Assembly (NCBI RefSeq): GCF_037265215.1
Contig: NZ_CP147737.1
Coordinates: 1,054,001 to 1,118,000 of the forward strand
Direction: 5' to 3'
Source of the DNA: Xenorhabdus griffiniae
Lineage (GTDB): Bacteria; Pseudomonadota; Gammaproteobacteria; Enterobacterales; Enterobacteriaceae
Length of the DNA stretch: 64,000 bases
The translations under genes were made by a program, and so were the position numbers. Shown one piece after another: positions 1-64,000 of the stretch. Below the pieces are notes generated by a model, which saw only the letters and a program-made list of their open reading frames with translations, had not been told where the DNA came from and did no database searches. Each line of letters starts with the position of its first letter. Positions within the stretch are counted from its first letter, which is position 1.

Positions 1-14
1 TCGTCTATTTTTAT

Positions 15-58
15 ACATAGAGTTGGACTATTCGTCAACTCTATGTAAATTTTTTTTA
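15..58. terminator. Strong hairpin with T tract at the left edge
   Basis: Perfect 11-bp inverted repeat (ACATAGAGTTG at 15-25, complement at 36-46) with a 10-nt loop, followed on the plus strand by a run of eight T. It fits a Rho-independent terminator for plus-strand transcripts from the left. The minus strand has only a weak T stretch, so it may also end the recombinase transcript, less efficiently. Confidence 0.6.
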
Positions 59-68
59 ATTTTTCTGC

Positions 69-1148
69 CTATCTCATCACAGTCAAGCGTTTATGTTCCC
101 CACCTAACCCCATGCCTAGGTAGGTAGATAGCTCATTCTCTAGCATGTGAAGAGTGTTATGAATATCTTGGCCTATATATTCCATCGTAGAAGACAAACT
201 TCGATGCCCCAACACATTCTTTGTCAAATGCATATTACGGTCAGGGCTACGCATTAATGTGGTTGCTAACGTATGACGAAAGCGGTGTGGGCTAACTGGA
301 AAACCACATTCCGTAGAAAAACGCCGAAAGAATGATTTCACAGGTTGGCTATCAATCATTTTTGCTCTATCTACTTCTCTATCTGATAACCGATGTACAT
401 TGAAAAATATGTCATTAGGAGTAGCTCCTCTTAATACCATTTCATTTAACAAATTTTGCAATAGTGGTTTCAGTGGGCTTAATAAAGCTACTTGGTGCTC
501 ACAATGGTTTTTACTACTTTCGCTCCGTAAGAAAATGGCATTTTCTTCAAAATCAATATCTTTGATCCGAATATGAACTAATTGGTTTAAACGTATACCC
601 GTTAATCTAAATGTTTCCATTACAACAATCCAAAATCGTGTCGGGTATAATGCACAACAGCGATAAGTAGCTTGCTGTGCTGATAATTCCTTCTCTAGTT
701 GCGTAAACCTTTCAAAAACACGATACATAGTACGAAGCTGTGCTTCTGTAAAAACTTTCTTCCTTTTTATCCCTGGTTCAACCTGGCTATCAAAAAACGG
801 GTTATCTTTACTTGTTTCAGATAACAAACCTTTTTTTATCCAAAAGCTATATAGCACTTGCATATGTCTAGCTTTTGTATTCCAAGTTCTTTCTGCCACA
901 CCTCTAATATTTAACTCATGCCTACGCCAACGCAAAACATGTTTATGAGTTACTTCTTCTGTGTTTATTTGTATATTTTCTATTCCCCTTAAATACTTAA
1001 GAAATAGTCTAACCACCTTACGATACGTTTTTTCTGTATCTGGGCGCAGAACCTTTGAGTAAAAATACTCATCCAATAGCTCATACCAAATAGGATCATC
1101 TTTTTCTTGCTTTAAAGACATTTGTTTTTTCATAAGGAATACTTCCAT
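69..1148 (-). CDS. Tyrosine recombinase (XerC/phage integrase type)
   Basis: A 359-residue tyrosine recombinase, probably catalysing integration or excision of the element or resolution of multimers. An N-terminal SAM-like core-binding domain (about 25-115) is followed by the catalytic domain. Visible catalytic residues are the Arg in GIRLNQL, the Lys in SESSKN, the HRFRH box, the His in LGHRS and the Tyr in MEYIGQD, so it looks intact. A second ATG five codons in is an alternative start. Its position beside the TraI-like gene at the end of the backbone matches the terminal recombinase of PFGI-1/pKLC102-like ICEs; whether it is the true integrase is inference because no att site is visible. 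It is unrelated in detail to the recombinase at 7645-8568. Confidence 0.85.
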   Translation of the reverse strand: MEVFLMKKQMSLKQEKDDPIWYELLDEYFYSKVLRPDTEKTYRKVVRLFLKYLRGIENIQINTEEVTHKHVLRWRRHELNIRGVAERTWNTKARHMQVLYSFWIKKGLLSETSKDNPFFDSQVEPGIKRKKVFTEAQLRTMYRVFERFTQLEKELSAQQATYRCCALYPTRFWIVVMETFRLTGIRLNQLVHIRIKDIDFEENAIFLRSESSKNHCEHQVALLSPLKPLLQNLLNEMVLRGATPNDIFFNVHRLSDREVDRAKMIDSQPVKSFFRRFSTECGFPVSPHRFRHTLATTLMRSPDRNMHLTKNVLGHRSLSSTMEYIGQDIHNTLHMLENELSTYLGMGLGGEHKRLTVMR

Positions 1149-1178
1149 ATTCTTTTTTGTTCAATAATTTTCTTAGTA

Positions 1179-2867
1179 TCATTCTGAGGAAAAATCGACG
1201 AAGAGACTGTCTGAAGGGGTGAATTTAGAAAAAATCAAACTCATCTTCACTAAATATCCGCTAGCACGTAAAAATTTATTATTTTTACACACTTCCTCTG
1301 TAACAGGAACTGGATATATTTTGCATGTGTAATGGCGTTTTCTTTTGTTTCCCTTCTTTTCGACTCTATGCACATTCAATGACTCGAATGCAGATAATAA
1401 TTGCTTATGATCGATTTCTAATTCTGGGTGTTGGCGCAAAAAAAGAAAAAAGATTGCTGGGGTTTGTAAAAATACAAACCCTGCAACGCAATGTACTTTT
1501 GCGCTAGCAGTGTTGTACTCAATTTTTTCAGCCTGCAACCCTTGTTTAAGCCATTGCCAAAATTTGACCTTCAATGGTTCATTTTTTCCTTGTTCTTGTC
1601 CGTCCATCCTTATGTGTGCTTCCTCTGTGTCCTTTTCCTCTCTCCTTTTAAGAAACACATTTTCTTCTATAATTTCAACTGATTTATTTTCAGCAAGTGA
1701 ATTATTTCTAATTTTACTTCCACCATTGAGTAATTCATGCTCAACATGTTGATTTTTCAAACTATTTAATGGTGAACTATCAACACAGTTGTCTTGCTCT
1801 TTTTGTGCTACTTCTTCTTCTTTTATGTCTAAAAGCGACATTGCTGTTTTTAAATCATCACTAATAGCTTCTTTTGTGTTCACTACAAAAGCAGTTTCTG
1901 ATAGTTCCTCTTTTTGGGACGTAGTTTCACTAAATGCACTTTTTAGTGACACTATATCTAAACTCTGCGTTTCTTCTTGAATTTCTTTTGCATCACTCTG
2001 TGTGTATATTGCAGATTGGGTTGGAGGTATAATGCTAATATTTTCAGTTGGTTCTAAAACAGAATTATTAATATTTTTTCCTATAACATCATTTGGATCC
2101 TCCTTTAATCTTAGGAAGTCTTCACTAATATTTGGTAACTTATTTACAGCTTCATCTATCAAATTACTAACATCTCTTCCACCTTCCCATTTTCCTACCA
2201 TACAGTGCATTAAAGCTTGTAGTGCCACAGGAGTTTCACTCAACCAGTAAATAACTTTTTCTGGTAACAGTGTATAGCTCATTAATGCACCTGAGACAGA
2301 ACGTAATTCCTCTAAATTTGAACTATTAGGCTTGGATCTAAATCGGTAGGCTTTATTTGGTGTCACTATTCCAGGCATCCAGCACGTTTGATCTATATAC
2401 TCTCCATCAAATTGTCCCATCAACGGTAACCAATGAAACATTGATGCATAAAAGACTACCGCGTTCCAAGCGCTGCTTTGACTGGATTGTTCTTCCGGTA
2501 ATGCTCCGGTTGGCAACAATTTTTTTTTTGATAGTCTGATTGAATAGACCATGGTAAGCAATGTAAGGTCAAGCAGCCCTCCTTCCAGAGCAAAAATTCC
2601 CCGATTAAACGCTGGCAAGTTCTGAATTCGTTCCGCGCAATGCTGAAGAGGGAATAAAAAAAATTCTTGATATTGTGCTTTTGATAGAGAAGCATTTTCC
2701 CAAAGTTGCTGTAAGCAATTCTTACGTAATGTAGTATTAAACAAGTCACATGATTTTTTAGGCAGAAAATAACCATCTGGTGCAACGGATATCTCGCTTT
2801 TAGATTTGTTTCCCCCCGAAACATCGAAACTACTATTACGATCTAACCACTTTTTAAATATCTTCAT
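1179..2867 (-). CDS. TraI-like MobH relaxase homologue, probably catalytically degenerate
   Basis: A 562-residue protein related to the PFGI-1-class ICE relaxase, which nicks oriT and leads the transferred strand. It has an N-terminal TraI_2-like region (about 45-250, with the family-typical GGLLD, LLPTGALPEEQ, a WNAVVFYA-like stretch and LLPEKV), a low-complexity acidic/serine linker (about 260-430) and a C-terminal TraI_2_C-like winged-helix region (about 430-560). Family members carry an LLHDIGK-like HD signature after the PEEQ segment; here the matching stretch reads MFHWLPLMG, so the Asp is Trp, and GGLLD is followed by LT rather than the usual His. The metal site is therefore probably lost. 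It could be a decayed relaxase or one reused as a DNA-binding accessory protein. An intact relaxase may lie outside the window. Confidence 0.75.
   Translation of the reverse strand: MKIFKKWLDRNSSFDVSGGNKSKSEISVAPDGYFLPKKSCDLFNTTLRKNCLQQLWENASLSKAQYQEFFLFPLQHCAERIQNLPAFNRGIFALEGGLLDLTLLTMVYSIRLSKKKLLPTGALPEEQSSQSSAWNAVVFYASMFHWLPLMGQFDGEYIDQTCWMPGIVTPNKAYRFRSKPNSSNLEELRSVSGALMSYTLLPEKVIYWLSETPVALQALMHCMVGKWEGGRDVSNLIDEAVNKLPNISEDFLRLKEDPNDVIGKNINNSVLEPTENISIIPPTQSAIYTQSDAKEIQEETQSLDIVSLKSAFSETTSQKEELSETAFVVNTKEAISDDLKTAMSLLDIKEEEVAQKEQDNCVDSSPLNSLKNQHVEHELLNGGSKIRNNSLAENKSVEIIEENVFLKRREEKDTEEAHIRMDGQEQGKNEPLKVKFWQWLKQGLQAEKIEYNTASAKVHCVAGFVFLQTPAIFFLFLRQHPELEIDHKQLLSAFESLNVHRVEKKGNKRKRHYTCKIYPVPVTEEVCKNNKFLRASGYLVKMSLIFSKFTPSDSLFVDFSSE
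2808..2822. repeat. G6 quasi-palindrome, copy 1
   Basis: GTTTCCCCCCGAAAC, an exact 15-bp match (inverted in orientation) to sites at 41334 and 59529, flanked by T and A. It lies within codons 15-20 of the traI-like gene. Function unknown. Confidence 0.8.
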
Positions 2868-2969
2868 ATAAATCTTCCGGTAATTTCAGTAAAACATTAA
2901 ACACACTTTCCATTATTTTTTAGGTAAAAAATAACCATCTGATGTAACGGATATCTCGCTTTTAGATTT

Positions 2970-2984
2970 GTTTCCCCCCGAAAC
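2970..2984. repeat. G6 quasi-palindrome, copy 2
   Basis: Second exact copy of GTTTCCCCCCGAAAC, in the noncoding copy of the traI/helicase-junction duplication. It is preserved although surrounding bases have changed. Confidence 0.8.
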
Positions 2985-3032
2985 ACCGAAACTATTATTC
3001 GATTTTTAAACATCTTTGCATAAGTCTTCTGA

Positions 3033-4499
3033 TTATTTCAGTAAAACATTAGATACATTCTGATCAACTAAATTTTCTTCTGTTGAATTATTTCCGTTCT
3101 CAAGTACGCTTTGAATAATATCGTTAATCATAAGTTTTTTACGAGCGCGAGTTGCAGCAACATAAAGTAAATTTATTTCATCTCTTCTAGACAGTTCTGT
3201 TAATTTAGGATCAAATAAGTCAGGGAAATCATTATTTAATTCAACAAATTCCCATTCTAATCCCTTAGCTCTATGTGCCGTTGAAACCGTTATATTCGCG
3301 TTACTTTCATTAGTTATCGCAAATTTACGCATTATTTCTAAATTTTGGGGTAACGGAAAATATCGTTCTAACAGGTTGATAGATTGTATCATTTCAACAT
3401 CTTGCGTGGCCCTGGCTATTCGGCAATATTCATCATAATTTTTGTAGTCCCGCATTAAACGAGGCTGTTGTACTTTTTGTGGCATATCTACCGAGAACCA
3501 ATACAGATCTTCTAGCTCTTCAGTTCGATAAGCTTCAATCCCTCCAACCCAATATACTGATCTTTTTTCTTTTGCTGCGCCTAGTGCTATATCAATTACA
3601 CCTGCCACCGTCCGACTCAATACTGTTTTATGAGGTACATCAAATTGTTGTGGTGACAAAACTTCATCTTCTTCTCCTAACCCAATAACTTGGCGAGTTT
3701 CACCATCCAAGGCAAGTAATGCATTCGCTATCCCAGCAACATGCGGGCCAAAACGAAAGCTATTTGTCAACCATAAGCGATCAACACCGACTAATTGTGG
3801 CGCATCCAGAGCGTTATCTGCTCCTCGAAAACGGTAAATTTGTTGATGCTTATCACCAACCAAGACTACATTTGTGTGCTGATTCAAAACAATTGCATGA
3901 GTGACGGGGTTGGCATCTTGGGCTTCATCAAACAAGATCGTTTGATAATGGCGAGATAAATCAGGTTGTGATAATTGATAAAGCTTCAAATAAGTATCAT
4001 GTGTAATCGGAAAGGAATCATTCAAATTTTTCATCAAATTCCAAACATGCTCTGATCTTTGAATTATTTTAATTGGGTCGATGCCTTCTACTGCCTCTTC
4101 ATCTGGGCAATGAATTAATTTTATTTTTCCATCAGCACTGGATAGAAAACGATTTAACGTACTTTGGACCCGATGAACTAATGACCAATGACGAGTATTT
4201 AAAGCCCGTGCAATATCTGTAATACGTAGTTGATTAACCAGCCTATGCTTGTAATGACGACCTTGGGTTGACCAGGCTAATTGGTGTGAGGTTTTACATT
4301 CAACATTAAAAGGAAACTTACGTTCTGCTTCTTCTCTTACGGCACGATTAAAAGCCAAGTAGAGCATCGATACTTTAGGATTAGCTAACGCATAATTTAC
4401 TAATGTAGATGTTTTCCCTGTTCCCGCAAATGCATTTACTACTAATTTTGAACCATTCCATTCTACCACCGCTTTCTGTTCATCCGTCAGTGTAAGCAT
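3033..4499 (-). CDS. UvrD/Rep-like superfamily 1 DNA helicase
   Basis: A 488-residue SF1A-type helicase, expected to unwind DNA with ATP during ICE transfer, repair or replication. Visible motifs in order: Walker A AFAGTGKT (23-30), motif II DEAQDANP (about 190), motif III GDKHQQIYRFRGA, motif IV LTNSFRF, motif V TAHRAKGLEWE and motif VI LYVAATRARKKL. It is shorter than UvrD (about 720 residues), lacking the full 1B/2B insertions, as in other compact ICE and phage UvrD-like proteins. It starts at MLTLTDEQ and ends inside the duplicated segment shared with the traI-like gene. It lies between the ArdC operon and traI, as cargo or an auxiliary transfer gene. Confidence 0.88.
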   Translation of the reverse strand: MLTLTDEQKAVVEWNGSKLVVNAFAGTGKTSTLVNYALANPKVSMLYLAFNRAVREEAERKFPFNVECKTSHQLAWSTQGRHYKHRLVNQLRITDIARALNTRHWSLVHRVQSTLNRFLSSADGKIKLIHCPDEEAVEGIDPIKIIQRSEHVWNLMKNLNDSFPITHDTYLKLYQLSQPDLSRHYQTILFDEAQDANPVTHAIVLNQHTNVVLVGDKHQQIYRFRGADNALDAPQLVGVDRLWLTNSFRFGPHVAGIANALLALDGETRQVIGLGEEDEVLSPQQFDVPHKTVLSRTVAGVIDIALGAAKEKRSVYWVGGIEAYRTEELEDLYWFSVDMPQKVQQPRLMRDYKNYDEYCRIARATQDVEMIQSINLLERYFPLPQNLEIMRKFAITNESNANITVSTAHRAKGLEWEFVELNNDFPDLFDPKLTELSRRDEINLLYVAATRARKKLMINDIIQSVLENGNNSTEENLVDQNVSNVLLK

Positions 4500-4593
4500 G
4501 AATAGTGCCTCTATTTAAAATAGCCACATTAATTTACGGTAATAATTAAAAACGCGGGGACTTAAGTACAGTAAAAATTCTTTTTCCGTATTG

Positions 4594-4620
4594 ATAAAAA
4601 AACGCCTCCGAAGAGGCGTT
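4594..4620 (-). terminator. Rho-independent terminator
   Basis: Perfect 8-bp stem (AACGCCTC / GAGGCGTT) around a TTCG tetraloop on the minus strand, followed by seven T. It lies just downstream of the 65-codon gene at 4655-4852, so it ends the ardC operon before the helicase gene. Confidence 0.9.
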
Positions 4621-4654
4621 CAGTAAAAATATCTCGAAGAAGAATTTTTATTTT

Positions 4655-4852
4655 TTAATAAGAAACTGATATTTTCGATATATCTATCGGTATTCCTATC
4701 TTATTAAAAGTTTCTGCGGGAGACAGACCTTGTTTAATAAAACTTTTTACTGTTTCATCATCATTTAAAACTGTATCACTTAATGTCATACCAACATGTT
4801 GCACTAACAACATATGCGCCAGCAATTTGAAGCGAATAATGTCATATCGCAT
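4655..4852 (-). CDS. Small hypothetical protein, last gene of the ardC operon
   Basis: A 65-residue protein with no family I recognise. Its first half is hydrophobic and basic (FKLLAHMLLVQHVGMTL), followed by an acidic stretch and a helix-like SFIKQGLSPAETFNKIGI segment. It starts 14 nt after the ardC stop and is followed by a strong terminator, which supports it as a real, co-transcribed gene. A role in antirestriction or DNA entry can only be guessed from position. Confidence 0.55.
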   Translation of the reverse strand: MRYDIIRFKLLAHMLLVQHVGMTLSDTVLNDDETVKSFIKQGLSPAETFNKIGIPIDISKISVSY

Positions 4853-4866
4853 ATATTCCCTCTATG

Positions 4867-5829
4867 CTACGCTACTTTTGTATTATGAGATGTCCGCAAA
4901 TTTAACAAATATTCACTTGCTTCCCTGGCTTGTTTACAGGCTCTAAAAAGAGCTTTTTTATCCTTTTTTAAAATAGATAACCAGTGTTCAATATAACTTT
5001 CATGGTTAACTTCACCGAGCACTTCCAATTGAGCACAGAGAAAAGCACTTCCCATTTCAGCTACCAATTCTTCAAAAGAATATACAGGATCACCAAATTT
5101 TCGATTTCTACTTGTTATTCCCTCACGATTCAATCGGCTTGTATGACCGGTGCTATGTACCATTTCATGTAGCAGCGTAGACCAATAGTCAGCTTCCGTA
5201 CTAAACTGCTCCACAAGAGGCATTACTATACGATCAGCAATTGTTCTATAGTAGGCTCTATTTTGCGGTGCTGAAGTCATCTTTACACCAGTAGCATCCA
5301 ATATTGTGAATACTTCATTTCTGATTCTAGGTGAAAGAGTTTCTTGTTTATTTTTCGATACTTGCTCATCTTCTTGTGATAGATGTTCTGGCAACCCATC
5401 ACACTGAGTGACATTGAATAGCCAATTGTCCTTCAACATGCTACACCGTTTCATCAGAGGCTGCCCTTCGTTGTCAAACAATAAATCGTTATTTTCATCC
5501 CTAGCCTGGGTTTCATACGGTTTATATATTACAGTAAGAGTAGCTCGCTCTCCTTTACGAACCTGTCCCCCTAACTGCTGAGCTTGACGATACGTTAACC
5601 AACGGTTGGTATTAGCTCCCATTTCTTCCGCAGACATCCACAACAATAATATATTCACACCATTGTAATGGTTCCCTGTCATTGCATTGGTAGGTAACAT
5701 ATCCCCAAACTGTTTAGTCGCAGAACGCCAGGGCCTTTTCCACGGAGCCGTGCCTTTTTCCAATGCACTAATAATTCTATCAGTCACCTGTTGATAGATG
5801 TCCTTTTTTGCGTCATTTTGCTCTTTCAT
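4867..5829 (-). CDS. ardC: ArdC-like antirestriction protein (ssDNA-binding domain plus zincin)
   Basis: A 320-residue ArdC family protein, thought to protect incoming single-stranded DNA from host restriction. The N-terminal ssDNA-binding domain has the typical DIYQQVTDRIISALEKG and APWKRPW motifs, WLTYRQAQQLGGQVRKGE and an IYKPY strand. The C-terminal metallopeptidase-like domain carries an HExxH zinc motif (HEMVH, followed by STGHTSRLNRE). I chose the ATG at 5829 because it is preceded by GGAG at eight bases and begins MKEQNDAKKDIY; the longer open frame has no such site. It belongs to a short operon headed by structured repeat A (6791), an organisation expected of genes expressed on entry into a recipient. 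Confidence 0.9.
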   Translation of the reverse strand: MKEQNDAKKDIYQQVTDRIISALEKGTAPWKRPWRSATKQFGDMLPTNAMTGNHYNGVNILLLWMSAEEMGANTNRWLTYRQAQQLGGQVRKGERATLTVIYKPYETQARDENNDLLFDNEGQPLMKRCSMLKDNWLFNVTQCDGLPEHLSQEDEQVSKNKQETLSPRIRNEVFTILDATGVKMTSAPQNRAYYRTIADRIVMPLVEQFSTEADYWSTLLHEMVHSTGHTSRLNREGITSRNRKFGDPVYSFEELVAEMGSAFLCAQLEVLGEVNHESYIEHWLSILKKDKKALFRACKQAREASEYLLNLRTSHNTKVA

Positions 5830-5864
5830 AAGGAGTACTCCTAAGATAAAAAGGCGTACTCCCC

Positions 5865-5890
5865 CTAGGCGGTGAGAGTACACCGCCTGG
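5865..5890. promoter_or_regulatory. Intergenic hairpin ahead of ardC
   Basis: Stem of about 10 bp (AGGCGGTG core at 67-74, CACCGCCT at 81-88) with a 6-nt loop between the preceding gene and ardC. No T tract follows, so it is more likely an mRNA-processing, stability or attenuation structure than a terminator. Similar hairpins precede the other small leading-region genes. Confidence 0.55.
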
Positions 5891-5916
5891 TGAAAAGTAA
5901 GTAAGATTAGAGTATT

Positions 5917-6288
5917 TTACCACCACGCCCAAAAAAATAGATCGTGGTTATCAAAATCAAAAGATTTCAGTGTACTGCTAACCCAGCTTTTTACTTCTTC
6001 AACATCCGACCAATAATATTGATCATATTCAATTGAACCAAAGAAAAAACCATCTTCTGTAGGGAATATTGTCATGCAATTATCTTTTGTCAGTCTATTT
6101 AAATCTGCTGATAATTGTTCTAACTTTTGTTTTGGTATCAATATACTTTTGCAATTATCGACACTTTGAACATTGTAACTAACCCAACGAAAAAGCGAGT
6201 TAATTTTTCGAAAATATCCCACTTGTGTATCATAATCAACACGTTCTTTCTGTTTTTCACCTGAAAAAAAGTGAATATCAAGTCCCAT
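5917..6288 (-). CDS. Hypothetical MGLDI-type protein
   Basis: A 123-residue soluble protein beginning MGLDIHFF. Many phage and mobile-element proteins of unknown function start this way. It is rich in aromatic and acidic residues and ends FFWAWW. I see no catalytic motif. It lies in the operon headed by repeat A, between the zinc-ribbon protein and ArdC, with hairpins in both intergenic gaps. The setting suggests a gene expressed during DNA entry. Confidence 0.65.
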   Translation of the reverse strand: MGLDIHFFSGEKQKERVDYDTQVGYFRKINSLFRWVSYNVQSVDNCKSILIPKQKLEQLSADLNRLTKDNCMTIFPTEDGFFFGSIEYDQYYWSDVEEVKSWVSSTLKSFDFDNHDLFFWAWW

Positions 6289-6328
6289 TTTTTATTCCTC
6301 ATATAATAAAAACAAAGACAGGGACTTT

Positions 6329-6351
6329 CCCGCAGGAAAGTACCCTGCGGG
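6329..6351. promoter_or_regulatory. Intergenic hairpin
   Basis: 8-bp perfect stem (CCCGCAGG / CCTGCGGG) with a 7-nt loop between the zinc-ribbon gene and the MGLDI gene. It lacks a T tract on the minus strand and resembles the other intergenic hairpins of this operon. Confidence 0.55.
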
Positions 6352-6371
6352 GTTGGTCAATTAAGTTATTA

Positions 6372-6602
6372 TTAATTAGCTTCAGTCTTCACTGGTAGTT
6401 CATCCCATGAAACAAAATAATGATTGCGATAATAGCCTTCCTCAACTTGGATTATTCCGTGGTGTCCACACTGAGTACATATAGCATCATCATTTTCACA
6501 GAGAAAATCATCATCGCCATCAGTTAGATACACTCCTTGATATCCACAATTTTCACATGGTTCCAACCAATTGATGAATACTTTCGTAAGTATATTTCCC
6601 AT
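6372..6602 (-). CDS. Small zinc-ribbon protein
   Basis: A 76-residue protein with two CxxC pairs (CENCGYQG at about 16-23 and CTQCGHHG at about 42-49), forming a probable zinc ribbon with an acidic loop (DGDDDFLCENDD) between them. It may bind nucleic acid or protein; no specific function is recognised. Its ATG overlaps the stop of the 29-codon gene upstream (TAATG), indicating translational coupling. Confidence 0.7.
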   Translation of the reverse strand: MGNILTKVFINWLEPCENCGYQGVYLTDGDDDFLCENDDAICTQCGHHGIIQVEEGYYRNHYFVSWDELPVKTEAN

Positions 6603-6691
6603 TAGGCATTCCCTCTAAACTGTCTATGGTAAATATCCCAACGTAATGAAACGCCTGGCTCATAAGGTGTACGTAAGAACTTCTTACTCAT
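6602..6691 (-). CDS. 29-residue leader-type small protein
   Basis: Open frame starting MSKKFLRTPYEPG and ending RQFRGNA, with GGAG eight bases before the ATG and its TAA overlapping the next ATG by one base. The good ribosome site and coupling support real translation. It is the first coding segment after repeat A. Product function is unknown; it may mainly load ribosomes for the zinc-ribbon gene. Confidence 0.5.
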   Translation of the reverse strand: MSKKFLRTPYEPGVSLRWDIYHRQFRGNA

Positions 6692-6790
6692 AAGACTTCT
6701 CCATAATTAAATAAAAATAGAGAAATCTTCCCAGGGGAAAATTTCCCCATTGGGTGAAAATAATAATTGAAAATGCTATTGTTATGAAAA

Positions 6791-6981
6791 GTTTCTTAAT
6801 CGCCTTAGCGATCCCCGTTTTCAAAGAATAAACGAGTTTACCCAGAGTATTTACTGTCTGCTTTTTCAGGTATAGCAGATGGCGCAGTCACCCGAAGGCG
6901 TTCCTCTCAGACTACCGAAACATTAGTTATATAGCCACCCGAAAGCGCTCTTCTCAGGCTATTAGAGCATTAATAGATTGC
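6791..6981. repeat. Structured intergenic repeat A (ahead of the ardC operon)
   Basis: First of three ~135-bp near-identical repeats (6791-6926, 9241-9374, 54416-54554). Each contains an ATCGC/GCGAT stem, a CCCGTTT...AAACGGG-type stem (the first arm changed in this copy), a GCAG-rich stem near TTTTTCAGGTATAGCAGA and a segment beginning CACCCGAAGGCG. The last segment recurs once more at 6936-6981. On the minus strand it lies about 100 nt ahead of the first gene of the ardC operon. Confidence 0.85.
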
Positions 6982-7048
6982 ACAAGGCAATGTAAGAACA
7001 ACATTATTTTCTAACTAAGATTGCTACCTGTCAATAGCAAAAATAAAA

Positions 7049-7648
7049 TTATAAAGATAACTTCAAATATTCCATCACTAGATTTGCTCCATGCTTAGTA
7101 ATATGGATTCCATCATCTGTTCTAATTTTTTTTCCATCTAAAAAACCTGTATACTTTTCACCCAACACAGCATTTTGTGTTATATCTAAATACGTAACAC
7201 CTAATTGCAATAAAGATTTTTTAATAATATATCGTGTGTTTTTTAACAAAAAATCATGTTCCTTGTTTTTTAAAAATGGGGGAGAAATCCAGATAATTTT
7301 TATATCGTAATTTTTACTCCTAATCCTGCCAATCAGTTCAAAAATAGAACGAGAATAATCAATTGAGTTTATTTCTTTATTGAAGTCGTTTGTTCCAATG
7401 CTTATAACAATGAGGTCATATTTATCAAAATCAATACGTTCAATAGCAGAAAACCAATCATACCTATGCCTATTTAGCCCAGAGCCAACTTGATAAAAAA
7501 CATCCGCATTTTTATTAATTAAAGATTTATATGATTCACTATAAACATAAGTTAAAGAGTCACCTAAAATTAAAGCTTTACAATATCCATTTAATGAAAA
7601 AAAGGAAAATAAAATGAAATAAAATTTCATTGAATGAATAAAATTCAT
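7049..7648 (-). CDS. Secreted SGNH/GDSL hydrolase
   Basis: A 199-residue SGNH-family esterase/lipase-like hydrolase. A signal peptide (about 1-24, hydrophobic FYFILFSFFSLNGYC) precedes block I GDSLTY with the nucleophilic Ser, a Gly block (QVGSGL), block III GTNDF with Asn, and block V DDGIH with the Asp-His pair. It is probably periplasmic or secreted and deacylates or deacetylates an unknown substrate. Its ATG overlaps the integrase stop (ATGA), so the two genes are translationally coupled, an unusual pairing. Codon use is very AT-rich. The gene may be recent cargo trapped behind the recombinase. Confidence 0.85.
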   Translation of the reverse strand: MNFIHSMKFYFILFSFFSLNGYCKALILGDSLTYVYSESYKSLINKNADVFYQVGSGLNRHRYDWFSAIERIDFDKYDLIVISIGTNDFNKEINSIDYSRSIFELIGRIRSKNYDIKIIWISPPFLKNKEHDFLLKNTRYIIKKSLLQLGVTYLDITQNAVLGEKYTGFLDGKKIRTDDGIHITKHGANLVMEYLKLSL

Positions 7649-8568
7649 TCGTCACCTCCATTTACATTCTGGTAATATACTTGATTAATATATCTACCTC
7701 TACCATCACCATGACCTAAATCCATAGATACCTGTGCTAAAATTTCTTTTTTATTAAATCCTGCTTTCTGATAATGTGCGCTGAGTTCTTTAGCAACATA
7801 ATATCGCATACTGTGAGGTGCTTTTTTACCAACTAATCCGGCTGAACGAACTATGTTTCTATAACGATCAACCGCCTGATGAATATTAGGCTTATCAATT
7901 AATTTACCATCACGTTCTTTCATCACATTTTCAGCATAATTGATAGCATTTTTAAGTTGTTCATTATTTAAAATTGTAGTATCTCTAGGACGTCCGCCTT
8001 TTGTGCCAAAGACCACTCTGACAGAATGATGTCCATTGTTTAAAGATTGCTTCCACGTATTTATAGATTTACAAGCTTGAACAGCTTCTTTTGTTCTCAG
8101 CCCTAAAACATATGCCAATTGTAAAGTTGCAGCAACACCTTTATCAATTTTTTCTACTTCTTTAAATGCTTTCTTAAATTCATCGGGAGATAATGCTTCT
8201 TTTGTTCCCATACGGCTTGCGCCTGCTATTCCAAGAGAACGATTATTCAATCGTTCATTATTTGGATCAGCTAATTTATGTTTTCCTGCTTGTGAAAGAA
8301 TACCACGCAATGCTGACATTTCATTTTGTAAAGTTCGATTGCTAATGTTTTCAGATTTTCTGTTTTCAATATACCCTTCGATATATTTAATTTTCAGGCT
8401 ATCTAACTGACGTAATTTAATGCCCGAAGAATTCAAATAGTTCAGAAATTGTTTGGCTATTCGAGTGCGATCGGCCACCGTGGCAAAACTCCCTCCTGCT
8501 TTACGGGCACAAGTAATAAAATCTTTCTTAAATATTTCTACCTTTGATCGTGACGTCTTTTTATCCAT
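7645..8568 (-). CDS. Tyrosine recombinase / integrase
   Basis: A 307-residue site-specific tyrosine recombinase. The ATG at 8568 has GGAGG five bases upstream. A core-binding domain (about 15-110) is followed by the catalytic domain with Arg in LGLRTKEA, a basic GTKGGRPRD beta-hairpin, an HSMR box (PHSMRYY), the His in LGHGDGRGRYI and a Tyr in NQVYYQ, so all expected catalytic positions are present. It differs from the terminal recombinase at 69-1148 and resembles the 'integrase domain' recombinases of enterobacterial genomic islands. It may be a former integrase of an island now captured, or an accessory resolvase of the ICE. Repeat B lies about 670 bp upstream. Confidence 0.85.
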   Translation of the reverse strand: MDKKTSRSKVEIFKKDFITCARKAGGSFATVADRTRIAKQFLNYLNSSGIKLRQLDSLKIKYIEGYIENRKSENISNRTLQNEMSALRGILSQAGKHKLADPNNERLNNRSLGIAGASRMGTKEALSPDEFKKAFKEVEKIDKGVAATLQLAYVLGLRTKEAVQACKSINTWKQSLNNGHHSVRVVFGTKGGRPRDTTILNNEQLKNAINYAENVMKERDGKLIDKPNIHQAVDRYRNIVRSAGLVGKKAPHSMRYYVAKELSAHYQKAGFNKKEILAQVSMDLGHGDGRGRYINQVYYQNVNGGDE

Positions 8569-8689
8569 AAAAACCTCCAATAGCAATAATGTTAGTTTTT
8601 CGTCATTACAGACGTTCCCTGCGTATCGGTTATGTGTGTCATCCTGACAGTCAGATATTGTGTAGCAGGGCGCTATCATGTTGAGTTAT

Positions 8690-9240
8690 TGCAGGAGCGC
8701 GCTCTGTGCTCTGCACTGCGCTTTAATGCTCCCCGTTCAGAGCCTGCTACCAGGATGAACGCCTCAATATCTGGACTACTTATCTCCTTTAATCGAAACT
8801 AAAAATTGAAATTTTCCTAAGCGACCGTTCGTAAAACGGGCGCTCTGGACGCTTAGTAAAAAATTTAAAACGATCTCTTACAACGTTTTGAAACATACCA
8901 ACTTTTGTCTTCATTTGGTAAAACCGTTTGAAAAGATGTCTTAACGTTAGTTGTAATACGGTCTGGAAGTTTTACGCCTGGCGGCGTCACTTGGTAATCG
9001 CTACGCTTTTACTCAAGTGACGCCGCTCATCTTTCTGCTTCCAATACTGCTACTCGAAGATAACGAAAATGCCAAATGTTCCAAATGGCATACCGTTATA
9101 TCGACGCTGGTAAAGGTCGCAAAAGCTCTCGACGTATTTACAAAAGACGCATTACATCGACAAAGATGTTTAATGTTTTTCTGCATCAAATAGCATGTTT
9201 GAAGGGGTTCATCTACATTTGACGAACTTTAGTTGAATAT
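8690..9240. other. Noncoding inverted-repeat-rich region, candidate oriT
   Basis: No convincing gene. It contains a perfect 13-bp inverted repeat (GCGGCGTCACTTG at 8981-8993, complement at 9014-9026) with a 20-nt loop, an ATGCCA/TGGCAT pair at 9069-9091 with internal dyads, and an imperfect GCGACCGTT/AACGGGCGC pair near 8822-8846. It lies between the integrase and repeat B, close to ccdAB. Such clustered dyads next to leading-region genes fit an origin of transfer or a recombination region. A 48-codon plus-strand frame (9076-9222) lacks support. Confidence 0.4.
8981..9026. repeat. 13-bp perfect inverted repeat
   Basis: Arms 8981-8993 and 9014-9026, 20-nt spacer, no T tract on either side. 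It is too widely spaced for a typical terminator and fits a protein-binding dyad or cruciform. Confidence 0.8.
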
Positions 9241-9421
9241 TTCTTAATCGCTTTAGCGATCCCCGTTTTCAAAGAATAAACGGGTTTACCCAGAGTATTT
9301 ACTGTCTGCCTTTTCAGGTACGGCAAATGGCGCAGTCACTCGAAAGCGTTCCTCTCAGACTACTAGAACATTAGTATTTGCAATCACCCAAAGGCGTCCC
9401 TCTCAGATTGCTGGAACATTG
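9241..9421. repeat. Structured intergenic repeat B
   Basis: Second copy of the ~135-bp element, nearly identical to copies A and C. The GTTTATTCTTTGAAAACGGG stem here is perfectly paired (CCCGTTT/AAACGGG). A partial second unit (CACCCAAAGGCG...) lies at about 9384-9421. It points toward the minus-strand integrase, as copies A and C point toward the ardC and ssb operons. Confidence 0.85.
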
Positions 9422-9530
9422 ATTGGTTACCATAAGATAACGTTACAGCGATGAAAATCTTACACTTGTAGCTCATACTCGTCAATGATTGAAAACCACA
9501 CACAAAAATCAGGTTGCTTTTTTTTGCACA

Positions 9531-9571
9531 AAATACATACTTCAAGTATGTATTTATAATGTATACTTTGG
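9531..9571 (+). promoter_or_regulatory. ccd operator/promoter region
   Basis: Perfect palindrome AAATACATACTT-C-AAGTATGTATTT (9531-9555) followed by TAATGTATACTTTG, ending eight bases before the ccdA ATG. CcdA of F binds GTATAC-containing half sites as a ribbon-helix-helix dimer, so this is the expected autoregulatory operator. TATAAT-like bases (9554-9560) within it suggest the promoter overlaps. Confidence 0.65.
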
Positions 9572-9578
9572 GTGCGTA

Positions 9579-9797
9579 ATGAAACATAGAGTTAACGTAA
9601 CAGTTGATAAAGAAAATTATCTAATTCTAAGCTCCGCTGGCATAAATATTTCAGGTTTTGTTAATGAAACCATGGCGAAGGAGGCCCAACGCATCAAAGC
9701 TGAAAATTGGAAGACAAATAATCGTAAAGGGATGGAAGAAGTTGCTCAATTTATTGAGCAATATGGCTCATTTGCTGATGAAAATAAGAACTGGTAA
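9579..9797 (+). CDS. ccdA: CcdA antitoxin
   Basis: A 72-residue antitoxin, the same length as F-plasmid CcdA. The N-terminal ribbon-helix-helix DNA-binding part (MKHRVNVTVDKENY, ISGFVNETM) is followed by the toxin-neutralising tail (GMEEVAQFIEQYGSFADENKNW), very close to the F protein. I take the ATG at 9579, which matches family length; a longer in-frame extension upstream covers the operator and is unlikely. The stop is directly followed by the ccdB ATG (TAAATG). With CcdB it stabilises the element by killing cells that lose it, and it represses its own promoter at the palindrome just upstream. Confidence 0.95.
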   Translation: MKHRVNVTVDKENYLILSSAGINISGFVNETMAKEAQRIKAENWKTNNRKGMEEVAQFIEQYGSFADENKNW

Positions 9798-10106
9798 ATG
9801 CAATTTATTGTTTATCAATATAAACGAAAAGAAAGCAAATACAGCCTGCTTGTTGATGTACAAAGCGACATCATTGAAACACCAGGAAGACGCATGGTTA
9901 TTCCCTTAGTTGAAGCATATCATTTTTCAAACAAGGTAAACCGCCATTTATTTCCCATAGTACAAATAGAGCATAAAGATTATCAACTTTTAACAACGGA
10001 GCTTTCGAGTGTCTCAGAAAACGTAATTGGAGAGAAAATTTCTGATGTGACTCAATGGTCGTCAGATATCAAGGATGCGCTTAATCTCTTATTTTGGGGA
10101 ATTTAA
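9798..10106 (+). CDS. ccdB: CcdB toxin (DNA gyrase poison)
   Basis: A 102-residue CcdB family toxin that traps DNA gyrase subunit A in the cleavage complex. It starts [12 protein letters not shown], carries [19 protein letters not shown] and ends NLLFWGI. The C-terminal W-G-I triad needed for gyrase poisoning in the F protein is preserved, so the toxin is probably active. Its start abuts the ccdA stop, allowing coupled translation. Both genes run on the plus strand, opposite to most of the ICE backbone. Confidence 0.95.
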
Positions 10107-10164
10107 ATAATCGTTCTTGCATACTGGGTGATACTGTCTACTTATTATAGAATAAGGGGGTTAT

Positions 10165-10518
10165 ATGCAAAAAGATCTAAAGGTGAAATCTCGAGGAGAA
10201 TTTTGGGGGATAAAAGCAGCGTGTATCTGGAAATGCTGTTTTAATAAATTGAAAAGCTGGGATAAGACGTGCGTTAGTAAAGCGAAGAAAAATAATGTTC
10301 CTGCATGGATTGGTCATATTCCAGTATTTGTAGCAAGTGCCTTAGCCATAACAGCACTTATCTTAAGTACTATTATCACTATAATTACAGTGTCAATTTT
10401 CTTTATTATAATATTAGTTTTATCTAAAACACCTAGTGTAGAGCCTTTAAAACATGGGCATTACGATTTAGACGGATACCATTACCCTGATGGGAGTATT
10501 GATCAGAGTGATCGGTGA
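10165..10518 (+). CDS. DUF3742-like ICE membrane protein
   Basis: A 117-residue protein with one long or two adjacent membrane segments (about 48-90: HIPVFVASALAITALIL then ITIITVSIFFIIILVL), a basic cytoplasmic N-terminus and a short C-terminal tail ending GYHYPDGSIDQSD. The architecture (basic N-terminus, VPAWIGHIPV before the membrane span, and a tail with the G-Y-x-x-x-D-G pattern) resembles DUF3742 proteins encoded at the same place in PFGI-1-class ICEs. A conserved but uncharacterised ICE membrane protein is the likely call. An AGGGGG-like site precedes the ATG. Confidence 0.6.
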   Translation: MQKDLKVKSRGEFWGIKAACIWKCCFNKLKSWDKTCVSKAKKNNVPAWIGHIPVFVASALAITALILSTIITIITVSIFFIIILVLSKTPSVEPLKHGHYDLDGYHYPDGSIDQSDR

Positions 10519-10540
10519 TAATTATTTAGAATTAACGAAA

Positions 10541-10620
10541 TTCCGCTTCCTCGCTTTTAGCTGTTCGTTCCTCGCTCTGCTGCGGTACGCCTCAGCTAAA
10601 GACTGCGGCGAGCGTTACGG
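10541..10620. other. ColE1-origin-flank-like GC-rich hairpin element
   Basis: GC-rich 80-bp segment in otherwise AT-rich DNA. It begins TTCCGCTTCCTCGCT and ends GACTGCGGCGAGCG, the same boundary words as the conserved sequence flanking ColE1/pBR322-type origins. An 8-bp stem (TTTAGCTG at 10556-10563, CAGCTAAA at 10593-10600) folds the middle. Function unknown; possibly a replication or nucleoid-protein site. Confidence 0.45.
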
Positions 10621-10728
10621 GGGTTCTAAAATTAACTCTCAGGTGGAAAGTGGAGATTGTTTCCATCCTAATATAGGTTGTCGAACGCTGTAACGCTGTT
10701 TTGGTTTTTTGAAAGAAATCGACGTATT

Positions 10729-11574
10729 TTAGCTGTTATTAGGTAAGCTAATTAACACGCGGTCATTTGATATGATAAGAATTCTGTTTGAAAGAAAATC
10801 ATCACCTAACAGGCCATCAAAATCTATCCGTTCATCTGGAATTTGATAGATAGCCGCAGATAGCTTAATTCCATCAGGTGTTATAATAGTTTGCTTTGGG
10901 CAGGTCTGTGATAAATTAGCACACCCATCCTTTGAACGAGTAAAAAGCACCGTATGACTTGCACCAGTATCAATAACCATGCGGTTTATCTTCTTACCTT
11001 CAGAAGATAATACACTAATTTCTATTCCATTCCTTGTGCGAGTAAATGGAATAGATTGCCAACGATAGCCATAGGGAAGAGCTTTAAGATGGTCGGTTAT
11101 CGTCAGCATCTTTGATGCGTAGTTAATAACCAGCGTTTTGTTTTTGGCAACACCCAGCCCCAACACGCCATCGATGATAAGTTTTCCCTTATTATCAAAC
11201 ATGCCGTTCCCCCATGGTTTAAAGAGTTCAACTTCAACATCTGAAAGGTGTTCACCATTAACAGTCATATTGGCTGTCCTTGCCACTACAGTAGATTTAT
11301 CAACTCCAAAAACATCAACAGAATTTTGCACGGTTATTGTGTGATAATTCCGCTTTGGAAAAATCGAATCAAAGATAGATCGAGGGAGATAAAAAGCACC
11401 AGACGCCCCCGTATCAATTGAAAGTCTTTTAATCTCTTTCCCATTGATATTGAGCGAAACAGAAGGAGTTATATGTTCAAGGTAAGCAATTGGTGCAGTT
11501 ATATCTGCTTTTACTGCTTCAACTGGAATGATAATAAGGCACAACAACAGGTATGTATGCAAATTTTTATTCAT
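10729..11574 (-). CDS. Pepsin/retropepsin-type aspartyl protease of the RiPP locus
   Basis: A 281-residue exported aspartic protease. A signal peptide (about 1-23) is followed by two homologous lobes, each with a catalytic IDTGAS motif (Asp54 and Asp202) and a downstream GLLG-like strand (GVLGLG, DGLLGDDF), so one chain supplies both aspartates. Xye-type peptide clusters encode such proteases, presumed to process the exported peptide in the periplasm. Here it follows the second precursor and a remnant of a maturase gene, while a truncated copy of its own 5' end (15522-15689) lies in the first cluster. It appears to be the only intact copy. An alternative role is immunity by degrading the peptide. 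Confidence 0.8.
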   Translation of the reverse strand: MNKNLHTYLLLCLIIIPVEAVKADITAPIAYLEHITPSVSLNINGKEIKRLSIDTGASGAFYLPRSIFDSIFPKRNYHTITVQNSVDVFGVDKSTVVARTANMTVNGEHLSDVEVELFKPWGNGMFDNKGKLIIDGVLGLGVAKNKTLVINYASKMLTITDHLKALPYGYRWQSIPFTRTRNGIEISVLSSEGKKINRMVIDTGASHTVLFTRSKDGCANLSQTCPKQTIITPDGIKLSAAIYQIPDERIDFDGLLGDDFLSNRILIISNDRVLISLPNNS

Positions 11575-11606
11575 ATTAAAAACCCATTAAGAACAGTGGA
11601 TAATAT

Positions 11607-11675
11607 TTAATTCCAACTCCCCCCTACTTTAAAACATAGCAATGAACAGCTTAGATTACAAATCCGTTCTTGCAT
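11607..11675 (-). pseudogene. Remnant of a radical SAM maturase gene
   Basis: The 22-codon open frame reads ERICNLSCSLLCFKVGGS, aligning with ERCNLNCSYCYVFNMGS of the maturase at 15686-16864. At DNA level TGTAATCTAA.CTGTTCAT is shared. The third cluster Cys is shifted by one residue, and a stop follows shortly after. The fragment lies exactly where a maturase would start after the second precursor, so it is best read as what remains of a second copy of that gene. Confidence 0.75.
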
Positions 11676-11707
11676 TCACATAATAATCGAAAAAGACAGT
11701 TGATAAG

Positions 11708-11734
11708 AATTGTGTGGTCAATGACCACACAATT
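11708..11734. terminator. 13-bp perfect hairpin after precursor 2
   Basis: AATTGTGTGGTCA / TGACCACACAATT around a single A (about 11 bp once a loop is allowed), 14 nt after the precursor stop. The T content after it is modest, so it could be a leaky terminator or a 3' stabiliser that keeps precursor mRNA in excess over the protease. Confidence 0.6.
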
Positions 11735-11747
11735 ATATCACGTACTC

Positions 11748-11897
11748 TTATCGCCTATCCCATGTAGTTTTAAAAAATAGACCATCATCATCAGACGAAC
11801 CACCACGAACAGCATCAAGTAGTTCAGATGCTTTTTGACCCTTCTGGTTTTTCAGGTTTGCAGAATTTTCTTGAATCACTTTCTGTAGTTCTTTCAT
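11748..11897 (-). CDS. Precursor peptide 2 (xye-type, cyclophane RiPP)
   Basis: A 49-residue precursor missed by long-ORF searches. The leader MKELQKVIQENSANLKNQKG...LLDAVRGG (33 residues) ends in a double glycine suited to the C39 peptidase exporter. The 16-residue core is SSDDDGLFFKTTWDRR. Two aromatic-x-basic triads, FFK and WDR, separated by two residues, fit the three-residue cyclophane rule (aromatic ring joined to the third residue). AGGAT lies before the ATG. It has its own duplicated leader upstream and a hairpin downstream. The leader is almost identical to that of precursor 1 while the core has diverged, the usual pattern for paired RiPP precursors. Confidence 0.85.
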   Translation of the reverse strand: MKELQKVIQENSANLKNQKGQKASELLDAVRGGSSDDDGLFFKTTWDRR

Positions 11898-12157
11898 ATT
11901 AAGATCCTTAAAAAGATTGAAACAAAGAAGATAATAACGGAATTTACCATAACCTAATTTGTGTTTTATTTTGTTAGCCTACAAGAATTAATTTATTAAA
12001 ATCCATCTGTAAGCCACATTGTTTAATATATATTATTTCAGATTAAGATCAACATAATTTTCACATAAAAAACAAACATGTAACATTTGTAAAATATAAA
12101 CATATTAGCATAATATAATTAATATTATTAACGTTCAAAATTATAACTACAAGGTCA
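11898..12157 (-). promoter_or_regulatory. Duplicated leader/promoter region of precursor 2
   Basis: 260 bp of AT-rich noncoding DNA that aligns over about 230 bp with the region upstream of precursor 1 (17247-17480), including blocks such as AGATAA.AA.GGAATTTA and ACATGT.A.ATTT. Conservation of a long leader ahead of both precursors suggests shared regulation from a promoter far upstream of the start codon. No clear -35/-10 pair can be named. Confidence 0.6.
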
Positions 12158-14305
12158 TCAATCAATGTGTTTCAGTGATTGCAAATACTCGTGAGGGGTT
12201 GTAAATACACCGTTAACCATATCAAAAACTTTGTCGGCCACAGCGATAGCATCTGGTCGATGAGCTGCAAAAAGACGCGTTATTTTCATGGCCTTAATGG
12301 CTTCGTTTATTTTCCGCTCGTTTTCGATATCCAGAGCAGATGTGGATTCATCCAATATGAGAATTTTAGGTCTTCTATAAAGCGCCCGTGCAATGGAGAC
12401 TCGTTGTTTCTGTCCTCCTGATAACACGCTCCCCATATCCCCAACTCTAGAATTATAGCCATCTGGCATCATTTCTATTCCATCATGAATAGCGGCCATC
12501 CTGGCACATTCATGCATAAGTTCAATGTCTGGCCTTTCGGCAAAACCGGTAATATTTTCCTGTAATGATCCGGTAAACAAAAAATCATCCTGTAAAACAT
12601 AGGAAACATGCTTACGATAAGCCTCAAGGCCAATGCTAGATATAGGAACACCGTTAATTTTTATAATCCCTTCAGTCGGTTCAAGCAGTGAAGCAAGAAC
12701 ATGCAGCAATGTGGATTTACCACAGCCTGATGGACCTACAAACGCAACACTTTCTCCTGATTCAACAACAAAAGATAGTCTCTCAAAAATATAAGGTTCA
12801 TTAGCTGAGTAAGCAAAAGACAAAGATGATATTTCTACTTCCCCGTTAAATTCCACAGGTAAATTTTGAGAGGCATCAAAGTGCATGTTTTCGCTTTCGG
12901 TAAGGACTACATCGCTAAGGCGGTTTGTATGCATTGAAAGCATTTTAAATTCATAAACAGCATCACAAAAATTAATCGTCCTTTGGATGAACATATCAGC
13001 GTACACCATGAAAGCAAACAGAACACCAACAGTAAAAAAACCATTTTCAGTCAACTGTGCACCAATATAGACAACCAAACATGCTGACAATCCTGTGACA
13101 AACGCGCTAATTAGCCGAAAAACAAGATCAATTCGAAAACGCTTTATATTTGCAGCAATGTTTTCAGTTGAGAGGTTCAACCATTTTATTTTTCTGTTAG
13201 TGCTCAGACACAGAATTTTGATCGCTGAAATACCGCGAACGGTTTCTATAAAATGTGAACTTTGAGCGGCAGTTTTACTGATAGATTCAGCCAGTGCGAT
13301 TCTGTACATCCCAAAACAATACCATTTAATAAGAGCATAGAGCAGTGCCAGAAAAACTACACTAGCGCAAAGCGCTACGCTATAACTACTCATGACTACT
13401 AATAATGCAATTGTAACCACAGCATCAAGAATCGCATTTACCATACGCGCAGTAAATGCCTCCTGAATTTGGTTTAGGGATTGTAGGCGAGATACAACAT
13501 CACCTAACTGGCGCTTTCCAAAGTAGGTAACAGGCAGACTGATTAGTTTTTTCAAAAATCCTTCAGACCAACTTAATCCAATAGAATATTTAGCTGCGGT
13601 AATAATCCAGTCGCGAAGCCATGTCAGCAGCATTCGCATAAAAAGCAAGGCAACAACAGCGGCTGAGATAACATTAAGGGCAAACATATTACTCGTGCTA
13701 AGAATGTTATCTATAATGAACTGTGAAGAAGCGGGGATAAGCAGCGTAACAAGTTCTATAGTCGCTGATATTGCTATGAGTCGTGCTATCACAGCACCTT
13801 TACCTTCTATCCCTGCCAGCATATCTCTGATAGAAAGTGCTGAAGATACTTTTTTTCGCTCAAACGTAGCACTGGGTTTCATTTCAAGTGCTATACCAGT
13901 GAAGCAATCCGATAGTTCAGAAAGCTTTATACTGCGTTCGCCAACAGCTGGATCATGAATAATTGCGCCTTTTCGGGACAGTTTTTTAAGCACCACAAAA
14001 TGATTAAAAGACCAATGCAGGATACAAGGCAACGAAAGTGAATTCAGTTCTTCCAGTTCTACTTTTACGGGACAAGATGACAACCCCACTTTTTCACCTA
14101 CGGTCACTATTTCTTTAAGGCTCATGCCATGTTTTGAAACATCAAAAAGTTTCCGCATAGAAAGCAGATCAGTATTGAAACCATAATAACTTGCGATCAT
14201 AGCGATACAAGCAAGTCCACATTCTGAAACTTCAGACTGAATGATTACCGGAAGAGATTTCCCGACAGAAAACGTTGAAAAAAAATCTTTCACATATTTA
14301 TCCAT
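12158..14305 (-). CDS. Peptidase-containing ABC exporter (C39 peptidase, membrane domain, ATPase)
   Basis: A 715-residue bacteriocin-type exporter that removes double-glycine leaders and exports the peptide across the inner membrane. The N-terminal C39 peptidase has Gln23 and Cys29 (QSEVSECGLAC), His in FNHFVVL and Asp in IHDPAVGE. Transmembrane helices follow (about 160-430). The ATPase domain has Walker A GPSGCGKST, the signature LSGGQKQR, Walker B ILILDES and the AAHRP switch His. I start at MDKYVKDFF, five bases after the HlyD gene stop; the longer frame overlaps that gene. It works with the HlyD protein and probably a host TolC-like channel, and is the only exporter for both precursors. 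Confidence 0.92.
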   Translation of the reverse strand: MDKYVKDFFSTFSVGKSLPVIIQSEVSECGLACIAMIASYYGFNTDLLSMRKLFDVSKHGMSLKEIVTVGEKVGLSSCPVKVELEELNSLSLPCILHWSFNHFVVLKKLSRKGAIIHDPAVGERSIKLSELSDCFTGIALEMKPSATFERKKVSSALSIRDMLAGIEGKGAVIARLIAISATIELVTLLIPASSQFIIDNILSTSNMFALNVISAAVVALLFMRMLLTWLRDWIITAAKYSIGLSWSEGFLKKLISLPVTYFGKRQLGDVVSRLQSLNQIQEAFTARMVNAILDAVVTIALLVVMSSYSVALCASVVFLALLYALIKWYCFGMYRIALAESISKTAAQSSHFIETVRGISAIKILCLSTNRKIKWLNLSTENIAANIKRFRIDLVFRLISAFVTGLSACLVVYIGAQLTENGFFTVGVLFAFMVYADMFIQRTINFCDAVYEFKMLSMHTNRLSDVVLTESENMHFDASQNLPVEFNGEVEISSLSFAYSANEPYIFERLSFVVESGESVAFVGPSGCGKSTLLHVLASLLEPTEGIIKINGVPISSIGLEAYRKHVSYVLQDDFLFTGSLQENITGFAERPDIELMHECARMAAIHDGIEMMPDGYNSRVGDMGSVLSGGQKQRVSIARALYRRPKILILDESTSALDIENERKINEAIKAMKITRLFAAHRPDAIAVADKVFDMVNGVFTTPHEYLQSLKHID

Positions 14306-14309
14306 AAAT

Positions 14310-15491
14310 TTAATCAACCATTCTAAGCAGCCATCTATAAAGACGTTTTTCACCTGTTAAGATTGAGGCATCAACCTGCATTCCCTGTTTTAACGGTAAA
14401 CTCGAACGCTCTTCAGGAATGGCTATTACAGTAAAGTACATGTCATCCTCCCGCCTAATTGCAGCCTCTGATATTGAGGCAACTGTAGCAGTAAATTTTC
14501 CGTATCTTCTCCACGGATAAGCCGATACGCGTAATTTCACCTTCTGTCCAATTTTTATTTCACCTGCTGATTCAGCACCTACCTGGAGTCGGACAACAGG
14601 CATCGCGTCACTAGGTATAACTACGGCCAAAACATCTCCGCGCGTTACATTATCCCCAATCATCTTATCTACCCCAGCCACTCTTCCATTTATGGGACTA
14701 GTGATTTTTATTCGTTCAACGACATCCAAGTGTGCTAGGGATTGAGAAATTTGAGTAATTTCTTGATATACATCGTTTGTTTTTTCTTCTAATTTATGAG
14801 TTTTTATATCCATTTCAGTTTCAAGAGCGATGATATCAGCCTGCGTTTTGGTGATATTAACTAAAGTGTTTTGCATCTTTTCATCAGCCCGTAAGATTTC
14901 CTGCAGGGATTCATGAATCATCATTTCAGAAATGATCCCTTTTTTGCTGTATTTTACAAATGAGTTGTATTTCTTCTGTGATGCGGCAAAAGCGTTTCGA
15001 TTAATCAAAAGTAGTTCATGCAGTTGCTCCAACTCGTTTTTTTTATTAGCTATAGCGGTAGGTATTTTGATAAGAGCGCTTTTTTTCTCCTTCTCAAATA
15101 ATACTAATTTTTCAGTAAGTAATTGTTTTTTTTCTGTCAGCGCAGCACGTTCCCTTTGAGAGATCAACCCTGATTCAGTCTTTATCTCATGCGAAACTAC
15201 CATGATTTCCTGGCCTACGTTAACCTGTTGACCGTCAATGACTCCCAAACTCTCCGCTATACCATCCATCGGAGAAACGAGAGAAGATGCATTAGGATTA
15301 AAAATTATTCTTCCAGGAGCTTCTACATTAATCCCGTAAGATCCCCAAATGAGGCAGGAAAGCAGCATTACGCTAGTCGCAGCACTTAGAATAAGGGGGA
15401 AAGTTGTTGATTGAGGGATATTAAGGGTATGCCTACCAATCCATGTGTTTTTACGATGAAAAATAGCTTCTTTGCGAAATAATCCGTTCAC
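14310..15491 (-). CDS. HlyD-family membrane fusion protein
   Basis: A 393-residue periplasmic adaptor for peptide export. It begins with GTG, preceded by AAGGA at a good distance. A short cytoplasmic segment is followed by one membrane span (about 31-50), a split lipoyl/barrel-sandwich domain (VSPMDGIAESLGVIDGQQV near the start, ITSPINGRVAGVDKMIGDNV after the hairpin), a long coiled-coil hairpin (about 110-240) and a beta-barrel domain. It links the C39 exporter to an outer-membrane TolC-like channel, which is not encoded here. It lies between the protease remnant and the exporter gene with nearly abutting ends. Confidence 0.92.
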   Translation of the reverse strand: MNGLFRKEAIFHRKNTWIGRHTLNIPQSTTFPLILSAATSVMLLSCLIWGSYGINVEAPGRIIFNPNASSLVSPMDGIAESLGVIDGQQVNVGQEIMVVSHEIKTESGLISQRERAALTEKKQLLTEKLVLFEKEKKSALIKIPTAIANKKNELEQLHELLLINRNAFAASQKKYNSFVKYSKKGIISEMMIHESLQEILRADEKMQNTLVNITKTQADIIALETEMDIKTHKLEEKTNDVYQEITQISQSLAHLDVVERIKITSPINGRVAGVDKMIGDNVTRGDVLAVVIPSDAMPVVRLQVGAESAGEIKIGQKVKLRVSAYPWRRYGKFTATVASISEAAIRREDDMYFTVIAIPEERSSLPLKQGMQVDASILTGEKRLYRWLLRMVD

Positions 15492-15521
15492 CAGAAATCC
15501 TTAACTGTTATTAGTAATTAA

Positions 15522-15689
15522 TTAACAATCGGTTACTTCAATATCGATTACAAGCCTGTTAACCTCTTTACCGTTGATATTGATTGCGAAGAGGTTACAG
15601 ACTAAAGGTGAACAATCGGCGAGGTTTATTGCTTCAACTGAAATTATCGTAAGATCCTGAGCCACACATACACTCAGAACTTTATTCAT
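15522..15689 (-). pseudogene. Truncated aspartyl protease remnant
   Basis: A 55-codon frame whose ATG overlaps the maturase stop (ATGA). It resembles the first 55 residues of the protease at 10729-11574: MNK start, a degraded signal, then INGKEVNRLVID matching INGKEIKRLSID. The IDTGAS active site is replaced by IDIEVTDC and a stop. It marks the ancestral gene order precursor-maturase-protease-HlyD-exporter and shows that the protease of this copy was lost by internal deletion. Confidence 0.8.
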
Positions 15690-16864
15690 AATTCAGCAAT
15701 TCCGATGTTTTTTGCGAGTTCATTTTCACTCAGGCCAAGTTCCACAAGGTAAGCAGCCCCCCGTCCGAGTAATGCCGCCATTGTATCGCAATAAATCGTT
15801 TTATTATTAAAGGCATTATCTCGCGAATACCTGTTTACAGGTTTTCCGCCTGCACAAATTTTTTGCCAGATACATCCTTGGCAATCCACAGGTAAAGAGG
15901 ATTCAATTTTGTGAAATTCGCGCATGGGTTGACTGTTTACTATCTGAGCATAAGTTGCATCTGCAATGTTACCTATTGGTGTAAATATCTCTGAAACCGT
16001 TGAGCGCAAAGTATCATCAATGTAGATGTCACCAGTAGACGTAACCGTTATGGCTAAAGCTTCAAATCCTTCAGTCGGCGGCGTCACTCCCAATACTATG
16101 TATTTCGATGATCCAGCCAGTCTAGTGAAGTAACTGGATAAAATTCTTACATCACAATTAGGATCACTTTGTTCAAACCAAGCATCACAGACATCAATAA
16201 GAAAACGTTTAACTCCTTCTGTGTTGGTTGTATTTTCGTAATTGCTGTCAGGTAATAGAAAATCAAATCTTTTACACTGCATATCATGATAAAAGTGGTC
16301 AAAAAGTTCTTTACCACTGGCTTCGGGATCAATAACAGAAAGTATGGAGGGATAGTTAAGAATATTTCTTTCTTTCGCCGCTGTACACAATGCTTTATAT
16401 CCGTTTAAGGTTGCCTCATATGAGCTACGCCCTTTGTGATCGAGACGGTATTTGTCGTTTATGTGTTTCGGACCATCGATGGAAATGTTTACAGAAATAT
16501 TAAACTTTTCAAAAATGGCAATCCATTCATTGTTGATCAAGGTTGCGTTAGTCTGTAATGCAAAGCGCAACTCTGCATTCTTGTAATCTCCAGAATTGAG
16601 CGTTTCACATAGGTAAATTAAACGCTCTTTCTTGAGCATCAATGGTTCACCGCCATGCAAATCAATCTGTATTACGTCTGGGTTAACATCTTCAGCAACC
16701 CTTTCTAAAAAACCTTTCAACCCTATTATAGTGTTGTGGGAAATAACTGGAGCACTGTTTAGTGCAATATCACTTCCCATATTAAACACATAACAATATG
16801 AACAGTTTAGATTACAGCGCTCGCTTATTTTGAGAATTACTTCTAAGTGATTTATTTTATTCAT
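15686..16864 (-). CDS. Radical SAM/SPASM cyclophane peptide maturase (Xye/Grr type)
   Basis: A 392-residue radical SAM enzyme expected to cross-link an aromatic side chain to the beta-carbon of the residue two positions on in the precursor core. Cys17, Cys21 and Cys24 form the CxxxCxxC cluster motif (ERCNLNCSYC), HGGEP is the SAM-binding motif, and a C-terminal Cys-rich segment (CQGCIWQKICAGG, then Cys in YCDTM) resembles a SPASM/twitch auxiliary-cluster domain. I start at MNKINHLEV (ATG 16864); a TTG three codons earlier is less likely. It is the only intact maturase for two precursors, so it must accept both W-x-K/R and F-x-K triads if both are modified. Confidence 0.88.
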   Translation of the reverse strand: MNKINHLEVILKISERCNLNCSYCYVFNMGSDIALNSAPVISHNTIIGLKGFLERVAEDVNPDVIQIDLHGGEPLMLKKERLIYLCETLNSGDYKNAELRFALQTNATLINNEWIAIFEKFNISVNISIDGPKHINDKYRLDHKGRSSYEATLNGYKALCTAAKERNILNYPSILSVIDPEASGKELFDHFYHDMQCKRFDFLLPDSNYENTTNTEGVKRFLIDVCDAWFEQSDPNCDVRILSSYFTRLAGSSKYIVLGVTPPTEGFEALAITVTSTGDIYIDDTLRSTVSEIFTPIGNIADATYAQIVNSQPMREFHKIESSLPVDCQGCIWQKICAGGKPVNRYSRDNAFNNKTIYCDTMAALLGRGAAYLVELGLSENELAKNIGIAEL

Positions 16865-16929
16865 ATTTAGCAAGCCATCAAGTAAGTTGGTAAAAACATG
16901 TTGTCATCGACCACACGTTGACGTAAAGA

Positions 16930-17084
16930 TCCGCCTTCTATGAAGGCGGAATTAATTTCACCCCAAAAGGACGTACTAATAAAATACCTAAAAATAAATC
17001 TCTACCAATTCTGATAATTTCAAATCTAAAGGCTAATAAAAGGCAGAGTCAAAACATTGCTGACCACCTCCACATAAGGTGGTC
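16930..17084. promoter_or_regulatory. Two hairpins between precursor 1 and the maturase
   Basis: In the 232-bp gap are perfect 8-bp stems at 17062-17069/17077-17084 (GACCACCT) and 16930-16937/16943-16950 (TCCGCCTT). Neither has a strong T tract. They could attenuate read-through, so that precursor is made in excess over the maturase and exporter. Confidence 0.55.
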
Positions 17085-17096
17085 TTCAGTTAAGAA

Positions 17097-17246
17097 TCAA
17101 AAGCTCTTTTTCCAATCAAGTTTGAACCATGTTTCAGCAGTAGATGCGCCACCACGAACAAAATCAAGTAATTCAGACGCTTTTTGACCTTTCTGATTTT
17201 TCAGGTTTGTAGAATTTTCTTGAATCACTTTTTGTAATTCTTTCAT
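17097..17246 (-). CDS. Precursor peptide 1 (xye-type, cyclophane RiPP)
   Basis: A 49-residue precursor directly upstream of the maturase. The leader MKELQKVIQENSTNLKNQKG...LLDFVRGG differs from that of precursor 2 at only two positions and ends in the double glycine. The core is ASTAETWFKLDWKKSF with two triads, WFK and WKK, separated by two residues, the same layout as FFK/WDR in precursor 2. AGGAT precedes the ATG. The predicted product is a small peptide with two strained cyclophanes, exported after C39 cleavage, probably a bacteriocin-like antibiotic. Activity is inference from the family. Confidence 0.88.
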   Translation of the reverse strand: MKELQKVIQENSTNLKNQKGQKASELLDFVRGGASTAETWFKLDWKKSF

Positions 17247-17854
17247 ATTAATATCCTAAAAAAGGTTGAGTAAGAGAAGATAAAAATGGAATTTAATATA
17301 ACTTTAATTCCATTTTATTTCGCTGATCTACAGAAATATTTTGTTAAAATTTATCCGTAATCAGCATTATCTAATGTATATTACCAAAAATCAAAGTCAA
17401 CAATTTTTTTACAAAAAAACAACAGGAATAACACATGTGAAATATAAGCTAATTCATATAATTCAATTGGAACTATTAAGTTTTTAATTATAAATTAAAT
17501 GTATTAAATATAGTATTTTATTGGTGATTGTTTTTTAAGAAATAATATTGTGTTGTTTTTATATACTTAAATTTTAAGTGTTCTTTAGTTATTTTTAATT
17601 TTTGGTAATGATTCCAATTTATTGTTAGCGGTTATCACAGCTATCCGATCACTACCCAAACTCAGAACTTCATGAGCAGTTAAAACTGTGCGGCTATTGG
17701 CCGCACACCACATAAAATGCTTCTTACATTTTTTGGGTAACCGGAATATCTGGTTGATCTCTACTTTGGCGTTCATTCACAGATTTTACTTTCTCAACGG
17801 AAAAGCTGGTTGTTTTGTTGCCCCTAAACCATATATCACATAATATATACCTGT
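17247..17854. other. Leader of precursor 1 and adjacent AT-rich region
   Basis: The first 230 bp (17247-17480) are the long leader shared with precursor 2. The rest to 17580 is extremely AT-rich. From about 17585 the base composition becomes more balanced. It contains a CGGCTATTGGCCG dyad near 17691-17703 and a 63-codon minus-strand frame (17585-17776) that I cannot assign; it may be a gene fragment left at the border of the ISL3-type element. Confidence 0.4.
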
Positions 17855-17881
17855 GTGACATATGGTTGTTTGGGGGTAAGA

Positions 17882-18925
17882 ATGAAGCAATATGAGCCAG
17901 TACCACCGCCTGTTACGTGGTTCGGAAGTAAAAGCAGGCTGGTTAAAGAGATCGTTAAGCATTTTCCAGAGCATCAGACGTATGTCGATGTGTTTGGTGG
18001 AAGTGGAGCCGTTCTACTTGGCAAAAAACCAAGCAAAGTTGAGGTATATAACGATCTGAACAGAAAGATGACCAGTCTGTTTAATGTGCTATCCGACAAG
18101 CGAAAAACTCAAGAGCTGGTTCGCAGACTGGAATTAACTCCATACAGCAGAGATGAGTTCAGGTCCGCAGCTGCATCTGTCGATGATGAATGTGATGAAA
18201 TTGAGCTTGCAAGGCTCATGATCGTTGTCCAACGCCAGTCTCACGGGGGCTTAGCTAAGCAGTGGTCATACTGCGTTGACGCTCCGGCAGGTGGATACAG
18301 TGCCAGTGTTCGTAAGTTTCATACGGGCATAGAGCGTCTTCCCAATGTGCAAGCGAGGATGCGAAAAGTTCAGATTGAAAACCTGTGCTTCACTGATCTA
18401 ATCCCTCGATATGATAGGCCTGGAACCCTGTTCTATCTCGATCCCCCGTATGTGCCAGACACTCGAATTAATGGTCAGTATGAGAATGAAATGACCATTG
18501 AGGATCATCATGCGCTTGTCGATCTGCTGCTGTCGTCTCGCGGGATGTTTGTTTTGTCGGGGTACAAAACACCTGTTTACGTTCCGTTAGAAAATGCGGG
18601 ATGGAATCGAGTAGATATAGAGACATATGCCAGCACAAGCAAAACTCGAACAAAGAGGACGGAATGTCTTTGGGTGTCTCCTAACTGTTTGAATAAAAAA
18701 GATATTCCAACATATCTGGATATTGAGAATGATTCAGACCTGACAAACCGCCAAAAGGCGGCCTTGAGGGTTCACCGACACAGGCGGGAACAGTCCGAGT
18801 CCGCTATAAAAGAAGCGATTTACAGCCTGAAACGCATGAAGAAAAAAGTGACAAAAGTGGAGGTGTCTCGGATGACAGGGATCAGTCGAGAACATATCAC
18901 CAGGCATTACGGACACCTTTTTTAG
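17882..18925 (+). CDS. D12-class adenine-N6 DNA methyltransferase with C-terminal HTH
   Basis: A 347-residue Dam-like methyltransferase. PPVTWFGSKSRL and DVFGGSGAVLLGK (motif I) bind SAM, and DPPY (LFYLDPPYVPDTR) is the catalytic motif IV. An added C-terminal tail (about 280-347) ends in a helix-turn-helix-like TKVEVSRMTGISREHI. The start at 17882 follows GGGGGTAAG. The stop lies eight bases before the ISL3 transposase ATG, so the two form one unit. Methyltransferases as passengers of ISL3 elements are known. It may protect or regulate the element, or modify GATC-like sites. The target is not determinable here. Confidence 0.88.
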   Translation: MKQYEPVPPPVTWFGSKSRLVKEIVKHFPEHQTYVDVFGGSGAVLLGKKPSKVEVYNDLNRKMTSLFNVLSDKRKTQELVRRLELTPYSRDEFRSAAASVDDECDEIELARLMIVVQRQSHGGLAKQWSYCVDAPAGGYSASVRKFHTGIERLPNVQARMRKVQIENLCFTDLIPRYDRPGTLFYLDPPYVPDTRINGQYENEMTIEDHHALVDLLLSSRGMFVLSGYKTPVYVPLENAGWNRVDIETYASTSKTRTKRTECLWVSPNCLNKKDIPTYLDIENDSDLTNRQKAALRVHRHRREQSESAIKEAIYSLKRMKKKVTKVEVSRMTGISREHITRHYGHLF

Positions 18926-18933
18926 GATATTAA

Positions 18934-20226
18934 ATGAACGATTTACAAGAAAGTAACAGCATACATTTGCCTGAGTATGAGGTGCTGGGCTGCAAAACCA
19001 CCGACGACGAAATGCACTTCCAAGTGGTCGCGCCCGATCCCATTGCCTGCGAAGAATGCGGAGTGCAGGGTGAGTTCGTGCGGTTCGGCAAGCGTGATGT
19101 TCCCTATCGTGATCTGCCCATCCACGGAAAGCGGGTCACCCTCTGGGTAGTCCGACGCCGATACACCTGCCGGGCCTGCAAGACCACCTTCAGACCCCAG
19201 CTACCTGAGATGGTGGACGGTTTCCGCATGACGTTGCGTTTGCATGAATACGTGGAGAAGGAATCCTTCAACCACCCCTACACCTTCGTGGCGGCACAGA
19301 CCGGCCTAGACGAGAAGACGGTACGCGGCATCTTCAACGCCCGCGCCGAGTTCCTGGGGCGCTGGCACCGCTTTGAAACACCCCGCATTTTGGGTATCGA
19401 CGAGCTGTACCTGAACAAGCGCTACTGCTGCATTCTGACCAACATCGAGGAGCGAACTCTGCTCGACCTGTTGTCCACACGCCGACAGGATGTGGTAACC
19501 AACTATCTGATGAAGCTGAAAGACCGACAGAAGGTCAAGATCGTTAGCATGGACATGTGGAACCCCTACCGGGCAGCGGTCAAGTCCGTGCTGCCACAGG
19601 CTCGCATTGTGGTCGATAAGTTCCATGTGGTGCGTATGGCCAACGATGCCTTGGAGAAGGTTCGCAAGGGTCTCAGAAAGGATCTGAAACCCGCCCAAAG
19701 CCGACCCCTCAAAGGAGACCGGAAAATCCTGCTGAAACGCGCTCACGAGGTCTCAGACCGGGAGTGGTTAATCATGGAAACTTGGACGGGTGCATTCCCG
19801 CAGCTGCGAGCCGCATACGAACACAAGGAGCGCTTCTACAGTATTTGGGACGCCTCCACACGGGTGCAGGCAGAGTCCGCACTGGACGAATGGATAGACA
19901 CCATCCCCAAGGGACAGAAGGAAGTCTGGAGCGATCTGGTCAGGGCTGTGGGCAACTGGCGCGAAGAGATCATGACCTACTTCGAGACAGACATGCCCGT
20001 CACCAACGCTTACACGGAGTCGATCAACCGATTGGCCAAGGACAAGAACCGTGAAGGACGTGGTTACTCCTTCGAGGTGATGCGGGCACGAATGCTCTAC
20101 ACCACCAAGCACAAGAAGAAGACCCCGACTGCGAAGGTCTCTCCGTTCTACAAGAAAACCATCGGTTACGGACTTCCGGACTTCGCAGAGGAACTCAACT
20201 ACGGGGTCGATCTATCAACCATCTGA
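18934..20226 (+). CDS. ISL3-family transposase
   Basis: A 430-residue transposase of the ISL3 family. The N-terminal zinc finger has CEECG and CRACKTTF Cys pairs (about 35-95), followed by a helical DNA-binding part and the catalytic domain with DDE residues in GIDELYL, SMDMWNPYR and the C-terminal TNAYTESINRLAK. The length is typical and it appears intact. GC-rich codons contrast with the AT-rich ICE, indicating recent transfer, probably from a different host lineage. Confidence 0.93.
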   Translation: MNDLQESNSIHLPEYEVLGCKTTDDEMHFQVVAPDPIACEECGVQGEFVRFGKRDVPYRDLPIHGKRVTLWVVRRRYTCRACKTTFRPQLPEMVDGFRMTLRLHEYVEKESFNHPYTFVAAQTGLDEKTVRGIFNARAEFLGRWHRFETPRILGIDELYLNKRYCCILTNIEERTLLDLLSTRRQDVVTNYLMKLKDRQKVKIVSMDMWNPYRAAVKSVLPQARIVVDKFHVVRMANDALEKVRKGLRKDLKPAQSRPLKGDRKILLKRAHEVSDREWLIMETWTGAFPQLRAAYEHKERFYSIWDASTRVQAESALDEWIDTIPKGQKEVWSDLVRAVGNWREEIMTYFETDMPVTNAYTESINRLAKDKNREGRGYSFEVMRARMLYTTKHKKKTPTAKVSPFYKKTIGYGLPDFAEELNYGVDLSTI

Positions 20227-20237
20227 GGGTGTTATCA

Positions 20238-20267
20238 GGTTGGTGGGGTGAAGGTGCCCCATCAACC
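20238..20267. terminator. Hairpin downstream of the ISL3 transposase
   Basis: 11-bp stem (GGTTGGTGGGG / CCCCATCAACC, one G-T pair) with an 8-nt loop, 12 nt after the transposase stop. There is no T tract. It may limit transposase read-through into the convergent traG gene. Confidence 0.6.
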
Positions 20268-20340
20268 ATTAAATCCGTATACCCCATTTTTTAAGCTAAT
20301 ATGATATTTTCGCTTAAAGCCTATTGCTAAACACCTCCTT

Positions 20341-21855
20341 TTACTTTTTCAATTTATTAATAGCCGCCTCCCCACCTTTACCCCCTGCTTGCTTAGATTC
20401 GGTAGTTCCTCTTTGCATTGCTCCAGTTTCCAATGTTCCACCGACTTTAACACCTGCCCAGGATAACGCTCCCATCCAAACTGCGGGTAATACTAAGAAC
20501 ATTGTTCCCATGACAAAGTTGATAATAATATCATCCGACGTATTTTGTATTCCCATCATATTCCAACGGCTATGTGTATCTGAACTATATAAAGCTTCGA
20601 TCATCCAGCTATCCAACCAACGAGCTAATTCCCACCAGAACGTTAAAAAATTCAAGGCAAAAATTACAAATGTTAATGTAATTGCTGTCTTAAAATCGTA
20701 GGCTGAAAACATTAAGATCAAAGGCAGCATTACATATATAGCCATCAACAATAGGCTTTGAACCATAGGCAGTGATTGCCGCATTGCGTCTAGTGCTGGA
20801 AATATTGCCAATGAACCCAGAACCTGCCCTACCATAGATCCGGCACGTGTCGCCGTACTTGTTATAGTGAAGAAATCAGCATTACCGCCATACCCCATAT
20901 ACACAGAATCTCCCTGAGACACTTGTAAGCTGGCTGGGCTGACTAAACGGCGAATAACAGCTTCCTGAAACTCTTTTGAATCTTCATTTATCAATCTCAT
21001 CGCTGATTTTGCGCGTAACCACATCCCTGGATCAGCTTGTTCCATTACTAATTTTCTAAGCCCAATTTTTTCATCTGACCACCACTGAGCACATGTAGGA
21101 TACCCTCCAACTCCAGTATTAGAATAACCATCGTCACGCTTAGAAACCCATGGAAAACCCTCTCTTGGAGTACGTGACTGTAAAGTTTGATAGGCTCCGT
21201 TTAGAAACGTTCGAGAACCTAGCCACTCCACATCTCTCAAAACACTTTCACTCGACTCCTTACCCTGGTCTTGACTCTTCCAGTCATATAATGCAAGTGA
21301 GTAACAGTCATTAGTAAAATCCTGTAATGCGGCTACTAATGAACCATTTTTTATATAACTATGCTGAACTTCAAAACGAACTTGGCGTAGATCCGGACGA
21401 CACGGAATAGTTGCAACAGAAGCTTGAGTAATCCCCTTAGATAATTTATGGACCAACATCCACCATATTGGCGCTTTTGCCGTTTTATCGTCTAAAGATG
21501 AAATAGTGCCTTTAAAACCAGAATCTTCTGGTTTTGCTGCTGTCCATGTTCCACAATATTTGCTTCTGCTTGAATCAATTTGCATAGTACTAAGACTAAC
21601 GTTAAAAAGTGGAACACAACAAAATACCATTACGACGAAAGCACCATAAATTGCATTTTCAATCCGAACAATAGATAAAGTTCCTTTATTTCCTTCGTCC
21701 TCCCCTTCTTCACGTACTTTTAACCATATACCCGCCACTTTAAATAGTAGTGGAACAACAAAAAGCCCTGTACTGAGTAGTATGTTCCATAAACCATTAT
21801 TAATTACCCAGCCCAATAAAGTCAGAAAATACTCAAGATAGTTATTTGTGGTCAT
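20341..21855 (-). CDS. traG: TraG-like conjugal transfer protein
   Basis: A 504-residue membrane protein resembling the N-terminal TraG domain of MPF_G-type systems, implicated in mating-pair formation or stabilisation. There are hydrophobic spans near 10-45, 75-100 and several between about 330 and 470 (LLLMAIYVMLPLILMFSAYDF, TFVIFALNFLTFW, FVMGTMFLVLPAVWMGALSW), with a periplasmic Cys-containing domain between. A glycine/lysine-rich tail ends KQAGGKGGEAAINKLKK. It is last in the transfer operon and overlaps nothing; the adjacent ISL3 element may mark where downstream genes were displaced. Confidence 0.8.
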   Translation of the reverse strand: MTTNNYLEYFLTLLGWVINNGLWNILLSTGLFVVPLLFKVAGIWLKVREEGEDEGNKGTLSIVRIENAIYGAFVVMVFCCVPLFNVSLSTMQIDSSRSKYCGTWTAAKPEDSGFKGTISSLDDKTAKAPIWWMLVHKLSKGITQASVATIPCRPDLRQVRFEVQHSYIKNGSLVAALQDFTNDCYSLALYDWKSQDQGKESSESVLRDVEWLGSRTFLNGAYQTLQSRTPREGFPWVSKRDDGYSNTGVGGYPTCAQWWSDEKIGLRKLVMEQADPGMWLRAKSAMRLINEDSKEFQEAVIRRLVSPASLQVSQGDSVYMGYGGNADFFTITSTATRAGSMVGQVLGSLAIFPALDAMRQSLPMVQSLLLMAIYVMLPLILMFSAYDFKTAITLTFVIFALNFLTFWWELARWLDSWMIEALYSSDTHSRWNMMGIQNTSDDIIINFVMGTMFLVLPAVWMGALSWAGVKVGGTLETGAMQRGTTESKQAGGKGGEAAINKLKK

Positions 21856-21857
21856 AA

Positions 21858-22178
21858 TTACTCTCCATTGTCATTGTTTATCCAAATAACCGCTTCACTG
21901 ACCAGGGCGAACAATACGAACATTATCACTACACGTTTAAAAGGTTGTTGTGATTCTAAGGGTACTTTTCCTGATTTCCATAAATTCCATAAGAAGACGC
22001 CAATCAATGCATATACAACCACGCGCCATAATAGTGAAAAATAGCGCCAGCGATACATTAATTGGTTAAAACCTCCGGCTAAATCAGGGTTTATTAAACT
22101 TAGGTGAGCAACAAAGAGCAATCCCATCATAAGAATAACAATGAAAACCATCCATTTTAAAAATATTTTAATTTTCAT
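21858..22178 (-). CDS. Small inner-membrane conjugation protein
   Basis: A 106-residue protein with three predicted membrane spans (about 8-28, 45-65, 82-100). A short frame of this kind precedes traG in PFGI-1-type ICEs and is uncharacterised. Its start overlaps the PFL_4711-like gene stop (ATGA), supporting operon membership. Confidence 0.7.
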   Translation of the reverse strand: MKIKIFLKWMVFIVILMMGLLFVAHLSLINPDLAGGFNQLMYRWRYFSLLWRVVVYALIGVFLWNLWKSGKVPLESQQPFKRVVIMFVLFALVSEAVIWINNDNGE

Positions 22179-23587
22179 TTTCTATTTTCTTCCGTAGCAG
22201 AAATACCCAATGAATTTACTCGTTTATCTGTGTTATCGTGAGATTGAGTCTGTGGGTTAGCTAAAGTTCTTTGATGGTCGCGCTCAATAATAGTCAAAAC
22301 AGTATTATTAGAAATTTCTCTTCGCAGTTCCATTTCGGTTTTTAGTGCATTGATTTCACGATCAAGAATATCAATCCGGCGATCACTCTCTTTAACAGCT
22401 TGTGATAAGTTAGCTGCATTAGGTTCTGATTGTCCGGTCATTAGCATCCTGCGCATAGTTAGCGCCAATTCAATTGTGTCTGACATAGCTAATTCGCCAG
22501 CTAAACGTTGTACTAGTGCACCGTTATCAGGATCTCTCCTTAATGACTGAATAACACCTCGTGTGACTATCAAGCTACCAGTTTTTAACTTAGATAGATT
22601 TTCAGTTGTAGGGGAAATATTACCGTTGACCAGTTTTACTAATTGCTCTTGATTATCTTTAGCTGTCTTTTCAATCACTGGAGCAAAACCAGTTCCAGCG
22701 ACGCTACTTCCAGGCTGATTTTCTGCTGTACCATCTGCACATTGGCTAGTATCTGTACAAGTGCGAATTGATTGATCACCCAAAATTTTCACAACAGTTT
22801 GTGCGGCTTCTTCACTATTTTTAAACCTCTGACAGGCTCCCCCTGAGCACTGACCTGTAGAAATAGTTTGATCACTGTTGACTGGTAAGTGATTCATCAT
22901 ATTAAAGCCAGCTTTAGCCAGATCACGCGTTGGTTGGATAGCTTTTTGCCCTTTTCCTCCTTTTTTTTGCCCTCCAATCCAAGGAACTCCTGCTTCCCCT
23001 TTAGCGCTATTAAGCTGATTGTTTGTCTTGACGGCATCATTACTACCATTATTCACTAATGTTTTGGCTTCTTCCATAACCGCTGCTTGTGACCATTTGC
23101 TGTTATCAGAGAAATCCATCAATCGCTTGGACAAGTTCTGACAATTAAATTGCGCTTTATCAAAAGCAACATTGGCCTGCAAAACTCCATTAGTCAGCAT
23201 TTCGTACAATCCTGGGTTAGCTCGTTGAATAATTAACCCAGGGAGACTTGCTACAGCTCCTGTTGCTCCTTGAACAATCTCCCCCATCAAGTTTTTAAAT
23301 CCATCAGTGATACCATTTAATTGGTTACTAATCGTAGTTTTTAAATCGAAATTTCCACACATCAAATCATTGGACCATCCAATTCCCATTCCAACTCGCT
23401 GCATAGTACTTCGGCTAGGCGGCTGAGATAGAACAGTGCCTCCACCAATCGTGTAGAACAATTTATCTGATACAGCACCACTCACATTTTTACCGTAACC
23501 TATTTTATTATCTTCCCAAGCAGAAGCAGAACCCCAGAGAAATAAAACCCCCATCAATACAGATTGCGAAATAATTTTCTTATTCAT
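22175..23587 (-). CDS. PFL_4711-family ICE protein (TraH-like)
   Basis: A 470-residue exported protein. The signal peptide (about 1-23, ending ASAW) is followed by GGGTVLSQPPSRSTMQRVGMGIGWSNDLMCGNFDLKTTI, typical of the TIGR03755-type family found between the TraU- and TraG-like genes. It is probably a periplasmic or outer-membrane part of the mating channel. A Cys-rich stretch (CSGGACQRF, CTDTSQCADG) in the middle and a coiled-coil C-terminus are visible. Confidence 0.85.
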   Translation of the reverse strand: MNKKIISQSVLMGVLFLWGSASAWEDNKIGYGKNVSGAVSDKLFYTIGGGTVLSQPPSRSTMQRVGMGIGWSNDLMCGNFDLKTTISNQLNGITDGFKNLMGEIVQGATGAVASLPGLIIQRANPGLYEMLTNGVLQANVAFDKAQFNCQNLSKRLMDFSDNSKWSQAAVMEEAKTLVNNGSNDAVKTNNQLNSAKGEAGVPWIGGQKKGGKGQKAIQPTRDLAKAGFNMMNHLPVNSDQTISTGQCSGGACQRFKNSEEAAQTVVKILGDQSIRTCTDTSQCADGTAENQPGSSVAGTGFAPVIEKTAKDNQEQLVKLVNGNISPTTENLSKLKTGSLIVTRGVIQSLRRDPDNGALVQRLAGELAMSDTIELALTMRRMLMTGQSEPNAANLSQAVKESDRRIDILDREINALKTEMELRREISNNTVLTIIERDHQRTLANPQTQSHDNTDKRVNSLGISATEENRK

Positions 23588-23600
23588 TTTTATTTTTTCC

Positions 23601-24563
23601 TTAAAAATTAGTACTACTCAGGAATTTCTGTCCACGACGTTTACAACAACTATATGGTTGCCAAAGTGCCCAAGCGTAATTACCGTTTTCTGCAACTATT
23701 CCAGATTTATCAGGAAAAACAGCGCAGCTATTACTAAGTTGAGGCGATAATCTCTGCCATTTATGATTTTTAGTACCAGTATTTTCTTGCACCGGATCAG
23801 GAGGCCAATAACCAGGCGTTTTATTTGCTTTTAGGGGTGAATAAATATGGGGCTGACCTGTACGAGTTATAATATCAGCGGCACGCTGAGCTACGACCGC
23901 AGCAGCCTTATAATCGTCTTGTTGTGTAACAAATCCGCTGCGAGGATAAACATTTCCCCACATATTTCCTGTATATTGCGAGCCAATCTCTCTCTTGCCA
24001 GGAATAATAGCTTCAGGATATAGAGTTTCGGGAATACCCGAACGCCATGGAAAACTGTCTAATGTACTCAGAAAATAGGGAAATAACGGCGTTGCAGCAC
24101 CGCTACAAGAATATCCGGGGATGCTCTTTCCAATTAGAGATGATCCAGGATGACCAATCGCATCGGCATATTTAAAATGTAGATTAGTTTTCCTCTTTGA
24201 TGTTTTCTGCTCATTATGCCCACCTCCCGCATATACACCAGATAATGCTCCTGTAATAGCGTTTTCCAAACCTCCAGAGGCTCCACTTACCATAGACATT
24301 TCTACCCATGGATTTCCGCTTGGTGAGTTGTATATGGATACAACAACTTCTGGAATAAAGTGTTCTACCTTTACTGAAGTTCTGACTTTGCACCCCCAGG
24401 GAGTACAGAACAGCCAATAGCAGATACCTTTTATTCGCCAACTAATACACGATGGAGATATAGAGCTGGCTATGATACTAGCGCTATTAATACTAGCTGC
24501 AGCCAGCGGAATATTAATTGCCCCTAGTAGCATAGAAGCCACTAGTAGCTTCAATTTTTTCAT
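23601..24563 (-). CDS. PFL_4710-family TraU-like protein
   Basis: A 320-residue exported, Cys-rich protein. The signal peptide is about 1-22. Conserved CISWRIKGICYWLFCTPWGCKV near the N-terminus and a C-terminal WALWQPYSCCKRRGQKFL motif are typical of TraU-like conjugation proteins with many disulfides. It acts in the periplasm in mating-pair formation. Its start overlaps the stop of the upstream PFL_4709-like gene, so the two are coupled. Confidence 0.88.
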   Translation of the reverse strand: MKKLKLLVASMLLGAINIPLAAASINSASIIASSISPSCISWRIKGICYWLFCTPWGCKVRTSVKVEHFIPEVVVSIYNSPSGNPWVEMSMVSGASGGLENAITGALSGVYAGGGHNEQKTSKRKTNLHFKYADAIGHPGSSLIGKSIPGYSCSGAATPLFPYFLSTLDSFPWRSGIPETLYPEAIIPGKREIGSQYTGNMWGNVYPRSGFVTQQDDYKAAAVVAQRAADIITRTGQPHIYSPLKANKTPGYWPPDPVQENTGTKNHKWQRLSPQLSNSCAVFPDKSGIVAENGNYAWALWQPYSCCKRRGQKFLSSTNF

Positions 24564-24973
24564 TAATTATTCCTCCTACGATATGTATCCACCAAGATTT
24601 GAGCACGGATAGCATCAGTACTGCCATACACAACATAGCGATCATCTATTACAATAGCTGGATATTTTTTTATACCCAATTCCCAAGCACGGATAATTCC
24701 CTGGTATGCTGTGACAATATCCTTTTCTTTTTCCCTCCATTCTGGCGATTGTAATAATCCAGTTATTAAAGAAGAGTTACTTGTATTTACAGAAATATTC
24801 ATAGTGTTAAACCAGTTTTCTGAAAACATATCAGGAGCATCAAGCCAAACAACTTGAATATCGTTTCTAGAGTCGCTTCTACTTGGTGGGTTTTCATGAT
24901 CGGTGTAAATGACAGTTGACGCTTGAGCTATTGATGTCAAAGCTATTACGATAAAAACAACCAGCATTTTCAT
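24563..24973 (-). CDS. PFL_4709-family protein (TrbC-like)
   Basis: A 136-residue exported protein (signal peptide about 1-20, ending AQAS) of the family encoded just before the TraU-like gene. Conserved AWELGIKKYPAIVIDDRYVVYG near the C-terminus resembles a thioredoxin-like TrbC domain but lacks a CxxC. I start at the ATG at 24973 (AGGG eight bases upstream) rather than the TTG in the longer frame. Confidence 0.8.
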   Translation of the reverse strand: MKMLVVFIVIALTSIAQASTVIYTDHENPPSRSDSRNDIQVVWLDAPDMFSENWFNTMNISVNTSNSSLITGLLQSPEWREKEKDIVTAYQGIIRAWELGIKKYPAIVIDDRYVVYGSTDAIRAQILVDTYRRRNN

Positions 24974-25160
24974 TAGAATTGCCCTCAACTATTAAGTTGA
25001 AACAAGATTGCAATAACTTTCCAATAAAATCAGTAAATAATTCATAATCCAATAAATATAATTTTTTATTAAAAAAATAAATAATAATCAATTGGTTATA
25101 AGCAATGAATAAAAACACCCATTGCTTAATTTGTAGTCATTCAATTTGGTAGCTATTCAT

Positions 25161-25277
25161 TTAACCTAGATTATTACCTTTACTTTCTGGTTCATGAGGA
25201 GGTAATTTTTCATCCTCCCGATACTCTAACCATACCAAATTATTAAGATCTTTTTCATATTCTTCTTTATTTATCAT
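25161..25277 (-). CDS. Small acidic protein after the autotransporter gene
   Basis: A 38-codon frame starting MINKEEYEKDLNNLVW and ending ESKGNNLG, beginning 15 nt after the autotransporter stop with AGGAT upstream. Highly charged. It may be part of the same cargo transcript. There is no family assignment, and support is spacing only. Confidence 0.35.
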   Translation of the reverse strand: MINKEEYEKDLNNLVWLEYREDEKLPPHEPESKGNNLG

Positions 25278-25292
25278 GATATTAAATCCTTA

Positions 25293-27932
25293 TCAGAATC
25301 GATACCTAACATTAAACAAACCGTTAATACCTTGTTTTTCCCCTATATAACCTGTGAATTTAAATTCGCCACTAAAATTAGATTTTTCGCCAAAATCGAC
25401 ACCAATTGATGCAAACCCACTACCTCCTTTCGAAGATAAATCACTAACCCTCATTCCTTCAATAGTTCCTTTTGATTTACCATCAAACTCATATTGGTAG
25501 CCTACTCCAGTATTTAAAGTAATATTTTCCGTAATCTTATTATGTAATAACACCCCTACTTTCATTTGATGAGAGTTAATTGCATCAAATTTAATTTTTT
25601 CATGACCAAGTACAGTTTTAATATTTACCATATCATGATTAATATGCGTATACTGATAATCACCATGAACAGTTAAGTTTTTTCTACCACTAACCTTAAA
25701 TTTTTTATTAATTCCGACATGAGACCCAAAATATGATGAGTCACTATTATATTGACTCATTATATTCTGATTTACTCCGAAATCATGTGATTTGAAATCA
25801 TAACTTAATTTCCCAACTCTTAATGAACCTGTGATTATCAGATCGTCAAAATTTTTTCTTTGCACTAATAACCCTGCACCTCGATAATTTACACTTCCTT
25901 TTCCTTTAATTATTGGTAAACGGCTTTGATTGTATGAAGTGTATGATGCATTTCCGGCCTCAAAAAATACTCCTAGTGAGGAATTTATTTTATCAGAATA
26001 AATAGCACTCCCAACTAAAAGATTAGCTGTTATTAGGTTCAGTTTGTTTCCTATATTAAAACGATTCTTGCCTGATTCAATTAACGCAAAAGGCTCTATG
26101 TTCATACCTTTTAATTTAACTTTTGTGACCAAACTATCATTAGCAACTAAAATTCCAGCATTTCTCCCAAACAAATAAGCTGTTGTTTGCGGATTTAACC
26201 CTAATTTTGATTCAGGTTTTTGCTCCGGCTCAGGCTGTGGTTCTGGCTCCGGCTCAGGTTGTGGTTCTGGCTCCGGCTCAGGTTGTGGTTCTGGCTCCGG
26301 CTCAGGTTGTGGTTCTGGCTCCGGCTCAGGCTGTGGTTCTGGCTCCGGCTCAGGCTGTGGTTCTGGCTCCGGCTCAGGTTGTGGTTCTGGCTCCGGTTCA
26401 GGTTGTGGTTCTGGCTCCGGTTCAGGCTGTGGTTCTGGCTCCGGTTCAGGTTGTGGTTCTGGCTCCGGTTCAGGTTGTGGTTCTGGCTCCGGTTCAGGTT
26501 GTGGTTCTGGCTCCGGTTCAGGTTGTGGTTCTGGCTCCGGCTCAGGTTGTGGTTCTGGCTCCGGCTTAAGTGGAATCACGTTAACAATGATAGATTCTTT
26601 GCCATTTTCTTTTTTTTGTTTTTCTAACCCAAATGTTAATAAAGTCGCTGTACCTAATGTTGTCTCTGAATTAACGAGTTTTACATCTCCTATTACATTA
26701 CTCATTAGCGTAACTATACCGCCATTTACTAGCTTTGAGCCTTTATGAATACCATCAACTGTTACTGTTGATTTATTCATATCGATAGTATCAATTGTGT
26801 TGAGTAAAACATCTTCATCTTTTACATTTTCATTTAGAAAAAATTTATAAACTTCAAATCCTGATACAGATTTCAACTTCAGTGGGTCTGCCCTAAAATT
26901 AAGCACATTTCCTGTCAACCTATCTCTATCACCGAAGTTTCGACCAGCTAAAATTGTTGAGCGCTCTGGAGCATTAAACTCAATATGACCATCCACAGTT
27001 ATGTTCACACCATTTATGTCCTGAGAGTGAGATGTTTTGATACCTAAGATGTTTACGCTGGAGTTAAAAATGACATCATTTAGATGCACGAAAACTGAGG
27101 TATAAGTGGGAGTTATACTTGAAATTAAACCTGTAATATCTACTAAATTGTTAAAAATTGATTTTTCAATTCTTACTAAATTATTTTCATTATTACCTTT
27201 ACTGGCTAAATTCATTGCCCCATAAATTCTGGTGTAACCATTAAAAATAGAATTTTTGATATTAATTTTATTATCAATTAAACTTGCACTACCTATGTTA
27301 GCAGCATAACCACCCAGAAATAGAGCATATTTATCAAATTGTGATTGTTCAATATCAATCAAATTACTCCTCAAAAAGGCATTATCTCTAGAACTTTCTC
27401 CACCATATGCTCCCCGTATCTCAACCTCGTTCATTAGATGGGAATTTTTAACCGAAACAACAGAATTTTCTATTGTAGAATTAGCGCTTCCTTTAGTAAA
27501 TGTTCCCGTTAAATCAGCGTTACCTCTAATTTTTACTCCATCTAATAACACATTATTCTCTTTAGCGTACAGGCTGTTTCCAGAATGGATATAAGCCCCC
27601 GATGAAGTTAAATTTCCAATTTCGCTATTAGATATAAATACATTATTATTTCCAATGACATTATCACCATGTATTGCCACGGTATTTCCACCGTACAATA
27701 TGAAGTTTTTATCTGACACAACCTCCTGCATCATTAAATTATTATTACCCATGCCGTTTAGTTTAGTTTTTCGGGAGTAGCCCGCCATAAATTTTCCATC
27801 CAAATCTTTTTCAACCACACAATTATTATTGTGCGTTCTTTCTATTTCAGAACCACACTCTACAGCTAATATCTCACCACTAAAAATAGCAGAGCTGATT
27901 AAAATAGAAAGCAATGTCCTTCTATTTTTCAT
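25293..27932 (-). CDS. Type V autotransporter with Pro-Glu-Gln repeat stalk
   Basis: An 879-residue outer-membrane autotransporter. The signal peptide (about 1-23) is followed by a passenger rich in N/S/T/G (about 25-460) with parallel-beta-helix-like turns, then 14 tandem PEPEPQPE octapeptides (about 455-570) and a C-terminal beta-barrel domain (about 600-879) ending FNVRYRF, the usual terminal aromatic. The repeat stalk probably projects or spans the cell wall. Likely role: adhesin or immune-contact surface protein. It interrupts the conjugation operon between the 131-residue protein and the PFL_4709-like gene and is therefore cargo. Confidence 0.88.
26231..26566 (-). repeat. 14 x 24-bp tandem repeat encoding PEPEPQPE
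   Basis: Fourteen in-frame 24-bp units differing mainly at two synonymous positions (GGCTC/GGTTC and GGCTG/GGTTG). Being a multiple of three, copy number can change without loss of frame, so it tunes stalk length. The block of units sharing GGTTC (26396-26525) suggests recent internal expansion. The long open frames in other phases across it are artefacts. Confidence 0.9.
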
Positions 27933-28003
27933 AGAACAAGTTCACCTTACTGTTTAATTTAAAATATATAATCCCATGATGAACTGTATGGGGGTACGAT
28001 TCA
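27933..28003 (-). repeat. Exported-gene leader cassette, copy 1 (autotransporter)
   Basis: Leader with a hairpin around GTACCCCCATAC, then ATTAAACAGTAAGGTGAAC and the autotransporter ATG. It matches copies at 28101-28174 and 39595-39679. The GTAAGGTGAA segment supplies the ribosome-binding site. Confidence 0.75.
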
Positions 28004-28040
28004 CCATGGCCATTTTTGTAGTCCTCTGAAACTCCTATAA

Positions 28041-28100
28041 TTAACAAAAACACTCGATCATAGTCATAAAAACTGCTAATTTAAATAGCGTAGTTTTCAT
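28041..28100 (-). pseudogene. Truncated 5' end of a fimbrial-like gene
   Basis: A 19-codon frame MKTTLFKLAVFMTMIECFC identical in its first dozen positions (bar one) to MKTRLFKLAVFTT of the gene at 39680-39982, and preceded by the same leader cassette. It is a remnant of a paralogue whose body was replaced when the autotransporter gene arrived. Confidence 0.75.
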
Positions 28101-28174
28101 AGAATTAGTTCACCTTACTGTTTAATTTAATGATATGAAGCTACATGGTGAGTCGTATGGGGGTACGACTCACC
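28101..28174 (-). repeat. Exported-gene leader cassette, copy 2, with 11-bp hairpin
   Basis: Contains the perfect stem GGTGAGTCGTA / TACGACTCACC (28147-28174) directly after the stop of the upstream transfer gene, so it may also terminate the transfer transcript. The rest, ATTAAATTAAACAGTAAGGTGAAC, is shared with copies 1 and 3. Confidence 0.75.
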
Positions 28175-28180
28175 GCTTTG

Positions 28181-28576
28181 CTATTCTTTCATCCGTTGAT
28201 AGATCAACAGGATCAAATAGATCGCATCTGTTGTATCTGCTACATGAATAAACCATCTAGGGTGCTTGTATTCTTCTGGCTTGGGCCAATAATGTTCGCC
28301 GGACACAGTTATCAAAAGGTTAACATCGTGCCCTTTTCCATCCTCTAAGTTAATTGAAATACAATTACTTTTTCCTATACGATGCGGGTGACAAGTCATC
28401 AAATATACCTTTTTTAATCTCCGCCGTATTTCCGTTAATAAACGCCCCAAAGAGCGAACGGTTTCCTCAGATATAGAAGGGCATGACTGCGGTTGACAAT
28501 CAAAGACAGAAAATAAATTGATATCAGAATCAGCTTTACGCCTAGTCATGGGAACACGATATTTCAGAGTTAACAT
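28181..28576 (-). CDS. Hypothetical transfer-region protein
   Basis: A 131-residue soluble protein overlapping the end of the TraC-like gene by seven bases. There is no signal peptide or membrane span. Conserved-looking segments are VRSLGRLLTEIRRRLKK and GKGHDVNLLITVSGEHYWPKPEEY. I do not recognise a family. The position after the ATPase matches short uncharacterised frames in PFGI-1-type ICEs. Confidence 0.65.
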   Translation of the reverse strand: MLTLKYRVPMTRRKADSDINLFSVFDCQPQSCPSISEETVRSLGRLLTEIRRRLKKVYLMTCHPHRIGKSNCISINLEDGKGHDVNLLITVSGEHYWPKPEEYKHPRWFIHVADTTDAIYLILLIYQRMKE

Positions 28577-31344
28577 TCAGATATTACCTCACCAACACTA
28601 CGTTCACGAGATGGCAAACCGCGAGCTTTATCCAACTTTGCAGCAACTAAAAAAGCGGCTTCCAGTTCACTGCAATTGTGTTTCTTCATTAATTCCCTAC
28701 GTTCTGCCTTTTCTTCTTTTTCTGTCATTCCCAGAGCCAAAAATAAACTTGGCGGCACAACTCTAAATAATGCTTCGATTTTTTTCGACAATACTACTCC
28801 TTCAGTATAGCAACGTGGGAGTTTACTGGCTGAACGTAAGACAGCTTTTTGATCCTCACTCAATGTCTTAAATCGAGCTATATCCTCTATTTCTTTTTGT
28901 GGCATGGTGAGACAAACCCACCATTCCGCCATATTGAGCATCTTAGCGGCAATACTAGGGTAGTCTTCTAGGTTTTGAGTAGCTAACCATAACCACGCTC
29001 CTAATTTTCTCCACATTTTTACAACCTTAGTCATATATGGGGATAACAAAGGATTGGTAGTAAGAATATGGGCTTCGTCAATGACGAAATTAATATCACG
29101 TTCTAAATATTGATCACGTTCTGCAATGTTATTAATAGTATTAATTAACGATACCATTGTTAACGCCATCGCAGCTTCATACCCTTCACGAGCTAAATGA
29201 GCAAGGTCAATCAAGGTAACATCCGCTTCAGGCCAAGCAACGCCAGGCTGATTAAAAAGTTCGCCTTCAAATCCTTGGGTAAACAGGCTCATTGCTTCCG
29301 CCATCTCAGCAGCACGGACACGACGGCGGTTATCACGGTTAACATCACCAGAAATTTCATTAAGAGCACTCTGCAAATCGTCAGCAAGCATTTGCCTTTT
29401 TTGCTCAAAAGTATTTTTCGCAGCCAATAAAATGGCTTCACGGATCATTCCCCTGTCTGCTCTGGTTAACCGTTTTTCTTCGTCGGGTTCACCTCCTGTG
29501 ATCATCATGCGGGCTGCAATCTCCATCTCCCCTAGGATATCGCGTTCTTCATTTTCTTCATCAGCATTAATATCTGGTAAATCTTCAAGTTCCAAAGAAG
29601 CAATATTTGCCTGTAGCAATTTATGCGCATCAGCAAATGGAGGTAAACTCACTTTAGAGCCAGGCTTAACACTAATTTTATGGACACTAAGACCCAAACT
29701 TTCAAAGTAGTCAGCCAGCAAACCAAAACTATTTCCAGCTTCAGCAATAAACAATCTTGGGCGATGCACAGCCACCAATTGTGATAACACAGAACATAAT
29801 GTTGCAGACTTTCCTGCACCTGTTGGACCAAATAACAACAAATGAGCGTTTTGCGAACGATCATTTTTATTCTGCGGATCAAATGTCAGAACATCACCAC
29901 CACGATTAAAGAAAGAAAACCCAGGGTTTCCTGTGCCAGTTGAACGCCCTGTAATGGGTAACAACCCAGATAAATGTTGAACCCACGATAGACGTGTATA
30001 CCAGTGATTTTTATCAAGTTGTGGATTAAAACACATCGGCAAGGCTCTTAAATACCCATTAAGTGGCGCAACATCATATTCTGGTTTAACCGGTTCTAAT
30101 CCAGCCGTTAATAAAGTGGATGTAATTTCAATACGTTTACGATTTAATTCCTCAATATCATTTGCCCGTAATAAAAAAGACAAAGAAGCTCTGTACAGTT
30201 TATGGCGTCTTCCTAAATATTCTTTGACTATCTTTACATCTTCCCTGACACGTCCAGATTCAGTATTCTCACCAACTGCATTTTTTGCTAATTTTGTAAA
30301 TTTTTCTTCCAATGTATCTTGCGGTTGCACAACTATAGTAATAGAAACAACAGTTCCTTCTGGAAAAAGATCCATTAATGTATTGATATTTCTATCTCCA
30401 CGCCGCTGTTCTCCAGTTAAAAGCCCTGGGCTTGGTGCTTTTCTCAGACGTTCAACGTTAACTACTCCATGTGCTTTATTATCAAACCACCAGACTCCGT
30501 TCACAGTATCTGAGCGGGGCGGGGTAAACCACAATGTTTCAGCGAAATCATTATGTACTTCTAGGTTGTTTGGTTTTTCATCCTGCTTACCCCAATATGC
30601 TCCCTCTCGATACAATGTTTGTTTATCTATCCAGTCAGGTTCTGGGTTAAAAAGACGCAGCAACCAATCATGAATTTGATAACCATTCTGGCGAACACAA
30701 ACAATACCAGCATTTCCCAAGGCACTACTTAAACGATCACACACTTGGTTCAACATGCCTATTGGTGGCATCGGGTCGCGGGGATTTTTTCCTAACCAAC
30801 GATAAATTACCATACGAGTACGGCGTTGCTGTCCGCGCCATGGTTGCCCTGTTACTAACGTATCATCGAAAAGTCCTTCTGGACGTGCAATACCCTGTAA
30901 GTGGTTTTCAGTTTCACGCAACCACGCTTCAGTAAATTTCGTACCTTGAGCCGCAGGGCGAACATAATTGCGTAGCCTATTCAAATAGGTTGTTACATTG
31001 CTTTCATCTTGGCAAAAAAACTGAACAACCCAAGGATTTTCATCATATTCTTCAAGGCTATCCTGCAACGCGTCTTCAACAGTATCCCTTATTTCTTCCA
31101 GACGACTTTCTGGTCGCCCTTCTGTTGGTGCTGGCTCTATTGCATATACAGCTCCTACTGAAATACCGTCATCCAATAACAAACATTGCTCATCATCTAA
31201 ATATTCAGCCCATGGCAAGTAATCAATAATTGATGGATTGGCGTGATAAAGTTTTCTTTCATCTGATAACGTCATTTTTTTTGGTCGTTTTAATGGCTGA
31301 CTTTTTATTGATGGCTTCTCTTTTTTGCTGAAAAATTTCATCAT
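28570..31344 (-). CDS. traC: VirB4/TraC-type conjugative ATPase (PFL_4706 family)
   Basis: A 924-residue cytoplasmic ATPase that energises the type IV secretion channel. An N-terminal TraC-like domain (about 40-450) is followed by the RecA-like ATPase core with Walker A FGPTGAGKSATL (about 511-522), Walker B NFVIDEAHIL and the TQN motif ATQNLEDYP. Length is typical of the TIGR03744-type family. It begins MMKFFSKKEK, overlapping the lipoprotein gene stop, and is co-transcribed with the whole transfer module. It appears intact. Confidence 0.95.
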   Translation of the reverse strand: MMKFFSKKEKPSIKSQPLKRPKKMTLSDERKLYHANPSIIDYLPWAEYLDDEQCLLLDDGISVGAVYAIEPAPTEGRPESRLEEIRDTVEDALQDSLEEYDENPWVVQFFCQDESNVTTYLNRLRNYVRPAAQGTKFTEAWLRETENHLQGIARPEGLFDDTLVTGQPWRGQQRRTRMVIYRWLGKNPRDPMPPIGMLNQVCDRLSSALGNAGIVCVRQNGYQIHDWLLRLFNPEPDWIDKQTLYREGAYWGKQDEKPNNLEVHNDFAETLWFTPPRSDTVNGVWWFDNKAHGVVNVERLRKAPSPGLLTGEQRRGDRNINTLMDLFPEGTVVSITIVVQPQDTLEEKFTKLAKNAVGENTESGRVREDVKIVKEYLGRRHKLYRASLSFLLRANDIEELNRKRIEITSTLLTAGLEPVKPEYDVAPLNGYLRALPMCFNPQLDKNHWYTRLSWVQHLSGLLPITGRSTGTGNPGFSFFNRGGDVLTFDPQNKNDRSQNAHLLLFGPTGAGKSATLCSVLSQLVAVHRPRLFIAEAGNSFGLLADYFESLGLSVHKISVKPGSKVSLPPFADAHKLLQANIASLELEDLPDINADEENEERDILGEMEIAARMMITGGEPDEEKRLTRADRGMIREAILLAAKNTFEQKRQMLADDLQSALNEISGDVNRDNRRRVRAAEMAEAMSLFTQGFEGELFNQPGVAWPEADVTLIDLAHLAREGYEAAMALTMVSLINTINNIAERDQYLERDINFVIDEAHILTTNPLLSPYMTKVVKMWRKLGAWLWLATQNLEDYPSIAAKMLNMAEWWVCLTMPQKEIEDIARFKTLSEDQKAVLRSASKLPRCYTEGVVLSKKIEALFRVVPPSLFLALGMTEKEEKAERRELMKKHNCSELEAAFLVAAKLDKARGLPSRERSVGEVISEC

Positions 31345-31724
31345 AGTGTTTCTATCCTTTCACCTGGCATTGCATACTGCACTTGTTGGTAAAACGAAAA
31401 TACAGTGCTATACCCTGGTACGGGTAAATTCCCTTGAGATAGATGAGGGAAAACATACATAATCATATCTGGGTTAGGTAAGCGGGGGAATTGCTGACTG
31501 ATTTCAGTTATTTTATTTTCTTGTCCATGCATCTCCAAAGGCCGTAGCTGAGTATTTCGAGCTTGTTGTATCAGTTGTCCACTCGATGCCTTTACACCAG
31601 CTTTACCCTGCCAGATTTCTATCATGTTATGTTCGCCAGCAGGCATCAATTTCTCTTTAGAAGTAACGCACCCCATTAGAAGTGTTGAGGCAAAGAAAAG
31701 AACAGTAAATGTTTTTAATTTCAT
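31341..31724 (-). CDS. Conjugative transfer region lipoprotein (TIGR03751-like)
   Basis: A 127-residue lipoprotein. The signal ends in a lipobox LLMGC (Cys19), followed by a short periplasmic domain with PRLPNPDMIMYVFPHL and VPGYSTVFSFYQQ, typical of the family encoded just before the VirB4-like gene. By position it is a VirB7-like component that anchors the outer-membrane core. Confidence 0.88.
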   Translation of the reverse strand: MKLKTFTVLFFASTLLMGCVTSKEKLMPAGEHNMIEIWQGKAGVKASSGQLIQQARNTQLRPLEMHGQENKITEISQQFPRLPNPDMIMYVFPHLSQGNLPVPGYSTVFSFYQQVQYAMPGERIETL

Positions 31725-31735
31725 GTGTTTTCTCC

Positions 31736-33205
31736 TTAATCCAATTCACTTTCCATATCATCAGCTAAGCTGAATCCATAGTTTACCTTGCGCCCTTTGC
31801 CTTCATAATCAATCGGGATTTGACGGGTAATATGCACAGCAACTGTTTTACCTGGCGGAACGTAAACAGCATCAAACGTTTGCCCATAACGAGATTTCAC
31901 CCAGTCAGCGACATCCTTAAAACCTCCGCCAATCGCTTTTCCTAAAGCTGCTTGTCCTGCGTCTCCTGTAAGCGCTGACGTTATTCCGCCACTACTATTA
32001 GTTTGATTTGTAAATTGGTTCTGCGAAAACGCATCTCCGGCAGAGGCTGCTGCTGTTAAAGCAAACAGCGTCGGTAAATATGTACCCGCGTTAGTCTTAC
32101 GTTCACCGCTGATACACGGAATACCACTCTCATCAGAAAGCCAACCAATCGCACCACCATTATTGCGCCCACTGTTATTACTGCCATCAGTGCGGCTGCT
32201 GGGCTGTGGAACAGTGCGGACAGTTCCATCAGCAAAAACAAACGTAATTGATGTAATATCTCCACGAACACAGGAAAGTGTCCAATCTCCGGTAGCTGTC
32301 CCACTTATCACAGCACCTTCTACATCTGGTAAATCAATTCCATTAGCAGTTAAATTATCTTTACCAACGACTACCTTGAATGGATATGGATCAGTTACTT
32401 TTCCATCTATTGGAACCCTGCCAAGTAATGCAGTCATTGCTTGGCTTCCGACTAATGTAGAATTTTCTGGTAATGTATAAGCAGGTTCAACACCCTCTTT
32501 ATCAACCGTATCATCAATAGTTCTTTGATTTTTAGCTGTCCTATCTAATTCAGCTTTTTGACGAGTAATTTCATTGTCTTCTAAAAATGACATAGGATAA
32601 GTGGGTTTGGCTGGATAACCACCTGTATTATTACTTGGATCTACTGGTTGGGCGTCTTGAGGATCTACCCAAAGAACACCTCCTTTATAAGACACAGAAG
32701 ACTCTCTTTGTTGGTCTAATCCCAAACCAATTGGAATATCACTTGATGAATTTGTAGATTTATTACCTAAATTGAATGAGTCCCCTAAATTTTCCAATCG
32801 TGTCATTAAAGTTTGCTGTTCTGCCTGTAATGCTCGCTGCTTTCTATCAGCTTCTTCACGAACTTCAGTAACCGCAGCATTAATTTGGCCTGATATATCC
32901 TGGCTCTTTGTCCGTAAATGTTCATTTTCTGCGACTAATTTTTGATTCTGTTCATCTAAAATATTTTGCTTATCACGGACTTTTTTCAACGTGCCAACCA
33001 ACGTACGTAAAGTATCTTCTGGAGTATCACCTTCAATACCCAATGCTTTCAGTTCATCAGCATCTAAATTTTTCAGCGACTGATCTATATTCTCTGTAGA
33101 TGATGTTGGTTTATCTGCCTCACAGCTCTTAATGCCGATGAGAATAGCAACCACCAAAACAGATGGAACTAGCACTTTTACTAAAGTATTAGATTTAACT
33201 TTCAT
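31736..33205 (-). CDS. PFL_4705-family protein (TraB/VirB10-like)
   Basis: A 489-residue protein that is probably the VirB10/TraB-like scaffold linking inner and outer membranes. A short N-terminus is followed by one membrane span (about 8-25, LVKVLVPSVLVVAILIG), a coiled coil (about 65-140), a Gln/Ser/Asn-rich linker, and a beta-rich periplasmic domain with VPIDGKVTDPYPFKVVVG and a C-terminal KTVAVHITRQIPIDY. I start at 33205 because AAAGGAG precedes that ATG and it overlaps the upstream stop; the longer frame would overlap that gene further. Confidence 0.88.
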   Translation of the reverse strand: MKVKSNTLVKVLVPSVLVVAILIGIKSCEADKPTSSTENIDQSLKNLDADELKALGIEGDTPEDTLRTLVGTLKKVRDKQNILDEQNQKLVAENEHLRTKSQDISGQINAAVTEVREEADRKQRALQAEQQTLMTRLENLGDSFNLGNKSTNSSSDIPIGLGLDQQRESSVSYKGGVLWVDPQDAQPVDPSNNTGGYPAKPTYPMSFLEDNEITRQKAELDRTAKNQRTIDDTVDKEGVEPAYTLPENSTLVGSQAMTALLGRVPIDGKVTDPYPFKVVVGKDNLTANGIDLPDVEGAVISGTATGDWTLSCVRGDITSITFVFADGTVRTVPQPSSRTDGSNNSGRNNGGAIGWLSDESGIPCISGERKTNAGTYLPTLFALTAAASAGDAFSQNQFTNQTNSSGGITSALTGDAGQAALGKAIGGGFKDVADWVKSRYGQTFDAVYVPPGKTVAVHITRQIPIDYEGKGRKVNYGFSLADDMESELD

Positions 33206-34094
33206 CGCTGGCTCCTTTTGTTTTATTTTTAGATACTTTTTTCGACAAAACAGGTTCAGCAATGAAGGAGTTCTCTGGTTTTCCTTTCATCACCAGATAC
33301 AAAGCTGTTGTATCTTCAGGTGTACCAGTTGGCCCTAACCATTGATGCTGAAATGTAGCTGTCAGAAATTGACCTTGTAACATACGAGGATCAAGCACGA
33401 CTTTTTCGGTAGTCAGGTTAGTGAATTTCAATGCAACGACAGTTACACCATTAGCACGCCACCCAGCTAATGGTGTAACTTGAATACGAGCACTTGGGTA
33501 CAATGTCGTAATACATTTAGACAACGATAACGGTATAGATTGGACACCTGGGACAGCTTCAACGGTCCGTAATGGTGCATATAAATTCTGTGCCGCATAG
33601 CGTGTTAGTAGCGCAGGGAGTGGAGCACTATAGGAAGCCTTCTGTTTTTTCTTATTTTGGGCATTGGTATTATTCAGACCCTGATTGTTATCTCTTGAAG
33701 AACGCTGCTGTGTTACTTCTCCTGAATAAACAAGCCTAATTGGTTCCAGTGTTCCTTTATTAGGTTTAGTAGTTACATCTAATAGAATAATTTCACCGTT
33801 TTGCACATCTTGTAATTGCAAACGAGTCGTTTGAAATTCTCCCTCTGCTTTTAAATACACAGTTCCGCCAGTACTTTGAACACGCAATTTACCATTCAGC
33901 TCAGGCGGAAAACCGACACGAACATTTTTTTCGACAAAAATAATTCGTTCCACTCCAACGTTAAGGTGAACTGGTAACGGAATACGCTCCCACTTCACAA
34001 GCTCTACCGCATTCGCTGTAGTGGACACCACTAATGAAGTTGCAGGTAAAATTAATGATAAAATCAAAAGTGCCGATGAAGAGTAACATTTCAT
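33195..34094 (-). CDS. PFL_4704-family protein (TraK/VirB9-like)
   Basis: A 299-residue exported protein. The signal peptide (about 1-28, ending ANA) is followed by VELVKWERIPLPVHLNVGVERIIF, the hallmark start of the TIGR03749-type family, and beta-rich repeats resembling TraK secretins. It is probably an outer-membrane core component. The last bases overlap the next gene. Confidence 0.9.
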   Translation of the reverse strand: MKCYSSSALLILSLILPATSLVVSTTANAVELVKWERIPLPVHLNVGVERIIFVEKNVRVGFPPELNGKLRVQSTGGTVYLKAEGEFQTTRLQLQDVQNGEIILLDVTTKPNKGTLEPIRLVYSGEVTQQRSSRDNNQGLNNTNAQNKKKQKASYSAPLPALLTRYAAQNLYAPLRTVEAVPGVQSIPLSLSKCITTLYPSARIQVTPLAGWRANGVTVVALKFTNLTTEKVVLDPRMLQGQFLTATFQHQWLGPTGTPEDTTALYLVMKGKPENSFIAEPVLSKKVSKNKTKGASDES

Positions 34095-34745
34095 TTATTT
34101 GTTCCTCTTAGCGTCTTGGGCTTCAGAAATAGCTGCTAAACGCTGCGGTATTCCATCATAACAATCTAAAGCCAATCCAAATGGGTTCGACTCTTGATCT
34201 CCTTCCCAACGAGTTACTTTAATCGGGTAACGTACAACTGCACGTTTAACTGGCTCTGCATGATAATATTCATCAACAACAACATCTAATTGAACTATCC
34301 AATTATCTCTATTTACAATAGAGACTTTATTTTCACTATATCCACGACCAGGAATTTCATATATAACTCTAACTCTATCTCTTAACTCTCCAATATCAGT
34401 GCGATATTGTGCTTCTTTTTGAAAGAAAGCCTTACATGATGGAGTTAAATAAGGTGATAGCATTTCAATTTTTTTAGGAAAATCCGTCTCCCCATCCTTA
34501 GCCCAAGCATTAATTTGTTGGAAAATATAAAAAGTAAAAGCATATACTGTTGAATCGGGAATTTCCCACCATGCGCGGGTACTCCCCGCCCGTAAATCTG
34601 GAGGGTTATGAATAGTTAAATTACGAGGGGCACTGAACCACCCTCCAAATGCCACGAAAAGGAGTAAAACCAACACACAACAAATAACACGTAAAGTTAA
34701 AATATGTTGATCACGATTTAATAAGGCATGACGAAACCGACTCAT
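34095..34745 (-). CDS. PFL_4703-family protein (TraE/VirB8-like)
   Basis: A 216-residue bitopic inner-membrane protein: cytoplasmic N-terminus, one span (about 17-38, LTLRVICCVLVLLLFVAFGGW) and a periplasmic domain with the conserved PPDLRAGSTRAWWEIP and WAKDGETDFPKKI motifs of the TIGR03746-type family. By analogy with TraE/VirB8 it nucleates the channel. Confidence 0.9.
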   Translation of the reverse strand: MSRFRHALLNRDQHILTLRVICCVLVLLLFVAFGGWFSAPRNLTIHNPPDLRAGSTRAWWEIPDSTVYAFTFYIFQQINAWAKDGETDFPKKIEMLSPYLTPSCKAFFQKEAQYRTDIGELRDRVRVIYEIPGRGYSENKVSIVNRDNWIVQLDVVVDEYYHAEPVKRAVVRYPIKVTRWEGDQESNPFGLALDCYDGIPQRLAAISEAQDAKRNK

Positions 34746-34759
34746 AATTTACATTCCTT

Positions 34760-35110
34760 TTATTTTGTTCGACGTAATGACCATGCCTGATCATGGACAA
34801 TTAAGTTAGTAGCATCTCCCATTCCCCATTTCCTTTTAATCAAAGCTAATTGACGATAAATATAGTTTTCTGGCTTTCCTCTTTTAAGGCGAGTTAGATA
34901 TCTTCCACCAAAAAAAACCACTAACAAAGGTATAATTAAAATGAAGGTTGGGATAATTACCCAACCTACTAAAGGAACGAAAAATAAACTAATTACAAAA
35001 CCTATAGCTGAGCCAAACAATGCAGCCAAGCCCAATTCAGGCATAGTAAGACCCCGATAAACAACTGGTTCAGAATTTAATCTATCCGGCATAAATTGTA
35101 TGGTCTGCAT
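34760..35110 (-). CDS. TIGR03750-like protein (TraL-type)
   Basis: A 116-residue membrane protein with two close spans (about 25-70) after the conserved LNSEPVVYRGLTMPELG start. The C-terminal part has RYLTRLKRGKPENYIYRQLALIKRKWG, typical of VirB3/TraL-like family members. I start at MQTIQFMPDRL (35110) because the longer frame overlaps the upstream gene and adds no similarity. Confidence 0.88.
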   Translation of the reverse strand: MQTIQFMPDRLNSEPVVYRGLTMPELGLAALFGSAIGFVISLFFVPLVGWVIIPTFILIIPLLVVFFGGRYLTRLKRGKPENYIYRQLALIKRKWGMGDATNLIVHDQAWSLRRTK

Positions 35111-35126
35111 TTCGATCTTTTCTCTA

Positions 35127-35498
35127 TTAAAAAATAACGCTTGCTGATTTTGTAATAAGCCAGATAACAAGCACAAGCAAGATAACACCAACTACCAAAA
35201 TACCTGCAAATTTACCCCATCCAGCTTTTTCATCACGAACTTCCTGAAATGTCTTTAATGCTGCGCCAGCAACAACAACAAATGCACTTGCCGTTACAAC
35301 TAACCCTAATAAAACGATCCCATCATTAAAGTATCCAGTTAAATCTCCCAAAAAGCCACCTTTACTACCTGATGTTGGAGGCTCAACTTTTGGCAAAGCT
35401 GCTAAACCAGACGTAGTAACACCCATTGCTCCCAAAAATATCAATGCCCACGTTACAGAACGTTGTTTCACTCGACTAAATACCTTTTTTATTTCCAT
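35127..35498 (-). CDS. PFL_4702-family membrane protein (pilin-like)
   Basis: A 123-residue protein with a signal (about 1-33, ending GLAA) and two spans, a size and layout expected of a VirB2/TraA-like conjugative pilin precursor; GYFNDGIVLLGLVVTASAFVVVAGAALKTF is characteristic of the family. I choose the ATG at 35498, which has GAGAG upstream; a GTG five codons earlier is an alternative. Confidence 0.85.
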   Translation of the reverse strand: MEIKKVFSRVKQRSVTWALIFLGAMGVTTSGLAALPKVEPPTSGSKGGFLGDLTGYFNDGIVLLGLVVTASAFVVVAGAALKTFQEVRDEKAGWGKFAGILVVGVILLVLVIWLITKSASVIF

Positions 35499-35512
35499 AA
35501 AGTTTTCTCTCA

Positions 35513-35758
35513 CTAATTAATAAACATCCAAATACAAATCAATATAAGAAAAACTGCCCTGATACAAAATTGAGTTAGAACAGCCTCACGAACTTTCTCA
35601 TTAGCCCAACCTTTATATACATCCACCATTCCCCATGCAGCCCATATAAACAGAAGCGCAATTAAAAGACCGATACAAAAAATTTCAAGTGAAAATGGCT
35701 CTATACCTCCCCCACTTCCCGCTTTAAAAGCTTGCTCCTGGACGCTATCCATCGCCAT
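35513..35758 (-). CDS. PFL_4701-family membrane protein
   Basis: An 81-residue protein with two membrane spans (about 20-45, 58-80), of the DUF3262/TIGR03758-type found between the RAQPRD and pilin-like genes. Its ATG overlaps the upstream stop. It is a small inner-membrane part of the transfer apparatus. Confidence 0.85.
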   Translation of the reverse strand: MAMDSVQEQAFKAGSGGGIEPFSLEIFCIGLLIALLFIWAAWGMVDVYKGWANEKVREAVLTQFCIRAVFLILICIWMFIN

Positions 35759-36090
35759 TAACGTTTTTCCTTACGGTAGTCACCGCTAATTTGATATTGC
35801 GATTGAATAGGAATGATAGGTTGTGCTCTTGACGGTTCTAAATACCTATTAATTCCTTGGCGAATAGTTTCAATGTCTTTAGAGGCTTTTAAATAATCAA
35901 AATAAAAACGACGACTAACGTCTTGATTTGCTAAAGTTCTGGCACGCTCAAGACTCGCTTGGATTTGTTTAAGTTGTTTCATCGTTAATGCCAACTCATC
36001 TTTTTCTGCCGCCCATGCAGAATTAGCAAAAAAAGAACTTAGAGTTAATATTAACGTAATTGGTGCTGTAGAAAACAAACGCATATTCAT
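35758..36090 (-). CDS. RAQPRD-family ICE protein
   Basis: A 110-residue exported protein with a signal peptide (about 1-28, ending AWAAE), a helical middle and the SRAQPIIPI motif near residue 90, a variant of the family-naming RAQPRD. It heads the second part of the transfer operon. It now lacks contiguity with the PFL_4697-like gene because a 5.5-kb island lies between. Confidence 0.88.
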   Translation of the reverse strand: MNMRLFSTAPITLILTLSSFFANSAWAAEKDELALTMKQLKQIQASLERARTLANQDVSRRFYFDYLKASKDIETIRQGINRYLEPSRAQPIIPIQSQYQISGDYRKEKR

Positions 36091-36300
36091 AACCTCTTAG
36101 CGAGTTACCTTTGCGTTTAGGATAAATTTTTTAAAAATAAATTCAGCAATAAACTCTTATTAGAAAAAATAAAAAAATTGGATTTTTCTATCATAGAATA
36201 AACGTAGCCTGGTAGTAGGCTACGTTTACTCGATATGGGTAGGTGATTGTTATACCGTTTGGTAGTCCTATTGTTGATTGGTTGGTTTTTTTATCTACTA
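36091..36300. other. Junction between transfer operon and island
   Basis: 210 bp without a gene, very AT-rich near 36120-36190. A dyad TACGTTTACTC/GTAGCCTGGTAGTAGGCTACG near 36205-36228 is visible. The promoter for the RAQPRD-headed operon must lie here or in the IS5 element. No -10/-35 pair stands out enough to call. Confidence 0.4.
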
Positions 36301-37180
36301 GGGGCTGTTGACGTTTTGAGTTCACCATTTACTCAACCCACATCGGTAACCATATAATGACAAACGCCAGTGCCAACATACTGGCGTAATTTCGCGCCAA
36401 TTTATCGTATCTTGTCGCAATAGCTCGAAAATGTTTTATTCTGGCAAACGCATTTTCGACCAAATGCCGATAACAGTATAAAACTTCATCAATACTTTTA
36501 TCGGGTTTTCGGCTATTTTTTCGATAGGGAATGACCGTTTTTGAACCTTGTTTTTCAACGAAATCTCTGAAAGTACCGCTATCGTAACCTTTATCCGCGA
36601 TCACAAAATCGGATGCGGGTGAATGGGTGACCAAACTTTCTGCATGTACAATGTCGTGCGTTTGACCCCCTGACAGCTCAAAATGGACAGGCAAACCATA
36701 ACTGTCTACGGCCAAATGAATTTTAGTCGAACGTCCACCTCGACTTTTACCGATGGCTTCATCTTCTGTTGAAGCTGCCCCTGAGCTATGTTGATGAGCG
36801 CGGATAATACTCCCATCAATGAATAACCATTCGGTGTCTGTATTTTCAGATAACAATTTGAATAATAATTCAAAAACACCTTTCTTTGACCAGGCGTTAA
36901 AGCGCTTAAAAAGCGTATTCCATTTGCCAAATTCATCGGGTAAATCCCGCCACGGACATCCCGTTCTCATTCGATAAAGGATCCCTTCGAAAGTCAGGTA
37001 ATGCGCGTCTTTGTGGTAAATACATCCATGTTGTTGCATTAATACAGCTAGCGTATTCCATAAAGATTTTGATAACATTGTTCTTGGCATGATGAGCTGG
37101 GGTAATGGTTTTTTCGCGAAGACAATGATACCAGATCATCATGCTGTTCAAACTTCCCTCCACGAAACGTCAACACGCCC
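36301..37180 (-). mobile_element. IS5-family insertion sequence (IS427-like)
   Basis: 880-bp element with imperfect terminal inverted repeats (GGGGCTGTTGACGTTTTG left; right end, inverted, GGGCGTGTTGACGTTTCG) flanked by TA on both sides, consistent with a TA target duplication. It encodes one transposase and is inserted between the RAQPRD gene and the resolvase pseudogene. Confidence 0.85.
36329..37090 (-). CDS. IS5-family transposase
   Basis: A 253-residue DDE transposase of the IS427-type subgroup of IS5. The N-terminal DUF4096-like region includes EGILYRMRTGCPWRDLP. Catalytic residues are in FIDGSIIRAHQH (D), IADKGYDSG (D) and HLVENAFARIKHFRAIATRYDK (E). In some relatives it is made by frameshift from two frames; here it is a single frame and looks intact. 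Confidence 0.93.
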   Translation of the reverse strand: MPRTMLSKSLWNTLAVLMQQHGCIYHKDAHYLTFEGILYRMRTGCPWRDLPDEFGKWNTLFKRFNAWSKKGVFELLFKLLSENTDTEWLFIDGSIIRAHQHSSGAASTEDEAIGKSRGGRSTKIHLAVDSYGLPVHFELSGGQTHDIVHAESLVTHSPASDFVIADKGYDSGTFRDFVEKQGSKTVIPYRKNSRKPDKSIDEVLYCYRHLVENAFARIKHFRAIATRYDKLARNYASMLALAFVIIWLPMWVE

Positions 37181-37746
37181 TAATGATACGGTCACAATAA
37201 TCTTCCCGCCGCAAGGGCTATAGCATAAATGTAATTCATTTGTACTTATTTAGTAGCTACCTTTTTATGCCTATTGTATATAGTCTGCCTACTCACATCG
37301 TACCGTCTAGCTATGTCACCTATCGTAAATACTTCTGATGCAACTAATACATCGATTTCTTTGATTTGATCCGCTGACAAGGAAGGTGGTCTTCCTCCAA
37401 TTCTTCCTCTTGCTCGCGCAGCGGCTAAACCTGATAGAGTCCGTTCTCTGTTACGATTGTGCTCAAAATTAGAAAAAATAGCTATCAATTGTAAATATAA
37501 CTCGCCAGCAAATGAACTGGTATCAATGTTCTCTTTCAGGCTTTCAAAATTAATTTCACGTAATTGCAAATCTTCCATTAAGTTGACTAAATCGCGTAAG
37601 CTTCCCCCTAACCGATCTAATGCCCAAACTACCAGCGTATCACCAGTGCGTAATGCTCTTAGACAGTTATCTAGTTCAGGGGTTCCCGATTTTCGCCTAC
37701 GTTCACCACCTCGCGAAACCTGTTCTTGATATACTTGTTCACAGCC

Positions 37747-38953
37747 CAGGGGTTACGCATGAAAATATTTAGTGGATAATTCCTTCATTTTAGAGGGGTG
37801 CCGATGAAAGAATTAGTGGAGGTCTTTTCTGATTTTCCAGATCCACGTTGTCAGGGAAAGGTTAAACACCGTTTTATTGATATCTTAGTGATCGCGGTAT
37901 GCGCTGTCATTGCCGGGGCTAACGCCTGGACCGATATTGAACAGTACGGCCAGCTAAAAAAGGATTGGCTGGGTTCATTTCTTCTGCTCAAAGGCGGTAT
38001 TCCGTCACATGATACTTTCCGGCGCTGTTTTAGTTTATTAAATCCGGGCCTCTTTGAACGTCATTTTTATCAGTGGATTTCTCGTGACGTCTCTTCAGAA
38101 AAGCGAGCGATCATTGCGATTGATGGTAAAAGTTTACGCCATTCGTTTGATAAGAAAATTGAACAAAGCCCACTACATGTGGTGAGTGCATTCTCGGTTG
38201 AGAAAGGACTCAGCTTATGTCAGTGTGCAGTAGACGGAAAATCAAACGAAATTAAGGCCATCCCCGCATTATTATCGATGCTTTCATTGAAAGGACATCT
38301 CGTGACGATTGATGCGATGGGCTGCCAACGCACGATTGCTCAGCAATTACGTGAGAGTGAAGCCGATTATATTTTGTCGCTTAAAGGCAATCAGGGAAAA
38401 ACTTTTTCGGAAGCTGTTAATTATTTTCAACAGCAACAGATAACCCAAAAACCTTACCTTAAACCTGACTATGATGAATTCGATGATAGTCATGGACGTA
38501 CCGTCAGACGACGTGGATGGGTTCTGCCGCTGACATCAGAAACAAAATACCTAAGTTCTTGGCCAAATATTCAGGCCCTTCTGGTAACGGAAACGATACG
38601 GCAAGAACACTACTCTGACACGGTAACCTCTGATTTTCGTTATTATTTAAGTAGTTGCCGGGATGATCCCGCCTTTCAGTTAGGTGCGATACGAAAACAT
38701 TGGGCTATCGAAAATAGTTTACACTGGGTACTGGATGTCACTTTTCGAGAAGATGACTCACGGATGAGAGAGCGGATCGCCACAAGAGTATTTGCCCAAT
38801 TACGTAAAATGGCACTCAATATCGTTAAACGAGATACCAACAGTAAACTGAGTTTAAGTGCCCGAAGGAAATCGGCCGGGTGGGATAATGGCTATATGGA
38901 AGCGCTGTTATTTAATCAATTTTAGCCTACTAAAATTTCATGCGTAACCCCTG
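37747..38953 (+). mobile_element. ISAs1-family insertion sequence
   Basis: 1207 bp with terminal inverted repeats CAGGGGTTACGCATGAAA and a perfect 10-bp direct duplication GTTCACAGCC at 37737-37746 and 38954-38963. The exact duplication indicates recent insertion into the resolvase gene. Confidence 0.95.
37804..38925 (+). CDS. ISAs1-family transposase (H-repeat type)
   Basis: A 373-residue transposase of the ISAs1/H-repeat family: N-terminal DDE_Tnp_1-associated part (MKELVEVFSDFPDPRCQGKV), then IAIDGKSLRHS, VTIDAMGCQ (catalytic Asp) and the C-terminal WAIENSLHWVLDVTFREDDSR with the Glu. The ATG at 37804 follows AGAGGGG; a GTG two codons earlier is unnecessary. Length is standard and it appears intact. 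Confidence 0.93.
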   Translation: MKELVEVFSDFPDPRCQGKVKHRFIDILVIAVCAVIAGANAWTDIEQYGQLKKDWLGSFLLLKGGIPSHDTFRRCFSLLNPGLFERHFYQWISRDVSSEKRAIIAIDGKSLRHSFDKKIEQSPLHVVSAFSVEKGLSLCQCAVDGKSNEIKAIPALLSMLSLKGHLVTIDAMGCQRTIAQQLRESEADYILSLKGNQGKTFSEAVNYFQQQQITQKPYLKPDYDEFDDSHGRTVRRRGWVLPLTSETKYLSSWPNIQALLVTETIRQEHYSDTVTSDFRYYLSSCRDDPAFQLGAIRKHWAIENSLHWVLDVTFREDDSRMRERIATRVFAQLRKMALNIVKRDTNSKLSLSARRKSAGWDNGYMEALLFNQF

Positions 38954-39183
38954 GTTCACAGCCTGCTTCATATAACGCATCAATTTGATGCGCCAAATCC
39001 TGTTCTGCTGTTGACTTCCGAGCGTACCCTATACGCATACTTTCCTCTTAGTTATACACCTTTATTAGACGTAGATAATTTTACAAGTTTTTTGACATTT
39101 TTCCTGAAGAAGAAGTCCCAAACTAAAAAAATTTGAAGCACGTCAAAAAAACGATGGTTTTTTTGACATTTTAATATAAAGTG

Positions 39184-39217
39184 TTTTGCTTTATCATGCA
39201 TTTTGCTTTATCATGCA
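39184..39217. repeat. Two tandem 17-bp repeats
   Basis: TTTTGCTTTATCATGCA occurs twice head to tail upstream of the disrupted resolvase gene. Together with nearby TTTTTTTGACATTTT repeats (about 39089, 39159) it may be part of a resolution (res) site or promoter. Confidence 0.6.
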
Positions 39218-39266
39218 TTTTACATGACAAGGAAACTTACTATAGGAGGTAACAGCAGATACAAAA

Positions 39267-39310
39267 ATACAGCCTATTTACTGAATACTTTGATACTATA
39301 CAGGCTGTAT
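39267..39310. promoter_or_regulatory. Inverted repeat upstream of the Cro-like gene
   Basis: ATACAGCCT (39267-39275) and AGGCTGTAT (39302-39310) form a 9-bp dyad 43 bp ahead of the Cro-like regulator. TTGATACTATACAGGCTGTATTATAA contains plausible promoter words. It may be an operator for that regulator. Confidence 0.45.
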
Positions 39311-39352
39311 TATAAATTAGCTGAACTAGCTTGTTCATGAAAAGAGTGCACT

Positions 39353-39541
39353 ATGGAAATCTATAGTTTAGAAGATTATGTAAAAGTTTATTACCAAGGA
39401 GTAAAAGCAGAATTTGCACGTAAACAGGGGGTATCACCTCAACAAGTCAGCCAATGGATTAAACAGGGTTTTGTAGTAATAGATCATAAACTATATTCTT
39501 GGCGCAGGGATTTAATAAAACCACTAAACAATAACAATTGA
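39353..39541 (+). CDS. Small Cro-like HTH DNA-binding protein
   Basis: A 62-residue protein: MEIYSLEDYVKVYYQG then a helix-turn-helix KAEFARKQGVSPQQVSQWI, followed by a basic tail (SWRRDLIKP). Size and layout fit Cro-type repressors of phages and plasmids. It begins the plus-strand gene string of the island and may control it via the dyad upstream. Confidence 0.7.
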   Translation: MEIYSLEDYVKVYYQGVKAEFARKQGVSPQQVSQWIKQGFVVIDHKLYSWRRDLIKPLNNNN

Positions 39542-39594
39542 AAGTAGATTGCTTTAGGGAGTTTTTACCGAAAATAAAAAATAAGTAGTGAAAT

Positions 39595-39679
39595 GGTGAG
39601 TTGTACCCCCATACAGCTCATCGTGTAGTTTCATATTATTAAATAAAAAACCGAACACTAACAGTAAGGTGAATAACTT
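39595..39679 (+). repeat. Exported-gene leader cassette, copy 3
   Basis: GGTGAGTTGTACCCCCATACAGCTCA hairpin region followed by ACAGTAAGGTGAATAACTT and the ATG of the fimbrial-like gene. It is inverted relative to copies 1 and 2 near 28 kb. Confidence 0.75.
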
Positions 39680-39982
39680 ATGAAAACTAGGCTATTTAAA
39701 TTAGCAGTTTTTACGACTGCATTCATTTCATCTTTATTAATAAATGCCGTATTAGCTAATTCAGGTACTATTCGATTTTCAGGTGAAATTGTGTCACCTC
39801 CTTGTGTAATACACACCAAAGGTGAAAAAGCTGAAGTACATTGCTTTATCGAAAATAAAAAAACAATAAAAAAAATAAACCCTCAAACATTTAAAGGAGT
39901 ATTAAAAACAACTGATCACAACAATATTTCTGTTAATCGCCCAAGTAAAAACGTAGCTATTTTAATCATTACGCATCATTAA
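39680..39982 (+). CDS. Short secreted fimbrial-like protein
   Basis: A 100-residue protein. The signal peptide (about 1-26, ending AVLA) is followed by NSGTIRFSGEIVSPPCVIHTKGEKAEVHCF, the N-terminal pattern of type 1 fimbrial subunits (G-x-I-x-F-x-G-x-I-V-x-P-x-C) with the paired Cys. It is much shorter than a pilin (about 160-180 residues) and lacks the C-terminal strands, so it may be a truncated pilin or a small periplasmic protein reusing this fold. A remnant paralogue with the same leader lies at 28041. Confidence 0.7.
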   Translation: MKTRLFKLAVFTTAFISSLLINAVLANSGTIRFSGEIVSPPCVIHTKGEKAEVHCFIENKKTIKKINPQTFKGVLKTTDHNNISVNRPSKNVAILIITHH

Positions 39983-40057
39983 ATGGCTGCATAGAGTTTA
40001 GATAATTAAATAGCATGGAATTAATTTTAAAGGAAAGCGATTTGCAAGGAGAATAAA

Positions 40058-40273
40058 ATGAAAATAAAAGGCAATCTTAAAAAATGCCCTAAATGTGAAA
40101 GTACAACTGGTTTTTATGTGTTGGTAAAAATAATTCGACACTCATCAGACCATTTTAATTTTGATGGAGAATATTTAGATAACACTAAGACTTGGGACAC
40201 CATTAAAACAACTCAAGAGAAGATAGCATATTGTAACCAATGTAATTACAAAATAGGTGTAGCTAGAACTTAA
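40058..40273 (+). CDS. Small zinc-ribbon-like protein
   Basis: A 71-residue protein with CPKC near residue 12 and CNQC near residue 59, a split zinc ribbon. AAGGAG precedes the ATG. Its role is unknown. The gene is followed after 12 bases by the next plus-strand gene, suggesting a polycistron. Confidence 0.65.
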   Translation: MKIKGNLKKCPKCESTTGFYVLVKIIRHSSDHFNFDGEYLDNTKTWDTIKTTQEKIAYCNQCNYKIGVART

Positions 40274-40285
40274 TAAGAGGTAAAA

Positions 40286-40678
40286 ATGAATACTAAAGAA
40301 CCCCAAAAGGAATACACTAATATATATGAGTTGCTTAAATTTTCGCGTGAAATGAAGCAGCGTTTAACGACTATAGTTGAGGAAACTATAAAGTCTGAGT
40401 ATAACAATTCAAATGAATATGATCTCAGGTCGGCATGGAAAGAAATTAATTCAATGCTATCGATATGTAGGTTAATAGAAATCTGCAATGCCATAGAAAA
40501 TTTAGCTGAACTTCAAAAAACCAAACCTATAGCTTACATGGTATTTGATGAAACATACAACGAAGTTATTACATATAAAGGAAATGAACAGTTAGCAAAT
40601 AAAGTAGCTGAAAATTATAATTCATCATCAGAATATTGCTGCAAAGTTATCCCATTATATAGCCATCCAGAAAAATAA
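40286..40678 (+). CDS. Hypothetical island protein
   Basis: A 130-residue helical protein with a coiled-coil-like N-terminal half and a C-terminal segment KPIAYMVFDETYNEVITYKGNEQLANKVAENY...CKVIPLYSHP resembling phage/prophage proteins that end in a Tyr-Ser-His-Pro motif. AAGAGG lies before the ATG. Function not known. Confidence 0.6.
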   Translation: MNTKEPQKEYTNIYELLKFSREMKQRLTTIVEETIKSEYNNSNEYDLRSAWKEINSMLSICRLIEICNAIENLAELQKTKPIAYMVFDETYNEVITYKGNEQLANKVAENYNSSSEYCCKVIPLYSHPEK

Positions 40679-40691
40679 ATAGGACAAAAAA

Positions 40692-41042
40692 ATGATGAAC
40701 GCCACATTTAATATGAATAAAAACAAAGTTGAAGAATACCTTAGAGTAAAACCCGGATTTTTTAATATTGAACAATTAAACGATTGGGTAACAGATATTG
40801 TTGTATTAAATTTTCAAAAAGTTAATTTCCCAGAAGCAGAGATTACAGTAAACATCACTGAACAGTGTCGAAATCAAAATGAAATTGATGTAACCAGAGA
40901 AGAAGCCGAAAAATACCTAGAAATAAAACCTAATTTTTTTAGCGTTGAACAACTAAAAGATTGGGTAACAGATAGCATCGTATTAGTTCTTCAAAAGGTA
41001 AAATTTCCAGAATCAGAAATTACAGTAAACATCATTGAGTAA
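40692..41042 (+). CDS. Internally duplicated small protein
   Basis: A 116-residue protein made of two ~47-residue repeats: EEYLRVKPGFFNIEQLNDWVTD...FPEAEITVNI (about 12-57) and EKYLEIKPNFFSVEQLKDWVTD...FPESEITVNI (about 70-115), about 75% identical. Each unit has a helix-loop-helix-like part and a beta strand. No family is recognised. A single-unit relative probably existed before duplication. The second ATG (40695) may be the true start. Confidence 0.65.
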   Translation: MMNATFNMNKNKVEEYLRVKPGFFNIEQLNDWVTDIVVLNFQKVNFPEAEITVNITEQCRNQNEIDVTREEAEKYLEIKPNFFSVEQLKDWVTDSIVLVLQKVKFPESEITVNIIE

Positions 41043-41058
41043 TACTTAGGAAAATAAA

Positions 41059-41080
41059 CGGCGGGGAAGCCCCCCCGCCG
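41059..41080. terminator. GC-rich hairpin between island genes
   Basis: CGGCGGGG / CCCCGCCG stem with a 6-nt loop, just after the duplicated-domain gene. No T tract; possible attenuator ahead of the next gene. Confidence 0.5.
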
Positions 41081-41117
41081 TAATGACAAAGCCATATTTT
41101 GTTATGGAGACTAAAAA

Positions 41118-41360
41118 ATGCCACATAGTTATTATGTCAACAAAAAAGCATATCACCAACAACCAACTAGTATAAATAATCCGCGGTTATCTGATTTACC
41201 ATTATTAAGTGTTGAGCAATACGAGGAAATCATTTTTAAAAGGCCAACGATGATTGATGGTATAGCCAAGATGATGAATCTAGCCATGGTACACCAAAAA
41301 TGCAATGACCATTTTATCATCAGTGATGATTTTGTTTCGGGGGGAAACACGAGGTTATAA
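41118..41360 (+). CDS. Hypothetical island protein ending at a G6 motif
   Basis: An 80-residue protein, basic and proline-containing at its N-terminus, then LLSVEQYEEIIFKRPTMIDGIAKMMNLAM. Its last codons (VSGGNTRL) are formed by the GTTTCGGGGGGAAAC motif, which similarly encodes VSGGNK in the traI-like protein, so the 3' end may have been created by recombination at that motif. No family recognised. Confidence 0.55.
   Translation: MPHSYYVNKKAYHQQPTSINNPRLSDLPLLSVEQYEEIIFKRPTMIDGIAKMMNLAMVHQKCNDHFIISDDFVSGGNTRL
41334..41348. repeat. G6 quasi-palindrome, copy 3
   Basis: GTTTCGGGGGGAAAC, exact match to copies at 2808, 2970 (inverted) and 59529. Confidence 0.8.
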
Positions 41361-41556
41361 AAAGGAAATATTCAAAATTAGTGATTATTTACATTCATAA
41401 ACATAAATAAGTTAAGGAAATAGTAGTATGGCAAAAGAAATCTCGAATTTCTAATGTTAGCCAAGGGGAATTGATCCAATGGCTAACGGAATGGCAACCA
41501 AAAATCTATCAATACTACTGATTAAAAGCACTGACGCGCCTAACGGCTTGTCTGCT
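41361..41556. other. Intergenic stretch with a gene fragment
   Basis: An open stretch (about 41453-41521) reads SNVSQGELIQWLTEWQPKIYQYY followed by a stop, with a short MAKEISNF frame before it. It looks like the tail of a broken gene. Nothing else is supported. Confidence 0.3.
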
Positions 41557-41595
41557 GACTCAGGCAGGCAAAAGCAAGTTTTACCTGCCTGAGTC
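41557..41595. terminator. Bidirectional hairpin terminator
   Basis: 12-bp perfect stem GACTCAGGCAGG / CCTGCCTGAGTC with a 15-nt loop between the convergent island genes and the transfer gene at 41609. It probably separates the two transcription units. Confidence 0.75.
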
Positions 41596-41608
41596 CAGCC
41601 TGATCTAA

Positions 41609-42373
41609 CTACAAATACTTTTTAAATGATGCCATCATCACTGTAACAGCCGCCCCTAACAAAATTGCGGCTGGTAACAACAATAAGTTGGGATATACCG
41701 CAGAAGGCCACGACAAATAAACCATACATGGCACATAAAAAGCAGGTTTCACAAAACGTTTAGCGTGGTGATAAACAAAACTGGATTCATAGCCTGCTCC
41801 ATATCTTCGCAGATCTCGTCGCCCTAATCCTTCAACCATAGCAACTAAAAGCACCAGAACAAACAGAGGAATAGACAAAACTAAGATGGTGACTCTAATC
41901 AGAAAAGTGACAGTAACAAAAATTGATGCAAGGAGATAAGATTTAAGTACTTCAAATATCTTTTGGCTCCAATCAGTTAGCTCCCTAACTACTACATTAT
42001 TGCTTGTCGCTTGTTCCTGATAAACGCTTTGGAACCAAGTCATAATCCCACTATCTACAAATAGCCATGTATAAACAGACTCAATACCGTAACTAAGAGT
42101 CTGCGAAGGGGAAGACATAAATAAACTACGAGTGAATTCTGATGATAAATACCCGCCTTCAGTCAACATAACTTGTCGACTATGTTCAGCGCCTTGTTCT
42201 GACCAAAAAAAAGCGATCCCGATCCATTCAATAATGCAACTAAAGAGTAGTGATGCTAGTAACATGCCAATCAGATTCAGAGGGAAATGCCATAGCATTT
42301 TAGCAAATACACCAGGTTCCTTTACTGGACGGGAAGATTCTGAACTACTCCTTACCTGTTGATGTTGAGCCAT
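41609..42373 (-). CDS. PFL_4697-family ICE membrane protein
   Basis: A 254-residue membrane protein with spans near 30-50, 135-165 and 200-250. It is typical of the TIGR03747-type family encoded right after TraD, having WIGIAFFW near the first span and HHAKRFVKPAFYVPCMVYLSWPSAVYPNLLLLPA at the end. I start at MAQHQQVRSS (42373), which is preceded by GGAGAGG; the gene overlaps traD by 29 bases. Confidence 0.85.
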   Translation of the reverse strand: MAQHQQVRSSSESSRPVKEPGVFAKMLWHFPLNLIGMLLASLLFSCIIEWIGIAFFWSEQGAEHSRQVMLTEGGYLSSEFTRSLFMSSPSQTLSYGIESVYTWLFVDSGIMTWFQSVYQEQATSNNVVVRELTDWSQKIFEVLKSYLLASIFVTVTFLIRVTILVLSIPLFVLVLLVAMVEGLGRRDLRRYGAGYESSFVYHHAKRFVKPAFYVPCMVYLSWPSAVYPNLLLLPAAILLGAAVTVMMASFKKYL

Positions 42374-44504
42374 TACCCTCTCCTGCATCTTCTTCTGATA
42401 ACTGAATGGTTATTTCTTCCTGCATATCCATATCATTAGATATTTCACTTGCAGACCACCAAGAATCACCTGTGCGATAATTCTTACGCATATACTCTTC
42501 TATCTTTTTCAGGTTTTCCGGCATCAATACATCATCTTTACCATCAGGAAGAGGCATTCTAATTTTCCATAATTTTCCCCCTTCTAATAACGCAAATGCT
42601 TGCCCTTTCGGTAACTTGATAATATCGGCTGGAGTTAATACGGGTTTAGCTACCATGCTCACTCTATCTTGCGTATTAGATGTAAAATCGCTTCCTTGCC
42701 CTGGATTAGAAATATCAGTAATACCTGACACCAATGTCTTAGTGTATACATCAACTTCTGATAACTGCTCAGTAAGCAATTCAGCCGTTGCCTTTTCCCT
42801 GACTCTCAACATGATTAGCGTATTAAAGTTCCCAGTTACCTGAGCTGATTTTGCTGCATTCCCAAGGCGAGCTTCTATATCAGACCATGTTTGTGTATAT
42901 GCTGTAACCTCAATACCAGCACCACCGCTTTTATTCAATAATGGGATAAACTCATCGCCCATTAATTCGTTGAATTCGTCACAATGTAAGCTAATAGGTA
43001 ATTTTTTTATCTTATCGCCGTCGGGTAAACCGTCATGTACCCCAAATTTATATATATGCCCAGCATATGAGACAAGATCCGCAAACATTGAATTGCCTAC
43101 TGCTGCCGCTACTTCAGCATCAGACAAAGCATCAAGCCCGATATAAACGATCCCTTGTTTTCTGATAACCTGTTGCCAATCAAACATTGGACGAGGATCA
43201 TTCATATCATCATAATCTGGTGATAAAAGTGCAGCAATTTTTCCCGTTGTTAGCTTTTCTAACAACGGCAAAAGAGAAGCTACAATTTTATCAAAATAGG
43301 TGCGGTCATAGCGTATAGCACTGCGTAAACCATCCAGAATGGGATCATATAATTTTTTTCCCTCTTCTGAAGTTAAGGCCAATTCAATAGCCCAGATAGC
43401 TACACCATTTGGATCACTCTGCATGTGACGAGGAACATCATTTTCTGTTAATACATTCTTCGCATTTCCTATCTGTGCAAACAAAGCAGGCAATCTTTCT
43501 TCAATGATTTTTAATGAATAAGTTTGATAGAGTTCGCCAATGTTAGTAACGTAGCGCAAAATCAGTCCGTAATCAGGACGTTGCCCCAATGCAACCACTG
43601 CCCTGGCGACAATATTTACAAATCTCCATGCAAACGCACGAAATGCTGCACTATTACCTTCCCCTGATAACTGCCCTGCAACCCTACTTGCTACCTCTGA
43701 AACACGCCCAAAACGCCCTACAGCATTGTAACGAGCGCTTATATCAGGCCAGCCCAGATGAAAAATATAGAGTTCTTCACTACGCCCCGCTCTGTGCGCT
43801 TCAGCCCATACACGTTTTAAAAGATCTGCATCTCCTTTTGGATCGAATACAATAGTAATATTGCCGCGCCTAATATCTTGTGTAATCAACAACTCTGCTA
43901 ATCTTGTTTTACCAACACGAGTCGTCCCCAATACCAAGGCATGACCTACACGTTCGCGTAAATCCATAGAAACATTAGTTTCATCTGGTTCTATACCGTG
44001 TAAAGCCGAATTACCACCAACTGGCGGTAGTGGGCGAACAGGGTTAAGTATGCTATCCGATTGTAATAAGCGGCAAATACGCGGATAACGGAATTCGAAA
44101 CGTTGTTCAAATTTTCGTGCTAATTGGTAATGTTTCGGCGGTTGAATATAATGTTCAACTTCAGAGCGTTGTGTTTCCAATAGCCTCTGTGTATGTTTTT
44201 GTAGCCATAAAAAGCCCTTACCTAAAAACAACCTTTGATTACTAATTGGAATTTGGTTTGATGACATAATATATAGCGGTAATTTTCGTAAGTTACGCCT
44301 ATAGCGTAAAACTCGCCACCCTTGATGGGCACGGATAGTAGCAAAACAGGCAAATGCTCCTGCTGCTACATAACTAACTGACGGAGCCAGTGCTACAGCC
44401 CAAGGAGCAACTATACAAACATAAGCGGCCCCCGCCGCTGTAATAGCTGAATTAAATTCGACGGCCGGACGTAATAGTGCCTCAATAACATAGCGATCAC
44501 TCAT
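42345..44504 (-). CDS. traD: TraD-type coupling protein
   Basis: A 719-residue conjugative coupling ATPase that links the relaxosome to the secretion channel. Two N-terminal membrane spans (about 20-60) precede a RecA-like domain with Walker A LGTTRVGKTRLAELL (about 193-207), the FDPKGDADLL motif, Walker B HCDEFNEL and ITDISNPGQGSDF near the end. The acidic C-terminal tail (SEEDAGEGNG) may contact the relaxosome. Size and motifs match the SXT/TOL/PFGI-type TraD family. Start overlaps the upstream nuclease gene. Confidence 0.95.
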   Translation of the reverse strand: MSDRYVIEALLRPAVEFNSAITAAGAAYVCIVAPWAVALAPSVSYVAAGAFACFATIRAHQGWRVLRYRRNLRKLPLYIMSSNQIPISNQRLFLGKGFLWLQKHTQRLLETQRSEVEHYIQPPKHYQLARKFEQRFEFRYPRICRLLQSDSILNPVRPLPPVGGNSALHGIEPDETNVSMDLRERVGHALVLGTTRVGKTRLAELLITQDIRRGNITIVFDPKGDADLLKRVWAEAHRAGRSEELYIFHLGWPDISARYNAVGRFGRVSEVASRVAGQLSGEGNSAAFRAFAWRFVNIVARAVVALGQRPDYGLILRYVTNIGELYQTYSLKIIEERLPALFAQIGNAKNVLTENDVPRHMQSDPNGVAIWAIELALTSEEGKKLYDPILDGLRSAIRYDRTYFDKIVASLLPLLEKLTTGKIAALLSPDYDDMNDPRPMFDWQQVIRKQGIVYIGLDALSDAEVAAAVGNSMFADLVSYAGHIYKFGVHDGLPDGDKIKKLPISLHCDEFNELMGDEFIPLLNKSGGAGIEVTAYTQTWSDIEARLGNAAKSAQVTGNFNTLIMLRVREKATAELLTEQLSEVDVYTKTLVSGITDISNPGQGSDFTSNTQDRVSMVAKPVLTPADIIKLPKGQAFALLEGGKLWKIRMPLPDGKDDVLMPENLKKIEEYMRKNYRTGDSWWSASEISNDMDMQEEITIQLSEEDAGEGNGSTSTGKE

Positions 44505-45082
44505 CCCTTTTCTCCTTTAAAAATGAAATCCCCATACAGTAAATTTAACAACCGCTTTCCACTGATAATATAGATTGGATAATTAATGCTGTAATAAATA
44601 CTTTTTCCTCCAGTTCTTCCTGTATGAATAAATAAGCCTTCACAGTTCATTTGTTGCAAAATTTCGCCGAACTCTTCAATGTGTTTAGGATTAATCGCCT
44701 GACTATATCTTTTAGCTTGAATAAGAAAGCACTTGCCTTTTATCCAAACTTTCCCATCTATTTCTCCATCTCCGCTATAGCATTTATTACGCTTAATTTT
44801 AAAACCCTGCTTCTTAAATGCCAGTAATAACAACTCTTCAAATACATAAGGATTAATTTGTCGTAAATACTTTAATCGACTTCCGTCATTTCTAAGACTT
44901 GGTAGCTTTTTAAAAACCTTCTCTGCTGTTTTATAATAGCTACGATGTCTGGTTGATTTTTTAGAAAAAAAATGTTCAGTAACATGGTTAATAACCAAAA
45001 CAACACAAATAAATAAAATACCCAATAATAAGAAAAACAACGAGTTTTCAGCCACCGCCGCATGTAAAGGAGTAGGAGTCAT
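44501..45082 (-). CDS. Membrane-anchored Mrr-type restriction endonuclease-like protein
   Basis: A 193-residue protein with one N-terminal membrane span (about 14-35) and a PD-(D/E)xK nuclease domain: LRQINPYVFEELLLLAFKKQGF, then catalytic GDGEIDGKV and FLIQAKRY. This is the Mrr_cat fold. Its TAATG and ATGA overlaps with both neighbours place it firmly in the transfer operon between the PFL_4695-like gene and traD. It may process DNA at the channel or exclude competing DNA. Function is not known. Confidence 0.85.
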   Translation of the reverse strand: MTPTPLHAAVAENSLFFLLLGILFICVVLVINHVTEHFFSKKSTRHRSYYKTAEKVFKKLPSLRNDGSRLKYLRQINPYVFEELLLLAFKKQGFKIKRNKCYSGDGEIDGKVWIKGKCFLIQAKRYSQAINPKHIEEFGEILQQMNCEGLFIHTGRTGGKSIYYSINYPIYIISGKRLLNLLYGDFIFKGEKG

Positions 45083-45600
45083 TATGGAACCTGCTGAGTT
45101 AGCCCCGTTTCAGTGATCAATACAGGGTAATGTGTTAGTTGCAATCGAATGGCTAAATCACTACCGGATATAGGGGAAATTACGCCTTCTTTATAAAGGT
45201 GTTTTAACTTATAAAAAGAATCAGCGTCATCAACGTTGACTACCATTCCCACCGCATTTAACGCCTTTAATTTATCAGCATTCTGGCTCAACCAAGTTAA
45301 GGATAATTCATCATCACCAACCAGAAATAATGCTCCTATTCCTGGTAAGTTTAAAAGCTGATTTTGTACTATTCCAGGAACCATTTCAGGTGTTTTTATT
45401 GGCAAAACCATCTCAAAGGACAGCAATTCTGGAGCAGCTTTACCAAGAGGTGACTCGCTCCATTCATTTGGTTCGTTATTTATTGCATCAAAATAATAAG
45501 AAGTGCTTTCCCCCCCAAAATCAGCAACTATTTCTAACTCTGCTAAGGTTGCAAAACTGATTACGTACAGCGATAAGGCAGAAATTAATTTCAGTTTCAT
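45082..45600 (-). CDS. PFL_4695-family ICE protein
   Basis: A 172-residue exported protein (signal about 1-19) of the TIGR03765-type family: VVADFGGESTSYYFDAIN near the start, LLNLPGIGALFLVGDDELSLTWL in the middle and RLQLTHYPVLITETGLTQ at the end. The ATG at 45600 overlaps the upstream stop (ATGA). It is a periplasmic part of the transfer module with no known biochemical role. Confidence 0.88.
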   Translation of the reverse strand: MKLKLISALSLYVISFATLAELEIVADFGGESTSYYFDAINNEPNEWSESPLGKAAPELLSFEMVLPIKTPEMVPGIVQNQLLNLPGIGALFLVGDDELSLTWLSQNADKLKALNAVGMVVNVDDADSFYKLKHLYKEGVISPISGSDLAIRLQLTHYPVLITETGLTQQVP

Positions 45601-46184
45601 TGTGTTTTTACCTTTGGTTCGATCCACATCACTTCGGTCATTGCTTTAGAAACTCCTGCAACCGGAGCTAATGAAGCTAATTTTTTCTTTACCACAGATT
45701 TATACCTATCAGCAGGGGCGCCACCTTTAGGGTTGTGATAACAACCAGCCGCTGCTATCCAGCTTCCTGGGTTAAGTTCATAGCAAAAACGTAATATACG
45801 GGCTGCTACATGGAGGTTAATATAAGGATCAAATGCTTCCCATGTAGAAGAAAAATAATGACCATTCCAACCCAAATTGACTTGTGCAATTCCAATATCA
45901 ATTCGTTTCATAGGGTATGTTTTAGAAAAGACTTGTAGTGCTTGCCATGCTGCTAAACGGGTTTCATAGCGATATCCCTTACCTGCTACGTTAATCGTCC
46001 ATGGCCATGGCCTGATTCCTTGAGGTAATTTATACTGCGACTCAGCTAAAGCCAGTGAATACAACATTTCAGGCGGTACTCCTTCAGCCTGGGCTACTTG
46101 ATGATAGCCCAGAGGTACTTCCTGCTGATTTGCCATGCAGCACGAGGATACAAACAACACCCCATAGAACCATAGGTGTTTCAT
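45597..46184 (-). CDS. Lytic transglycosylase (SLT domain)
   Basis: A 195-residue periplasmic peptidoglycan-cleaving enzyme that opens the wall for the transfer apparatus. The signal peptide is about 1-18. The SLT fold has the catalytic Glu in SLALAESQY (about residue 48), then IDIGIAQVNLGWN and AARILRFCYE, followed by a CYHNPKGGAPADRY motif. It lies in the standard place between the PFL_4693- and PFL_4695-like genes. Confidence 0.92.
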   Translation of the reverse strand: MKHLWFYGVLFVSSCCMANQQEVPLGYHQVAQAEGVPPEMLYSLALAESQYKLPQGIRPWPWTINVAGKGYRYETRLAAWQALQVFSKTYPMKRIDIGIAQVNLGWNGHYFSSTWEAFDPYINLHVAARILRFCYELNPGSWIAAAGCYHNPKGGAPADRYKSVVKKKLASLAPVAGVSKAMTEVMWIEPKVKTQ

Positions 46185-46196
46185 AATATTCCCTCA

Positions 46197-46919
46197 CTAA
46201 AATGCTGCAACTTGCCAGCCACCATTAAAATTTTGTTGCAAGACAATCGGCATTCGCATTTCACCGTATTTCAGCCAGCGCCCTTCATCATGGTTCAATG
46301 TGATTTCTTTTGTTTTCACTCGTTCAATAGGAATTTTTTTTGCGTTCGCCCATTCTCGAATGCGGCTATCGTCACCTCTGCTATCAACAACGTAGATATC
46401 AACAGGGCGCTTCTCTGCTAAAATCGCAGCTAACCGAGCATCACATTGTGTGCAATCATCTATCCGGACAAATAACGCTAATCTCCCTTGTGTATCATTC
46501 GCAATACCCGCAGGGTTTCCTAAATTAACAGGAAGAGTGTTAGGGTATAAACGCTTCCAAGCAGCATCCACCTCATGTTGAAAGCGCAGTTCCTTTTCAA
46601 CACGCAAATATTCTTGCTGGACCCACAATTCAGCTAAACGCTTACGTTCTACATCGCTTTGGGTTTCAATGCCTAAAACAGTTATCGGATCTAACCCTGG
46701 TGATTGAATTCCTCTACGGCCCTTCATTATTTCCTGATAACGAGTGTAATCTTCTATGCTGAGTCCCCAATCTTTTCCGACGTTCTGTAATTTTGATTGA
46801 CCCAGCACACCTTTCTGGACGTTCTCCGTAAGCGTTGATACAGGATCATTTTTCTCTGCCACTGCATAAGGAACAACCCCTAATAGAAAAACCGTTAGTG
46901 CAATATTTTTCATTTTCAT
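46197..46919 (-). CDS. PFL_4693-family ICE protein (thioredoxin-like)
   Basis: A 240-residue exported protein of the TIGR03759-type family: signal about 1-21, WGLSIEDYTRYQEIMKGRRGIQSPGLDP, then a thioredoxin-like domain with LFVRIDDCTQCDARLAAIL (CTQC, a CxxC pair). It could catalyse disulfide formation in the many Cys-containing transfer proteins of this element. Confidence 0.88.
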   Translation of the reverse strand: MKMKNIALTVFLLGVVPYAVAEKNDPVSTLTENVQKGVLGQSKLQNVGKDWGLSIEDYTRYQEIMKGRRGIQSPGLDPITVLGIETQSDVERKRLAELWVQQEYLRVEKELRFQHEVDAAWKRLYPNTLPVNLGNPAGIANDTQGRLALFVRIDDCTQCDARLAAILAEKRPVDIYVVDSRGDDSRIREWANAKKIPIERVKTKEITLNHDEGRWLKYGEMRMPIVLQQNFNGGWQVAAF

Positions 46920-46928
46920 GTGGTTACC

Positions 46929-47621
46929 TTATTTAACAGATAGTGTTAGTGAGCGCCCTTTCGAAGTAAACTTCGCGCTTCCACCAGACATATGAGTCAA
47001 TTTCCAGCCTTGAACTTCTTCACCAACATCAATTAACTGAAGTTGTGACAGGGACGTGACATTATTAGGAACAACAACAGCAAATGCTTTTCCACCTCTG
47101 TACTCAATACCGGAAAAGGTAAATGGCACCTGTAACTGAGGTGACTGAGATAATTGGCGGGGTTTATCATTGGTATTTTTATAAACTGGTCTTAGTGTTT
47201 TTTTGGTTTCTGAAATACCAGATAATTTCGCCTTCAAAACCTCTAATTGTTTTTCATGTTGTTTCTGGCTACTCTCCAATAAAGACAGAAAATTTTCCAG
47301 CCCCTGAAAACGAGCCTCCCAATTTTTAGATTGAGAATTAACCTTTTCTATTTTTTCGCTTAAAAATGAGAGTGTTTCGCCTTGTTTATTAATACCTTGC
47401 TCCAAAATTGAAAGTTGATTCCCCCACTGTTTCTTAAACTGAGAAAACTCATCTTCATTGATCAATTGCTGCTGATTCGTCTCTAAAGATTTAAGGCGAA
47501 CATCAACTTCAGACATTTTTCCATTCATATTTGAGTCTTTTTTAACAAACATCAACACAATAAAAGCAACGAATAAAACCAACACCAAACATAAAATGGC
47601 TTTCTTTATTGGAATACTCAT
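46929..47621 (-). CDS. Membrane-anchored coiled-coil protein of the transfer module
   Basis: A 230-residue protein with one N-terminal membrane span (about 8-28), a long coiled coil (about 35-130) and a small C-terminal domain QVPFTFSGIEYRGGKAFAVVVP...GWKLTHMSGGSAKFT reminiscent of PilO/PilP-type pilus assembly proteins. The ATG at 47621 overlaps the PilL gene stop. No confident family; position between pilL and the PFL_4693-like gene supports a pilus or channel role. Confidence 0.65.
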   Translation of the reverse strand: MSIPIKKAILCLVLVLFVAFIVLMFVKKDSNMNGKMSEVDVRLKSLETNQQQLINEDEFSQFKKQWGNQLSILEQGINKQGETLSFLSEKIEKVNSQSKNWEARFQGLENFLSLLESSQKQHEKQLEVLKAKLSGISETKKTLRPVYKNTNDKPRQLSQSPQLQVPFTFSGIEYRGGKAFAVVVPNNVTSLSQLQLIDVGEEVQGWKLTHMSGGSAKFTSKGRSLTLSVK

Positions 47622-48268
47622 TTTTCTAACCACCTTCCTTTATTTTCTTTATTTTCAAGAGTTGGTTTCATCTCAGTTAAAGGAATAGAAACAGATTTAG
47701 GTTTTACAGGTAATTTTTTCGATTGAAATTTATTGTTCTCATTAGATGGGGAAATATCGGTTGCTTTATACCATTGGTATTCGGGTCTTAAATTGTGGCA
47801 TACAACACGCTGAACATCATCCACTTCTAATTTCCAAGCAGATCCAGCCAACAGTTGCAATGCTACATTTAATTGCACTGGCCCCAATTGGTAATGGGGA
47901 GCTGGCAGAGGTTGTTGATAAAGAGTGTTAACTTGCCCACTTACACTACACAAACGATACCCTGATTGCCGTAGCGCATAACGCATCGCCTCACCAACAG
48001 TCGGTTTTAGTGAGTTTGGCATTTTCAATTGAATCACTTGTTTTAGTGGGTAACGTTGTGCTATTTCTGGGGAGGTATCAACTAACAAGTAGCGATCATA
48101 GCGAACTACTTCAACTACTTCGGGAGAGGATTGGTAAATATCAGGAAATTCAGAGGATACGTTATCTAAGGAAGTAGCCGGAGGTGCCACGGCCACGGTA
48201 GCAGTTTGTTGCTTTACACAAGCCGTCAGAGTAAACGGAATTAATAACATTAGGTATAGTTTTTTCAT
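47618..48268 (-). CDS. pilL: PilL lipoprotein, PFGI-1 class
   Basis: A 216-residue outer-membrane lipoprotein (signal with lipobox LTAC, Cys17) of the TIGR03748-type PilL family: DIYQSSPEVVEVVRYDRYLLVDTSP, VGEAMRYALRQSGYRLC and GPVQLNVALQLLAGSAWKL are typical. It heads the transfer operon on this side. The remaining pil genes of a SPI-7-type thin pilus are not present in the window. Confidence 0.88.
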   Translation of the reverse strand: MKKLYLMLLIPFTLTACVKQQTATVAVAPPATSLDNVSSEFPDIYQSSPEVVEVVRYDRYLLVDTSPEIAQRYPLKQVIQLKMPNSLKPTVGEAMRYALRQSGYRLCSVSGQVNTLYQQPLPAPHYQLGPVQLNVALQLLAGSAWKLEVDDVQRVVCHNLRPEYQWYKATDISPSNENNKFQSKKLPVKPKSVSIPLTEMKPTLENKENKGRWLEK

Positions 48269-48639
48269 GATCCTTTATCCTGTTCCTATATAAAATATGC
48301 CTAACTTTGCTTAGGAATGGGATTAAATTCAACAAACAACTCTATCTGAAAAAAATAAAAAAAATCACACAAAAAAAATTAATTTCAAATTGTTCGCCAG
48401 AACCTTCCAATAAAATATTTAGCTCATACTCCATTTTTGCTAGCATCATTGTTAATCTATTTCTTTGTGAATATTGCTACCATAACAGGACATGATAGAA
48501 ATATTTGGTACTGATTGCTCACTTTTAAAGTTTTGCCATGTGTCCAGATCCTCGTTTTTGTCCGTTCTAACCAGTACAACGGAAGCTGTTTTTTGTTGTA
48601 ACATCATTGCTTAATTTATTTTTAATAGGGTCATAGTTC
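48269..48639. other. Divergent promoter region
   Basis: 370 bp between pilL (minus) and the plus-strand gene at 48640. AT-rich with poly-A blocks (48340-48380) and no supported gene. It should hold the promoter of the pilL-headed operon and of the rightward gene. I see no clear operator. Confidence 0.5.
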
Positions 48640-48981
48640 ATGAGCAAAGTACCAGGATATTTTTATGGATATCGAAGATTTGCCGTAGACAGAGACTGGT
48701 TGCGTGAGCAGGAAGAACTGCGTTATCAGAAACGTCAGCAACGGTTTGAAGCATGGTCAAAAAAATGGATCACTATCACCCGACTTAAACAAGATCGTTT
48801 GTGGACTGACGGCGCGATTAAGCGTTGGCTGGGTCAGCCTCAAAAACAGGGTAAATACAAGGTGTTCTCGGTTGAGGCGGTGATAGCAGCAGAGAAATTA
48901 AAAGAATTTCAGGAATGGCGACAGCCTCGGATTGAAAAGATGATCGCCCGTTTCAACCACTACATGATCCCGTTTATGTAA
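48640..48981 (+). CDS. Hypothetical ICE protein with HTH-like segment
   Basis: A 113-residue, strongly basic protein. The segment WITITRLKQDRLWTDGAIKRWLGQP...KYKVFSVEAVIAAEK resembles a winged or excisionase-like helix-turn-helix in which a lysine/arginine-rich helix precedes an arginine-tryptophan turn. It is the only plus-strand gene in this part and faces away from pilL. Possibly a regulator; family unknown. Confidence 0.65.
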   Translation: MSKVPGYFYGYRRFAVDRDWLREQEELRYQKRQQRFEAWSKKWITITRLKQDRLWTDGAIKRWLGQPQKQGKYKVFSVEAVIAAEKLKEFQEWRQPRIEKMIARFNHYMIPFM

Positions 48982-49337
48982 GATTCGGCGCACCTCAATA
49001 CTACTGGGGACATCGTTGTCAATCCGCCGATCCCCCCTTCACCCTTCACCTTGCTAAGCCGTCTTTTAGCAGGCTGTCTTCTATTTTTTTACTATTCTGT
49101 TTTGTCACCTCTATAAACAAAATAAAGAAATTTTTGCAAAATATCACAAAGCTTACTATGGTCATCAAAATGTGTTTGTGTTTGTGAGCATAGTTTAAAC
49201 GCAATTTTATTCCATAGAGTAAATATTCCTGTAGCTATGAGATAATGCTCTTCGGCAGATTTTTTATTAGCTTTAGCTTTGGCTTTTGTAAATTGTTCCT
49301 TTAACAATTGCTCAGTGATTATTGTAAAATTAGTATA

Positions 49338-50440
49338 TACCAATCTAACTTGAAGATGCAGGTTTTAAAGTCTGAAAATTATCAGTCAGTCGAGTCGTGA
49401 GCTCTTTCGCTTTTTCTGGCAAAGTGACATGAAAAAAGTGACGAAGGGTTTCACGGAAGGTCTTCGCATCCGGAAAATAGATATTGTTACGCACTTGCTC
49501 ATTCATATACTTCCACAATCGCTCTATCGGATTGAGGTTTGGGCTGTAAGGCGGGAGATAATGCAATTCAATATTCAGGACATATGCAATATCTTTCACC
49601 AACTCGGCTCGGTGGTAACCCGCTCCATCCAGAATGAGGTGGATTTTTTGCGACAGCGGGTAAGTTTCTCGGAGCGCACCGAAGAAATAGGCGATATTTT
49701 CAGCATTAATGCTTGGATATTCACGGATCACGGTGTCTTCAATCCGTTGTAAATTCAGCGCACCCAGAATATTGAGACGGGTACGACTGCCGGTGGTTTC
49801 AACCTCTTTTACCTGATTTTTCCCTGCTTTCATCCAGCCATAACTGAGCTTTGTGGACTGTGAAGGATGCACCGCATCAATAAATAGGATCGGCTCATTC
49901 TGAGCCGCCCTGTCTTTCAGCATCTTGTAGTCATCAATAAATTGTTGCTGTTTATCCGCATCGAATTTATGAGGCACTCCCTTTGGCTTTTTATAGCTGA
50001 AACCCTGGCGGTGAAGCCATTTCGTCATCCCCCCCACGCTGAAAGACACCTGCCAACGTGCTTGGACATAGGCCACAATTTGGGTCGTGGTATGCATCAA
50101 ATTGGCGGTCAAATATTCAATCAGGTCAGCGGCTTGTTCGGCAGAGAGATGGCTTTCAGAGCCCCCATTTTCCGGCGTCAGCTTTTCCTGAGCGATGAAG
50201 TCTTTTAGGTGACGGCTGACCGTACTTTCATGAATACGCAAGGCCTGGGCTATCATCTGAGCTGTCCAGCCTTCGGAGGCCAAAAGCACGGCCTTGATGC
50301 GATCACAGACTCGACTGTCACGCGTGGTATCATGCATCAATTCGAGGGCACGTTTTTGTTCTGGTGTCAGATGAATTTTCATGGTTGCAAGCATGATCTG
50401 ATTTGGATAAGAAATCAAGCATCTTCAATGGCGATTGGTA
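49338..50440 (-). mobile_element. IS630-family insertion sequence
   Basis: 1103 bp with terminal inverted repeats TACCAATC....TTGAAGATGC (18 of 22 matching) flanked by the TA duplication typical of the IS630/mariner group. It is inserted in a short gene downstream of the winged-helix gene. Confidence 0.9.
49345..50382 (-). CDS. IS630-family transposase
   Basis: A 345-residue DDE transposase. N-terminal HTH region (SEGWTAQMIAQALRIHESTVSRHL), winged-helix segment (WQVSFSVGGMTKWLHRQGFSYKK) and catalytic domain with IDAVHPSQ (D), LILDGAGYHRA (D) and LPPYSPNLNPIERLW (E). I start at MKIHLTPEQ; upstream ATGs at 50394 and 50418 are alternatives. Intact. Confidence 0.93.
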   Translation of the reverse strand: MKIHLTPEQKRALELMHDTTRDSRVCDRIKAVLLASEGWTAQMIAQALRIHESTVSRHLKDFIAQEKLTPENGGSESHLSAEQAADLIEYLTANLMHTTTQIVAYVQARWQVSFSVGGMTKWLHRQGFSYKKPKGVPHKFDADKQQQFIDDYKMLKDRAAQNEPILFIDAVHPSQSTKLSYGWMKAGKNQVKEVETTGSRTRLNILGALNLQRIEDTVIREYPSINAENIAYFFGALRETYPLSQKIHLILDGAGYHRAELVKDIAYVLNIELHYLPPYSPNLNPIERLWKYMNEQVRNNIYFPDAKTFRETLRHFFHVTLPEKAKELTTRLTDNFQTLKPASSS

Positions 50441-50471
50441 TAATCAGATTCTTTCATATTCATTCACCTAT

Positions 50472-50798
50472 TCAATATCTTTTAAACAAAAGGAGAACAT
50501 CTTCCGATAATTGATAATTTGATTTGGTATTTAAACGGCTTTTTCTCTCATGATATATAGTTCCATCCGGCGTTATATGCTTAGTCATTAAAATACCAAC
50601 TTTACTTAAACGACTACATAAACTTGACAAGTTTTCCTTTGTAACTTTAGTTGCATTGGCTAATTCATCAATGCTAACCAAGTTCACACCACCATCATCA
50701 TCACATTTATCAAGCATATAAAAAAGTACCGCTATAGCAGTTCCCTTTCTGCCCGTGTGGGAAAAAATTTCACCAATCTCTGAAAAACTAAATCTCAT
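50472..50798 (-). CDS. Winged-helix (MarR-like) DNA-binding protein
   Basis: A 108-residue protein: SHTGRKGTAIAVLFYMLDKC, then a helix-turn-helix SIDELANATKVTKENLSSLCSRLSKVGIL and a wing. It resembles replication-initiator/plasmid regulator winged helices. It is coupled (ATGA) to the upstream 156-residue protein. A regulator of the ssb-region operon is plausible. The gene itself is not disrupted by the neighbouring IS630. Confidence 0.7.
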   Translation of the reverse strand: MRFSFSEIGEIFSHTGRKGTAIAVLFYMLDKCDDDGGVNLVSIDELANATKVTKENLSSLCSRLSKVGILMTKHITPDGTIYHERKSRLNTKSNYQLSEDVLLLFKRY

Positions 50799-51265
50799 GC
50801 AAACTTACCTAATTTCTTCTCATACCATTTGACAACGTTAAAACGTTCCATTTCCTCAATTGCAGCACATAACCACCCTGTAACCGCAACATGAGAAGCA
50901 AGACGCTGAGGCAGCAGCATAAGTAAGTCTGCTAGCTGTGTTGATTTATTCATTGTTAAAAATAGAGTTGCGAAACCTGCCCATTCTTCATCGTTTGAAG
51001 GCATCCATTCGGACTCAAGTAACATTGACAATGCTGCTTTAGCCGCCCATAATGGAGTTTCGACTTTTCCTATATTCCATGATGTTAGAGTTGTACCCAA
51101 TACTGATTTATCACGTCTGATAAAACCATTTGTAACAGCAACTTCAGTTAATCGCATAGCTCCCTGGGCAGCAGATAAGTCCGTCCCCATAATCCAAATT
51201 TTAACAACCTTAGCCCGAAACGATCTGGACATTGTAATTAGTGGAGTTTGAGTTTGATTTATCAT
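50795..51265 (-). CDS. Hypothetical ICE protein
   Basis: A 156-residue helical protein with no recognised domain: WNIGKVETPLWAAKAALSMLLESEWMPSNDEEWAGFATLF in the middle and conserved-looking aromatic-acidic C-terminus. Frames of this length occur near ssb in related ICEs. It overlaps the winged-helix gene start. Function unknown. Confidence 0.6.
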   Translation of the reverse strand: MINQTQTPLITMSRSFRAKVVKIWIMGTDLSAAQGAMRLTEVAVTNGFIRRDKSVLGTTLTSWNIGKVETPLWAAKAALSMLLESEWMPSNDEEWAGFATLFLTMNKSTQLADLLMLLPQRLASHVAVTGWLCAAIEEMERFNVVKWYEKKLGKFA

Positions 51266-51362
51266 AATTCAACCTTGTTTTTTAACTGTCGACTAGTCTT
51301 CTTACCCAGGTTCTGACTGGTAGGCACATTTACGTTCCTGCCAGTCATATGAACTTAGTTAA

Positions 51363-52433
51363 TCAGCAACCAATATTGCAATTGATAAAACTTAATAAAT
51401 GACTCCCCGCTGCACGTTGCGACTTTAGATCAGCTCTGATTGTTCCACGCTCAGGGTCAACACAAATACCTTTCCAATTTTCAATACGAAAGAATGCATC
51501 ACGTTTAGTCTCATTCATTATACATGCGACCTCATTGATTTTAACAATAACATCTTCAATACACTTCTCCTCCTTCAACAGCTCACATACAGCAAAGGAA
51601 AACGCATTAACTAATACACCATGAAATGTTATGTGTCCTTTTCGGTAATCTAAGCTGTGAATTTTACTATGTCCTTCAGTCAAACCAGTCAGGTAGGCCC
51701 AAGAACTCCATATTGCAACAGCTTGAGTTTTAGTAGTTTCTGATAAAATGTCTTCAGTAAGTGCACCAAATATACGTTTAGTAGCATCATATAATGCTTT
51801 GAAGCTAACTAGCATATTGCTTTTGCTAGGAATAACGTTATGTTCATAATCAACCCACTCAGAAACAGTTTTAATTTCTTTTATCCAATATCGGGTTAAA
51901 TGGCTGCAATCCTCACGATTATTATACGCAAGATTAATTGCAGCTGAAGGTTTTGACGCATTACTATTAATATCTGAAAAAAATTGTTGTCGTGTTTCAA
52001 GATCTAAATTTTCAGTAAGTGTTATTGAAATATAATCATTAACATCTCTCTGTTTGCAAAACTCAATAATTCCATACGCCCTATGTTGCCCATCAAATAG
52101 AGTAATATCGGCATCCATTGGAATTTTTAAAATCCCAATACGTGTATCACTTCCCACTTCGTCAAATTCAATATCACTATCAATATTACCAACAAGAGGA
52201 GGAATAATATAAGAGATTTTATTATCAAAAGATTCAATCAAATACTGAGATATTTTTTTAGCTCGATTTTTATTTAATTCTCTTTGAGAACGTGACATTA
52301 CGTGCTGACTATTATCAAAAGCAAGCAAACGTTTTAGTTGCCTCATAGGAATAACTAATGAATATTGTATTTCACCAGCCTGAAATGAACGAATGGCAGG
52401 AATATTCCAAGTATATTTTTTATTTTCCAACAT
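51363..52433 (-). CDS. DGQHR-domain protein (DndB-like)
   Basis: A 356-residue protein with the signature FDGQHRAYGIIEF (about 116-128) of DGQHR/ParB-like proteins, the family of DndB, the regulator of DNA phosphorothioation. Other landmarks are QLKRLLAFDNSQHVMSRSQRELNKNRAKKISQYL near the N-terminus and ISITLTENLDLETRQQFFSDIN. The ATG at 52433 follows AGGAGAAACATATT. There are no dndCDE partners in the window, so it stands alone, as in many mobile elements. It could protect or mark ICE DNA, or read modification; the role is inferred. Confidence 0.8.
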   Translation of the reverse strand: MLENKKYTWNIPAIRSFQAGEIQYSLVIPMRQLKRLLAFDNSQHVMSRSQRELNKNRAKKISQYLIESFDNKISYIIPPLVGNIDSDIEFDEVGSDTRIGILKIPMDADITLFDGQHRAYGIIEFCKQRDVNDYISITLTENLDLETRQQFFSDINSNASKPSAAINLAYNNREDCSHLTRYWIKEIKTVSEWVDYEHNVIPSKSNMLVSFKALYDATKRIFGALTEDILSETTKTQAVAIWSSWAYLTGLTEGHSKIHSLDYRKGHITFHGVLVNAFSFAVCELLKEEKCIEDVIVKINEVACIMNETKRDAFFRIENWKGICVDPERGTIRADLKSQRAAGSHLLSFINCNIGC

Positions 52434-52471
52434 AATATGTTTCTCCTGTGAGAAGTGCTGACGCGAAATAT

Positions 52472-52495
52472 GTTGCAGTGGCCTTCCACTGCAAC
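52472..52495. promoter_or_regulatory. Intergenic hairpin upstream of the DGQHR gene
   Basis: 10-bp perfect stem (GTTGCAGTGG / CCACTGCAAC) with a CCTT loop between the 98-residue gene and the DGQHR gene, without a T tract. Confidence 0.55.
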
Positions 52496-52523
52496 AAGAC
52501 GTTATCAAAATTACTTAATTTTT

Positions 52524-52820
52524 TTATGACCACTCATTATATACTACTTTGAAATCTATACAGTTTGGCGTTAATTGCAAAATCTGCTGAACACTAACAA
52601 CATTATGGCAGAAATAGTTTGCACTCATAATATCCTCAATGGCCCTAAAAAGATCACAGTGACCAACCGCCCTAAACAGATCCATAGGATTAGCGCTATA
52701 ACTACCTACAGGAACCCATAAGTCGCTATTAGCTCCACTTAACACAGAATGATTACAGAAATGGATTGAAGGTATCTCATTTTGTACAGCCAAATTAACT
52801 ATAATAGATTTACGGGACAT
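52524..52820 (-). CDS. Hypothetical ICE protein
   Basis: A 98-residue soluble protein beginning MSRKSIIVNLAVQNEIPSIHFCNHSVLSGANSDLWVPVGSY. No domain is recognised. It contains an internal near-repeat (DLFRAVGHCDLFRAIEDIM). It lies between ssb and the DGQHR gene in the same orientation. Confidence 0.6.
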   Translation of the reverse strand: MSRKSIIVNLAVQNEIPSIHFCNHSVLSGANSDLWVPVGSYSANPMDLFRAVGHCDLFRAIEDIMSANYFCHNVVSVQQILQLTPNCIDFKVVYNEWS

Positions 52821-52953
52821 AATTTACTCCTATGAGAATGGCTTTTGCCAGGTGATCAAAAACGGCCTTCCGTTCTTGATTGTTTAAGTATACAACAACA
52901 TGAATTAACAAATCAATATTGATTATATAAAACAATAATAAAAAATGCATAAA

Positions 52954-52981
52954 AATTTCCCCCGAATTAACAGGGGAAATT
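52954..52981 (-). terminator. Rho-independent terminator after ssb
   Basis: 9-bp stem AATTTCCCC / GGGGAAATT with a 10-nt loop, followed on the minus strand by TTTTTA. It lies 70 bases after the ssb stop. Confidence 0.8.
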
Positions 52982-53050
52982 ATTATTCTATCGTGAGTCC
53001 GCAAGTAACAATAGCGCACCCACAGTCCACTGAGCAGCTTAGCGAACCGC

Positions 53051-53539
53051 TCAAAATGGAATATCATCATCGAAATCCATTGGCGGCTCATTGTTCTGTG
53101 GCATAGGTGATTGAGCCGAACGAGATGGAACACTACCACTGAATTGCTGAGAAACTTGTGGCTGCCCCCAACTCTCCTGTGCCCCACTACGATTGCCCAA
53201 CATCTGCATCTTACCACCATTACTTACCACAATTTCGGTAGTGTAACGATCTTGACCGCTTTGATCTTGCCATTTTCGTGTTTGCAAAGACCCTTCTATA
53301 TAAACTTGTGAACCTTTTCTGAGATACTCACCTGCAACTTCAGCCAGCTTTCCAAAGATCACCACACGGTGCCATTCCGTTTTCTCTCTCATTTCACCAG
53401 ATTGTTTATCTCGCCAACTTTCAGATGTCGCCAGAGTAATGTTTGCCACTGCTCCGTTATTATTTGGCATATAACGGATTTCTGGATTTGCCCCCAGATT
53501 TCCTACCAAAATAACTTTGTTAACGCCTCTTGAAGCCAT
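53051..53539 (-). CDS. ssb: Single-stranded DNA-binding protein
   Basis: A 162-residue SSB: OB-fold (about 1-108, starting [26 protein letters not shown] and containing [28 protein letters not shown]), a Gln/Ser/Pro-rich linker and the acidic tip DFDDDIPF that recruits repair and replication proteins. The ATG at 53539 follows GAGGAG at seven bases. It probably coats the transferred strand on entry or protects replicating ICE DNA. It belongs to the operon headed by repeat C. Confidence 0.96.
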
Positions 53540-53550
53540 CATATTTCTCC

Positions 53551-53754
53551 TCAGAAGTATTCGCGTTGCGTCCAATTGCCTTGTTTTAGAGCCTTAGATG
53601 CAATCTTATCCGATTTGAAATATTCGACGGACTCACGAGATACAGGCCCTTCTTCATTCACCGTTCCAATATAATAACCAACACGGCTATATAGAACCTG
53701 TAACGGTAAACTTTGCCCTGCAAGTTTTGCAGCAAGTACACCAGTCTTCATCAT
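53551..53754 (-). CDS. Small hypothetical protein in the ssb operon
   Basis: A 67-residue protein ([41 protein letters not shown]...[15 protein letters not shown]). Conserved-looking in sequence but with no known domain. Its end nearly abuts the ssb start, so the two are co-translated. The tail NWTQREYF may be a protein-contact motif. Confidence 0.65.
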
Positions 53755-53786
53755 AGTATGTTCCTTTATTGATAAGGCAGAAACAT

Positions 53787-53822
53787 ACTTCCCTGAAAAA
53801 AATATGTTTCTCCCAGGGAAGT
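53787..53822. promoter_or_regulatory. Intergenic hairpin
   Basis: 9-bp perfect stem (ACTTCCCTG / CAGGGAAGT) around an 18-nt loop, between the STY4534-like gene and the 67-residue gene. Confidence 0.5.
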
Positions 53823-53835
53823 AAAATTATGTGAT

Positions 53836-54294
53836 TTAGAATGAGTCTTCCGCGTACTGTTTTGCAGGAGCCTTTTCTTCACTAGGTGGTGCTAATTGAG
53901 ATTTTTCGGCTTTATATACCATCTCTTTTCCAACTTTGATCCAGTCAATATTAATTAACCGAGCGCGCAGGCTAACACGCTGTTCTCCGGCATGTTCCCC
54001 ACTATTGAGTGTAAAAATCTCAGTAGAAGGATTACTTAAGACGAATCCAATCAACACTTTTTGATCTTCATCCACGGCTTTCTGACAGCGGTTTATAAGC
54101 TTAATAGCGCTCTCTCCAGCAACAGTAGTATCAAAACGAACATATGCCGGACTATCAGTAGGACCACTTAAAGCGTTAATCACAACCGACAAGAAGCGTC
54201 CATTGGATCCGTTTATATGGCGAATATTGCTTAAATACCCGATGCCATTGATATGAAGATTGAAGTATCTGTTTTCATTTTTGCTATTCATCAT
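53836..54294 (-). CDS. STY4534-family ICE replication-related protein (DUF3577)
   Basis: A 152-residue protein of the DUF3577 family: NLHINGIGYLSNIRHINGSNGRFLSVVINALSG near the start and LRARLINIDWIKVGKEMVYK towards the end. It is probably a ssDNA-associated accessory protein; OB-like beta strands are apparent. I start at ATG 54294 because AGGAG lies seven bases ahead; the longer frame has no signal. It is the first gene after repeat C, with SSB following downstream. Confidence 0.82.
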   Translation of the reverse strand: MMNSKNENRYFNLHINGIGYLSNIRHINGSNGRFLSVVINALSGPTDSPAYVRFDTTVAGESAIKLINRCQKAVDEDQKVLIGFVLSNPSTEIFTLNSGEHAGEQRVSLRARLINIDWIKVGKEMVYKAEKSQLAPPSEEKAPAKQYAEDSF

Positions 54295-54415
54295 GATGTT
54301 TCTCCTAGGAAATAAGGTAGAAAAATGAGAAACATCACCCCCAATGGGATAATTGTTTCCCATTGGGAAGTCAGCCATCAGACTGACTTAATATCGCGAT
54401 ATGATATATGTGAGA

Positions 54416-54561
54416 AGTTTCTTAATCGCTTTAGCGATCCCCGTTTTCAAAGAATAAACGGGTTTACCCAGAGTATTTACTGTCTGCCTTTTCAGGTATA
54501 GCAGATGGCGCAGTCACCCGAAGGCACTTCTTTCAGACTACTGAAGCATTGGTAGGTTGCT
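54416..54561. repeat. Structured intergenic repeat C (ahead of the ssb operon)
   Basis: Third copy of the ~135-bp element; bases 54416-54554 match copies A and B closely, with substitutions near TTCTTTCAGAC. It contains the same ATCGC/GCGAT and CCCGTTT/AAACGGG stems and lies about 120 bp upstream (minus strand) of the STY4534-like gene that leads into ssb. Confidence 0.85.
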
Positions 54562-54716
54562 AAGCAACATAAAATCTTCTATATAATTAAACCAATACAA
54601 AACAAAGTCAAGAGATTAATATTACTCTTTAACAGATTATATTATTAAAGCGAGAGCATGATTAACACTTCATGCTCTAGTTTAAAACTAAACATAGGAA
54701 TAATACCAAAATGCTA

Positions 54717-55025
54717 TTATTTTACCCATTTACCATTATATTCGGCAGCATAATATGTTCTACCGCCTTTTGGCAGATCAGCCGTGAGTTGGCATTCCAA
54801 AATTATTCCTGTAAAATTCCATTTTCTATCAAACTTTACAAATGAATTAGAAAAAACTCTTTCTGAATGAACAACCCACATACTAAGATACTTCCCAGGG
54901 AGCTGATCATAGACAGTGGTGTAAGCACCCCCGCAATTGTATTCTGTTCCCCACGCCAGTGCCGTTCCAATCCCTCCAAATAATGTTACGACTAATGTTC
55001 CAACTGTTAATAATTTTCTGAACAT
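54717..55025 (-). CDS. Small secreted protein, paralogue 1
   Basis: A 102-residue secreted protein: signal peptide MFRKLLTVGTLVVTLFGGIGTALA, then WGTEYNCGGAYTTVYDQ and a conserved MWVVHSERVFSNSFVKFDRKWNFTGI...AAEYNGKWV. It has two Cys likely to form a disulfide. The start lies two bases after a run of ten G on the minus strand. It may be a small effector or periplasmic protein. Unknown family; neighbours are replication and entry genes. Confidence 0.75.
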   Translation of the reverse strand: MFRKLLTVGTLVVTLFGGIGTALAWGTEYNCGGAYTTVYDQLPGKYLSMWVVHSERVFSNSFVKFDRKWNFTGIILECQLTADLPKGGRTYYAAEYNGKWVK

Positions 55026-55026
55026 A

Positions 55027-55036
55027 CCCCCCCCCC
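55027..55036. repeat. Homopolymer of ten G/C at a ribosome-binding site
   Basis: Ten consecutive C on the plus strand (G on the minus strand) directly upstream of the secreted-protein start codon. Such tracts slip during replication and could vary translation of the gene. Confidence 0.75.
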
Positions 55037-55119
55037 TCTTATAATAATAATATTTATACCAAATTCATTACATTTAAGTTTTCCAGTACATTTAAAATCA
55101 TTGCCAAATAATGAAACTA

Positions 55120-55440
55120 TCAATGAGGTTTATTTACCCACTCACCTTTGTACTCGGCAGCGTAATATTTTGGCCCCCAATCTTTATTATCATAGCCACG
55201 ATCGAGGTAACATTCCCAAATTTCTCCTGTGAAATACCATTTTCTATCAAATTTCACAAATGAACTCGAAAAAATCCTTTCTGGATGAACAACCCACATC
55301 TGAAGACCTTTCCCCGGAGCCTGATCCCTAACACGATTCTCCCCTGGACAAAAATATTGTGATCCCCATGCAGATGCAGTTCCAATTCCTCCGATTAATG
55401 TTACTGCTACTATCCCAACTGTTAATAATTTCCTGAACAC
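55120..55440 (-). CDS. Small secreted protein, paralogue 2
   Basis: A 106-residue secreted protein about 50-60% identical to the downstream paralogue: MFRKLLTVGIVAVTLIGGIGTASA signal, WGSQYFCPGENRVRDQAPGKGLQMWVVHPERIF and the shared SSFVKFDRKWYFTGE...AAEYKGEWV. Starting at GTG 55440 (AGGAG seven bases upstream) makes both paralogues begin identically; an ATG two codons earlier would sit on the Shine-Dalgarno sequence. Function unknown. Confidence 0.7.
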   Translation of the reverse strand: MFRKLLTVGIVAVTLIGGIGTASAWGSQYFCPGENRVRDQAPGKGLQMWVVHPERIFSSSFVKFDRKWYFTGEIWECYLDRGYDNKDWGPKYYAAEYKGEWVNKPH

Positions 55441-55446
55441 AGGCAT

Positions 55447-55815
55447 TCTCCTATAATAACTTTAACTTTTAAATGAATCTTAAATTTAAATTAAAATCAT
55501 ATAGTGCTACAATTTTAAAATTTATAAACCCTCTATATATTTAATTATAATTTAAAAATGTTCCATCTATTATTATTCATGATAAATAACCACACCTGAC
55601 ATTATTTACACAAATAAAATAATTGTTTTAATTTTCAATCTAACAATATAATTCATCGTAACGACATAGGATAAAAATAATTTCTTGACATTCCATATAC
55701 CATATTTATTGTTTATTGTTTATTGTTTATAAGAATTTAATATATGCGATAATATACACAAACATCTTAAAATTAATTTACTACAGATATAGCTGCTGAA
55801 TGTCGGGTTACATCA
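55447..55815. other. AT-rich intergenic region
   Basis: About 370 bp with no gene, rich in A/T runs and with a TTTATTGTTTATTGTTTATAA triplicated word near 55706-55730, which may be a promoter or DNA-bending zone for the paralogous secreted-protein genes. Confidence 0.4.
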
Positions 55816-55851
55816 TAAAAATTAGAGGCGTTACCTTTGGTAACGCCTCTA
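55816..55851 (-). terminator. Rho-independent terminator downstream of topB
   Basis: 12-bp stem AGAGGCGTTACC / GGTAACGCCTCT with a 3-nt loop and AATTTTTA following on the minus strand. It ends the topB transcript about 230 nt after the stop codon. Confidence 0.85.
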
Positions 55852-56078
55852 GCAGTTGTACCAATTCTGCGAGGTCAGAATGAAACTCCGAGGCCATTCA
55901 ACAAACCCGGCGTGTTTTTCACGGAGTTGGATACGCCTTGAAAATCTACTGTGTCGAAGCAGTAATTTTCTGAACTGTTAGGGTTAAGACGCTTTTCAGC
56001 GTTTCCCCTCCGCAGCTACGGGGTACTATTTCCTAACTGGAAAACATTACCAATAACGTAGGTAACTGTAAACCTAAG
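55852..56078 (-). ncRNA. Long structured 3' region or candidate noncoding RNA
   Basis: 227 bp between the topB stop and its terminator with several small dyads: ACGCTTTTCAGCGT near 55992, CTACTGTG/GCAGTAA near 55946-55966, GGGTTAAG and CCTCCGCAGCTACGGGG. GC content is higher than nearby intergenic DNA and no ORF is supported. It may be a 3'-UTR-derived small RNA. No known RNA family is recognised. Confidence 0.3.
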
Positions 56079-58112
56079 TTACGAAAAAAGTGTTTTCAAT
56101 GTATTACTTTTTTTCTTCTTACCAGGTTGGAGTTTAGCACCTTTCGCCTTATTCAGTGTATCCAAAACAACAATACCATTACATTCAGGGTAACGCTGGC
56201 AGCTCCAAAAACGCCCTTTTTTGCCTTCACGTAATACCATTTTCCCCTGGCATTTTGGGCAAGAGGGCATAGTAGGTAGGTTCAGCTTTAATGGTATATT
56301 TTGCGCCTTCTCCAACAAATGGCGAACCCAAGCTTCTTGCTTTTGCATGAACGAAGCCAAGGACATTTTACCCTCAGCAACTTCTTCCAGAGCCTGTTCC
56401 CATAATGCTGTCATGCCTGGGTCAGTTACCACAAATGGTAGTGCATCAATAAGCTGAGAACCAATATCCGTAGCTAACAGAAACTTCTTCTGACGAGACA
56501 AAAAGTTTCTTTCCTCCAATTTAGCAATAATTCCAGCTCGTGTAGCCTCCGTTCCTAACCCTGCATTATCTTTTAAGACTTTCTTTAAAGCTGGATCAGT
56601 GATAAATGCAGAAGCATTTTTCATGGCAGCAATTAATGTACCATCAGTGTAGTGTTGGGGAGGTTTAGTTTCCAATTGCTTAAGCTCCCCGCTTTTAACT
56701 TCGCACATTTCACCTTGAGATAAAGCGGGGAGCTTTTCTGTGGGTTCTGTATCATCTTCATTCTCTTCTTCTGAGTTTGAGAATAACAGTTTCCACCCTT
56801 TAATAACTTCAACGTTGCCTTTAGAAATAAACAACTGGCCCCCTATGTCAAAAAAAAGAGTCGTTACATCAATTTCTTGTGCAGGTAAAAATTGAGCCAA
56901 ATAGTGAGTACGAATCAATTCATACAACTTTCTTTCTACTGCATTCATATCTGACAACACTGGAGGATGTTTAGTTGGGATAATCCCGTGGTGCGCCGTT
57001 ATTTTCTTATCATTCCAAACACGTGAAACTAATTTGATATCCAGTTTATTTAATAATGGAGATATCGAGGGATCACTTACTGCTAGTGCCTTTAAGACTT
57101 CAGGAATTTCCGATTGCATGGAGGTAGGCAAATAGCCACAATCAGTTCTTGGATAAGTGGTAGCTTTGTGTTTTTCATATAAGTTCTGAGCTATTTCTAG
57201 TACCTGGTTAGCACTGAACCCCCAACGTTTTGATGCAACTTGCTGTAACGTCCCTAAATCAAAAGTAAGAGGTGGTGAATGTTTTGCACGCTGTTGTTGA
57301 GCCTCACATACTCGCGCCTGCTTATTTTGATTACATAACTGAGTTACAGCTTTCGCTATTGGTAATTGATTACAACGTTTTTCATCATCACAGTATTGCT
57401 CAGCCGCTACCCACCTAGCCGTAAAGAGTATCCCTTGGTGTTGTAATAACGCATTCACTTGCCAGTATGGTTTAGGTGTAAATTGGGCTATCTCACGATC
57501 TCTTTTTACTAGCAACGCTAATGTAGGTGTCTGAACCCGCCCAATTGAGAACAAGCCCCCATACCCGTGTTCTCGTGCCGATACCGTAAAAAAACGAGTC
57601 ATATTCATACCAATCAACCAATCTGCGCGAGAGCGTCCTAGTCCCGCCTGATAAAGCGGTTCTGTTTTTTCACCTGGCAGCATTGAGCGGAGCGCTTGCC
57701 TAATACTTGCATCATCCAATGCAGATAACCAAAGCCGTTGAATGGGGCCTGTATAGCGGCACATATCCAATATTTCTCTCGCAATGACTTCCCCTTCTCT
57801 ATCAGCATCAGTGGCAATGACTACTTCAGAAGCATGTTTCAGTAACTGTGAAATAGTTTTAAACATTGATGATACGTCTTTTTTTACAACCATTTTCCAT
57901 TGGGATGGAATGATAGGTAAGACTTCTTTACGCCAAGGCATACCAAATCGTTCATCATAAGCATCAGGGGAAGCATTTTCTAATAAATGCCCTCTGGCCC
58001 ATGTAACAACCAGATCTTTCCCTTCATAAAAACCATCTTTTTTGGTACTGGCCCCTAAAACCTTTGCAATATCTTTACCTTGAGATGGTTTTTCACATAA
58101 AAAAAGACGCAT
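56079..58112 (-). CDS. topB: DNA topoisomerase III (ICE TopB)
   Basis: A 677-residue type IA topoisomerase. TOPRIM domain with MRLFLCEKPSQGKDIAKVLG and IATDADREGEVIARE; active-site Tyr in ATTYPRTDC (about 315); SIGRVQTPTLALL; and a C-terminal zinc ribbon CPKCQGKMVLREGKKGRFWSCQRYPEC. It decatenates or relaxes replicating or transferring ICE DNA. The ATG at 58112 is preferred, since AAGGA lies seven bases upstream. Length is usual for the PFGI-1/SPI-7 family. Confidence 0.95.
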   Translation of the reverse strand: MRLFLCEKPSQGKDIAKVLGASTKKDGFYEGKDLVVTWARGHLLENASPDAYDERFGMPWRKEVLPIIPSQWKMVVKKDVSSMFKTISQLLKHASEVVIATDADREGEVIAREILDMCRYTGPIQRLWLSALDDASIRQALRSMLPGEKTEPLYQAGLGRSRADWLIGMNMTRFFTVSAREHGYGGLFSIGRVQTPTLALLVKRDREIAQFTPKPYWQVNALLQHQGILFTARWVAAEQYCDDEKRCNQLPIAKAVTQLCNQNKQARVCEAQQQRAKHSPPLTFDLGTLQQVASKRWGFSANQVLEIAQNLYEKHKATTYPRTDCGYLPTSMQSEIPEVLKALAVSDPSISPLLNKLDIKLVSRVWNDKKITAHHGIIPTKHPPVLSDMNAVERKLYELIRTHYLAQFLPAQEIDVTTLFFDIGGQLFISKGNVEVIKGWKLLFSNSEEENEDDTEPTEKLPALSQGEMCEVKSGELKQLETKPPQHYTDGTLIAAMKNASAFITDPALKKVLKDNAGLGTEATRAGIIAKLEERNFLSRQKKFLLATDIGSQLIDALPFVVTDPGMTALWEQALEEVAEGKMSLASFMQKQEAWVRHLLEKAQNIPLKLNLPTMPSCPKCQGKMVLREGKKGRFWSCQRYPECNGIVVLDTLNKAKGAKLQPGKKKKSNTLKTLFS

Positions 58113-58136
58113 AGTCATTCCTTGTTGTGATTAAAA

Positions 58137-58688
58137 TTATTGAACTTTACCTACTGACACGTCATTAATTTGTTTAAATAAACGTTTTAGATAGTTATCA
58201 GTTAGATGTGCCGGGTTAGCTGAACTATAAGTAATAAACATCAGCGTACCTTTACCTTTTTTCTGCAATTTAATATTCAAATGATCGTTATCGTTCCAAT
58301 TTTTTCCCATACTATAATAACTGCCTGGGCTTGCTCCCCATGTGTATCCGGCAGCTTTTATAGCACTTACTGTCCATTCATCTTGTTTATTACCACTATT
58401 CTTCAATGAATCTATTTCGTCTTTAGATACAAACTTATAGAAACGTCTGACTCTTGCTGCTGCTGTATCTACATCAACCGAAACAGTTACTTCCTGCTGG
58501 CGACTATTGCGCTTTTTTCCTACATCAGCATTTAGTCTAGGCATTCCATCATCAGCGTCAGAAACCGGACCTTTTGTTATAGATAACCCAAAATCACTAA
58601 TTTTTTTATTAATTTCAGAAAGTTCTGTTCCAACACAACCCGAAAGCAGCACAAAAAAGAAAGGAACAGTAAATTTATAAAAAGACAT
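58137..58688 (-). CDS. Hypothetical lipoprotein
   Basis: A 183-residue lipoprotein: signal peptide MSFYKFTVPFFFVLLSGC with lipobox LLSGC (Cys18), then a mixed helix-strand domain with VTVSVDVDTAAARVRRFYKFVSKDEIDSLK. I do not recognise a family. It lies between topB and the PFL_4669-like gene. An unusual envelope protein in the replication module; may be cargo. Confidence 0.7.
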   Translation of the reverse strand: MSFYKFTVPFFFVLLSGCVGTELSEINKKISDFGLSITKGPVSDADDGMPRLNADVGKKRNSRQQEVTVSVDVDTAAARVRRFYKFVSKDEIDSLKNSGNKQDEWTVSAIKAAGYTWGASPGSYYSMGKNWNDNDHLNIKLQKKGKGTLMFITYSSANPAHLTDNYLKRLFKQINDVSVGKVQ

Positions 58689-58725
58689 AAGTACTCCTCA
58701 TATAGTTAACAACTGTTAAGTGCTA

Positions 58726-59421
58726 CTACTTTAAGGAAGCTAATGGCGGAGAAAAAGACGAACGCTTCTTTCCAGTTAAAATATCGTGATCCAAATCACC
58801 CATTAGTTTTACGGCAGCTTGATACTCTTCACTTTCTTTAACCAAATTTGCTCGTGAAATGGGCAGCCTACGGTAAAGATTCACGATCCCAAAGGCCCTA
58901 CGAACTTGATGACCAGCAATAGCAAGTACATCGGTCTTTTTTTTTCTGGAAATTAATCCATAGTGATATGCTTGATATGTACGCATAGCTAATTGGTCAA
59001 CTCCCACCAATAACCAAACACATTTATAACCCAAAGGGGTTCGACTAAAGACTCCCAGATCTAGCGGTTCAGAAGATGCAACTTCAGATATATGTATTTG
59101 TGCAGGAATTTGCGTTAACCACTTCCCAGCTTTATCTAACTCAGATTGCAACAACTCAATACTTTCATCCAATGATTCTTCTATACGATACAAAAACATA
59201 TCAGCAAATGGATTATTCTCCAGTGCGTCATAATGAATTCGCGTTACTCTTCCGATGAAAACGGGCATACTAATGATGTCCCACCTTTCTTTCTTATTAA
59301 CATCATTTCTATGCCGACCTTCCCATATTTTCATAGCAAAATGTGTATGAAGTTCAAATGAAAATTCAGATCTCAATGCTCCCGCTGTTTTCTTTTCAGC
59401 ACTTACATCTTTAGCAGTCAT
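58726..59421 (-). CDS. PFL_4669-family ICE protein
   Basis: A 231-residue protein of the TIGR03761-type family, with LHTHFAMKIWEGRHRND near the start, ALENNPFADMFLYRIEESLDESIELLQ and GYKCVWLLVGVDQLAMRTYQAYHYGLISRKKK further on. It is conserved between the STY4528-like gene and topB across the class. Its biochemical role is unknown; a replication or partition accessory role is usually inferred from position. Confidence 0.88.
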   Translation of the reverse strand: MTAKDVSAEKKTAGALRSEFSFELHTHFAMKIWEGRHRNDVNKKERWDIISMPVFIGRVTRIHYDALENNPFADMFLYRIEESLDESIELLQSELDKAGKWLTQIPAQIHISEVASSEPLDLGVFSRTPLGYKCVWLLVGVDQLAMRTYQAYHYGLISRKKKTDVLAIAGHQVRRAFGIVNLYRRLPISRANLVKESEEYQAAVKLMGDLDHDILTGKKRSSFSPPLASLK

Positions 59422-59520
59422 AAAAAATCACTCCATTATTGAGCATATTTAAACAATAGTAACTAAATACATTCCTCATCAATGAAAAACTCTTATTTAG
59501 GAAAAAGTAATTTCTAAAAA

Positions 59521-60771
59521 CTAATTATGTTTCGGGGGGAAACACAATTTTTTTCGAATATCATAAATATGTTCTTTAATTTGCTTGGTGTTGGCAGCTG
59601 GGTGCTTTTTCCTTTCGATTTTTTTTCCTTTTTCTATTATTTGTTTTTTATTTCCTTCCAAGTTTGCGCTTTCTGTTACTTTATGGTTCTTATAATTAGC
59701 GTTATGTGAATAACGTCCCTCTCTAGCTGATTTCAACAGCGTCAGAGCATATCCTACTGGATTCCTAACAGAACCAGATTCAAAACCAGACTCTAGCTGA
59801 TTTAAGATTAACTTAGCTTGTTCAGTAGGTAAATCACACAACTGTTCTAACAGCATATTACTGTCCTGTTTACCCAACCGTTCTTTCAGTTTATCCGAAA
59901 AAATTAATATTGATGTTTCAGATACGTACGTTTCTTTTACACCATGTGTAAAATTACGTACGTAGTGGTTCGAATTTCGAACTCCATTGTAACCATCTGA
60001 TTTTACGCTTAGTTCGATTTTCGAACTTGGTTCCAATGTAGGCTGTGATTGGCTTAGTTCGATTTCCGAACTAAGTGATTTTGACTGTTTTGACTGAGTT
60101 CGATTTTTATTTTTTGGTGAAATATTACTACCTAGTATAGCCTCTTGCTCCGCTGCCACCTGTTGTGGTGTCTGTGCTGTTCCTAAACGATTTTCGATTA
60201 TTTTTATTCTAGAATGTTGATGTTTCATAAGAGGATCATCTTTTACTTCCTGTAAAATAGCCCTAGCTGTAAAACGGACACTCTTATTTTCATGGGAACA
60301 GCTTTTTTCTAATATATCTAACCAACGAGGATCTAGTATTTCAGCATCCAATGCGCTAATCGGCTCGTCATGTTGCATATAAATATTGCCACGTATACAC
60401 CCAGAATTATCCCGAACCCGTCTACACAAACTTAACCATCCGGTAACTCGTAACACTAATAACGCCCTGCTTATTGTTTCTCTTGATGCTTTTTTATTGT
60501 TAGGAGAAGCTAATTGTAATTGCAATTCATCATACGTAGGAAAAGTCGCACCATCATTTTGTTGTGCATATAAACGTATCATCATCCATGTTAGTTTATC
60601 GAAAGGTGAAAGACGGTTATCCAGTAGTAGCTGGCGAGGTATAGAGTCATGGATATTTCCAGCATAAATTAAACCACTACGTATCGTTCCCGTAGGTTCT
60701 GATATGCACGCTAATTTTTGCTGCATTTTTTCTAATGTAAAACTAATTAGACTCTCTTTTGAAATAGCCAT
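59521..60771 (-). CDS. STY4528-family ICE replication protein
   Basis: A 416-residue protein: an N-terminal winged-helix domain (about 30-135: LLDNRLSPFDKLTWMMIRLYAQQNDGATFPTYDELQLQL... SRETISRALLVLRVTGWLSL), a variable Ser/Gln/Lys-rich linker (about 200-265) whose DNA carries palindromes, and a C-terminal region with ESGFESGSVRNPVGYALTLLKSAREG reminiscent of replication proteins. It is probably the initiator for autonomous ICE replication. The last codons include the G6 quasi-palindrome. It starts MAISKESLISF. Confidence 0.85.
   Translation of the reverse strand: MAISKESLISFTLEKMQQKLACISEPTGTIRSGLIYAGNIHDSIPRQLLLDNRLSPFDKLTWMMIRLYAQQNDGATFPTYDELQLQLASPNNKKASRETISRALLVLRVTGWLSLCRRVRDNSGCIRGNIYMQHDEPISALDAEILDPRWLDILEKSCSHENKSVRFTARAILQEVKDDPLMKHQHSRIKIIENRLGTAQTPQQVAAEQEAILGSNISPKNKNRTQSKQSKSLSSEIELSQSQPTLEPSSKIELSVKSDGYNGVRNSNHYVRNFTHGVKETYVSETSILIFSDKLKERLGKQDSNMLLEQLCDLPTEQAKLILNQLESGFESGSVRNPVGYALTLLKSAREGRYSHNANYKNHKVTESANLEGNKKQIIEKGKKIERKKHPAANTKQIKEHIYDIRKKLCFPPKHN
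59529..59543. repeat. G6 quasi-palindrome, copy 4
   Basis: GTTTCGGGGGGAAAC overlapping codons just before the stop of the replication gene; exact match to copies at 2808, 2970 and 41334. Confidence 0.8.
59924..60105. repeat. Phased palindrome array inside the replication gene
   Basis: Nested palindrome ACGTACGT-TTC-TTTTACAC-CAT-GTGTAAAA-TT-ACGTACGT (59924-59963) followed by three GTTCGAA/TTTCGAAC-type sites at 59968, 60012 and 60057 (spacing 44 and 45 bp) and a half site GTTCGAT at 60098. This regular array, in a coding linker of poor protein conservation, looks like a set of initiator-binding iterons. Confidence 0.75.
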
Positions 60772-60859
60772 ATGTCATCCATACTACTTTATGATTCATA
60801 AATTAAATCGTTTTTTTACTGCGCCCAGTGAGCAGGCGCAGAGAAAAACGACTCACTCA

Positions 60860-61111
60860 CTATTTGAGTATTTCCTTGTTATAACGTTCGTGCGTCATTA
60901 GTTCCCAGTTTCTTCCGTTGTCTCGACTTAACAAACGCCAAAATGTACCTACATTAATTTTCAATATCCCTCCCTGTTTCCCCGCACATTTCATTTTTAT
61001 AGAAATTCGCTCCCCCTGCTTAAAACGAATTAGTTGTTTTGTAGCTTTATTGATAATTTTTTCAGGAATCCTGGTTCGATACATTAATCTGTGGTGCTCA
61101 CTCATCTTCAC
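60860..61111 (-). CDS. Small basic protein upstream of the replication gene
   Basis: An 83-residue basic protein, RIPEKIINKATKQLIRFKQGERISIKMKCAGKQGGILKINVGTFWRLLSRDNGRNWELMTHERY, compatible with a DNA-binding or ParE/HigB-like fold. Its GTG start (AAGGA seven bases upstream) overlaps the upstream stop, so it is coupled to the DUF2857-like gene. Family not certain. Confidence 0.65.
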   Translation of the reverse strand: MKMSEHHRLMYRTRIPEKIINKATKQLIRFKQGERISIKMKCAGKQGGILKINVGTFWRLLSRDNGRNWELMTHERYNKEILK

Positions 61112-61710
61112 ACTAGGTTCCTTATTTTACGTTTAAGACTCCTTTTTTTAGTATTTACAGGTGAAACTTCTAGCAAATCTTGAAGATTATTCCAAACAGC
61201 CGTTAGTGATAATGCTAATTCTTCTGCCAGCAACATCATCATTTCAAATCCTTCTGCACTGTTTATATTTTGAATATCGGATTTTTTCCAACGACTCCAA
61301 AGAGCTTCTCTAGCTTGCTCACTCAAATTAGAAGAACGTCCAACAGATACTCTTAAATTCGCTAATCGTCTGCGAGTGCTGACGTCTACAGGAGAGAGTC
61401 CAAAATAGTGATGCATCATTTCTATAGATGCACCTAATGCTAATGCCCTATCAATACACTCGTTTCTTTTTTGTTCTAACCGCGATTGCTCTAAAATTAA
61501 GTATAGGTTTTCATGATGTATATGATATGTAATAACAGACACTTGACTTTTGGAAAGATAATATAAATCCTCAAGTGTCAGATTATTCAACATCCGAATT
61601 TCGTCTGGACTTAATCCTAATGAATCACAACGCCTTAAGTTGCCAGACTTAATTTCCATAATAAGATTAGTTAATAAATTATTACCTGACATTGATAATT
61701 GCTTTGTCAT
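61108..61710 (-). CDS. DUF2857-family ICE protein (STY4526-like)
   Basis: A 200-residue helical protein; SLGLSPDEIRMLNNLTLEDLYYLSKSQ and DRALALGASIEMMHHYFGLSPVDVSTRRRLANL are characteristic of DUF2857. I start at MTKQLSMSGNN (61710), where GGGGA lies eight bases upstream, rather than the hydrophobic-extended frame, which would overlap most of the previous gene. Conserved in SPI-7-type ICEs; function unknown. Confidence 0.82.
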   Translation of the reverse strand: MTKQLSMSGNNLLTNLIMEIKSGNLRRCDSLGLSPDEIRMLNNLTLEDLYYLSKSQVSVITYHIHHENLYLILEQSRLEQKRNECIDRALALGASIEMMHHYFGLSPVDVSTRRRLANLRVSVGRSSNLSEQAREALWSRWKKSDIQNINSAEGFEMMMLLAEELALSLTAVWNNLQDLLEVSPVNTKKRSLKRKIRNLV

Positions 61711-62320
61711 TGTTTTGATCCCCAATATGAAAACCAACAACAGAATGACCATAAAATTCAACTTTCCAATCATTCATATGATGGATTTCATTGCAATGTA
61801 GCTTTAAAGGTGACATTTCAATCCACAATTGCCCAACCCACTGCACACAAAATTTATGCTTCATTTGTTTCCTAAGCAGAGAAAAAGGCGTTGATTGACA
61901 ACGTTCAACTTCTAAATTTTTTCTTAAATAACGATATGTTGCCAACCTCAGCCTATCTTTCAACTCAATAAACAATATCTTAGCTATTTCAGAACGGTGA
62001 CCTAATCCATAAAAAATAACATCAAATGACCGTTCAGATAATTCACTTTTTTGAAGCAAAACACCCGAACCTGTAACTTCTGAGCAGAGCATTAACAAAA
62101 GATTCCAATCTATTTCATGTTTAGCCAATTCCACTAATTGAGTTGAAAAAATTTCTTTTTGTGTATTTTTCATAGCAACAGTCTGAAATTCACGTATCAG
62201 AAAGATAAGTTTTTTCAACTCTTTTTCATCATGATCTTTTTTATGCCGCCCTGTATTGAAAAAGGGAGGCATAGTATTAATTAGACGTTTGAGATATTGT
62301 AAATTATCTTCACACATCAT
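61682..62320 (-). CDS. Conserved ICE protein of unknown function
   Basis: A 212-residue protein rich in basic and aromatic residues; LLQKSELSERSFDVIFYGLGHRSEIAKILFIELKDRLRLATYRYLRKNLEVERCQSTPF is the most conserved-looking part. It overlaps the end of parB and the start of the DUF2857-like gene. The start is uncertain: ATG 62320 has GGAG 12 bases upstream; ATG 62338 lacks a site. A replication/partition role follows from position only. Confidence 0.6.
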   Translation of the reverse strand: MMCEDNLQYLKRLINTMPPFFNTGRHKKDHDEKELKKLIFLIREFQTVAMKNTQKEIFSTQLVELAKHEIDWNLLLMLCSEVTGSGVLLQKSELSERSFDVIFYGLGHRSEIAKILFIELKDRLRLATYRYLRKNLEVERCQSTPFSLLRKQMKHKFCVQWVGQLWIEMSPLKLHCNEIHHMNDWKVEFYGHSVVGFHIGDQNNDKAIINVR

Positions 62321-63947
62321 TAAGATTCGTGACTCCATCTAGCAAATATATTGATTGCAATTCACGTAACCTTCTTAGCAAACGCACGATTTTTATGAAC
62401 TGTAAAATCGATTCATCATCAAAATCTGGACTTTTTATTTTATCAGCAGTACATGAGCCAACTAACACTTCACAAAGATAACCATGATTAAGTACCTCTC
62501 CATCATGACCAGATAACAATTTCAATAAAGTTAGAACAGGTGCATTACCTTCATTAACTCTAAACCCAGAGGATCTCATTTCAGAATTATCTTGGCTAAT
62601 AAACTCAGACATACCTAATCCATCAACAAGAGAAAAAACAGAGCGGAATATTTCTACTTGTAGATGTTCAATATCGTCCTGCAATGGCGAAATAGGGTAT
62701 AATGCGCTTAACGTTACCGGTTGACTTTCTTTACCTTGACTTGGCAAACTTTCAAAATATGGTGATATTAATGTCTCTATTGGTTCGTTTTCTGATTCAC
62801 CATTAGGAGTATTATTTTTTTTCGTGCTATAAAATTCCTCCTCACTTGAGTTATTAACGTCAACAAAATCAACTTGCTCATCTTCAATTGTTGCTTTTAT
62901 CTGTTTTACGTTTGCCGCAACTTTTGATTCTGATGACTCATTGTCTGGAAAAGATATATCGTCATGATGTTCTTTAGTTGTAGATTTATCTTTTACTTCA
63001 CCTTCAGCATTATTTTTCGTTTGGTTTGCATCTACATTATCAAAAATTCCTTTAGATTGCGTTTTAGGATTTAATTCAAATAACCATCTATCATAATTTA
63101 ATAATGAATGAGGGCAATTTTTAATTAACTCTCCAATTAGCTCATCTCGAAATACATCTAATGAAAATAATTCTGGGGAATCAAGATGAGCGCAAACATT
63201 AGAAAAAACATCAACAGGTAAGTTTTTGTCATCGCTATCTGAAAGAAATTCTTTTCCCACACGTTTAGCATTAGAACGCAGTAAAAGTAGTGATTCAATT
63301 TGACCTCTACCCATACCGTTTTCTAATAAGGTCGGCATATATGGGTACAAATAATTTAATGCATCTTCCATTTTACTGATACTGGAATAATGGACAGGAA
63401 ACCCTTCTTTATCTAGTAACTTAGAAAGTTCACGTAATGTTACTTTTTTACTCAATTTATCTTCAAACAATGTCCTGGCTTTATGAACTCCTTGCGCTTT
63501 TTCTATGAAGGTTAAATCGCCACGCATATCATTTTCTGCCAAATGGCCTATTATACAATGTAAACGACCAGGCCACGGTTTGAATAAACAGTGAATTCGA
63601 AAAAAACGCTCATCACCTGTTTCTTGCCATAGTTCTGAAAGAATTTGATAGCGGGTATTACCACCATCACTAAATATATATGTATCGTCACCATCAGGAT
63701 CTCGAGTCACTTTAGGTACTGTATCCAGTCCACGGGCTTTGATCGATGCCTTAATATCATCATAACGGGGATTCCTCACCTTTCTAGGGTTATCTGGGTT
63801 TGGGTTAAGCTGATCTAGCGTTAATACCATAGGCATTTCACTCACTGGTATAACTAGATTTTCAGGAACATTAGAAATATTCGCATTCGGTGAAAAGCTT
63901 CCAAGTAATAAAGCATCACCTAATTTTTTATTTTTTTGCTTTTTCAT
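62310..63947 (-). CDS. parB: ParB-family partition protein, PFGI-1 class
   Basis: A 545-residue ParB-like protein: nuclease-like N-terminal domain (about 30-160: MVLTLDQLNPNPDNPRKVRNPRYDDIKASIKARGL, IFSDGGNTRYQIL), central HTH (about 150-230: KKVTLRELSKLLDKEGFPVHYSSISKMEDAL), an acidic low-complexity linker (about 300-400) and a C-terminal helical region. It is expected to bind parS-like sites with a ParA outside the window and to maintain the ICE during autonomous replication. Confidence 0.9.
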   Translation of the reverse strand: MKKQKNKKLGDALLLGSFSPNANISNVPENLVIPVSEMPMVLTLDQLNPNPDNPRKVRNPRYDDIKASIKARGLDTVPKVTRDPDGDDTYIFSDGGNTRYQILSELWQETGDERFFRIHCLFKPWPGRLHCIIGHLAENDMRGDLTFIEKAQGVHKARTLFEDKLSKKVTLRELSKLLDKEGFPVHYSSISKMEDALNYLYPYMPTLLENGMGRGQIESLLLLRSNAKRVGKEFLSDSDDKNLPVDVFSNVCAHLDSPELFSLDVFRDELIGELIKNCPHSLLNYDRWLFELNPKTQSKGIFDNVDANQTKNNAEGEVKDKSTTKEHHDDISFPDNESSESKVAANVKQIKATIEDEQVDFVDVNNSSEEEFYSTKKNNTPNGESENEPIETLISPYFESLPSQGKESQPVTLSALYPISPLQDDIEHLQVEIFRSVFSLVDGLGMSEFISQDNSEMRSSGFRVNEGNAPVLTLLKLLSGHDGEVLNHGYLCEVLVGSCTADKIKSPDFDDESILQFIKIVRLLRRLRELQSIYLLDGVTNLNDV

Positions 63948-63950
63948 ATA

Positions 63951-64000
63951 TTACCCCCTCATCCCAAAATCATATCCTTGTGGAAAATCAGAAAAACGAG
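63951..64000 (-). CDS. Partial upstream gene, C-terminus only
   Basis: The minus-strand frame entering from the right edge reads RFSDFPQGYDFGMRG and stops three bases before the parB ATG. In PFGI-1-class ICEs a DnaB-like helicase gene lies here, and this tail would fit one, but so little sequence is present that the product cannot be confirmed. Confidence 0.45.
   Translation of the reverse strand, partial: RFSDFPQGYDFGMRG

What the first reader, a model, noticed from the sequence alone, without database searches (positions are those of the whole stretch)
10729..17246. Cyclophane-type RiPP locus with two unannotated precursors carried on an ICE
Two 49-codon precursors with nearly identical double-glycine leaders and divergent cores flank one radical SAM/SPASM maturase, one HlyD protein, one C39-peptidase exporter and one two-lobed aspartyl protease. 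Each core has two aromatic-x-basic triads separated by two residues (WFK..WKK; FFK..WDR), fitting three-residue cyclophane chemistry. Putting this antibiotic-like pathway on a conjugative element would spread both product and export.
Basis: partly seen in the sequence, partly recalled or inferred. Interest (0 to 1): 0.85.

Follow-up and report, generated by a model that had tools for sequence, protein, structure and literature searches.

The report
Mobile two-precursor cyclophane peptide operon
A transferable DNA element in a nematode-symbiont bacterium carries genes that should make and export two small ring-stapled peptides, one resembling known antibiotics that block outer-membrane assembly; it is a recognisable but unnamed variant of a known family.

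Summary
On a PFGI-1-type integrative conjugative element at tRNA-Phe of a Xenorhabdus griffiniae genome lies an operon with one XyeB-type radical SAM/SPASM maturase, HlyD adaptor, C39 exporter, bilobed aspartyl protease and two 49-aa double-glycine precursors. The maturase passes the NCBIfam XyeB cut-off (473.5 vs 450) but lies in a separate, fully supported clade. Precursors of that clade fail the XyeA model (0 of 6 tested pass; 4 of 4 canonical pass): a 5-7 residue linker follows GG, then typically W-x-[KRN]-x-x-W-x-[KR]-x-F, not GG-WVNAFxxWxKxF. The layout fits a tandem duplication with complementary losses: one protease copy survives only as a 55-codon pseudogene, and the second maturase is gone (weak remnant). 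Precursor A2 keeps the C-terminal WxKxF shared with darobactins, so I predict a BamA-binding peptide. A1 lacks it (…WDRR) but looks constrained (8 synonymous, 1 non-synonymous difference between two strains), so it is probably a working second product. Cyclophanes, activity, target and transfer are inferred, not shown. Verdict: new variant of a known kind (triceptide/XYE). I recognised no immunity gene. Non-chromosomal XYE has a precedent on an X. bovienii megaplasmid.

The parts
17097..17246 (-). Precursor A2: 33-residue leader ending VRGG, linker ASTAET, core WFKLDWKKSF
   Evidence: ORF; alignment; homologues
17062..17084 (-). RNA hairpin just after the A2 stop, candidate attenuator
   Evidence: 66-nt stretch, z -3.03; not flagged by the terminator scan
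15686..16864 (-). B: XyeB-type radical SAM/SPASM maturase (ATG at 16864; the ORF opens at TTG 16873)
15522..15689 (-). Remnant of a second protease gene (both ends similar to the intact gene, middle missing; internal stop in strain VH1)
14310..15491 (-). D: HlyD-type periplasmic adaptor
12158..14353 (-). E: C39 peptidase-ABC exporter
11748..11897 (-). Precursor A1: leader ending VRGG, linker SSDDDGL, core FFKTTWDRR; no terminal Phe
11708..11734 (-). RNA hairpin just after the A1 stop
   Evidence: 66-nt stretch, z -4.98; not flagged by the terminator scan
11629..11660 (-). Putative decayed remnant of a second maturase gene (35 aligned columns over the radical SAM Cys-motif codons)
   Evidence: local score 42, best of 500 mononucleotide shuffles 37; looked for after the eye had caught it; weak
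10729..11574 (-). C: bilobed aspartyl protease (two DTGAS motifs, signal-peptide-like N-terminus by eye)
69..1148 (-). Tyrosine recombinase at the tRNA-Phe end of the ICE (NCBIfam hits, all below cut-off)
   Evidence: tRNA-Phe just left of the window
20341..63947 (-). ICE conjugation and maintenance region; within it TIGR03755, TIGR03744, TIGR03752, TIGR03754, TIGR03759, DNA topoisomerase III and TIGR03764 pass cut-off

Best explanation
This is a mobile XYE-type triceptide operon of an unnamed sub-branch. Inferred mechanism: each precursor is bound through its shared leader by the single XyeB enzyme, which joins the aromatic residue of each triad to the beta carbon of the third residue, giving two three-residue cyclophanes per core. 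The C39 exporter cuts after GG and, with the HlyD adaptor, exports the peptide; the bilobed protease probably trims the linker. A2 (…WFKLDWKKSF) mimics the OMP beta-signal and blocks BamA, as darobactins do; A1 (…FFKTTWDRR) is a second, selected product that lost the terminal Phe and probably has a different target range. The layout arose by tandem duplication of A-B-C, then loss of one maturase and one protease. Shown by sequence: genes, family of B, clade, leader/core pattern, duplication of A and C, ICE. Indicated: constraint on A1, the lost second maturase. Inferred: crosslinks, trimming, target, activity, transfer.
For: XyeB model passed. Clade of 11 rows at 100/100 support; 13 rows at SH-aLRT 100. 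All 8 non-griffiniae clade precursors seen (6 distinct cores) fit Wx[KRN]xxWx[KR]xF. C39, HlyD and bilobed protease present. Duplication: leader and upstream DNA 78% identical; protease remnant similar at both ends; maturase remnant in the A1-C spacer (weak); the 3 other loci of the clade that I could read have the order A-B-C-D-E and one detected precursor. A1: 8 synonymous against 1 non-synonymous difference, Fisher p 1.8e-5. Darobactin A is WNWSKSF and B WNWTKRF, beta-signal mimics on BamA beta1 (PMC13067283, passages). Xenorceptides act on BamA (PMC12971899, review, passages). XncB forms Trp-Arg/Asn and Phe-Asn rings (PMC11002830, passages).
Against: No biochemistry. Lys as acceptor for a XyeB enzyme was not in the passages I read (Trp-Lys is stated there for darobactin). 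The XyeB score is only just above cut-off. WxKxF is short, so BamA as target is a motif argument. A1's constraint rests on nine differences between two strains, and its high local divergence (dS 0.30) may mean recombination. The linker is not unique to the clade: a non-clade locus (L030) also has residues between its SG and WVN. I recognised no immunity gene.
Confidence: 0.72

Rival explanations
1. A1 is a decaying duplicate; the operon makes only A2.
For: A1 lacks the first W and the terminal Phe found in all 8 non-griffiniae precursors of the clade seen. The third precursor of strain VH1 has DG for GG and a single triad, so copies here do decay. Remnants suggest that the operon has been shedding duplicates.
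Against: Protein kept with 1 non-synonymous and 8 synonymous differences between strains; both triads, GG site, similar upstream region and a downstream hairpin present.
Confidence: 0.3
2. The products are signals or fitness peptides for the element rather than antibiotics.
For: No immunity gene recognised beside the operon; A1 has a strongly charged core; the carrier is a conjugative element that also holds a ccdAB pair.
Against: Closest characterised relatives are antibacterial, and the C-terminus of A2 matches BamA ligands.
Confidence: 0.15
3. The enzyme of this clade makes a different crosslink (another aromatic position or an ether), so it is not a triceptide maturase in the strict sense.
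For: Long stem (0.59 changes per site) and a score just over the family cut-off; darobactin's enzyme makes an ether link as well (PMC13067283, passages).
Against: The two next-best models, far below their cut-offs, are also cyclophane-forming enzymes (YhhB, FxsB), and the i, i+2 triads are retained in the clade.
Confidence: 0.13

Closest known systems
XYE triceptides / xenorceptides (XyeA-XyeB; XncA-XncB of Xenorhabdus nematophila)
   Same: Maturase family TIGR04496, double-glycine leader, HlyD, C39-ABC, bilobed aspartyl protease; A-B-C-D-E order in the 3 clade relatives read and in several canonical loci; a canonical copy lies in the same genome.
   Different: 48% maturase identity to the X. 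nematophila protein and 49% to the genome's own canonical copy; precursors fail TIGR04495; linker after GG; two triads two residues apart; two precursors; on an ICE.
Darobactins (DarA/DarE) and dynobactins
   Same: C-terminal W-x-K-x-F shared by darobactins and A2; the same genome carries darobactin and dynobactin-type maturases.
   Different: Maturase far from DarE (83.9 bits against 650) and DynA (116.9 against 450); C39 exporter and protease; no W-x-W start.
GrrM/OscB, FxsB and YhhB triceptide maturases
   Same: Cyclophane-forming radical SAM/SPASM enzymes.
   Different: Scores far below their cut-offs: 93.1/310, 190.4/370, 251.1/445; no glycine-rich repeat precursor.
XYE locus on the Xenorhabdus bovienii CS03 megaplasmid
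   Same: XYE operon on a non-chromosomal replicon.
   Different: Canonical annotated xyeA and xyeB (maturase 44% identical), one annotated precursor; plasmid typed non-mobilizable.

Membership tests
XYE triceptide (maturase) | XyeB equivalog model TIGR04496 at or above cut-off | tested here: met
   473.5 vs 450 bits
XYE triceptide (precursor) | XyeA model TIGR04495 at or above cut-off (33 bits) | tested here: not met
   no hit for either window precursor; 0 of 6 clade precursors pass (two score 16.4 and 11.8), 4 of 4 canonical pass
Triceptide | aromatic-x-x motifs for i, i+2 rings in the core | tested here: met
   two per precursor; conserved in the clade
Triceptide | actual aryl to beta-carbon crosslink | not testable with these tools
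   needs mass spectrometry and NMR
Xenorceptide (canonical core) | core of the WVNAFxxWxKxF type directly after GG, as in the own-genome canonical copy | tested here: not met
   linker of 6-7 residues and a two-residue spacer
Darobactin/xenorceptide-like BamA ligand | C-terminal WxKxF | tested here: met
   A2 ends WKKSF; A1 ends WDRR and does not meet it
Darobactin/xenorceptide-like BamA ligand | BamA binding | not testable with these tools
   no assay
Darobactin | DarE model | tested here: not met
   83.9 vs 650 bits
Grr/Osc system | GrrM/OscB model | tested here: not met
   93.1 vs 310 bits
PFGI-1-type ICE | conjugation proteins and ParB | tested here: met
   TIGR03744, 03752, 03754, 03755, 03759, 03764 all over cut-off
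PFGI-1-type ICE | integrase at the tRNA end | tested here: inconclusive
   ORF 69-1148 hits tyrosine recombinase models, all below cut-off; a second integrase at 7645-8679 passes Pfam PF12835
PFGI-1-type ICE | tRNA attachment repeats | tested here: met
   tRNA-Phe 3' end repeated 66.5 kb downstream
PFGI-1-type ICE | excision and transfer | not testable with these tools
   no assay

The most novel reading that the evidence does not exclude
The element spreads a two-peptide weapon: a compact two-ring BamA blocker (A2) plus a second two-ring peptide (A1), duplicated from it, freed from the BamA signature and held by selection because it hits another target or BamA variants that escape A2; one promiscuous maturase serves both, and the whole sub-branch is a separate triceptide class.
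Probability: 0.25. Interest if true: 0.75.

Novelty: new variant of a known kind. Interest (0 to 1): 0.5.

Why it matters
BamA-directed cyclophane peptides are among the few new routes against Gram-negative bacteria. Here is a sub-branch that the standard precursor model misses, with a shorter two-ring core and, in one species, a natural set of divergent cores on one maturase. That makes substrate tolerance and the need for the terminal WxKxF directly testable. It also shows such a pathway on a conjugative element, in a genome that holds three other maturases of darobactin, dynobactin and xenorceptide type, which raises the question of how hosts survive without a recognised linked immunity gene.

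Tried and rejected
Grr, Fxs, Yhh, DarE and DynA membership: rejected on scores. Phage origin: 74 phage-collection records match the maturase; the 8 listed are 24-26% identical, and those with a named product are sulfatase maturases or radical SAM proteins. Plasmid relatives: 16 of 72,556 records share short matches in the exporter gene, none covers 80% of the operon; by protein, 209 records match the maturase, all below 60% identity, 20 listed. Solved structures: nearest chain is ChlB radical SAM domain 9gm3 (E 4.9e-45); no useful match for the protease. Base composition does not set the operon apart (37.7% G+C against 38.2% for the window). ICE carriage as a clade-wide trait: not supported by the three other loci that I could read (L017, L070, L018/L071), whose neighbours look chromosomal, with transposase-like ORFs near L070; this is my reading of ORF starts, not a family search. 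Contexts of the X. khoisanae, X. stockiae and Photorhabdus members were not fetched. Paper searches: no listing or passage that I saw describes this sub-branch, but the primary triceptide and xenorceptide papers did not turn up in the held library, so novelty in print is not established. The held X. griffiniae genome paper (PMC11566119, passages) names darobactin as a RiPP; 'xenorceptide' and 'radical' do not occur in its main text.

Rows dropped: one search used 41 of the 120 listed (of 452 found) homologues plus 4 locus translations; one search used 36 homologues, leaving out 5 of those 41 (mostly long branches) and the locus rows. L022 and L025 were left out of the protease alignment because their stated stretches held a stop. 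In some searches both precursor references were off by one codon at the ends or held the stop; one search repeats the NCBIfam test with right ends. The VH1 third precursor lacked its first Met.
Full report
Place and host. The window is part of a 4.77 Mb single-contig genome. The genome marked 'same species' (G009) is Xenorhabdus griffiniae VH1 by its record title and contig length. It carries the same operon with a 99% identical maturase and 97.4% identical DNA over 5.6 kb, so the host is X. griffiniae.

The element. NCBIfam models for integrating conjugative elements pass their cut-offs: TIGR03744, TIGR03752, TIGR03754 (TraD), TIGR03755, TIGR03759 and TIGR03764 (ParB). A tRNA-Phe gene ends 150 bp left of the window, next to a recombinase ORF at 69-1148 whose model hits stay below cut-off. 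The 3' end of the tRNA recurs exactly at 1120353, 1194571 and 1298656 of the genome; ARAGORN sees no intact tRNA at these three. Two more places match with two mismatches. The element holding the finding is therefore about 66.5 kb, the first of what look like three segments in tandem (inference).

The operon (minus strand): A2 17097-17246, B 15686-16864, protease remnant 15522-15689, D 14310-15491, E 12158-14353, A1 11748-11897, C 10729-11574. B scores 473.5 bits on the XyeB model (cut-off 450); the two next-best models are also cyclophane-forming enzymes, well below their cut-offs. The cysteines of the radical SAM motif and SPASM part are invariant in 22 aligned sequences. In 14 aligned proteases the first D-T-G is invariant, and the second varies in its third letter in one.

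A separate sub-branch. Eleven maturases including the window's form one side of a branch with 100/100 support; with two locus rows added, 13 at SH-aLRT 100 on a stem of 0.59 changes per site. The X. griffiniae chromosome also has a canonical XYE operon (49% identical maturase, 728.5 bits). Of 30 genomes searched in the genus, 8 have a maturase at E <= 1e-60: the two X. griffiniae genomes have the sub-branch type, 7 have the canonical type, and one has both. Of 392 genomes drawn from the family, 10 match at that level, 4 of them (two X. griffiniae, G097, G330) at 57% identity or more.

Precursors. The canonical precursors read in Xenorhabdus, Photorhabdus, Yersinia, Serratia, Sodalis and Vibrio loci have GG followed at once by W(V/I)N, for example GGWVNAFANWSKSF. 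The sub-branch has [IV]RGG, a 5-7 residue linker, then two triads: WVNFTWNKSF, WVRASWTKSF, WVRVGWTRTF, WVRVGWTKSF, WVKFGWKKKF, WVNLHWSKSF and, here, WFKLDWKKSF. All 8 non-griffiniae sequences seen fit Wx[KRN]xxWx[KR]xF. Against a clean divide: a non-clade locus (L030, an Aquidulcibacter MAG) has a linker before WVN, and a distant one (L061) has WFRAYLRWSRSF after GGG. The XyeA model recognises 4 of 4 canonical precursors tested and 0 of 6 sub-branch ones; two of the six give hits below cut-off, the window's two none. Of 9 homologues found, 5 carry a source name, each 'hypothetical protein'.

How two precursors arose. Of 27 sources compared by tblastn with three precursor queries, 20 show one precursor, 5 none, and 2 more than one; both of these are X. 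griffiniae (window and VH1). More divergent extra precursors could be missed. Leader and upstream DNA of A1 and A2 are 78% identical over 323 columns, ending at the GG codons. The 55-codon ORF after B matches the intact protease gene near its start and at its stop region, so I read it as an internally deleted copy; VH1 has an internal stop in it. The A1-C spacer aligns over 35 columns with the start of B, score 42 against a best of 37 in 500 mononucleotide shuffles, and VH1's spacer scores 44. I looked because the likeness caught my eye; it is suggestive, not strong. Together these fit a tandem duplication of A-B-C, loss of one B and gutting of the other C. VH1 has a third precursor upstream of A2 (VRDG…SWLKSLD). 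In the window the DNA similar to VH1 ends at about 17734 and resumes at 20299; between stand ORFs that I read as a methylase and a transposase (no family search).

Is A1 alive? Between window and VH1, A1 has 8 synonymous and 1 non-synonymous differences (Fisher p 1.8e-5); B 17.3 and 3.7, D 11 and 10, E 50 and 16, C 26 and 20, remnant 1 and 4, A2 0.5 and 3.5 with an unchanged core. Against this reading: nine differences from two strains, and raised local divergence (dS 0.30).

Mechanism. From passages: XncB makes Trp-Arg/Asn and Phe-Asn rings (PMC11002830); darobactin A is WNWSKSF with a Trp-Lys bond and mimics the OMP beta-signal (PMC13067283); cluster I darobactin precursors share WNWxKxF (PMC9055067); xenorceptides remodel BamA (PMC12971899, a review). 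I therefore infer two cyclophanes per core, C39 cleavage at GG, export, and trimming of the linker by C. A2 with its WKKSF end should act on BamA; A1 with its WDRR end should not do so in the same way. RNA hairpins after A2 and A1 (z -3.03 and -4.98) may let precursors be made in excess (inference); the stretch after the canonical precursor gives z -1.65, and the terminator scan, which found 7 sites against 4.4 expected, did not flag the two.

Immunity. One BamA gene passes the family cut-off in the genome, at 3874128-3876443, outside the element. None of the neighbouring ORFs that I scanned suggests immunity; I made no dedicated search.

Relation to the known. The system works like, and by maturase is, an XYE triceptide system; by precursor model it is not XyeA. 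A canonical XYE locus lies on the X. bovienii CS03 megaplasmid, so carriage off the chromosome is not new. I file it as a new variant of a known kind.

Noticed in passing
L074:4967-6253 (-) and 10888-11001 (-), same genome: Darobactin locus: DarE over cut-off (734.6 vs 650) and a precursor piece, cut by the end of the fetched stretch, ending AWNWSKGFQEL that passes the darobactin model (46.8 vs 45).
   Followed up: partly
L073:7725-8921 (+) and 10376-10543 (+), same genome: Dynobactin-type maturase (586.2 vs 450 bits) with a transposase-like ORF (my reading) between it and a 55-aa candidate precursor ending WDGNIYKYSF; with darobactin, canonical XYE and the ICE operon, four maturases of related peptide families in one genome.
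   Followed up: partly
G000:C1 1053826, 1120353, 1194571, 1298656: tRNA-Phe 3' end repeated three more times downstream: looks like a tandem array of islands.
   Followed up: partly
9489-10106 (+): CcdA/CcdB toxin-antitoxin pair beside the operon.
   Followed up: no
L016:8991-9128 (+): Third, odd precursor in strain VH1 (DG for GG, single triad); its leader shares KIIHENSANLKN with VH1's A2, as if by gene conversion.
   Followed up: partly
L017:10001-14455: The Providencia alcalifaciens relative looks broken: matches to maturase, adaptor and exporter are interrupted or partial.
   Followed up: partly
25293-27932 (-): Protein with a long PEPQPE repeat that reads like an autotransporter (by eye); no NCBIfam hit at E <= 1e-5.
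   Followed up: no
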